This document shows, piece after piece, positions 1-29,822 of a stretch of DNA of 29,822 bases. The notes beneath the pieces are model-generated. The model was not told the origin of the DNA. It did no database searches and saw only the letters and a list, made by a program, of their open reading frames with translations. The translations under genes were made by a program, and so were the position numbers. Positions within the stretch are counted from its first letter, which is position 1. Each line of letters opens with the position of its first letter. Source of the stretch: a virus; the IMG/VR virus record IMGVR_UViG_3300035184_001004, positions 1 through 29,822 of that record. One strand, given 5' to 3'.

Positions 1-327
1 ATTCACAAACTAAAAAACAAATACGAACTGCTATGGGATCAAACATCTCCTGAAGGTTACCTAAAGATCGTAGCAGTACTACAGAAGTATATTGACCAAG
101 GTATCTCAGTAAACACAAGTTATAATCCTGTATTTTACGATGAAGAAAAGATTCCAATGTCTACAATGCTCCAGCATCTTATTATGTTCTATAAGTATGG
201 TGGCAAGCAATTGTACTACTTCAACACATTCGATGGCCAAGGTGAAGTCGATATTGACAAACTGATGGACGAACCACTAGCGTTATCACAACTAGAAGAT
301 GATGACTGCGATTCCTGCGTAATTTAA
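1..327 (+). CDS. nrdA: Ribonucleotide reductase class I alpha subunit, C-terminal part (cut by window start)
   Basis: The window opens in frame inside this gene; 108 codons remain before the TAA. The tail reads as the end of a class I ribonucleotide reductase large chain, with a STGYNP-type stretch (NTSYNPVFY) and a KYGGKQLYYFNT segment typical of NrdA. It ends in an acidic stretch followed by CDSC and two residues. That terminal cysteine pair is the shuttle that passes electrons from thioredoxin or glutaredoxin to the active site in this family. The enzyme reduces ribonucleoside diphosphates to deoxy forms for phage DNA synthesis. nrdB follows after 14 bases, so the two are one operon. The start and catalytic cysteines lie outside the window. 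Confidence 0.93.
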   Translation: MHKLKNKYELLWDQTSPEGYLKIVAVLQKYIDQGISVNTSYNPVFYDEEKIPMSTMLQHLIMFYKYGGKQLYYFNTFDGQGEVDIDKLMDEPLALSQLEDDDCDSCVI

Positions 328-341
328 TAGAGAGAAAAACA

Positions 342-1472
342 ATGAGTGTATTTAATTCAGAAAACAGAACAGACCACACAAAAGCGTTAGCTTTTATGGA
401 CCCCGCGGGTGCGGTAGCAATTCAACGGTATGACATGCTAAAGTACAAGCAGTTTGATAAACTTACTGACAAACAACTTGGTTTCTTCTGGCGTCCAGAA
501 GAAGTAGATGTCACTAAAGATTCTAACGACTTCAAAAATCTTACAGACAATGAGCGTCATATCTTTACATCTAACCTAAAGCGCCAAATTCTATTAGATA
601 GTGTACAAGGTCGTGCACCGACTGAAGCTTTTAGTCCATTAGTAACTATCCCAGAACTAGAGGCATGGATCACTACCTGGACATTTAGTGAAACAATTCA
701 CTCACGTTCATACACTCATATTATCCGTAACGTATATTCAGATCCATCAAAAGTATTTGATGGCATGATGGATATTCCAGAGATTATGGATTGTGCAGAT
801 GAAATCTCAGTATGCTATGACCAGTTGATTGAAATGACATCATACTTCAACCTGTTGGGGGAAGGCACTCACACTGTTAACGGCAACAAAGTAGTTATCG
901 ATAAGTATGAAATCAAGAAACTATTGTACAAAACTCTTATGAGTGTTAACATTCTTGAGGGTGTACGTTTCTATGTATCGTTTGCTTGTTCATGGGCATT
1001 TGCTGAATTGAAGAAGATGGAAGGTAATGCTAAAATTATTAAGTTGATTGCACGTGATGAAAATCTACACTTGGGTTCAACACAGACACTGCTAAAACTT
1101 CTTCCTAAAGATGATCCAGATTACATTCAGATTGCAAAAGAAACTGAAGCAGAGTGTATTCAAATGTTTGTAGACGCAGTTGATCAAGAAAAAGCATGGG
1201 CTGAATACTTGTTCAAAGATGGATCAATGATTGGTCTAAACACACAGCTACTATCTGATTATATTGAGTGGATTTGTTGCAAGCGTATGACAGCAGTTGG
1301 CCTTAAATGTCCTTATACTACTCCACAAGCGAACCCACTTCCATGGACACAAAAATGGATTGCTGGTGGTGATGTACAAGTTGCTCCACAAGAGACTGAA
1401 ATCTCGTCATATGTTATTGGTGGTGTTAAGCAAGATGTTGATAAAAACACATTTGGTGGCATGTCACTCTAA
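342..1472 (+). CDS. nrdB: Ribonucleotide reductase class Ia beta subunit
   Basis: The small radical-generating chain of class I ribonucleotide reductase, 376 residues, the same length as E. coli NrdB and alignable along the whole protein. The di-iron ligands are all present: D86, E117, H120, E206, E240 and H243, and the radical tyrosine is Y124 in SETIHSRSYTH. The C-terminal tail that docks on NrdA is present. A purine-rich AGAGAG stretch about 10 bases upstream serves as ribosome site. The gene is uninterrupted, with no intron or homing endonuclease, unlike several T4-type nrd genes. It is followed by a strong terminator, closing the nrdA-nrdB operon. Confidence 0.97.
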   Translation: MSVFNSENRTDHTKALAFMDPAGAVAIQRYDMLKYKQFDKLTDKQLGFFWRPEEVDVTKDSNDFKNLTDNERHIFTSNLKRQILLDSVQGRAPTEAFSPLVTIPELEAWITTWTFSETIHSRSYTHIIRNVYSDPSKVFDGMMDIPEIMDCADEISVCYDQLIEMTSYFNLLGEGTHTVNGNKVVIDKYEIKKLLYKTLMSVNILEGVRFYVSFACSWAFAELKKMEGNAKIIKLIARDENLHLGSTQTLLKLLPKDDPDYIQIAKETEAECIQMFVDAVDQEKAWAEYLFKDGSMIGLNTQLLSDYIEWICCKRMTAVGLKCPYTTPQANPLPWTQKWIAGGDVQVAPQETEISSYVIGGVKQDVDKNTFGGMSL

Positions 1473-1501
1473 CTTACTATAAACTATTTTATAACTAATT
1501 G

Positions 1502-1530
1502 AAAACGCAGGATTCTTTCTTGCGTTTTTT
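1502..1530 (+). terminator. Intrinsic terminator after nrdB
   Basis: AAAACGCA (1502-1509) pairs with TGCGTTTT (1521-1528) around an 11-base loop, followed by a T run. It ends the nrd operon and sits directly against the next promoter. Confidence 0.85.
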
Positions 1531-1532
1531 GC

Positions 1533-1561
1533 TTGACATATCCAACCCTGGACGTTATATT
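1533..1561 (+). promoter_or_regulatory. Sigma70-type promoter for metK
   Basis: A consensus -35 TTGACA (1533-1538), a 17-base spacer and TATATT (1556-1561). The expected start near 1568 gives a leader of about 38 bases before metK. The spacer lacks the CGAATCA element seen at four other promoters here. Confidence 0.85.
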
Positions 1562-1605
1562 ATATACATATTATTAAACAGTAACTCATATACACGGAGA
1601 AAACT

Positions 1606-2682
1606 ATGAACTATATTTTTACTAGCGAAAGTGTTAGTGACGGACATCCAGATAAAGTAGCAGATCAGATTAGTGACGCACTTGTTGATGCCGGATTAAA
1701 GAATGGCGACTCTTCGACCCGAGTAGCAGTTGAGACACTTGTAACTACCAATCACGTTACGTTGGCTGGCGAAGTAAAAAACTTTAATTTAAGTAAAGAC
1801 GAAGTTAAAGAAATTGTGCGCAATAAAGTTAAAGAGATCGGTTATGAGCAAGATGGATTTCACTGGGATAAACTAAACATCTACAACGAAATCCATTCAC
1901 AAAGTGCAGATATCGCATTGGGAACAGACAACTTTGGTGCAGGTGACCAAGGCATTATGTTTGGTTATGCGTGTAACGATAATGATGCATACTTACCAGC
2001 CCCTATCTACTACGCACACGAAGTTCTAAAAGAACTTAAACAGCACCGCGAGAATGTATTAGGACCAGATGCAAAGTCACAGGTAAGCGTACAGTATGAC
2101 GGTGGTAAAGTTAAACGTATTGACCAAGTTGTTATTTCGACACAGCACGTAGAAGGACAAGTAGAACAAGCAAGAAACATCAGTAAGCTTGCTGCAATGA
2201 ATGTACTAGGAGATTTAATTGATGAAAATACTGTCTGGCATCTTAATCCTACTGGCAACTTTGTTATCGGTGGGCCTGATGGTGACGCTGGTGTTACTGG
2301 GCGTAAAATTATTGTTGATACCTATGGGGGTTTTGCTCCTCACGGGGGTGGCGCTTTTAGTGGCAAAGATCCAACAAAGGTTGATAGGTCCGCTGCTTAC
2401 ATGGCGCGGTGGTTGGCGAAAAATGTAGTAGCAGATGAAATGGCTGATTGGTGTAACATTCAGTTGTCATATGCTATCGGCGTGAAGCAACCTACAAGTA
2501 TCTATGTTGAGTCGAACGGTTACAGCAAAAGTATCGAAAAGTTTATTCGCAATGAAATTGATTTGTCACCCAAAGGAATCATTGATAGATTCGATTTATT
2601 CAACTATACTGCGTACAGTAATAACTGTGTATATGGACACTTTGGAAACAAAGATGTTCCTTGGGAGAAATTAGGATGGTAA
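1606..2682 (+). CDS. metK: S-adenosylmethionine synthetase (methionine adenosyltransferase)
   Basis: Makes S-adenosylmethionine from ATP and methionine. The protein matches bacterial MetK along its length: SESVSDGHPDK at the N-terminus (H14, D16), GAGDQGIMFGYA (about 111-122), DAKSQV (K157), IGGPDGDAGVTGRK (about 221-234), and SGKDPTKVDRSAAY (K254, K258). These are the known ATP, metal and phosphate ligands. At 358 residues it is shorter than E. coli MetK (384) and stops at the WEK motif, lacking the last helix. GGAG lies 8 bases before the ATG. It has its own promoter and terminator, so it is expressed alone. In a phage it may feed a DNA methylase or hypermodification enzyme, or replace host S-adenosylmethionine destroyed during infection; neither is shown here. 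Confidence 0.95.
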   Translation: MNYIFTSESVSDGHPDKVADQISDALVDAGLKNGDSSTRVAVETLVTTNHVTLAGEVKNFNLSKDEVKEIVRNKVKEIGYEQDGFHWDKLNIYNEIHSQSADIALGTDNFGAGDQGIMFGYACNDNDAYLPAPIYYAHEVLKELKQHRENVLGPDAKSQVSVQYDGGKVKRIDQVVISTQHVEGQVEQARNISKLAAMNVLGDLIDENTVWHLNPTGNFVIGGPDGDAGVTGRKIIVDTYGGFAPHGGGAFSGKDPTKVDRSAAYMARWLAKNVVADEMADWCNIQLSYAIGVKQPTSIYVESNGYSKSIEKFIRNEIDLSPKGIIDRFDLFNYTAYSNNCVYGHFGNKDVPWEKLGW

Positions 2683-2725
2683 CTGAAGAGATTGTAAGAG
2701 AATCATAAAAAATTACAAGTACTTG

Positions 2726-2755
2726 AAAGCGCAGCATTTTTTGTTGCGCTTTTTT
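2726..2755 (+). terminator. Intrinsic terminator after metK
   Basis: AAAGCGCA (2726-2733) pairs with TGCGCTTT (2745-2752), then a T run. It touches the next promoter, as after nrdB. Confidence 0.85.
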
Positions 2756-2756
2756 C

Positions 2757-2785
2757 TTGACATATGATACGAATCACTGTATAAA
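2757..2785 (+). promoter_or_regulatory. Sigma70-type promoter with CGAATCA spacer element (copy 1)
   Basis: TTGACA (2757-2762), 17-base spacer, TATAAA (2780-2785). CGAATCA occupies spacer positions 8-14 (2770-2776), the same register as in three other promoters of this window. A GTATA follows the -10 by a few bases. It drives the 31-residue membrane peptide gene. Confidence 0.85.
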
Positions 2786-2816
2786 GTAAGTATAGATAAA
2801 AAAGAAAGAATCCCAA

Positions 2817-2912
2817 ATGATACAGTTTATTAAAGTCATGACAGCCGAACTTATTTCTTCCGTAATGAATTTTGTATTAGCGATTGGAATAATTGTTTAC
2901 TTTATTGGTTAA
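2817..2912 (+). CDS. 31-residue single-span membrane peptide
   Basis: A short open frame placed between a strong promoter and the next promoter, with an AGAAAG ribosome-site-like stretch upstream. The 31-residue product has a short N-terminal part with one Lys and one Glu, followed by a hydrophobic stretch of about 18 residues (FVLAIGIIVYFIG at the end), so it is likely a single-pass membrane peptide. No family is recognised. Its placement, alone behind a near-consensus promoter, argues that it is a real early gene rather than chance. Small membrane peptides of this type in phages often act on lysis timing, host membrane proteins or superinfection, but nothing in the sequence tells which. Confidence 0.6.
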   Translation: MIQFIKVMTAELISSVMNFVLAIGIIVYFIG

Positions 2913-2919
2913 ATAAAGC

Positions 2920-2948
2920 TTGACATCTGGTGCGAATCAGTTTATAAA
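2920..2948 (+). promoter_or_regulatory. Sigma70-type promoter with CGAATCA spacer element (copy 2)
   Basis: TTGACA (2920-2925), 17-base spacer with CGAATCA at positions 8-14 (2933-2939), TATAAA (2943-2948), then GTATA downstream. The -35 begins only 8 bases after the stop codon of the membrane peptide. It drives the gene at 2983 and its two partners. Confidence 0.85.
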
Positions 2949-2982
2949 GATTGTATAGACAGTAACAACGAGGACTAAATCA

Positions 2983-3411
2983 ATGGCGTATGTATCACAA
3001 GAAATGAAAAAAGAACTTGCTCCTGGTATCAAAGCAGTATTGAAAAAATACAATGTTAAAGCCAGTATTGCTGTTTATAATCATTCAACTATATGTGTTA
3101 ATATTAAAAGCGGACCCATCGACTTCATTGGTGAAGCCAACAAAAAGAATATGGAGATTGCAGAACGCCGCGGCTCTACTTACTACGATAACAGCGGTTA
3201 TATTCAGGTTAATGACTGTTATCCCGAGACATACGGTGAAGCATCAGACTTCTTGATTAATCTGGTAGCAGCAATGAAAGGTACTAAGTACTTCAACAAT
3301 GATGATAGTCAAAGCGATTATTTTCACCGTTCGCACTATCTCGACATCAATGTAGGTCAATGGAACAAGCCGTACATCTATACTGGCATAGCAATGAAGG
3401 AAGCAGCGTAA
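2983..3411 (+). CDS. Conserved phage protein, LPD29-like
   Basis: 142 residues, preceded by GAGGA at a suitable distance from the ATG. The middle part (about 28-50), with VYNHSTICVNIKSG followed by IDFIG, resembles a small alpha/beta domain common in phage and plasmid proteins and annotated as large polyvalent protein associated domain 29; this is recalled from memory and should be treated as a family hint. A later segment (about 110-135), SHYLDINVGQWNKPY, fits the same family. No catalytic residues can be assigned. First gene of a three-gene early unit; the next start codon overlaps its stop (TAATG). Confidence 0.7.
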   Translation: MAYVSQEMKKELAPGIKAVLKKYNVKASIAVYNHSTICVNIKSGPIDFIGEANKKNMEIAERRGSTYYDNSGYIQVNDCYPETYGEASDFLINLVAAMKGTKYFNNDDSQSDYFHRSHYLDINVGQWNKPYIYTGIAMKEAA

Positions 3412-3572
3412 TGAACACACATGTTAATCGCAAAGTAGTGCAACAACTTGTATTTTCACTTATTCAAAATGGACATGATGTAGAAAAAGTTTATGAAAAA
3501 GTACGTGCCGAGCACGGAGATACTGCGATTAAATTTGTTGCAGATTGCTACTTTCAACTGACTGAGGTATAA
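3411..3572 (+). CDS. Small hypothetical protein (53 residues)
   Basis: A 53-residue protein starting at the ATG that shares its A with the upstream stop (TAATG), a typical coupled start. A longer frame from 3360 exists but would overlap the upstream gene by 50 bases and has no ribosome site. The product is predicted mostly helical (VVQQLVFSLIQNG, VEKVYEKVRAEHGDTAIKF) with no membrane span. No family is recognised. It belongs to the early unit of the genes at 2983 and 3575. Confidence 0.6.
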   Translation: MNTHVNRKVVQQLVFSLIQNGHDVEKVYEKVRAEHGDTAIKFVADCYFQLTEV

Positions 3573-3574
3573 AT

Positions 3575-3835
3575 ATGAAAATGAATATTGATGCAAAACT
3601 GAAAGCCGAAGTATCACGTGGCTATCCAATCTATGTAGTGTATACTTCCGACACAAAGGAAATAGTAGACTGGTATTCATTTGGCGAGAAAATGGCAGAA
3701 TCTTCAACTCGCGCACGTAATAATAAAGTTGGACCAGATACTCACAATTATGGGCTGTGGGATAATTATGTAATTGCACGTGAACAGCACGAAGCGCATT
3801 TGGCAGATTTGGCAGAACCTTGGAGACACCGTTAA
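3575..3835 (+). CDS. Hypothetical protein (86 residues)
   Basis: A small soluble protein of 86 residues, starting 2 bases after the previous stop, with GAGG just upstream. The central part carries VDWYSFGEKMAE followed by a basic run (TRARNNKVG), and the C-terminus is charged with several histidines. No motif or family is recognised. Last gene of the unit begun at 2983; the promoter for the AAA+ ATPase follows within 10 bases. Confidence 0.6.
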   Translation: MKMNIDAKLKAEVSRGYPIYVVYTSDTKEIVDWYSFGEKMAESSTRARNNKVGPDTHNYGLWDNYVIAREQHEAHLADLAEPWRHR

Positions 3836-3843
3836 ATTAATGC

Positions 3844-3872
3844 TTGACATCCTACACGAATCAGTTTATAAC
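3844..3872 (+). promoter_or_regulatory. Sigma70-type promoter with CGAATCA spacer element (copy 3)
   Basis: TTGACA (3844-3849), 17-base spacer with CGAATCA at positions 8-14 (3857-3863), TATAAC (3867-3872). It drives the AAA+ ATPase gene, leaving a leader of about 22 bases with an AGAGGAAA ribosome site. Confidence 0.8.
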
Positions 3873-3901
3873 TAGTTAGTAATCAAAAAGAGGAAACGTA
3901 A

Positions 3902-4876
3902 ATGTCAGTAGTTCAAATCACAAACGGTTCTTATCTCAATAAAGAAGTCACTGGTATATTCCCAGTAGTTGCGGAGATGAAACAATCCAAAGATGGCACA
4001 CACTTCATCACCGTTGATGCAACCGAGACCGAGATTGGTCGCGCAAAAATACGAGTAAAAGTAAAACCAGAAAACGTCGAAGTTGTTTCGTTTAATCGTG
4101 AAACTGACGAACAAGTAATGGATCGCATTGCTGAACGTTTTTCTATTCTGGATGAAATGACTGAAGCCACTATTGATGGCATCGTGCGTGGTATGGTCGT
4201 CTCCGGCCCTCCCGGGATTGGTAAAACATATGGCGTTGAACAGATACTTGAGAAAGATTCGTTGTTTGATGTTATGGCTGATAACCCATTGCGCCACACT
4301 TTCGTCAAAGGTACAATGTCACCTATTGGTCTATATGCGATGCTGTACAAGTATTCAGACTCGAAGAATATCGTAGTTTTGGATGACTGTGATAGTATCT
4401 TGTTTGACGAAAATGCACTAAACATTCTTAAAGCCGCACTTGATAGTGGCAAGAAGCGTATGATTTCTTGGAACTCTGATTCTCACTTTCTTCGTCGTGA
4501 AGGTGTTCCTGACCGTTTCGAGTTCAAAGGTTCAGTAATCTTTATCACTAACTTGAAATTTGACAATGTGCGTTCAACTAAAATTAAAGATCACCTTGAG
4601 GCTATCATGTCACGCTGTCACTATCTTGATTTGACTATGGATTCTACCCGTGATAAAATCTTACGTATTAAGCAGATTGCCCGCGACGGTGGGTTGTTTG
4701 ATACCAAAGGATTGAATAAAGAGCAAGAGATTGATATTGTACAGTTCTTGGAAGATAACCAATCTAAGATGCGTGAAATCTCACTGCGTATGGCACAGAA
4801 ATTAGCAGACTTATGCAAGCTAAGTCCTCACCGGTGGCAGCGACTAGCACAAACAACGTGTATGAAACGAGTGTAA
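3902..4876 (+). CDS. AAA+ family ATPase
   Basis: A 324-residue ATPase. Walker A is GPPGIGKT (102-109), Walker B IVVLDD (157-162), a sensor-1 asparagine sits in IFITNLKF (N217), and a candidate arginine finger is R238 in IMSRCHYLDL. An N-terminal region of about 95 residues and a C-terminal helical lid (about 265-324) flank the core. It does not resemble T4 gp44 closely, so I do not call it the clamp-loader large subunit. Single-gene transcription unit: own CGAATCA promoter, AGAGGAAA ribosome site and own terminator. Position directly before uvsW suggests a role in DNA metabolism or remodelling of a protein complex, but the substrate is unknown. Confidence 0.88.
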   Translation: MSVVQITNGSYLNKEVTGIFPVVAEMKQSKDGTHFITVDATETEIGRAKIRVKVKPENVEVVSFNRETDEQVMDRIAERFSILDEMTEATIDGIVRGMVVSGPPGIGKTYGVEQILEKDSLFDVMADNPLRHTFVKGTMSPIGLYAMLYKYSDSKNIVVLDDCDSILFDENALNILKAALDSGKKRMISWNSDSHFLRREGVPDRFEFKGSVIFITNLKFDNVRSTKIKDHLEAIMSRCHYLDLTMDSTRDKILRIKQIARDGGLFDTKGLNKEQEIDIVQFLEDNQSKMREISLRMAQKLADLCKLSPHRWQRLAQTTCMKRV

Positions 4877-4883
4877 AATAATT

Positions 4884-4912
4884 AACAGGCACCTAATGGG
4901 TGTCTGTTTTTT
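4884..4912 (+). terminator. Intrinsic terminator after the AAA+ ATPase gene
   Basis: ACAGGCACC (4885-4893) pairs with GGTGTCTGT (4899-4907), one G-U pair, 5-base loop, then a T run. It abuts the uvsW promoter. Confidence 0.85.
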
Positions 4913-4913
4913 C

Positions 4914-4942
4914 TTGACTTTGATCCCAAAAAATGTTAGAAT
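4914..4942 (+). promoter_or_regulatory. Promoter placed for leaderless uvsW mRNA
   Basis: TTGACT (4914-4919), 17-base spacer, TAGAAT (4937-4942), then exactly 6 bases to the uvsW ATG. A normal start site, 7 bases after the -10, falls on the A of the start codon. No ribosome-binding sequence lies between. The same geometry occurs before the primase and the replicative helicase. Confidence 0.75.
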
Positions 4943-4948
4943 AATATT

Positions 4949-6394
4949 ATGAAGAAATGTACAATTGTAATTAAAGATGAAGTCAACGTAAAACTTGAAG
5001 GCCTTGACCCAGCTACCCGCAGAAAATGTTCTGATAAGTTGAAGTTCTTTTTGCCACATGCATACCACATGCCTGCCTATAAGTTGGGACGATGGGATGG
5101 AACTGTACGATTCTGTGATATTGGTGGCAGAACTTATCTAAACTTATTAGATGATTTACTCCCAATCATTATGCAATCTGGGTATGAAATAGATATTGAT
5201 GATCGCAGAGAACATCAAGTAATGGAGTTTGAACAAGTCACTGAGGACTATTGGGGAGATAAGTGTTGGCCAGAAGGTCATCCTATTGCTGGTCAACCAA
5301 TTAGATTACGTGATTATCAAGTAGATGTAGTAAACAAGTTTATTGAGACACCACAGGCACTTCAGGAGATCGCTACCGGTGCAGGTAAAACTATTATGAC
5401 TGCTACTCTATCTAAAATTGTAGAAAAATACGGTCGTTCTATTGTTATTGTGCCGAACAAGGATCTAGTACGCCAAACAGAGGAAGATTATATAAACTGT
5501 GGTCTAGATGCTGGCGTTTACTTCGGTGACCGCAAAGACTTTGGCAAGACACATACTATATGTACATGGCAATCACTCAGTTCCTTGTTGAAGAAAACAA
5601 AGAAAGGCGAAGGTGACATTGTTGAATTCATCGAAGGTGTAGTATGTATCATGGTAGATGAAGTTCACCAAGCGAAAGCAGATGTTCTTAAAGATTTACT
5701 TACTGGTATATTCGCTAACGTCCCACTTCGATGGGGATTGACTGGTACTATTCCTAAGTCCGATCATGAGTTTGCTACCATTCGTAGTTCTCTGGGAGAA
5801 GTAATTAATCGTTTGGCAGCAAAAGACTTGCAGGACATCGGTGTTCTGGCCAACTGCCATGTTAACGTAGTACAAACGCAAGAAACATCAGAGTATACAG
5901 ATTATCAAGGTGAGCTAAAGTTTTTATTGGAAGACAAAAAGCGCCAAGTATTCTTGGCAAATCTTATTACCGAAGTATCACAAACCGGAAACACACTCGT
6001 ACTAATCGGACGTATAAACGTCGGAGTTGCTTTACAGGAGTTACTACCAGATGCTACATTCGTTCAGGGTGCGATGAAAACAACTGACCGCAAAGAGGCA
6101 TATACGGAAATCAACGAGGCTACAAATTCAATTACTATTGCTACTTATGGCGTTGCTGCTGTTGGTATTAACATCCCTCGTATTTTCAACTTAGTTCTAT
6201 TAGAGCCGGGAAAGTCTTTTGTAAGAGTTATTCAGTCTATCGGACGCGGTGTTCGTGTAGCAAAAGATAAAGATTCTGTTCAAATATGGGATGTAACAAG
6301 TAGATGTAAATTTTCAAAAAGACATTTAACAGAACGAAAGAAATTCTATAAAGATGCTGAATATCCATTCAGTGTAGAAAAGGTAAAATACTAA
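4949..6394 (+). CDS. uvsW: UvsW-type superfamily 2 helicase
   Basis: A 481-residue DNA/RNA helicase of the T4 UvsW type, which unwinds branched DNA and R-loops and controls the switch from origin- to recombination-dependent replication. The N-terminal part (about 1-90), with KLGRWDGTVRF, matches the UvsW substrate-binding domain. The helicase core follows: a Q-type motif RLRDYQ (about 119-124), Walker A ATGAGKT (142-148), DEVH box (237-240), GLTGT (about 263-267), and the C-terminal motif VIQSIGRGVR. The start chosen is the only one that keeps the whole N-terminal domain. It has no ribosome site; promoter spacing implies a leaderless mRNA. First gene of a long overlapping operon; its stop overlaps the next ATG (TAATG). 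Confidence 0.93.
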   Translation: MKKCTIVIKDEVNVKLEGLDPATRRKCSDKLKFFLPHAYHMPAYKLGRWDGTVRFCDIGGRTYLNLLDDLLPIIMQSGYEIDIDDRREHQVMEFEQVTEDYWGDKCWPEGHPIAGQPIRLRDYQVDVVNKFIETPQALQEIATGAGKTIMTATLSKIVEKYGRSIVIVPNKDLVRQTEEDYINCGLDAGVYFGDRKDFGKTHTICTWQSLSSLLKKTKKGEGDIVEFIEGVVCIMVDEVHQAKADVLKDLLTGIFANVPLRWGLTGTIPKSDHEFATIRSSLGEVINRLAAKDLQDIGVLANCHVNVVQTQETSEYTDYQGELKFLLEDKKRQVFLANLITEVSQTGNTLVLIGRINVGVALQELLPDATFVQGAMKTTDRKEAYTEINEATNSITIATYGVAAVGINIPRIFNLVLLEPGKSFVRVIQSIGRGVRVAKDKDSVQIWDVTSRCKFSKRHLTERKKFYKDAEYPFSVEKVKY

Positions 6395-6894
6395 TGAAAA
6401 TTCTAACTCCAGAAAACAGATGTTTTGAGATGAATAGTCTCCCTGAAGAAATTGATGATATTCGATATTGTGTTATGGATGTTACTGATAAGAAAGATCC
6501 AGACTTCTTTTTCATCCCTCTTGTATTCATTGAAACCTTCAACGCACCCAGTATTAGTTTGAGTATTGGGCCACATATGATTGAAATGCCAATTGATTGG
6601 AATATTCTAATTGGTGATCGTGATATCGGAGACCTAGAGTTCATTCCATTGACCAGCATTAACGAGCGTAGTTTTGATACAATTCTAACTAATCCACTCG
6701 GTGGGTTTACAATGGACTGGCAGCCGATTACGATTAATAACGTGTTTGCAGATGTTAAGTGGTTCTTCCCTAAATTAAAGTTCGGTCATATTCTTGCTAT
6801 ACCGCTTGAATATGGTGACAAGCCAAAGTGTGCATATTTTGTAAAAGACTTGAACCGCATTCCTGATGTATTAAGCAGTTATGATTTCTTCTGA
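6394..6894 (+). CDS. Conserved phage hypothetical protein next to uvsW
   Basis: 166 residues, translationally coupled to uvsW by TAATG. The protein is rich in beta-strand-like hydrophobic stretches (FFFIPLVFIETF, ISLSIGPHMIEM, LEFIPLTSINER) and contains WFFPKLKFGHILAIPLEYG and CAYFVKDLNRIPD near its end. I believe similar proteins occur beside uvsW in other aquatic T4-like phages, but I cannot name a function. No signal peptide, membrane span or catalytic motif is visible. Position inside the replication operon suggests a role in replication or late transcription control. Confidence 0.75.
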   Translation: MKILTPENRCFEMNSLPEEIDDIRYCVMDVTDKKDPDFFFIPLVFIETFNAPSISLSIGPHMIEMPIDWNILIGDRDIGDLEFIPLTSINERSFDTILTNPLGGFTMDWQPITINNVFADVKWFFPKLKFGHILAIPLEYGDKPKCAYFVKDLNRIPDVLSSYDFF

Positions 6895-7105
6895 TTATCA
6901 TAGAGTACTCATTTTGGATTATTTTAATGGCACAATTAATGCTATTGCATGGTGCGAAGAGTTTCTGGAATTAGACGATTGGACAGTAGAATATTTTGAT
7001 AATTATGAATGTTTTTACTTTACATCTAAGACAATTTGTAGTATGTTTTTATTAACACATGGTGGCAAATATATACCAGCACCTAGAGGAGCAATACATG
7101 GCTGA
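6881..7105 (+). CDS. Small hypothetical protein (74 residues)
   Basis: An aromatic- and acid-rich 74-residue protein whose start overlaps the end of the previous gene by 14 bases and whose end overlaps the next start by 8 bases. The overlaps and the shared direction support it as an operon member. It contains several Tyr, Trp and Cys residues (WCEEFLELDDWTVEYFDNY). No family is recognised. It could be a minor or fast-changing gene. Confidence 0.5.
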   Translation: MISSDYHRVLILDYFNGTINAIAWCEEFLELDDWTVEYFDNYECFYFTSKTICSMFLLTHGGKYIPAPRGAIHG

Positions 7106-7577
7106 TAAAATTCCATTAAATGATGTGCTCTCTGCTATTGATCGTAGAGACTTTGACTGGTATGCAAGATTGCCATCTGATGATAAAAAGAAATGGTCAA
7201 GTTGGCTGTTTCTGCGTTATGCAAGTAGCGTGAAGGGGTCTGGAGCAGAAGATGCGGTACTGACTACAAACGACTTTGTTAATAAGCATTATAACGATTT
7301 ATATAAACACGAAGAATTGATCTGGAAGTTGATGTGTTTAACTGGTACGGGTAAGAAGCAATTCCATGAATGGATTAAGGCGCCTAACTCACGTAAGAAA
7401 ACTGATACTGTTTCACAGTTTGTTTCACAGGTATATCCAACGATGAAGAGTGATGAAATTGAACTGTTCAGAAGTTTGAATAGTGATAATGATATCAAAC
7501 GAATGGCAGTTGATATGGCAATGGATGACAAATCTATTGATGAAATCTTTGGTAAGAAGAAGAGGAAAAAGAAATGA
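7098..7577 (+). CDS. Probable clamp-loader small subunit, gp62-like
   Basis: 159 residues, starting at the ATG behind GAGGAG rather than at an upstream ATG with no ribosome site. The helical layout, with WYARLPSDDKKKWSSWLFLRYASSV (broken here into its parts: DWYARLP, WLFLRYASS), LVNKHYNDL-like and LCLTGTGKKQFHEWIK-like segments, and a later IELFRSLNSDNDI, follows the pattern I know from gp62 proteins of aquatic T4-like phages. gp62 works with the gp44 ATPase to load the sliding clamp. The C-terminus is a lysine-rich tail (KKKRKKK). Identification rests on pattern similarity from memory, not alignment; no gp44 is seen in the window. Confidence 0.55.
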   Translation: MADKIPLNDVLSAIDRRDFDWYARLPSDDKKKWSSWLFLRYASSVKGSGAEDAVLTTNDFVNKHYNDLYKHEELIWKLMCLTGTGKKQFHEWIKAPNSRKKTDTVSQFVSQVYPTMKSDEIELFRSLNSDNDIKRMAVDMAMDDKSIDEIFGKKKRKKK

Positions 7578-7999
7578 AGTGGTATACGTTGACACCTAAA
7601 TCCAAGTACGGTATTAATGAAATTCAGTATTTTAAAAATGCTGAAGAAATAATGTTTAAAATTGATACTAATTGGAAGAACGGAACCATGAGCGCAGCAA
7701 TTAATGATGCTATTGATGTTGCCGATATTGACACTACTGAAACCATCGAATTGTACAGTAAGTTTGAGGAAGCATATATAGATGTCGTATTTGATGGAAC
7801 TGATGAATACACGTTTATTGATACTAAGACACTAGAAGTACTTACCTCTACTGATGCCCATTTGAAATTTATTGAGGGCTATGAAGATGATGGAGTGGAC
7901 TTTTTATATGAACAGGGTTACGATAATGAACTTGATCCTGAAGTCTTCATAACTGGCGGGTTTACATTGGATGAGGGACATAGCTCATATGAGTTTTGA
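7574..7999 (+). CDS. Acidic hypothetical protein (141 residues)
   Basis: 141 residues, overlapping the stop of the previous gene by 4 bases (ATGA). The protein is strongly acidic, especially in its second half (EGYEDDGVDF, DNELDPEVF), which recalls DNA-mimic or clamp-interacting phage proteins, though this is only a composition argument. No recognised motif. The next gene begins inside its last codons. Likely a replication-operon accessory protein. Confidence 0.6.
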   Translation: MKWYTLTPKSKYGINEIQYFKNAEEIMFKIDTNWKNGTMSAAINDAIDVADIDTTETIELYSKFEEAYIDVVFDGTDEYTFIDTKTLEVLTSTDAHLKFIEGYEDDGVDFLYEQGYDNELDPEVFITGGFTLDEGHSSYEF

Positions 8000-8663
8000 A
8001 TGCCACCACTGTAAAAAAGCATTCAAGCGTGAAAAAACGCTAATGGTACATCTATGTGAACAAAAGCGTAGGTGGATTAATCGTGATGCAAAGTATGTGC
8101 GCCTTGGCTTTCTGGCATATAACCGATTTTATATCCTGACGCAAGGTTCAAAAAAAGATAAGACATATGATCACTTTTGTAAGAGTAGTTATTACACCGC
8201 ATTCACCAAGTTTGGCAGGCATATACTTGAAATAAATGCAATTGATCCTGAGAAATTTGTTGACTTTGTTATCAATAATAGTGTAAAATTAGATAAGTGG
8301 TGTAGCGACTCAGTTTACGAGACATACATCAGAGAACTAAATAAAAAAGAGACGGCTGAACGTGCAGTTGAACGTGGCATACTTTTGATGCAGCAATGGA
8401 GCAGAGAAAATGATAGACCGTATAATGTATTCTTTAGGGAGATTAGTAAGCCGCGTCTTATACATTGGATTAAGTCCGGACGTATTAGCCCTTGGATTAT
8501 TTTTAATTGCGATACTGGCAGCACAGCAATTAGTGAATTAACCGACCAAGAACAAAGTATGATAATGGAATATCTAGAACCGACATTTTGGCAACGTAAG
8601 TTTGCAACACGTAAAGCAGACATTGAATTTGTACAAATGGTATTAAAGGAAGCAGGAATATGA
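7989..8663 (+). CDS. Zinc-finger protein, possible gp59-like helicase loader
   Basis: 224 residues from the ATG at 7989 (GAGGGA upstream); a frame starting at 7971 is also possible. The N-terminus has a CCHC metal site: C5, C8, H21, C23. The rest is helical and follows the layout of T4 gp59, which loads the gp41 helicase: a region with VDFVINNSVKLDKW and YETYIREL, then RPYNVFF, then a conserved-looking IKSGRISPWIIFNCD that lines up with the LLQSNIISFETFILLD region of gp59. The gp59 identity is inferred by eye. T4 gp59 has no zinc finger, so if correct this is a variant form. Overlaps both neighbours. Confidence 0.5.
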   Translation: MSFECHHCKKAFKREKTLMVHLCEQKRRWINRDAKYVRLGFLAYNRFYILTQGSKKDKTYDHFCKSSYYTAFTKFGRHILEINAIDPEKFVDFVINNSVKLDKWCSDSVYETYIRELNKKETAERAVERGILLMQQWSRENDRPYNVFFREISKPRLIHWIKSGRISPWIIFNCDTGSTAISELTDQEQSMIMEYLEPTFWQRKFATRKADIEFVQMVLKEAGI

Positions 8664-8866
8664 GTACTATTAAAGCGACTAGTAGAAGAACTGATTGGAA
8701 AACAACAGTAATTGAAGATCCCGAAACTGGAGAATTATTAATTGATATTCCAGAATCAATGTTACTAACTTTGGGATGGGATGAAGGTACTATACTGGAA
8801 TGGAGTGAAGATGCTGATGGCATTTGGAACTTAAAGAAGGTAGCATCAGAGAAGGAAAGTAAATGA
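8660..8866 (+). CDS. AbrB/MazE-like small DNA-binding protein
   Basis: 68 residues, start overlapping the previous stop (ATGA). The segment from about 27 to 60, LIDIPESMLLTLGWDEGTIL followed by EW and a short strand, has the pattern of the swapped-hairpin AbrB/MazE fold (a hydrophobic strand, Pro, helix ending in LGW, then EGT and a closing strand). Members bind DNA as dimers or act as antitoxins. No toxin gene is adjacent, so a small transcription regulator or accessory protein is more likely. Confidence 0.6.
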   Translation: MSTIKATSRRTDWKTTVIEDPETGELLIDIPESMLLTLGWDEGTILEWSEDADGIWNLKKVASEKESK

Positions 8867-9360
8867 ACCTAATTTCGTATAATTGGACACAAACTAATAC
8901 CGCAATTCAAGATATTGCAATGTCTATGTACAAAGACAAGTGGCGCCCAGATTATATTGTGGGCATTACACGGGGTGGTTTAGTACCAGCCGTATTGTTA
9001 TCACATATGGTAGATATTCCTATGCATACATTATGTGTTCAACTTGGGACTGATGGACTAGAGGAAAACACGGAGAGTAATTGCTGGATGGCGGAAGATG
9101 CATTTGGATATGAAAAAGAAGCAAAGAATATTCTAATTATCGATGATATCAATCGTGGCGGGGATGCCATGGCATGGATTATGAAAGATTGGCAAGCATC
9201 TTGTCTTCCAACCAGCGAAAACTGGGATCAAGTTTGGCACAACAATGTCCGCTTTGCATCATTACTGAGTAATCCTAACTCTATTGTCGATACAGATTAT
9301 TTCAGTGTCGAATTCGATGATGAATTAAAGCAGTGGATTCAATTTCCGTGGGAGACATAA
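8863..9360 (+). CDS. Phosphoribosyltransferase (purine type)
   Basis: A 165-residue type I phosphoribosyltransferase. The 5-phosphoribosyl-1-pyrophosphate loop is NILIIDDINRGGD (about 89-101), with the two acidic residues followed by the small-residue loop, and the N-terminal GITRGGLVPAVLLS (34-47) is the pyrophosphate-binding loop of xanthine/guanine phosphoribosyltransferases. It likely salvages a purine base to its nucleotide, supporting nucleotide supply during infection. The substrate cannot be read from the sequence. Coupled by ATGA to the gene before it; the next gene starts 2 bases after its stop. Confidence 0.85.
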   Translation: MNLISYNWTQTNTAIQDIAMSMYKDKWRPDYIVGITRGGLVPAVLLSHMVDIPMHTLCVQLGTDGLEENTESNCWMAEDAFGYEKEAKNILIIDDINRGGDAMAWIMKDWQASCLPTSENWDQVWHNNVRFASLLSNPNSIVDTDYFSVEFDDELKQWIQFPWET

Positions 9361-9361
9361 A

Positions 9362-9724
9362 ATGTATTCGGACGAAGATACATATTCATTCGACGAAATT
9401 AGTTGTAGTAGTTTAACTTCTAGTTCTTCTAAATCGTTGATTGATACATTAACGGTCGATAGTATTGACTTAGATTTGTTCGGAGATATGACACTTCATG
9501 GTGCTGACAACTCGACAACTATTTACGAGGATATCACATTTAATGTAGACGGCAGTAAAAGAAGTATATCTGAACTATTTAATAGCGTTGATGCAATTCA
9601 AAAGCGTTTAAGTATTTTATCTCCTAATCCCGAATTACTAGAGAAATATGAATTACTACAAAGTTTGTATGAACAATACAGAGCAGCAGAAGCAATACTG
9701 TGCGGAGATGATCCGGAAGAATGA
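9362..9724 (+). CDS. Conserved phage hypothetical protein (120 residues)
   Basis: 120 residues with a Ser-rich, acidic N-terminal third (SCSSLTSSSSKS) and a helical C-terminus (LLEKYELLQSLYEQYRAAEA) that is probably a coiled coil. Similar C-terminal helices occur in small proteins of aquatic T4-like phages, without known role. The stop overlaps the next start (ATGATG). No catalytic motif. Confidence 0.6.
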   Translation: MYSDEDTYSFDEISCSSLTSSSSKSLIDTLTVDSIDLDLFGDMTLHGADNSTTIYEDITFNVDGSKRSISELFNSVDAIQKRLSILSPNPELLEKYELLQSLYEQYRAAEAILCGDDPEE

Positions 9725-10032
9725 TGGCTTCTTTAATACCTCGTAATAACAAAACTAGAGATTTGTTGGACCGTCTGCGTAAGATTGAAGGCAAAGCCCG
9801 CAATCGCCGTAAATTCTTTAGTGACTTTGAAAATAAAGAATTTATGTCCTGGACCTCTGTTAGTAAAGATAATATTAAATTTGATAACGAAGTTGTTCCA
9901 GGATCAGGAGCATTGACCGAACTAATAGATTGGTGCAATGATAACTGCGATGGGAATTATGTAGCACACCGAGGGTCTCTGTATTTCAATAATGATAATG
10001 ATGCTGCTCTATTTGTAATGGTATGGAAATAA
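9721..10032 (+). CDS. Hypothetical protein (103 residues)
   Basis: 103 residues, or 102 if the second of two adjacent ATG codons is used. The N-terminal third is basic (NNKTRDLLDRLRKIEGKARNRR spans it), which could bind nucleic acid, and the rest contains LTELIDWCNDNC followed by a short aromatic strand and LFVMVWK at the end. No family recognised. Coupled to both neighbours by overlapping start and stop codons. Confidence 0.6.
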   Translation: MMASLIPRNNKTRDLLDRLRKIEGKARNRRKFFSDFENKEFMSWTSVSKDNIKFDNEVVPGSGALTELIDWCNDNCDGNYVAHRGSLYFNNDNDAALFVMVWK

Positions 10033-10616
10033 TGAATCAAACAGATATTGATATTGATGTGTTAGATAGAGATTTTGCTCTATCAATCATAACGCATATT
10101 CCTGCATCTATATACAAAGATGGAATTTATCGTAAACATAATAGTGGAGTATATGTCCATCGCATACCACATGATCCTATTAGTGGCCTTGCTAGCATTG
10201 AATATAAAGAATCTGAGCAACGTGGGTACTTCAAATTAGATTTTCTTAATAATAGTCTTTATACTGGTATAAGAGACGAGGAACATTTGGTAGCACTTAT
10301 GACACAGGAGCCAGAATGGAGTTTACTGCAACATCAAGAGGTTGTTAGTAACCTTCACCATATTCATAATCATATTGATGTATTGCATGTATTACAACCA
10401 AGTTCTATAGTTGAGTTAGCCGAAGTTTTAGCTATCATTCGCCCCGCAAAGCGTTATTTGTTAAATGAATCAAGAGAACTTATTAAGAAAGAAGTTTGGA
10501 CGAAACCATCAGATGATCTGTATTACTTTAAGAAAGCACATGCTATTTCCTATGCTGTAAGTATTGTAGTACAGCTTAATCTAATTTGCGAACAAGTTGT
10601 ATCGACCGTCGCTTAA
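10032..10616 (+). CDS. Miniature DNA polymerase III alpha (DnaE)-like protein
   Basis: 194 residues (an ATG at 10023 would add 3). The order of short motifs follows the palm and fingers of bacterial DnaE: DIDIDVLDR (5-13, compare PDFDVDF with its catalytic aspartates), a KHNSGVYVHRIP segment (35-46, compare the HAAGVVI region), YFKLDFLN (66-73, compare KFDFLGL with the third catalytic aspartate, here D70), LQPSSIVELAEVLAIIRPAKR (in two parts, about 121-141, compare the PSSIEDIIALVALYRPGP region), and FKKAHAISYA (166-175, compare FNKSHAAAYA). All three catalytic aspartates appear kept, but the protein is about a sixth the length of DnaE. It may be a degenerate or repurposed polymerase core. 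Start chosen by TAATG coupling. Confidence 0.65.
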   Translation: MNQTDIDIDVLDRDFALSIITHIPASIYKDGIYRKHNSGVYVHRIPHDPISGLASIEYKESEQRGYFKLDFLNNSLYTGIRDEEHLVALMTQEPEWSLLQHQEVVSNLHHIHNHIDVLHVLQPSSIVELAEVLAIIRPAKRYLLNESRELIKKEVWTKPSDDLYYFKKAHAISYAVSIVVQLNLICEQVVSTVA

Positions 10617-10965
10617 TACGTTTCTGTACGATATTATTTAAGCTTGTTTCCGGACCCCATAGAATTTCAACGTCCTTTGAATTCATATTTAATATCCATG
10701 GTCTGAATTCACGTATCTGTGATCCCAAAAATAAATTAATTGGTATAAGGCGATTAGATTCCCACCACCATTGTTCTCCCAATTCAATAAAATGTTTGCG
10801 CAATTCTGGTGTTGGGATAGATTCAAAATTATACATTGAACTAATTACGCTATCTGTATTGATAACGATTCCAAGATATTCTTTGAAATTATCCTTTTTG
10901 CCATAGCGTACATAAGAGAAGAACGGATAGTTCTCCTGCATCCATTTTATCTTTTCATCATCCAT
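10576..10965 (-). CDS. Hypothetical protein on the minus strand (129 residues)
   Basis: The only convincing minus-strand gene of the window, 129 residues from the ATG at 10965. The chosen start follows a CATAAATA box by 5 bases, a late-promoter-like arrangement that mirrors the diverging gene at 11016; a longer frame from 11013 would run through that box. The protein is rich in aromatic residues (EQWWWESNRLIPINLFLG, FRPWILNM). No family recognised. Its 3' end overlaps the DnaE-like gene by 41 bases tail to tail, with no terminator between. Confidence 0.7.
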   Translation of the reverse strand: MDDEKIKWMQENYPFFSYVRYGKKDNFKEYLGIVINTDSVISSMYNFESIPTPELRKHFIELGEQWWWESNRLIPINLFLGSQIREFRPWILNMNSKDVEILWGPETSLNNIVQKRIKRRSIQLVRKLD

Positions 10966-10970
10966 ACTTA

Positions 10971-10978
10971 TATTTATG
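10971..10978 (-). promoter_or_regulatory. Late-promoter-like box CATAAATA on the minus strand
   Basis: CATAAATA on the minus strand, one base from the GATAAATA box used elsewhere and two strand-opposed copies within 40 bases. It lies 5 bases before the minus-strand ATG, with no ribosome site between, so a short or leaderless late transcript is possible. Confidence 0.45.
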
Positions 10979-11002
10979 CATATTAAAAAGTAGTCCCTGA
11001 AA

Positions 11003-11010
11003 GATAAATA
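11003..11010 (+). promoter_or_regulatory. Late promoter GATAAATA for the baseplate-like gene
   Basis: GATAAATAC, matching the nine other late boxes on the plus strand, sits 5 bases before the ATG at 11016. No ribosome site separates them, so the mRNA would start at or next to the start codon. Confidence 0.7.
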
Positions 11011-11015
11011 CATAT

Positions 11016-11816
11016 ATGATTAATGTAAATGTATTTCAGTATAATAGAGAAATAGAGGTAGTGTGCTTGGATGAGACCGGCACTGCCACAATGACACGCT
11101 ACCTAGGGAATATGCCAATGTATGATGGACACCACAAATTACACAAGGGTATTGATAATACTCTCCGATTTAATATTAAAGATACGGATAGAAAACCTAT
11201 CGATCTAACCGGAAAAACTATCATCTGGAAGATGTATGACAGAGATAGTCGCGAAAACGTACTATTTAGATATGCAGATATTACTAACGCAGTTAAAGGG
11301 ATGTGTTCTCTTGTAGTTACATCGGCAGATACTGTTATGCTACCCGAAGGTTTTTATAGTTTTGCAATGTACACCGTTGAGAATGGGGTAGAGCAAATTA
11401 TCTACACTGACACATATGATAATGCCAAGGGCACTATGGAAGTAATTGACGATATTTACCCAGAGTTTGAAGATTCACAAGAAACTGATATCTTTTATTT
11501 TGAGAATGATTCATATACCACAACATCGTTTGATGGGTCTGGTAATACGGTTAAATCTAAGTCATTGCATACTCTTGCATTATATTTTGATGAATTTACA
11601 GGCATCGTAAATATTCAAGGTGATTTGTCAGTACAAGCATCTGCAAATGATAATGATTGGTTTGACTTAACACCCGCACTATTTTATGATAGTGATTTGG
11701 TTATTAATAATGAAACTGGTATTCAAGGTTATGTAGTTAGAGCAAATGTTAACTGGATAAGAGTTAGATACACTGCAACTAGCGGGTCAATTACAAAAGT
11801 ATTGTTGAGAAATTAA
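11016..11816 (+). CDS. Probable virion protein with BppU-like N-terminal domain
   Basis: 266 residues. The N-terminal half (about 45-150) contains TLRFNIKDTDRKPIDLTGKT (trimmed) followed by beta strands and YPEGFYSF-like turns, the pattern of the N-terminal domain of phage upper baseplate proteins (BppU/DUF2479). The C-terminal half looks like a beta-sandwich, with LSVQASANDNDWFDL and a closing WIRVRYTATSGSITKV. Such proteins usually lie in the baseplate or tail fibres. It stands apart from the other structural genes, inside the replication region, under its own late promoter. Followed by a noncoding unit at 11841. Confidence 0.65.
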   Translation: MINVNVFQYNREIEVVCLDETGTATMTRYLGNMPMYDGHHKLHKGIDNTLRFNIKDTDRKPIDLTGKTIIWKMYDRDSRENVLFRYADITNAVKGMCSLVVTSADTVMLPEGFYSFAMYTVENGVEQIIYTDTYDNAKGTMEVIDDIYPEFEDSQETDIFYFENDSYTTTSFDGSGNTVKSKSLHTLALYFDEFTGIVNIQGDLSVQASANDNDWFDLTPALFYDSDLVINNETGIQGYVVRANVNWIRVRYTATSGSITKVLLRN

Positions 11817-11840
11817 AATAAATTTATTTTAAAATACCAC

Positions 11841-11869
11841 TTGACAAATAGGTCAAGAAGCACTATATT
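11841..11869 (+). promoter_or_regulatory. Sigma70-type promoter of the candidate small RNA
   Basis: TTGACA (11841-11846), 17-base spacer, TATATT (11864-11869); start expected near 11876. The promoter is as strong by eye as that of metK, yet the transcript holds no reading frame longer than 9 codons. Confidence 0.85.
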
Positions 11870-11875
11870 ATATAC

Positions 11876-12052
11876 ACGACATGGGAACAACCTGAACACA
11901 AGGCAGTTCATCCGAAGGCACTCGATATGATCCTTTTAAAAATATATATTTAACAAAACGTAACTTGACTAGTAGACACTGAGTTTATTCTGCTAGGCGA
12001 TATAGTAAATTTTTAAAGCACCCTCTGTTATTAATTTAGCAGAGGGTTTTTT
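11876..12052 (+). ncRNA. Candidate small noncoding RNA of about 177 nt
   Basis: Bounded by a near-consensus promoter and a strong intrinsic terminator, with only 4- and 8-codon frames inside. Three hairpins are visible: TGAAC/GTTCA (11893-11897 with 11906-11910), CTAGTAGA/TCTGCTAG (11969-11976 with 11989-11996, one G-U pair), and the terminator stem. It does not fold as a tRNA and matches no RNA family I can recognise. It could act on host or phage mRNA, or bind a protein. No riboswitch-like link to the next gene is likely because termination and a new promoter come before it. Confidence 0.6.
12018..12052 (+). terminator. Intrinsic terminator of the small RNA unit
   Basis: ACCCTCTG (12020-12027) pairs perfectly with CAGAGGGT (12040-12047) around a 12-base loop, followed by a T run to 12052. 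Confidence 0.88.
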
Positions 12053-12074
12053 ATAATAATTATAATATTAGTAC

Positions 12075-12103
12075 TTGACATTCTAAACGAATCATTATAT
12101 AAA
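12075..12103 (+). promoter_or_regulatory. Sigma70-type promoter with CGAATCA spacer element (copy 4)
   Basis: TTGACA (12075-12080), 17-base spacer with CGAATCA at positions 8-14 (12088-12094), TATAAA (12098-12103), then GTATA. It drives the DUF262-HNH gene with a leader of about 30 bases and an AGGAG ribosome site. This copy is over 8 kb from the other three. Confidence 0.85.
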
Positions 12104-12140
12104 GTATGTATAAGTTGATTAATCTAGGAGTTAATACAGT

Positions 12141-13505
12141 ATGAAAACGATGAAATCATTAGTATACACTACGGAAACAGAAACAGTGTGTGACTTTGTT
12201 GGTAGAGTTGATATAGATGCAGATCCAGCACACCAACGCCCGCAAATACAAGATAATAGTAAACGTGTGGGCATTATCGAAGCAATGCTGGCTGGAATAG
12301 ATATCGGCGAGATTAAGTTGAATCAAAACTCAGAGGACCCAGACCAAGTAGAATTAGAAGTAATTGACGGTTCAAATAGATTGCGTTCTATTAAACAGTT
12401 TTGTGCGGATGAGTTTTCTATTTCTGAAAAGAACTTTTCAGAGTTATCTGGCGAAGTACAAGATGTATTTCTAAATTATCCTCTTAGGTATATAGTTTAC
12501 GACAATTTGTCGCCACGAGATAAAGCATATCAGTTTCAAGCAACCAATAAAACAACTGATGTATGTCACCAAGAAAAATTGAATTCATATGGTGTTGATT
12601 TGTTAGCATCTTTGGTACGAGAATGTGTTCGTACTGTAGTAGGCACAGACTCTGTTCCAGAAGCATTGTTTGCATCTACTCCTAACAAAAAAGGAGATAA
12701 GAGAAATTTCAGATTTTTTCAGGGTGATAATAACCGATTAAAAATGGAAGATGATGTGGCTCGTATTGCCTATCTTTGTAATGTAGATGAAGGTCTAGTT
12801 GGACACGACGATAAAAAGATGGAAAAATTCTATGACACTCATGGTCTTAATGAGAAAGAAATCAAATCGCTTCACAAGAAAATGAAAAAGGTATTCACGT
12901 TTGTTATGAAAAACGCAAATGCAAGAATGGAAAGCCATCTGAAAGCAGGATTAAGTCGTTTAGAATTTAGAGCCTTATATCGTTTATATTTTCATTTGAC
13001 AGAAAAGTATGGCAGTTTTCATGTTGAAGACTATGCTGGGTTCTTTATAGCATTTAAGCAAGGTCATGATGCTTTCGCTAGTACTATGCCCACACGAACA
13101 GAAAAAGTGATTGATAAAAATGGTGTAGAAAAACTAGAATCTCAAGTATATACCAAAGCATTAGGAAGCCACGAAAAATCCTGTGAGATTGCAGTCACAT
13201 ACTTACTAGAAGAGTTTGACGTAGAAAAGTATATGATTAATTTAGATAACAAAAGAGTATATACACGCGATGAACAAGAGACACAACTTCAACGCCAGGA
13301 TTTCAAATGCTGGGTCGATGGCAAACCATTGACAATGAATGAGGCAGAAGGTGGTCATATCATTGCTCACATTAAAGGTGGCAATTCTGATGCTGATAAC
13401 TTTCGCATGATGCGAAAGATTCATAACCGGAAGATGGGCAAAAAGAATGCCAGAGAATACAAAGAAAAGTTCTTAGCAGAACAAAAAACGCTACTACCTG
13501 CATGA
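12141..13505 (+). CDS. DUF262 (ParB-like)-HNH endonuclease protein
   Basis: 454 residues. The N-terminal part (about 20-90) has the DUF262 pattern: a HQRP motif in place of the usual QR-type strand (31-34) and VIDGSNRLRSI (74-84), the nucleotide-handling DGxxR motif. The C-terminal 60 residues carry an HNH nuclease: GGHIIAHIKGG (H406, H410), DNF (N420) and KIHNRK (H428). DUF262 plus a nuclease is the architecture of GmrSD/BrxU-type modification-dependent restriction enzymes. In a phage it might cleave host or competitor DNA, or act as a mobile endonuclease; its own promoter argues for early, separate expression. Only one zinc-type cysteine is visible near the HNH, so the metal site may be reduced. 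Confidence 0.8.
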   Translation: MKTMKSLVYTTETETVCDFVGRVDIDADPAHQRPQIQDNSKRVGIIEAMLAGIDIGEIKLNQNSEDPDQVELEVIDGSNRLRSIKQFCADEFSISEKNFSELSGEVQDVFLNYPLRYIVYDNLSPRDKAYQFQATNKTTDVCHQEKLNSYGVDLLASLVRECVRTVVGTDSVPEALFASTPNKKGDKRNFRFFQGDNNRLKMEDDVARIAYLCNVDEGLVGHDDKKMEKFYDTHGLNEKEIKSLHKKMKKVFTFVMKNANARMESHLKAGLSRLEFRALYRLYFHLTEKYGSFHVEDYAGFFIAFKQGHDAFASTMPTRTEKVIDKNGVEKLESQVYTKALGSHEKSCEIAVTYLLEEFDVEKYMINLDNKRVYTRDEQETQLQRQDFKCWVDGKPLTMNEAEGGHIIAHIKGGNSDADNFRMMRKIHNRKMGKKNAREYKEKFLAEQKTLLPA

Positions 13506-13514
13506 TCAATATGG

Positions 13515-13543
13515 TTGACAAGTATTAACAAATCTGATATAGT
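13515..13543 (+). promoter_or_regulatory. Promoter placed for leaderless primase mRNA
   Basis: TTGACA (13515-13520), 17-base spacer, TATAGT (13538-13543), then 6 bases to the ATG at 13550. The expected start base is the A of the ATG, as for uvsW and the helicase. Confidence 0.75.
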
Positions 13544-13549
13544 ATAAAG

Positions 13550-14551
13550 ATGAATTTACAACAAGTAATATATTCCAGTCTACCACAGCCGCAACGTGCG
13601 AGTTCTGGTGGCTGGATGTCATTCAACTGTCCGTGTTGTATTGATAATGGTGAACCTCGTAGAGATACTAGAATGCGCGGTGGTGTTAGGCATGATGCAG
13701 AGAGTATTTCGTATCACTGTTTCAATTGTGGGTTTACTGCATCACATAAAAATGGCAGAGTGATAAACAAGAAGATGATACTACTAATGCGCAATCTCGG
13801 TATTAGTGACAGTGATATTAAGCGTATTCAATTGGACGCAATTAGAGAGAAAGAATTAGCCGACGGACCTACATTGTTCATTAGTAAAACGCAAACTACT
13901 AGAATTCCTAGTTTTAAAGATTGTGAACTACCACCCGGCAGTGAATTACTGGATGATATATTACAAACTGATAACCCAGCCACTCGCGCTATTATGGGTG
14001 CTAAATATCTTATTGACAGAGGGTTGTTTGATCATGTAGAACACATGTATTGGAGTCCTGATATAAAATTTAGACAGCGAGTAATTTTGCCTTTCTTTCA
14101 AGGTGAACGTATTGTAGGATACAGTGCTAGAGATTTCACTGGCAATCTTGAAGCAAAATATATGATGAAGACTCCAAAAGATTTTGTGTACAATATAGAT
14201 GCTATAAATCGTAAGCGTAAATATCTTATTGTGACTGAGGGTGTACTGGATGCAGCAGCATTAGATGGTGTTGCTATTATGAGTAACGAAGCAAGTCAAA
14301 ATCAAATTGATTATATCAATATGTTTAAAGGTGAAATTATTGTAAGTCCTGATAGAGATAAACCAGGCGAGAAGTTAATTAAACAAGCCATTGAAAATGG
14401 ATGGAGTGTTAGTTTCCCACGATGGGAAGATGATATTAAAGATGCCGCCGATTCTGTGCAGCGATACGGAAAGTTATATACATTGAAAAGTGTTATTAGC
14501 GGTAGCATAAGTAATAGTACAAAAATAAATGTAAAAATGAGATTAGGATAA
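13550..14551 (+). CDS. DNA primase, T4 gp61 type
   Basis: 333 residues, near the 342 of T4 gp61, which makes RNA primers at the fork with the gp41 helicase. An N-terminal zinc ribbon has FNCPCC (C27, C30) and HCFNC (C57, C60). The TOPRIM domain follows with IVTEGVLDAAAL (E230) and VSPDRDKPG (D268, D270), the metal-binding acidic residues of primases. No ribosome site precedes the ATG, and the promoter spacing predicts a leaderless mRNA; a start at M23 would lie only three residues before the zinc ribbon. The protease gene follows 12 bases after the stop. Confidence 0.9.
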   Translation: MNLQQVIYSSLPQPQRASSGGWMSFNCPCCIDNGEPRRDTRMRGGVRHDAESISYHCFNCGFTASHKNGRVINKKMILLMRNLGISDSDIKRIQLDAIREKELADGPTLFISKTQTTRIPSFKDCELPPGSELLDDILQTDNPATRAIMGAKYLIDRGLFDHVEHMYWSPDIKFRQRVILPFFQGERIVGYSARDFTGNLEAKYMMKTPKDFVYNIDAINRKRKYLIVTEGVLDAAALDGVAIMSNEASQNQIDYINMFKGEIIVSPDRDKPGEKLIKQAIENGWSVSFPRWEDDIKDAADSVQRYGKLYTLKSVISGSISNSTKINVKMRLG

Positions 14552-14563
14552 AGGAATATAATA

Positions 14564-15253
14564 ATGGCTAAAAAACCAGTCAAGAAGATGCCTAACAAAA
14601 CTAAAACAAAAAAGCCGGACGTAGTAGAGCGTAAAGTAATTCCTACTCCTAAGGAACCAGCAGCCCCACCACAGATGCCATCACCCCCACCAAGACCGCC
14701 CGAGCCTAAGAAACCAGGCGAATTGCTGTATGACAATGGGGTATTGTTTATGGATAAAGAGTTCAATCAAGAGAACTGTATGCCACTTGTCAAGATGATC
14801 ATGGAATACAACATGATGCCAGAAGATACACGACCTGACGTGATTCACTTGTATATCAACTCTCCTGGTGGCGCAGTTAATAGTGCATTCCATCTGATTG
14901 ATGTAATCAAGCAAAGTTCAATTCCAGTACATACATATGGTATGGGTATGATTGCTAGTTGTGGGGTACTACTAATGATGGCAGGTGAAAAAGGTCATCG
15001 CTATATTACACAGAATACTAGTGTGATGTCACATCAATATTCGTGGGGATCACGTGGCAAAGAGCATGAACTTATGAGTATTGTAAAAGAGTTTGAACTA
15101 TCAAGTGATCGTATGATGGATCATTATAAGAAATGTACTGGCAAGAATGATGCATACATTCGTAAGTGGTTGTTGCCTGAGAGTGATTGTTGGCTGAACC
15201 CAGAAGAAACAATCAAGCATGGTATTGCTGATAAAATTCTAACAACTTACTAA
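14564..15253 (+). CDS. ClpP-like serine protease with Pro/Lys-rich N-terminal extension
   Basis: 229 residues. The ClpP fold begins near residue 52 and has the oxyanion and substrate strand INSPGGAV (98-105), nucleophile S132 in GMIASCGV, histidine H157 in VMSHQ, and an acidic D208 in LPESDCWL, giving a complete catalytic triad. An N-terminal extension of about 50 residues is basic then proline-rich (KKMPNKTKTKK, PPQMPSPPPRPP). GGAATA precedes the ATG. In some phages ClpP-like enzymes process the capsid, but this one lies between primase and helicase, so it may instead degrade host or phage proteins during replication. Confidence 0.9.
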   Translation: MAKKPVKKMPNKTKTKKPDVVERKVIPTPKEPAAPPQMPSPPPRPPEPKKPGELLYDNGVLFMDKEFNQENCMPLVKMIMEYNMMPEDTRPDVIHLYINSPGGAVNSAFHLIDVIKQSSIPVHTYGMGMIASCGVLLMMAGEKGHRYITQNTSVMSHQYSWGSRGKEHELMSIVKEFELSSDRMMDHYKKCTGKNDAYIRKWLLPESDCWLNPEETIKHGIADKILTTY

Positions 15254-15462
15254 TGCAGGGTCAACGCAAATGGTTAAAACTCTGGGCAAGAACTGTCGGT
15301 ATGCCAATCGGTATTACGGATGATGACCGTCCAGAGTTTTTACCGATAACACAAAGTGATGTGCGCAAGGCGTTATGGTTCAGAACATTCTGGATTGTAT
15401 TGCACGTGGTAACATGTATTAGTATTATAGCAGGTAATGGCAGGAACTTAAACTTATGGTAA
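15253..15462 (+). CDS. Small protein with one membrane span (69 residues)
   Basis: 69 residues, coupled to the protease by TAATG. A basic N-terminus (QRKWLKLWAR) is followed by DDDRPEF and then a hydrophobic stretch of about 20 residues (FWIVLHVVTCISIIAG, about 46-61), probably a transmembrane helix. No family recognised. The next gene starts inside its last codons. Confidence 0.65.
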   Translation: MQGQRKWLKLWARTVGMPIGITDDDRPEFLPITQSDVRKALWFRTFWIVLHVVTCISIIAGNGRNLNLW

Positions 15463-15686
15463 AACCAAATAAGTCGTTTGATTTGACAGTTGATGATATT
15501 ACAATGATTGAGACAGCATTGAATGGAAAAGTACATCGTCGTGCAATGAGTATTGCGATGGATCCAAACAGTATATACGTCGAGGAAATGCAACGAGAAG
15601 TCACTGAAATTCGAGATTTGTTGGGTCGTTTACACAATCAAAAAACATTCTATCGCCCTAAAAATAGATTTAGTAGAGGCAAATAA
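15456..15686 (+). CDS. Hypothetical protein (76 residues)
   Basis: 76 residues, overlapping the previous stop by 7 bases. Mostly helical (DDITMIETALNG, VEEMQREVTEIRDLLGRLHNQ), with a basic C-terminus (YRPKNRFSRGK) that could touch nucleic acid. Similar small proteins are common in T4-like phages without known role. Last gene before the helicase promoter. Confidence 0.65.
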   Translation: MVKPNKSFDLTVDDITMIETALNGKVHRRAMSIAMDPNSIYVEEMQREVTEIRDLLGRLHNQKTFYRPKNRFSRGK

Positions 15687-15729
15687 AGATACCGTAATTT
15701 ATAATACAGTGTTATTCAACTAAAACAAC

Positions 15730-15758
15730 TTGACACCCACTACTAAAAGTGATACTAT
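15730..15758 (+). promoter_or_regulatory. Promoter placed for leaderless helicase mRNA
   Basis: TTGACA (15730-15735), 17-base spacer, TACTAT (15753-15758), 6 bases to the ATG at 15765. An alternative -10 (TATATA, 15756-15761) has a less usual 20-base spacing. No ribosome site is present. Confidence 0.7.
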
Positions 15759-15764
15759 ATAAAC

Positions 15765-17180
15765 ATGCCAGAAACAAAAAATTATAGCCCAGATTTACAA
15801 CAACTGTTCGTACAATTCATGGTTAGTGATCCCGAACTGTATTCTAGAGTTCGCAGTATTATTAAGCCTGAATACTTTGACCGCAGCATCCGTCCTGTAG
15901 TCAAGCAGTTAATCGAACACAGTGATGAATATTCATCGATCCCTAGCCTAGAGATTATCAAAGCAGAAACTGGGGTATCAGTAGAGAAACTGAATAACAT
16001 AGACCAGCACATTGAATGGTTTGTTGATGAATTTGAAACATTCTGCCGACATAAGGCTATTGAGAAGGCTATTATCGATAGTGCTGATTTGTTGGAGACT
16101 GGTAACTATGGTGAGGTAGAACTTATCATCAAAGCAGCAGTTCAAACTGGACTTGCACGTTCTTTGGGAACAGATTATTATGCTGACCCGAGGGCTGTAC
16201 TTGAAGGACTGAAAGATGACAATGGACAAATGTCCACTGGTTGGAAAGGTCTTGATGATAAGTTGTATGGTGGCATCAATCGTGGGGAGATCACGATTTT
16301 TGCAGGAGGCTCTGGCGCAGGTAAATCCCTTTTTATGCAAAATATGAGCCTGAATTGGGCAGAGGCTGGTCTAAATTGTGTCTACGTCACCCTGGAACTT
16401 TCAGAATCTCTTTCATCGATGCGTATGTACGCAATGCAGACGGATAGAAGTACAAAAGGCATCTTTAAAAGTCTAGATGAAGTCGAACTGATGGTCAAAG
16501 CAAAAGGTAAGTCGTCCGGACAGCTACGTGTCAAATATCTCCCTTCAGGCTCGTCGATCAATGACATTAGGTCATATCTGAAAGAACTACAAATCCAGAC
16601 AGGTAAGAAGGTCGATTGTATCTGCGTTGACTATCTCGACCTTCTTACTCCTGCTACTATGAAAGTACAGGCAGGTGATACATTTACAAAAGACAAATAT
16701 GTAACAGAAGAAATGCGCAACTTTGCAATGGAAACACAATGTATTCTTGTTACTGCATCACAGTTAAATCGTTCAGCAGTTGAAGAGATTGAATTCGACC
16801 ACTCCCACATTGCCGGTGGTATTTCTAAAATTCAAACAGCAGATAATGTAATTGGTATCTTTACGAGCAATGCAATGCGTGAGCGCGGACAATACCAATT
16901 ACAACTTCTTAAAACACGCTCATCTTCTGGTGTCGGCAGTAAGGTAAGTCTTCTGTTCAACAGAGATAGTTTGCGTATTACTGATGATGACAGTGGTGCG
17001 AATGATGGCAGTATTGAAACCAGTAGTTCTACACTAAGTGTAGTCGACCAATTACGCAAAAAGACTACCGTTACTAAAAAAGAAGATGACGATACGCCGG
17101 TATTTGAAAAGACACAAGCAGCATCATCCCTTAGAGCAATGTTAAAAACAAAAACACGTTCTGCTTTTGACGAAACTTGA
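15765..17180 (+). CDS. Replicative DNA helicase, DnaB/gp41 type
   Basis: 471 residues, close to T4 gp41 (475). It is the hexameric helicase that opens the fork and works with the primase two genes away. An N-terminal helical domain (1-130) includes PEYFDRSIRPVVKQL, as in gp41. The RecA-like motor has Walker A GGSGAGKS (181-188), a Walker B strand ICVDYLDLL (286-294), VTASQLNRSA (the H3-type glutamine motif), and the basic KTRSSSGVG loop. A Ser/Thr- and Asp-rich C-terminal tail follows. No ribosome site; the promoter spacing implies a leaderless mRNA. Its stop codon overlaps the next late promoter. Confidence 0.94.
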   Translation: MPETKNYSPDLQQLFVQFMVSDPELYSRVRSIIKPEYFDRSIRPVVKQLIEHSDEYSSIPSLEIIKAETGVSVEKLNNIDQHIEWFVDEFETFCRHKAIEKAIIDSADLLETGNYGEVELIIKAAVQTGLARSLGTDYYADPRAVLEGLKDDNGQMSTGWKGLDDKLYGGINRGEITIFAGGSGAGKSLFMQNMSLNWAEAGLNCVYVTLELSESLSSMRMYAMQTDRSTKGIFKSLDEVELMVKAKGKSSGQLRVKYLPSGSSINDIRSYLKELQIQTGKKVDCICVDYLDLLTPATMKVQAGDTFTKDKYVTEEMRNFAMETQCILVTASQLNRSAVEEIEFDHSHIAGGISKIQTADNVIGIFTSNAMRERGQYQLQLLKTRSSSGVGSKVSLLFNRDSLRITDDDSGANDGSIETSSSTLSVVDQLRKKTTVTKKEDDDTPVFEKTQAASSLRAMLKTKTRSAFDET

Positions 17181-17186
17181 TAAATA
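17179..17186 (+). promoter_or_regulatory. Late promoter GATAAATA overlapping the helicase stop
   Basis: GATAAATAC begins on the second base of the helicase TGA. It starts the five-gene unit 17206-20752, whose first gene has a GGAG ribosome site. Confidence 0.75.
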
Positions 17187-17205
17187 CACTTAACGGAGAA
17201 ATAAT

Positions 17206-17442
17206 ATGAAACGTAAAAGTTTATTTGAAGAACTGAACAGCATATCTTATGATAAAGATAACAAACGTTTGGTTGAGCAAAAGGGTGAGCACATTATCGC
17301 CGGTGCTATTAACTTGATGGAATTCATCGATGCAAATTTCGACGAAGATACCGCAAGCGATTTACAGAAACGTTTAGTCAACAGTATCCGTTCTAAAGAC
17401 CCGCGTAAATTCAAGCGAGGCATGAATAGTGTTGAGAATTAA
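17206..17442 (+). CDS. Conserved phage hypothetical protein (78 residues)
   Basis: 78 residues, with GGAG 9 bases before the start. Helical protein with SLFEELNSI near the N-terminus and HIIAGAINLMEFID in the middle, a pattern I know from late genes of T4-like phages of aquatic bacteria, with no known role. Late promoter upstream suggests a virion or assembly function. The next gene starts directly after its stop. Confidence 0.7.
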   Translation: MKRKSLFEELNSISYDKDNKRLVEQKGEHIIAGAINLMEFIDANFDEDTASDLQKRLVNSIRSKDPRKFKRGMNSVEN

Positions 17443-17670
17443 ATGGACTATGCAGAACAATTACATCAGTTAAAAGTATTAGCCGGTATATACCAACCAT
17501 ATAAAGTAGATGATCCTTCCAAAGATCAACAAAATTCTTCTCATACTGGTACAGAAAAAGGTGAATATCAACGAACTCACAATATTGAACCCGGTACATC
17601 CGAGTGGTTCAAGTTGTGGTTTTCTCGTCCCACCATGACGGGCGAAGATCCATTTGGGAAGAAAAAATGA
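17443..17670 (+). CDS. Conserved phage hypothetical protein (75 residues)
   Basis: 75 residues. The first 20 residues are helical (DYAEQLHQLKVLAGIYQPY), the middle is polar and probably disordered, and the end has GTSEWFKLWFSRPTMTG, a motif seen in short proteins of related phages. Starts at the base after the previous stop and overlaps the next gene by 4 bases (ATGA). No function can be assigned. Confidence 0.65.
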   Translation: MDYAEQLHQLKVLAGIYQPYKVDDPSKDQQNSSHTGTEKGEYQRTHNIEPGTSEWFKLWFSRPTMTGEDPFGKKK

Positions 17671-19715
17671 AAATTAGTGAAATTATTTTAAGTGCAGGCA
17701 TTGAACGTAGATTCAGAGGACCTCGTAAACCACGACTAAAACAAGTTGGACTTCATAATCGTATGAAGAATTTACTTGATGGCGAAACCGTCACAGAAGG
17801 CGGGGCAATGACTGGCGTTGGTGCAATCCATCATTCCGAAATTCAACCTACATTAGATCGACTTGAGAAAGAGCTTGGCATTCCACTCAAAGTTAATGCG
17901 CTGGGATCAGTCGGCAAAAAAGAATTTTCGGGTGATATTGATATCGCAGTGCAACTAGATAAAGACCAGCAAGCAGAGTTTGCTAAAAAATTGGCAGCCG
18001 CCCCTAGTATATTAGATTTTAAGAAGTCAAGTGTATTCATGACAGTAGTTGACATTGTGAACTATGATCCGAATAAACAGATTGAAGGCAAGACACGTAC
18101 TGGTAAAGTTCAAATTGACTTTATGCCAGGTGACGTAGACTTTATGAAGAACTACTATCATTCTCCGCACTCAAAAGAAATGAGCAAGGATGGAAAATAT
18201 AGTAACTATAAAGGTGTACACCGTAATATTATGATTGCTAGTCTAGCCGGCGCTATCGAAGGTAAGACAAGTAAAGATACAACATCAGACGGCAGACCAC
18301 TTGAAATGGAACGTTGGATGTACTCGCCAACACAGGGTATGGTCCAAGTTGTTCGCCGACCTGTCAAAAAGAAAAATGGGCTTGGCTACACAAAAGCAAA
18401 TGCCAATGAAACTATTAAAGGACCATTTAAGAATCCAGCAGATTGGGCTAAAATCTTAAAGTTGGACAGCGCAGATGATCTATATAGTTTTGAGACTTTG
18501 TATGCAGCAGTTAAGAAGAACTATCCACCAGAACTAGCACAGAAGATTTTTAGAGATTTTAAAGCTAGTCCAAGTATTCAAGCTGCCGGTGTTCCTAAAG
18601 AACTAGGTGAAAGTGTACAATCTCCACTGAAAGAAGCAGATGCTCGTATTCAGCACGTAGAAGACTTCGCTATCTGGAATGGTTCAGCTGGTATTACAAA
18701 GTCTATTGACACACTGCATAGTCTAGAAAAGTCACCAGAGAATGTAACGGTTAAGTGGGATGGTTCACCAGCCGTAATCTTTGGTCGCAACGAAAACGGC
18801 GAGTTTATTTTTACTGATAAGAGTGGCTTTGGTGCCAAGGGGTATGACGGCAAAGTTACAAGCAAAGAAGAAATGTCATCCATGTTCTTGCGCAGAGGCA
18901 AAGAAGCACCAGATGCTAATCGTAAAGCATTCGTTAAGAAGATGGTAAACATCTGGGATATTTACGAAGCAGCAATCCCGGAGAACTTCCGAGGGTATGT
19001 ACATGGCGATTTATTGTACTTTACTAAGCCGAGTGTAGAAGATAATCACTTTGTGTTTACTCCTAACATTGTTACGTATCGTGTTAAGGTTAATAGTGGT
19101 ATTGGCAAAGCGATTGCACGTAGTCAATCAGGTGTAGTGTTACATGCTAAACTTGAACTTGACGGCTCGAAAAGCAAAGTAGATGCATCGGAGTTAAACT
19201 CGGGTAATCTTCTTATTATGCCACCAGTAACATTGACCAAAGGACCCAATGTACAAGCTGAAAACTTAGATAAGGTAGCACAATTTGCAAAAGCAAATGC
19301 TACAAAGATTGATATGTTATTAGCTGATGAATTCTTAAAGTCTAATAAGCTATCAAGCTTTAAGAATGTACTGTACACATATGTAAACAACATGACCAAA
19401 GCACGTAAGCTAGATAATCTAGTGGGTGACTGGGCAACATGGCTATCAACTGCAAAGATGTCAGAACAGATGAAAACACGTATGGAAAATCATGTCAATA
19501 ATAATAAAGATGGAATGAAAGCACTATTCACTGTAATTACAGGGTTGATGACAGTGAAGAATGATATTATTTCCCAGTTAGATGCGGCTGAAGCAGATGT
19601 AGAAGCGTACACTGCTGGACAACGTGGCGGCGAAGGCTATGTGATTGGCCAAGGTGATAGTAAGTTAGTTAATCGTAGCGGATTTAGCGCAGCAAATATG
19701 ACAAAGGAGCGTTAA
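17667..19715 (+). CDS. Fusion of pol-beta-type nucleotidyltransferase and RNA-ligase-like nucleotidyltransferase
   Basis: 682 residues from the ATGA-coupled start; a frame from 17604 would overlap the previous gene. Domain 1 (about 45-200) is a pol-beta-type nucleotidyltransferase: GSVGKKEFSGDIDIAV (80-95) gives the GS and the D90/D92 pair, and VQIDFMPG (148-155) the third aspartate D151. Domain 2 (about 330-600) has covalent nucleotidyltransferase motifs of DNA/RNA ligases: KWDGSPAV with the attacking lysine K363, YVHGDLLYF (444-452, motif III-like) and SGVVLHAK (488-495, motif IV-like). I recall related phage proteins with the ligase-like half annotated as DUF6267. The two halves could first add bases to and then seal broken RNA ends, for example tRNA cut by host defence. 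Confidence 0.8.
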   Translation: MKISEIILSAGIERRFRGPRKPRLKQVGLHNRMKNLLDGETVTEGGAMTGVGAIHHSEIQPTLDRLEKELGIPLKVNALGSVGKKEFSGDIDIAVQLDKDQQAEFAKKLAAAPSILDFKKSSVFMTVVDIVNYDPNKQIEGKTRTGKVQIDFMPGDVDFMKNYYHSPHSKEMSKDGKYSNYKGVHRNIMIASLAGAIEGKTSKDTTSDGRPLEMERWMYSPTQGMVQVVRRPVKKKNGLGYTKANANETIKGPFKNPADWAKILKLDSADDLYSFETLYAAVKKNYPPELAQKIFRDFKASPSIQAAGVPKELGESVQSPLKEADARIQHVEDFAIWNGSAGITKSIDTLHSLEKSPENVTVKWDGSPAVIFGRNENGEFIFTDKSGFGAKGYDGKVTSKEEMSSMFLRRGKEAPDANRKAFVKKMVNIWDIYEAAIPENFRGYVHGDLLYFTKPSVEDNHFVFTPNIVTYRVKVNSGIGKAIARSQSGVVLHAKLELDGSKSKVDASELNSGNLLIMPPVTLTKGPNVQAENLDKVAQFAKANATKIDMLLADEFLKSNKLSSFKNVLYTYVNNMTKARKLDNLVGDWATWLSTAKMSEQMKTRMENHVNNNKDGMKALFTVITGLMTVKNDIISQLDAAEADVEAYTAGQRGGEGYVIGQGDSKLVNRSGFSAANMTKER

Positions 19716-19716
19716 C

Positions 19717-19926
19717 ATGTTTAGTAAGAAATGTAAAGCACATTTAAAAGATGTAGATATGAATGCGTGGCAGCATTTTAAGTTTGCATTTGGGTTCGTA
19801 GTCGAACTTAAAAAAGCAGAGTTGGCACTTTTAATTCACATGATTGTACCTAGATACTGCGAAACATACGCTAGTGATAAGATCAAAGAACTAGCAGCAA
19901 AGTTGGAGACACATAATGTCAAATGA
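19717..19926 (+). CDS. DUF6356-like small protein (69 residues)
   Basis: 69 residues behind GGAG. The pattern AHLKDVDMNAWQHFKFAFGF, then a hydrophobic stretch AELALLIHMIVPRYCETYAS (each trimmed), matches the small DUF6356-type family known from alphaproteobacteria and phages: an HL-x-V start, an H-F-x-F-A helix and an LIH-x-x-xP membrane-like stretch. Probably membrane-associated; role unknown. Overlaps the next gene by 11 bases. Confidence 0.6.
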   Translation: MFSKKCKAHLKDVDMNAWQHFKFAFGFVVELKKAELALLIHMIVPRYCETYASDKIKELAAKLETHNVK

Positions 19927-20752
19927 TAAGAAAAAATACTCTGCATATGAGTGGTCACAGATAGAAGGAGGCCACACGGTAGAACCGCAGACTACCAAGT
20001 TGCAACTTATTAACACGCTAACTGAAAGCCGTTTGTTCCGAAACAAAAAGATAGCAGATGAAGTAAATCTGGATGACGCGGCTTCATTGGCATTTACATA
20101 TCTGATGCTATTAAATGTATTTAATAAAGACTATGATTATGCGCCGTTATCTACAGAATATGCAAAGCGTACCGTAGCATTTAGAAACTTTAATACATTT
20201 CGTACTAGTGGCACTGATTTATATATCGCATTAAATAGAATGATGGGGAAAGATCAAAAAGAAGATAACGACAAAGATGCAATTGCCAGAACGCGCCTTA
20301 AACCTAATAATACTGATTTAGTGCAGTATTTGACACACCTTGGCAACAGTAAGAATAATCCAGCATACGAACAGAAAATGTTGATGCGTTTTCAGAGACA
20401 GTTGAACGTGCAAGACAGTATGTTAAAGTCATTAAGACGATTGGTAGGTGATTGGGACAATCTTAATCAAAATCAACGCTCGTTAGTTGTAACTCGCCTT
20501 GTTCAGTATATGAGAGCAAAAGCACCAAGAAGTGAAATGATGCAACCTCTGTTGAAATTTCAGAAGCGTGGAAACTTTATGGTGGATGACAGTAAAGATA
20601 CTAAGAAAAATATATGGGATAAACCAATTGTTAAAGCAGCCGCATTTGCTGCTGGTATATATGCAGCAGGTAAGGTAGGACAGCAAGTTGGCAAAACTTC
20701 TTACCAAAGACCATCAAAAACTGGTAAAAAGTTCCAATCCAGGGACAAATGA
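19916..20752 (+). CDS. Conserved phage hypothetical protein (278 residues)
   Basis: 278 residues, with GGAG about 8 bases before the start inside the previous gene. Mostly helical: an N-terminal region with NTLTESRLFRNKK, a central region rich in Lys, Asp and Asn, then SMLKSLRRLVGDWDNLNQNQRS, and near the end a small Ala/Gly-rich hydrophobic stretch (AAAFAAGIYAAGKVG) that could be a membrane anchor, followed by a basic tail. Last gene of the late unit begun at 17206. No enzyme motif. It may be a virion component or a membrane-bound assembly factor. Confidence 0.7.
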   Translation: MSNDKKKYSAYEWSQIEGGHTVEPQTTKLQLINTLTESRLFRNKKIADEVNLDDAASLAFTYLMLLNVFNKDYDYAPLSTEYAKRTVAFRNFNTFRTSGTDLYIALNRMMGKDQKEDNDKDAIARTRLKPNNTDLVQYLTHLGNSKNNPAYEQKMLMRFQRQLNVQDSMLKSLRRLVGDWDNLNQNQRSLVVTRLVQYMRAKAPRSEMMQPLLKFQKRGNFMVDDSKDTKKNIWDKPIVKAAAFAAGIYAAGKVGQQVGKTSYQRPSKTGKKFQSRDK

Positions 20753-20764
20753 CGATAGAAAAAA

Positions 20765-20772
20765 GATAAATA
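20765..20772 (+). promoter_or_regulatory. Late promoter GATAAATA for the 83-residue late gene
   Basis: GATAAATAA, with the transcription start expected near 20778, just before a perfect 7-bp hairpin (20783-20799). Confidence 0.7.
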
Positions 20773-20782
20773 AAAGTATAGA

Positions 20783-20799
20783 GATGTAATTGTTACATC
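20783..20799 (+). other. 5'-end hairpin of a late mRNA
   Basis: GATGTAA (20783-20789), loop TTG, TTACATC (20793-20799). The stem begins within a few bases of the predicted late start and no T run follows, so it is not a terminator. It could protect the 5' end of the mRNA. The ribosome site GGAG lies free downstream. Confidence 0.5.
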
Positions 20800-20819
20800 A
20801 TATTAATGGAGAATTTAAA

Positions 20820-21071
20820 ATGGCTAAAGTACACGAATCATATGACGCAGGTCAGTTCCTAACGGGCTCACTTGTACACTTCGACATCACAAAAACTGCT
20901 GGCAGTATTGTTGCAAAGCACATCGTTGAAACAGTAGGCACACGTGCAACTGTTGTTATTCTAGGCGCAGGCGCAGCCCGCGTTGCAGTAGAAAATAACG
21001 GCGCATGGTCAGCAGCTTCACTAACAGCAGCACTAGCTGATGATTATACAGCGACAGACTTCGATTACTAA
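20820..21071 (+). CDS. Small late protein, probably virion (83 residues)
   Basis: 83 residues from the ATG behind GGAG; the longer frame from 20790 starts inside the leader hairpin. The protein is Ala-, Val- and Thr-rich with few charges and no membrane span (VVILGAGAARVAVENNGAW), like small decoration or head-tail proteins. Single-gene unit: own late promoter and a UUCG-loop terminator. Codon use favours strong codons, in keeping with high expression. No family recognised. Confidence 0.65.
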   Translation: MAKVHESYDAGQFLTGSLVHFDITKTAGSIVAKHIVETVGTRATVVILGAGAARVAVENNGAWSAASLTAALADDYTATDFDY

Positions 21072-21095
21072 TTTTAATAACTAAGTTATTATTAG

Positions 21096-21126
21096 AAAGG
21101 CTCAACTTCGGTTGGGTCTTTTTTTT
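21096..21126 (+). terminator. Intrinsic terminator with UUCG loop
   Basis: AGGCTCAAC pairs with GTTGGGTCT (two G-U pairs) around a TTCG loop, followed by eight or more T. Different stem from the five terminators downstream but the same loop. Confidence 0.88.
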
Positions 21127-21560
21127 AATAATACAGTATCTTAATTTATATAAAGTTGTTGATAAATACGTATGATATAAATGTACGTTTATTTGGAGAA
21201 ATAATAATGGCAACTGGATACAAAGGTCTGCGCATGAGCGGAAATCTAAAACAACTTAATATGGGTAATATGAAAGTTCAAAAAGGCATTGACTTTATTG
21301 AACTAGCAGAACGAGGATTAATAACTGAGCCACATACCATTACATCTACTGTTGGTACTGGACACAAAAAGACTGCAACTGGTGATCCAATTGGCGCTGC
21401 TGCGTCATCCACCTCAGTTGATCTAGGAAATATACTGAATAATTCGTCTCTTGCATATGATTATGGCGAAGTAGTAGATACGACTGACACTGCATCAACT
21501 CGCGTATGGGCAGTGCGTAGAGCAGTTGCATCAAGTCTCGCCGCTGCCAATGCCGCCCCT
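21127..21560 (+). repeat. Adhesin cassette repeat, copy 1
   Basis: Late promoter, leader and first 115 or so codons shared with copies at 22845, 24523, 26053 and 27511. Blocks in common include ACAGTATCTTAATTTA upstream, GATAAATAC, TTTGGAGAAATAATAATGG and the start of the gene. Similarity ends at the junction to the variable C-terminal domain. Confidence 0.9.
21161..21168 (+). promoter_or_regulatory. Late promoter GATAAATA, adhesin gene 1
   Basis: GATAAATAC, 38 bases before the ATG, with a GGAG ribosome site in between. Same placement in all five cassettes. Confidence 0.8.
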
Positions 21561-22793
21561 GTATATCCAAATTACGACTGGACTACCCCCACTAGAACAG
21601 ATGTTTACAGTTATAAAAATATCCCTGGCAGATTTAAAATTCCAAGTGTTGATGGTGGCGGCGCTGTATTTTCGCCAACTGCGAACAACGCTGGTTGGAA
21701 CTTTGGACGAGCAGTGGCTCAATCAGATGATTATTATGTGGTAGCTGCACCGGGTCTTTGGTACAATAGCAAACAAAACTTGGGTGCGGTATTCGTTTAT
21801 AGAAAATCAGATAACGCACTTCTTCACACCATTCAGCCGCCAGTCGCAGATCAGTACCAAGGCATGGGCTTTGGTACACGGTTGGAAATACATGACAATA
21901 AGATATTGATACAGACAAACGAATATGCATACCTATATGATGCAGTAACAGGTAATACTATACATAAATTTACGCCTACGTTGTTGGGCGGCGGCGGTCA
22001 ATCAAGCTGGGGTCTTACAAATATAAATATGACCGAAAACTATTCAATGATATCAGCAGCAGACAGTTATAGATTTGGTACTCCAAATAAAGCGTGGGTC
22101 TTTGATAATAATACAGGTGCATTAGTACATATAGTCGAAGAACAAACCGCAGATAGTGCTGGTCCTTACCCGTATGGCGCAATGTATGGAATCGATTGTG
22201 CGATGAATGATAATTATTTTGCAGTAGGTTCTTCGGGCGGTGACAACGCAGATCTTGCCCTATCAGCGAACGGATATGTTGAGATTTATAATATGTCTAG
22301 TGGCACAATAGCGAGACGACTACAAGTACCAGCCGGCACAGCGGCAATAAATGATTTCTTTGGTAAGAGAATTGATATTGATGGTAACAGAATAGCAGTA
22401 GCATGTCCAGGAAAAGATACAATTTATATATTTGATATAACTACTGGCACACTTCTTAATACAGTAACCGGATTAACGTTTCATGCTTCAGTTGCAGCCA
22501 ATTATAAAGTAAGTGATATTTCACTATCCGGTAACGCGGTTGCAATTGCAACATCACCACATTCTGGGAATACTATTAATGTTGAGGTAGTCGATATTTC
22601 AACTTCTGTAAAATTATTGTCGTTTAATTCTCTTCCAAGCGGTAGCCAGGTTGCAGCGAACTATCCATCCCAATTCTTCGGTTCTAGTATAAACTTACGA
22701 GGCGGCGAGGTAATTATAGGATCTCCTGCATATCCAAGCAATTATGAAGAAAATAAAGGCGCAATTTATCGCTACATAGCACCAGTACTATAA
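21207..22793 (+). CDS. Adhesin-like virion protein 1, FG-GAP-type propeller domain
   Basis: 528 residues from the ATG behind GGAG; the frame is open upstream through the promoter but that is not coding. Residues 1-115 are the shared region (ATGYKGLRMSGN start, DFIELAERGLITEPHT in the middle). The rest has repeating units of the type DNKILIQTNEYAYLYDAVTG, MNDNYFAVGSSGGDN and GNRIAVACPGKDTIYIFD, each a strand pair with a gap and a YxxDxxTG turn. Seven or so such units suggest a beta-propeller of the FG-GAP/PQQ type. Closest to gene 2 in its C-terminal domain. Likely a host-surface-binding protein of tail fibre or capsid. Confidence 0.8.
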   Translation: MATGYKGLRMSGNLKQLNMGNMKVQKGIDFIELAERGLITEPHTITSTVGTGHKKTATGDPIGAAASSTSVDLGNILNNSSLAYDYGEVVDTTDTASTRVWAVRRAVASSLAAANAAPVYPNYDWTTPTRTDVYSYKNIPGRFKIPSVDGGGAVFSPTANNAGWNFGRAVAQSDDYYVVAAPGLWYNSKQNLGAVFVYRKSDNALLHTIQPPVADQYQGMGFGTRLEIHDNKILIQTNEYAYLYDAVTGNTIHKFTPTLLGGGGQSSWGLTNINMTENYSMISAADSYRFGTPNKAWVFDNNTGALVHIVEEQTADSAGPYPYGAMYGIDCAMNDNYFAVGSSGGDNADLALSANGYVEIYNMSSGTIARRLQVPAGTAAINDFFGKRIDIDGNRIAVACPGKDTIYIFDITTGTLLNTVTGLTFHASVAANYKVSDISLSGNAVAIATSPHSGNTINVEVVDISTSVKLLSFNSLPSGSQVAANYPSQFFGSSINLRGGEVIIGSPAYPSNYEENKGAIYRYIAPVL

Positions 22794-22818
22794 GAATAGA
22801 AACAAATTATAATACAAA

Positions 22819-22844
22819 GAAAGCGTCCTTCGGGGCGCTTTTTT
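22819..22844 (+). terminator. Terminator of adhesin gene 1
   Basis: AAGCGTCC pairs with GGGCGCTT around TTCG, then a T run. The same sequence recurs at 24500, 27485 and 28922. Confidence 0.9.
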
Positions 22845-23280
22845 AGTAATATAGTACCTTAATTTATATAAAATTGATGATAAATACATATAATATAAAT
22901 ATACATCTATTTGGAGAAATAATAATGGCAACTGGATACAAAGGTCTGCGCATGAGCGGAAATCTAAAACAACTTAATATGGGTAATATGAAAGTTCAAA
23001 AAGGCATTGATTTTATTGAACTAGCAGAACGAGGATTGATAACTGAGCCACATACCCCTACATCTACTGTTGGTACTGGACACAAAAAGAGTGCAAGTGG
23101 TAATCCTATTGGTGCCGCTGCGTCATCTACATCAGTTGATATGGGAAATATACTGAAAGTTTCGACTCTTTCATATGACTATGGTGAAGTATCTACGGCT
23201 GCTGAAGTTACAGAAACAAACAAATGGGCAGTGCGTAGAGCAGTTGCTGCCAGTATGGCAGTCAGTAGTCCATCTGGTGG
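22845..23280 (+). repeat. Adhesin cassette repeat, copy 2
   Basis: Promoter, leader and N-terminal coding part nearly the same as copy 1. It is closest to copy 3: both encode the KVSTLSYDYGEVSTAAEVTE stretch with almost identical DNA. Confidence 0.9.
22879..22886 (+). promoter_or_regulatory. Late promoter GATAAATA, adhesin gene 2
   Basis: GATAAATAC, 38 bases before the ATG. A second TATAAATA (22894-22901) lies closer to the gene and could be a weaker extra start. Confidence 0.8.
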
Positions 23281-24472
23281 TTCTTCTGCTATCGTAGATT
23301 GGACTGGTACGGTGACTACTTTTAATCAGCTTAATCCATATACTGGTTCTCTTGCTAGTTACTTTGGTACTAGTGTGGCGACTGGGAATAATTATTATCT
23401 AGGGGGCGGCTTTGGCACCCCTCATCCTGATGGAAGTACGAGTTCGGGTGAAGTGATCGTATATGATGCGTCTGACGATTCAATACTACATACTTTAGTG
23501 AATCCAAATGTAAATAGAACACCGCAGTCCGACAACTTCGGCCGACATGCTGCAATTGATGGCAATAAGGCATTGATAGTTGCATATGGAGAAAGTTCTG
23601 AAAGAGGCACTTCCGAGATGGGAGGCGTTGGCAGAGGATACTATTATGATTTAGAAACAGGCGTTTTGTTACATGCTTTTGAACCAACCGAAAACGATCC
23701 ATCATTAACTTCTAATACGCAATACAGATACTTCTACCCGCATGTGGGAGATACTAAAGGTAATTACTCAATACTTGGCAGCAACAGTGTGGGATATGAT
23801 CACCCGGATCAGGCATGGGTCTATGATAATACTACCGGTAATTTAGTTTATAGAGTAGAAGACACATATAGCACCAACTCAGTAGACCTTGATTTCGCTA
23901 CAGATGTGGCAATCAATGATACTCACTTTGTAATAAGTATGCCGGGGGCACATTCCACCGCCAATACCGGTAACAGCATGGGCTCTGTCGTAGTTCACAC
24001 ATTATCTGATGGGCTTTTTGCTCGAACAATTGCGTTACCATCGGTAGCGACTGGTACGCTTTTAGCCAGAGCCAGTAACGATAACTTTGGTAAAACTATG
24101 GCGATAGACGGCAATAAACTTGCAATTGCGGGACCGGGCAAAGAGAATGTATTTGTATTTGATGTAACTGATGGTTCGCATCTTCATACCGTGTCAACCG
24201 CTTCTGGCAAAGTAATCCGTGATATTGATATTTCAGGTAACTACGTTGCAGTTAGTTACACGGACTGGACAAAAGTCGATGTTATTGATATTACTGATGG
24301 TTCAGTTGCACAATCACTTGTTAATCCAGATGCCGATCCATCATCTGACGGAATTGACTATTTTGGAATTACTATTTCTTTTAACGGCGGCAACTTAGTT
24401 GTTGGCGCAAGCGGCGAAGACAGTGTTGGCCATAGTCGCGCTGGCGCAATTTATAGATTTACTGTTTCATAA
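22925..24472 (+). CDS. Adhesin-like virion protein 2, FG-GAP-type propeller domain
   Basis: 515 residues. N-terminal region as in gene 1. The C-terminal domain is a propeller with repeats such as SGEVIVYDASDDSILHTL, DGNKLAIAGPGKENVFVFD and NGGNLVVGASGEDSVGHS, similar in plan to gene 1 but diverged across the domain. The junction with the shared part has a Ser/Gly-rich linker (SSPSGGSSA). GGAG ribosome site and single-gene unit with UUCG terminator. Probably a receptor-binding module. Confidence 0.8.
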   Translation: MATGYKGLRMSGNLKQLNMGNMKVQKGIDFIELAERGLITEPHTPTSTVGTGHKKSASGNPIGAAASSTSVDMGNILKVSTLSYDYGEVSTAAEVTETNKWAVRRAVAASMAVSSPSGGSSAIVDWTGTVTTFNQLNPYTGSLASYFGTSVATGNNYYLGGGFGTPHPDGSTSSGEVIVYDASDDSILHTLVNPNVNRTPQSDNFGRHAAIDGNKALIVAYGESSERGTSEMGGVGRGYYYDLETGVLLHAFEPTENDPSLTSNTQYRYFYPHVGDTKGNYSILGSNSVGYDHPDQAWVYDNTTGNLVYRVEDTYSTNSVDLDFATDVAINDTHFVISMPGAHSTANTGNSMGSVVVHTLSDGLFARTIALPSVATGTLLARASNDNFGKTMAIDGNKLAIAGPGKENVFVFDVTDGSHLHTVSTASGKVIRDIDISGNYVAVSYTDWTKVDVIDITDGSVAQSLVNPDADPSSDGIDYFGITISFNGGNLVVGASGEDSVGHSRAGAIYRFTVS

Positions 24473-24499
24473 AAGAATAAAAACAAATTATAATACAAA

Positions 24500-24525
24500 G
24501 AAAGCGTCCTTCGGGGCGCTTTTTT
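24500..24525 (+). terminator. Terminator of adhesin gene 2
   Basis: Same AAGCGTCC/GGGCGCTT stem and TTCG loop as after gene 1, followed by T6. Confidence 0.9.
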
Positions 24526-24960
24526 AATAATACAGTATCTTAATTTACGTGAATTTGCTGATAAATACATATAATATAAATATACATCTATTTGGAGAAA
24601 TAATAATGGCAACTGGATACAAAGGCCTTCGCATGAGCGGGAATGTAAAACAACTTAATATGGGTAATATGAAAGTTCAAAAAGGCATTGATTTTATTGA
24701 ACTAGTAGAACGAGGATTAATAACTGAACCACATACCCCTACATCTACTATTGGTACTGGCCACAAAAAGGGCGCAAGTGGTAATCCAATTGGTGCCGCT
24801 TCGTCATCTACATCTGTTGATATGGGAAATATACTGAAAGTTTCGACTCTTTCATATGACTATGGTGAAGTATCTACGGCTGCTGAAGTTACAGAAACAA
24901 ACAAATGGGCAGTACGTAGAGCATTTGCTGCAAGTCGTGCTCGGGAAAATGCAATTCAAC
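24523..24960 (+). repeat. Adhesin cassette repeat, copy 3
   Basis: Upstream part has the ACGTGAATTTGCTG variant that is also found, with one change, in copy 5, while the coding part is closest to copy 2. This mosaic pattern points to recombination between cassettes. Confidence 0.9.
24560..24567 (+). promoter_or_regulatory. Late promoter GATAAATA, adhesin gene 3
   Basis: GATAAATAC, 38 bases before the ATG; same leader as gene 2. Confidence 0.8.
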
Positions 24961-25931
24961 CTGCATTACCAGGAGGAGTACTTTTTGAAGGACAATACCC
25001 CGCGCTTTATACTACTTGGATTGCACCAGAGGGAGTGACTTCAGTTTGTGTCCTTGCGGTCGGCAGAGGTGGCAATGGTTCCCATGGTGGTGGCGCAGGC
25101 GGCGGACTAGTATGGGCTAATGATATTCCCGTAATACCAGGAAATTCATACGATGTTGTCATAGATTTTGATGACAATTCACCATATAATGTTCCGGTGG
25201 ATACAGGTTCATACTTTATTGATCCCTTTACCGTTATGGCATTTAGTGGAAAGAGAGGGTCCAGTAATGGTAACACGCATCCCAGTAACAACTATGTTGC
25301 AGCCGGCGGTGGTTTTCGATCAACCGTAGCCTCATTCGGCGGCGGACACGGTGGCAGTGGCGGACCAGGCAGGAACGATGGGACATACTCTCCTAGTTTG
25401 GCATCAAAGCAAATGGGTGGTGGCGGAGGCGCTGGCGGTTATTCTGGTAATGGCGGCGACGGCGGTGGCACTATTCCAAATGGGGGTCCTGGTGTTTTAT
25501 CTGGGCAGGCTGGTTCAGGTGGCGGCGGTGGCGGTGGCGCAAAATCACCAAATAGCTTTTCTCCAGTTGCCCAAGGCTCAGGATTTTACGGCGGTGGCGG
25601 CGGTGGTGTTGGACTTTACGGCGAAGGTGCTAGTGGCGCCGGTGGCACACACTACAACAACTCCGAGAATATCGTCATGGTAGGGAACGGCGGCAGTGGC
25701 GGTCAACGTGCTGATCACAATGGTGATGATATAGCCCCATTTTGGGGCGTTGGCGGCAAATATGGAGGCGGTGCCACCGCTGCGTACAAGCCAAACGGCC
25801 AGTTTACTAGCTCTTTTGGCGCCGCGGGTGCAGTGCGAATTATATGGGGTGCCAATAGAGCATTTCCGTCTACCAATGTTGGACCATCGGATGAGCTTCC
25901 TGGTGGCGAGGCCGAGACGTTGGGAGTATAA
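24606..25931 (+). CDS. Adhesin-like virion protein 3, glycine-rich domain
   Basis: 441 residues. N-terminal region shared with the others. From about residue 150 the protein has a beta-strand entry (WIAPEGVTSVCVLAVGRG) and long runs of glycine (GGGGGAGGYSGNGGDGGG, GGGGGGGA, YGGGGGGVGLYG). Such patterns are known from the glycine-rich, polyglycine-II receptor-binding adhesins of T-even-type phages (gp38 of phage S16) and from glycine-rich tail fibre tips. The last part returns to ordinary composition (GAVRIIWGANR). GGC/GGT codons raise local GC. Likely a tip adhesin of a different fold from the propeller paralogs. Confidence 0.8.
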   Translation: MATGYKGLRMSGNVKQLNMGNMKVQKGIDFIELVERGLITEPHTPTSTIGTGHKKGASGNPIGAASSSTSVDMGNILKVSTLSYDYGEVSTAAEVTETNKWAVRRAFAASRARENAIQPALPGGVLFEGQYPALYTTWIAPEGVTSVCVLAVGRGGNGSHGGGAGGGLVWANDIPVIPGNSYDVVIDFDDNSPYNVPVDTGSYFIDPFTVMAFSGKRGSSNGNTHPSNNYVAAGGGFRSTVASFGGGHGGSGGPGRNDGTYSPSLASKQMGGGGGAGGYSGNGGDGGGTIPNGGPGVLSGQAGSGGGGGGGAKSPNSFSPVAQGSGFYGGGGGGVGLYGEGASGAGGTHYNNSENIVMVGNGGSGGQRADHNGDDIAPFWGVGGKYGGGATAAYKPNGQFTSSFGAAGAVRIIWGANRAFPSTNVGPSDELPGGEAETLGV

Positions 25932-26027
25932 TGAGAATTATAATAACAATGTAGTCATCAATTAAATTATTTAAAACTGAATCTCTGATTACACAGTGTA
26001 TCTAATTTAATTAAAACAAAAACTTAG

Positions 26028-26052
26028 AAAGCGTCCTACGGGGCGCTTTTTT
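26028..26052 (+). terminator. Terminator of adhesin gene 3, UACG loop
   Basis: Same stem as the neighbours, but the loop is TACG, still a stable UNCG tetraloop. It lies about 97 bases after the stop; the space between (25932-26027) is AT-rich with no gene. Confidence 0.9.
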
Positions 26053-26490
26053 AGTAATACAGTATCTTAATTTATATAAAATTGATGATAAATACATATA
26101 ATATAAATGTATTTTCATTCGGAGAAATAATAATGGCAACTGGATACAAAGGTCTGCGCATGAGCGGAAATCTAAAACAACATACTATGGGTAACATGAG
26201 AGTTCAAAAAGGCATTGATTTTATTGAACTAGCAGAGCGAGGATTAATAACTGAACCACATACCCCCACATCTACTGTTGGTACTGGACACAAAAAGAGT
26301 GCAAGTGGTAATCCAATTGGTGCTGCGGTGACATCTACGTATGTTGATATGGGAAATATACTGAATCAGGTGAATATTGAATATGATTATGGCGAAGTAA
26401 CTTCGGCTACCGAAGTCGCAGAAACAGACAAATGGGCATTGCGTAGAGCAGTTGCTGCCAGTATGGCAGTCAGTAGTTCACCTGCTGGTT
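26053..26490 (+). repeat. Adhesin cassette repeat, copy 4
   Basis: Shared promoter and leader with a changed spacer (TTTTCATTCGGAG) and a shared N-terminal part. Its end (RAVAASMAVSS) matches copy 2. Confidence 0.9.
26087..26094 (+). promoter_or_regulatory. Late promoter GATAAATA, adhesin gene 4
   Basis: GATAAATAC, 38 bases before the ATG, GGAG between. Confidence 0.8.
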
Positions 26491-27452
26491 CATTAGCTGA
26501 TTGGACTAAAACTTGGGAAATGACTTCAAACTTTGCAACTTATGTGGTTGAAGATACATCTGCACGGCACGATCCTGCACTCGCGGGTTATTCATTTCAA
26601 GGCGGGGTTGATTCATTGGCAGCCGCAGAACCATTGCAATGGAGCGATGATGGTTACATGCTTTATATTCAGGGTGTGGCGAATAAATGGATACAACATG
26701 GAGTATCAACCGCATGGGATGCATCAAGTATTATTGACAGTGCAGTCGCAACAACAACAACCTCTGCTGCAACTGTTGCACAGGAAACTGCTCGTCTGAA
26801 ATTTAGAGTAGTGGATGGTGGCAATAAGGTAATAAGTTATCGCGGTTACGGTACTACACAATTAGTATATATGGATGAATTGACTACCCCAGGCGATTTG
26901 ACAAGTAAAGTAAATACTACTACAAATACTTGGGCACCACAATCAATGATTAATTACAATGGGGCTTATTGGAGTATTGATTTTATGACTCCAGACGGGA
27001 CAAAACTTTATGTTATGACTTCGGCTGGTGGCTTTACATTTGATACCGGATCGCAAATGTGGAACCTATCAGGGTCAGGGATCACTGTTATTGCGTTTAC
27101 GCTTACAACTCCATGGGACTTAACATCAATTGTTGCTTCAAATAGTGTAGCATTTAGTCATTCACACAGCATCCGGAACAATGCGTTCAATATGCTTCAC
27201 TTTACCCCTGATGGCGAGACAATGTATACAATGACACAAAATGCCAGCTATTCATTAACATTAAGAGAATTTAATTTGCCAACTGCATGGGATGTAGCTA
27301 ATGCTAGCAAAAATCCAGTTGACGTTAAATTGTTTGGTCAAAATGTTGACCCAAAATGTGCAACATTCTCGGGAGATGGCAAGAAAATACATGTGTATGA
27401 TAATGGCGTGGTTAAAACAATCGATCTTGAGGCGGAACAAAACGCAGGATAA
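26133..27452 (+). CDS. Adhesin-like virion protein 4, WD40-like propeller domain
   Basis: 439 residues. After the shared N-terminal region, the C-terminal domain has repeats of the type WSDDGYMLYIQG, TPDGTKLYVMTSAGG, TPDGETMYTMTQN and SGDGKKIHVYDNG, each followed by a strand and a TPWDLTSI- or TAWDVANA-like turn. This is the pattern of a seven-bladed propeller of the WD40/YVTN type often found in phage fibres. It is related to gene 5 and unlike genes 1-3. Own late promoter and terminator. Confidence 0.8.
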   Translation: MATGYKGLRMSGNLKQHTMGNMRVQKGIDFIELAERGLITEPHTPTSTVGTGHKKSASGNPIGAAVTSTYVDMGNILNQVNIEYDYGEVTSATEVAETDKWALRRAVAASMAVSSSPAGSLADWTKTWEMTSNFATYVVEDTSARHDPALAGYSFQGGVDSLAAAEPLQWSDDGYMLYIQGVANKWIQHGVSTAWDASSIIDSAVATTTTSAATVAQETARLKFRVVDGGNKVISYRGYGTTQLVYMDELTTPGDLTSKVNTTTNTWAPQSMINYNGAYWSIDFMTPDGTKLYVMTSAGGFTFDTGSQMWNLSGSGITVIAFTLTTPWDLTSIVASNSVAFSHSHSIRNNAFNMLHFTPDGETMYTMTQNASYSLTLREFNLPTAWDVANASKNPVDVKLFGQNVDPKCATFSGDGKKIHVYDNGVVKTIDLEAEQNAG

Positions 27453-27484
27453 TCTAAGAAACTATATTTTTAAATTAATTGTAA

Positions 27485-27510
27485 AAAAGCGTCCTTCGGG
27501 GCGCTTTTTT
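27485..27510 (+). terminator. Terminator of adhesin gene 4
   Basis: AAGCGTCC/GGGCGCTT stem with TTCG loop and T6, preceded by an A run. Confidence 0.9.
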
Positions 27511-27960
27511 AATAATACAGTATCTTAATTTACGTGAATTTGTTGATAAATACATATAATATAAATGTACGTTTATTTGGAGAAATAATAATGGCAACTA
27601 GATATAAAGGCCTTCGCATGGGCGGGAGTTTTAAACAACCGAAAATGGGTAATATGAAAGTTCAACAAGGTGGAATCGATTTTATTGAGATCAGTGCTAG
27701 AGGATTAATAACTGACCCACATTCTCCTACGTCTACTATTGGGTATGGTCATAGAAAAGACGATAGTGGTAATCCCATCCGTCCATCGACTACCTCTACC
27801 TCGGTTGATTTGGGCAAACTGCGAGAAACAACAACAATGGAATATAATTATGGAGATATAACATCTTCTGTCCCAGCGGTAGATGCAGATATATGGGTGA
27901 GTCGTAGACGATTTGACCCAAGAAGTAGTTCCTCTTCCGCAGCACTCACAAGTAGGTTCA
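27511..27960 (+). repeat. Adhesin cassette repeat, copy 5 (most diverged)
   Basis: Promoter and leader close to copy 3, but the coding part has many changes (RYKGLRMGGSF in place of GYKGLRMSGNL, DPHSPTSTIGYGH, an extra Gly after VQQ). It retains the same layout and junction. Confidence 0.85.
27545..27552 (+). promoter_or_regulatory. Late promoter GATAAATA, adhesin gene 5
   Basis: GATAAATAC, 38 bases before the ATG. Confidence 0.8.
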
Positions 27961-28895
27961 CTGCAACATGGCTACCAAATGATCCCAGTCTTGTAATAAC
28001 TCAAGGACCATATAGTAATAGTCCAGCAGTCGCCGCCGTTCGTTCTTATGCTATGACTTGGAACTCTGATGGCACGAAATACTATATGTTCTATTACAAT
28101 GATACACTATCAGTTGATGGTGTAAACACGTATGAAGTGTCTACCCCATATGATGTTAGAACACAGACGAGCGGTATAACTGGAGTAATGCATTCTCCGA
28201 GTGTTGGTGGAGAGTTAGGTTACGGTTCAGGTACCAACGGGGGCGCACAATTAGTAGATGGTGATTCTAAATTATTCTATTCCAATGGTACGACCTTACG
28301 AATGGCTACATTGGAGACACCTGGAGAGTTTAGTAGTACATTGACTGAAACACAAGAAGTAGCTATTTCTACATTTACAGACAATATTACTCATAAAGTC
28401 AATGCTATAACAATGTCATTTGATGGTACGAAGGTTTTACTAAGCTTTGCAGGTCACACAATTACTAATGCTGACGGCTTGCTAATGAATGGAGGTAGTG
28501 TGGGTGGTGGGGTCGCAACATTTGATGTGCCAACCGCGTTTGATTTAACATCTATCTCGCGCAGTGATTTAATCTCTATTACTAATCTCGGCTTAAATGA
28601 AGTGGATTACAGCGGTCGCAACCTTTACGGTGCCATAAAGCAACAGATAAACGACACTGGTACATTATTATGGGCGATGGAGAACTCTTCATCCGGTTCA
28701 ATAAATGCATTTTCGTTATCAACTCCATGGGATGTAAATACACGAACCAAACTTAGCCGCGTTGGGCCAAGTCAATCTGGACCAAATACTAGTTTGAATG
28801 GCAAGATATTTAACGTTTCGCCTGATGGCAACTATATTACAGCCGGTAGAGTTCAGGGCGTCTTCTTTACGTGGGACTACTCCGCTAATAACTAA
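27591..28895 (+). CDS. Adhesin-like virion protein 5, WD40-like propeller domain
   Basis: 434 residues. The shared N-terminal region is the most diverged of the five. The C-terminal domain has units such as NSDGTKYYMFYYND, MSFDGTKVLLSFAGH, SPDGNYITAGRVQG, with TPYDVRT- and TPWDVNTRT-type turns between, as in gene 4. Probably a seven-bladed propeller that binds a host surface ligand. It ends the run of paralogs and is followed by the same terminator. Confidence 0.8.
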   Translation: MATRYKGLRMGGSFKQPKMGNMKVQQGGIDFIEISARGLITDPHSPTSTIGYGHRKDDSGNPIRPSTTSTSVDLGKLRETTTMEYNYGDITSSVPAVDADIWVSRRRFDPRSSSSSAALTSRFTATWLPNDPSLVITQGPYSNSPAVAAVRSYAMTWNSDGTKYYMFYYNDTLSVDGVNTYEVSTPYDVRTQTSGITGVMHSPSVGGELGYGSGTNGGAQLVDGDSKLFYSNGTTLRMATLETPGEFSSTLTETQEVAISTFTDNITHKVNAITMSFDGTKVLLSFAGHTITNADGLLMNGGSVGGGVATFDVPTAFDLTSISRSDLISITNLGLNEVDYSGRNLYGAIKQQINDTGTLLWAMENSSSGSINAFSLSTPWDVNTRTKLSRVGPSQSGPNTSLNGKIFNVSPDGNYITAGRVQGVFFTWDYSANN

Positions 28896-28921
28896 TATAA
28901 AAACATAAAAATAAAAACTTA

Positions 28922-28948
28922 GAAAGCGTCCTTCGGGGCGCTTTTTTT
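28922..28948 (+). terminator. Terminator of adhesin gene 5
   Basis: AAGCGTCC/GGGCGCTT stem with TTCG loop and T7. The next late promoter begins 3 bases later. Confidence 0.9.
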
Positions 28949-28950
28949 AT

Positions 28951-28958
28951 GATAAATA
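28951..28958 (+). promoter_or_regulatory. Late promoter GATAAATA for the first RIHG protein
   Basis: GATAAATAA, 70 bases before the ATG. The leader holds ATCTCGT (28970-28976) and ACGAGAT (29003-29009), a perfect 7-bp pairing near the 5' end of the mRNA. Confidence 0.7.
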
Positions 28959-29028
28959 AATGTAATAACATCTCGTATGCCGCTTAACAATGCCTCAATA
29001 TAACGAGATTACTAATTGGAGAGAACTA

Positions 29029-29418
29029 ATGGCAAGAATACATGGCGCAGCAAGTGCTGGAGAAAATCTATCAGGTAATATAAACTTTTACACACTATTT
29101 GTAACGGGACTGGATATCACCATAACGGGGGATGTGACTGATCAGACACAGCAGAACTTCGAAGATGTATGTAACTTGATTAATCTTGTTGCGCAACCAG
29201 TGATAATGAATAACCCTCTTTCTGTAACACTAACCGGATTAGCACCAACACTAACTGGAACTGGAATGATTTATAAATTTGCAGTAGAACATGGTAACGT
29301 ATTTGAACGTAATAGTGATAACGTTGCAGTACTAAAAGAAATATTTCATGGGGTGACTATCAATGGTACGTTACTGTCATCTTCTAACATCGAATTTGCG
29401 ATGTCAGATTTATTATAA
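29029..29418 (+). CDS. Small virion-type protein with RIHG N-terminus, copy A
   Basis: 129 residues from the ATG behind GGAG; a frame from 28990 has no ribosome site and would lie in the leader. The N-terminus ARIHGAASAGENLSGNINFY and then GLDITITGD matches the protein at 29620 (TRIHGLGNLTGHIY, GFVITVKG), so the two are paralogs. Beta-rich protein with NLINLVAQPVIMNN in the middle. Late promoter and adjacency to the adhesins suggest a small virion component. Confidence 0.7.
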   Translation: MARIHGAASAGENLSGNINFYTLFVTGLDITITGDVTDQTQQNFEDVCNLINLVAQPVIMNNPLSVTLTGLAPTLTGTGMIYKFAVEHGNVFERNSDNVAVLKEIFHGVTINGTLLSSSNIEFAMSDLL

Positions 29419-29514
29419 TTCATAATGGAGCACTCACTACATCACGTATAGTATTGGCATCATTCACATAATAGATTAGAATGTGGAGATCGACCATTAA
29501 GCAAAGAATGCAAC

Positions 29515-29543
29515 AAGCCCGGTGTTTTTACACTGGGTTTTTT
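29515..29543 (+). terminator. Terminator after RIHG protein A
   Basis: CCCGGTGT (29518-29525) pairs with ACACTGGG (29530-29537), one G-U pair, TTTT loop, T run. The 96 bases before it (29419-29514) hold no gene. Confidence 0.85.
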
Positions 29544-29584
29544 GTTAGCCCGGCACAGCAATGTATTGGGTATTTTTATTTATA

Positions 29585-29592
29585 GATAAATA
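29585..29592 (+). promoter_or_regulatory. Late promoter GATAAATA for the second RIHG protein
   Basis: GATAAATAT, 27 bases before the ATG, with GAGGAG between. It forms part of an AT-rich near-palindrome (29577-29592). Confidence 0.7.
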
Positions 29593-29619
29593 TAGTTGAA
29601 GTTAACGAGGAGAAACAAC

Positions 29620-29822
29620 ATGGCATTAGTAACAAGAATTCACGGATTAGGGAACTTAACAGGACATATATACTCGTCGGGAGCAAAAGGTTTTGTAATT
29701 ACAGTTAAAGGTCCAAAGTGGCTTTATGAAGTTGGCGAAGAAACTGCTCAAGCTAAAACAGATTTAGTTGCTCTGTACGATAGATTAGTAGCACTTACAG
29801 CAACAGTTACGGATCACGCAGC
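29620..29822 (+). CDS. Small virion-type protein with RIHG N-terminus, copy B (cut by window end)
   Basis: 67 full codons before the window ends. Strong GAGGAG site before the ATG. The start ALVTRIHGLGNLTGHIY and GFVITVKGPKWLY align with the protein at 29029; after that the sequence turns helical (GEETAQAKTDLVALYDRLVAL), which is not seen at the same place in copy A. Probably another small virion protein; its C-terminus is outside the window. Confidence 0.7.
   Translation, partial: MALVTRIHGLGNLTGHIYSSGAKGFVITVKGPKWLYEVGEETAQAKTDLVALYDRLVALTATVTDHA

Follow-up and report, generated by a model that had tools for sequence, protein, structure and literature searches.

A central question about phages is how they alter or broaden their binding targets; the model systems for it are mostly enterobacterial tailspikes. 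The locus described here raises that question in an uncultured large virus of bacteria: why should five consecutive genes begin alike and end differently? The window, i.e. the whole stretch of DNA analysed, comprises a complete IMG/VR record, which is linear and 29,822 bases long. Five intact ORFs lie head to tail on its plus strand between positions 21207 and 28895, and each forms part of a cassette comprising a late-type promoter, a leader, an N-terminal segment common to all five and ~115 residues long (here termed the anchor), a C-terminal head of its own and a terminator, complete in 5/5 cases. A sequence-only reading had described five consecutive units of this kind, and their coordinates, ORFs, promoters, leader and terminators all checked out on re-examination. 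Diversity-generating retroelement adhesins depend on a reverse transcriptase together with a template repeat and a variable repeat; a scan of 20 window ORFs found no reverse transcriptase, the contig being a fragment.

Cassette structure and expression signals

Cassettes 1 (21207..22793, 528 aa) and 2 (22925..24472, 515 aa) join their anchor segments (21207..21551 and 22925..23272, respectively) to FG-GAP propeller heads, whilst cassette 3 (24606..25931, 441 aa; anchor 24606..24944) carries a glycine-rich head. Cassettes 4 (26133..27452, 439 aa; anchor 26133..26480) and 5 (27591..28895, 434 aa; divergent anchor 27591..27941) end in heads classed as WD40-like. The motif GATAAATA was found exactly 38 bases upstream of the ATG in 5/5 cassettes (21161..21168, 22879..22886, 24560..24567, 26087..26094 and 27545..27552, all on the plus strand), and a late-type promoter also precedes the downstream flanking gene (28951..28958, plus strand). 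Across the window GATAAATA occurs ten times on the plus strand and never on the minus strand, and TGATAAATA seven times on the plus strand and never on the other, against an expectation of 0.57. The T4 late promoter is TATAAATA, and TGATAAATA would be the T4-type late promoter of this phage. All five cassettes have the same type of ribosome-site leader, GGAGAAATAATA. A sigma-70 promoter scan of the window returned counts at the level of shuffled sequence.

Downstream of each stop codon lies a hairpin of the GCGTCC-TTCG-GGGCGC type followed by a T run. These plus-strand terminators map to 22817..22844 (cassette 1, UUCG loop), 24498..24525 (cassette 2), 26026..26051 (cassette 3, UACG loop, TACG in the DNA), 27482..27510 (cassette 4) and 28921..28946 (cassette 5), the last marking the end of the insertion described below. 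The five were absent from the output of a simple terminator scan, whose counts were likewise at the level of shuffled sequence, probably because the T run is partly paired, and were therefore tested by folding, which gave stems of 11–13 bp with a four-base loop and z values of -4.3 to -6.0 relative to shuffled sequence. The impression that all five copies are intact was borne out, with reading frame, promoter, ribosome site and terminator complete in every one.

A shared anchor with different heads

Residues 1 to ~115 are 74–93 % identical among copies 1–4, and copy 5 is 49–54 % identical to the rest. The term ‘fixed’, previously applied to this N-terminus, therefore suits copies 1–4 and is somewhat loose for copy 5. 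Relative to all anchors found in related contigs, those of the window form one clade (99/98), and they therefore most likely arose by duplication within this lineage. The segment had no match in Pfam, PHROGs or PDB sequence searches and, as judged by these, is a previously undescribed family. Structure prediction, which had been proposed for anchor and heads alike, gave propellers for the heads (head 2; head 5 less certain) but no fold for the shared region: anchor pLDDT was below 50 in both AlphaFold models, a result that would fit a segment that stays unfolded until it forms an oligomer or sits on the particle.

Outside the anchor, pairwise identity is 21–33 %, which is the background level for most pairs. 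The division of the heads into three families (FG-GAP propeller, glycine-rich and WD40-like propeller) found support in BLASTP and Pfam. BLASTP linked heads 1 and 2 (31 % identity over 388 aa, E 3e-44) and heads 4 and 5 (E 2e-5), and found head 3 to be unrelated to the other four. FG-GAP_2 was matched above the Pfam cut-off in cassettes 1 and 2; head 3 is 27.6 % glycine, and cassette 3 matched an uncharacterised PHROG family (phrog_4474, E 2e-43). From shallow alignments, AlphaFold modelled head 2 as a propeller of ~28 strands, with pLDDT mostly 60–93, and head 5 as a less certain propeller; Foldseek matched both to β-propellers in the PDB and head 2 additionally to viral FG-GAP proteins. The label ‘WD40-like’ for heads 4 and 5 rests on this modest model together with homology to L188, a related contig with a PD40 match above the Pfam cut-off. 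In head searches of INPHARED, head 4 displayed a distant likeness to roseophage tail-region proteins (six roseophage or siphovirus matches), head 3 had a single weak match, and heads 2 and 5 had none.

Genomic context of the array

The array is flanked on the plus strand by an upstream gene of 83 aa (20820..21071) and a downstream gene of 129 aa (29029..29418), homologues of EST35_0233 and EST35_0234 of phage PA5oct, where the two are adjacent and annotated ‘structural protein, ESI-MS/MS’. The two flanking genes and a DUF6267 gene close by led to ~90 related contigs. The flanking genes lie 94–280 bp apart in 33/45 distinct related haplotypes, an interval that contains little beyond a terminator and a late promoter. 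In 12/45 the gap is 1.3–6.2 kb and is occupied by other adhesin or fibre genes. These include Mtd_N (PF18454) proteins of 405, 372 and 1,035 aa, the last with laminin-G domains, a 526-aa FG-GAP protein that resembles heads 1 and 2 yet differs at its N-terminus, and a repetitive fibre of ~1,600 aa accompanied by a second fibre gene; Mtd_N matches among the occupants reached an E value of 2e-18. Neither the window’s anchor nor the five-cassette array was present at this site in any of the 45 other haplotypes. Comparison of the haplotypes thus shows the array, on gene order, as an insertion of ~8 kb at a variable site within a run of structural genes. A genome-contig scan with the downstream flanking gene returned no clues to the host.

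The anchor family in related phages

Direct anchor searches of INPHARED, viral contigs and genome contigs gave no matches, and whole-protein searches were likewise empty; relatives emerged instead when neighbouring genes were followed and whole related records were searched with a profile. The profile search revealed the anchor in 14/50 related records, with one copy in each compared to five in the window. The family profile (conserved D29, G37, I39, T40, T48, G50, G59 and G87) matched the 14 relatives with E values of 1e-22 to 1e-46, and had no match in PA5oct or SCTP-2. Where the neighbourhood could be read, the relatives’ anchor genes adjoined the terminase gene, stood a few genes away from it, or belonged to the run of genes leading up to it.

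The heads joined to the anchor across the 14 contigs are of at least four kinds, and some anchors have none. FG-GAP heads were found in L208 and the L178 group, WD40-like heads in L188 and L185/L186, a third kind in L191 and a fourth in L230 and L231, whilst L201 (115 aa) and G022 (102 aa) encode a headless anchor. In L188, L191 and L208 the anchor and 60 bp upstream of it share 79–88 % DNA identity, and the heads have no match to each other. Right after its new head, L191 further carries an orphan ORF, which matches the FG-GAP head of L208 with 84 % identity across 461 bp. We read this orphan as a frozen swap, and as direct evidence of natural head replacement on this anchor. Changed heads among relatives were what the sequence-only reading had suggested looking for, and its modular interpretation gains from the comparison: related phages vary in order and heads, and the array itself is not a constant feature of the site.

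Recombination among copies

A block of ~480 bp comprising terminator, promoter, leader and anchor stands in direct repeat and is 75–100 % identical over most of its length in copies 1–4; exact repeats between copies measure 103 bp (the longest) and 98 bp. Copies 2 and 3 have anchors that are 93 % identical and heads from different families, and share the 98-bp exact tract (23135..23232 and 24816–24913, plus strand). Permutation of polymorphic columns in the terminator-to-anchor block gave P<0.0002 for this tract, P<0.0002 for a tract common to copies 3 and 5 upstream of the promoter and P=0.0002 for one common to copies 1 and 2, values that are approximate in that columns were treated as exchangeable. 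The tract shared by copies 2 and 3 has the marks of gene conversion or recombination. Copy 3 had been described as a mosaic, and it is one in these terms, combining a copy-5-like upstream tract with the exact tract of copy 2. Conversion tracts that cross the array in this manner show recombination among its copies.

Proposed function and alternative explanations

The explanation that we favour, with a probability of roughly 0.7, is that the array encodes five late-expressed virion adhesins with a common anchor and different heads, diversified by recombination. The N-terminal ~115 residues would dock each protein on the particle and the C-terminal domain would bind, presumably to host surfaces, with several heads present on one particle. 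Each cassette would be its own transcription unit of promoter, gene and terminator, and could therefore be gained or lost without disturbing its neighbours. Homologous recombination between the ~480 bp direct repeats might change the copy number, convert anchors between copies or join an anchor to a new head. A broader version, which we hold tentatively and at somewhat less than even odds, treats the anchor as a universal adaptor, which phages of this lineage use alone or with exchangeable heads of the propeller, glycine-rich and further kinds at two genomic sites, and here expanded into a five-cassette array that is displayed simultaneously and reshuffled by its own repeats.

The strongest competing explanation, though an unlikely one, leaves the proteins on the virion but makes them capsid decorations, with Hoc-like adhesion to glycans, mucus or particles, rather than tail receptor-binding proteins. 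In its favour, the relatives’ anchor genes neighbour the terminase gene within a run of structural genes, and small structural proteins, not an obvious tail-fibre operon, surround the array; folds of the FG-GAP and lectin-like types are also well suited to weak adhesion at surfaces. However, proteins with Mtd N-terminal domains and PHROG matches to ‘tail’ or ‘tail fiber’ occur at these two sites as well, and gene order does not fix a location in the particle. Slightly less probable is that the array serves as a store of heads, with function or display limited to one or a few cassettes and the remainder acting as recombination donors. The ~480 bp repeats, the conversion tracts and the frozen swap in L191 are in keeping with such a store, yet a silent store needs none of the intact frames, promoters, ribosome sites and terminators that are found in 5/5 cassettes.

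That these are late proteins with some other role, for example secreted or intracellular factors, seems improbable. β-Propellers have many roles besides receptor binding, and this versatility, along with an anchor of no known function, leaves room for such a role; against it, a signal peptide was not apparent by eye, the homologues of the flanking genes are virion proteins and other occupants of the site are adhesins or fibres. Least probable of all is that the tandem array is an assembly chimera, in which head variants of co-occurring strains were joined at shared anchors. Relatives carry at most one anchor copy, and the tandem state therefore rests on one contig, in which exact repeats of the lengths given above connect the copies; an exact DNA pattern likewise found no second copy in viral contigs. 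Because the collection scans relied on short exact patterns of peptide or DNA, and records close to the window may be missing from them, the failure to find a second array carries little weight. An assembly error is possible but unlikely, because the longest exact repeat falls short of the usual 150-base read, the anchor and leader variants differ from copy to copy, and the terminator-to-promoter joins are regular.

Since relatives bear this type of segment with other domains, the virus family seems to combine its surface-attachment parts in varying ways. The lineage offers a new anchor family in anchor-only, single-head and five-head natural forms, together with a preserved swap intermediate, and modular exchange can therefore be tested by population comparison. 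The anchor could also serve to mark adhesins in uncultured jumbo-like phages.

Comparison with known multi-adhesin systems

The nearest cultured relatives that we found are PA5oct-like jumbo phages of Pseudomonas (Arenbergviridae, Wroclawvirus), with syntenic primase, helicase and flanking structural genes; their proteins are 27–55 % identical, the terminase of a related contig being 55 % identical. These phages lack both the array and the anchor family. Mu-type invertible tail-fibre cassettes were considered and rejected, the five units being direct repeats on one strand with no recombinase among the scanned ORFs. Mtd adhesins, with their PF18454 N-terminus, resemble the array in having a short constant N-terminus and C-terminal domains that vary. 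PF18454 gave strong matches in five proteins of relatives, at the array site and at the terminase-side site, but no match in the five window proteins, the anchors of which are unrelated in sequence.

A close architectural parallel is found in the TSP1–TSP4 clusters of Ackermannviridae (CBA120, S117), where neighbouring adhesin genes have related N-terminal docking modules and differing receptor-binding C-termini. In Ackermannviridae and RaK2 multi-tailspike clusters, recombination via conserved 5′ ends changes specificity (PMC11414711, PMC10253068), and in Ackermannviridae such homologous recombination has been seen in the laboratory (PMC11414711). In the CBA120 type, gp10-like XD and TD domains form a branched complex with a single virion anchor in TSP4, and the bodies are β-helical enzymes (PMC10253068). 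By contrast, all five window proteins have the same full-length N-terminus, their heads are FG-GAP propeller, glycine-rich or WD40-like rather than β-helical depolymerase bodies, and no gp10-like XD/TD modules were found in the window anchors at sequence level by Pfam, PHROG or an anchor profile run against the PDB. By these two features, with neither a gp10-like match at that level nor β-helix bodies, the array falls outside the Ackermannviridae-type clusters. Alcyoneusvirus RaK2 and K64-1 are jumbo phages with many adhesin genes sharing conserved N-terminal domains (PMC10253068); those N-termini resemble CBA120 modules, unlike the window’s anchor family with its empty Pfam, PHROG and PDB sequence searches. 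As far as sequence comparison can tell, the array resembles known multi-adhesin clusters, but is built on an unrelated, new anchor family and carries propeller heads.

Anchor-only genes and the array's site in related genomes

Genes encoding the shared N-terminal anchor of the five array cassettes without a head were identified in the related contigs L201 (6841-7188), L204 (227-574) and G022 (C1:4991-5251), with products of 102-115 aa. These could be adaptors for heads encoded separately, or leftovers of head loss. In both L201 and L204, the anchor-only gene is followed by a fibre gene with a Major-tropism-determinant N-terminus (Mtd_N). A further anchor-only gene was observed in L175. Immediately upstream of it lies a gene (reverse-complement coordinates 56-6775) whose product is 2,239 aa or longer and consists of many repeats similar to the kind of head seen in cassettes 4 and 5.

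At the array's site, L146 (15533-16390) and L124 (15552-16799) carry fibre genes whose C-terminal ends contain repeated 'DxGxIT' motifs (HDFGAITETSD..NYGAITDTD..YDRGLITDSD). Conserved motifs of the anchor are similar, and on this likeness the fibre ends and the anchor are possibly kin. In six relatives (L198, L200, L202, L206, L230 and L231), a conserved gene pair adjoining or near the terminase gene, with products of about 344-363 and 251-263 aa, occupies the position where other relatives have adhesins; by eye, the second product looks like a 2-oxoglutarate oxygenase. Lentibacter phage ICBM2 (L167, 2875-6879) displays genes annotated as tail assembly chaperones alternating with larger genes, one of which resembles head 4, and these are possible adhesin-chaperone pairs.

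The window also encodes a complete S-adenosylmethionine synthetase homologue (1606-2682), which shares approximately 50 % identity with the metK genes of phage records. Three small window proteins, two of them flanking the array (20820-21071, 29029-29418 and an ORF starting at 29620), have similar N-terminal starts (xxxHxxxxAGxxLTG or IHGxxxxxxxL). They look like a small family of structural paralogues, because the cultured Pseudomonas jumbo phage PA5oct carries two homologues side by side, both detected by MS.
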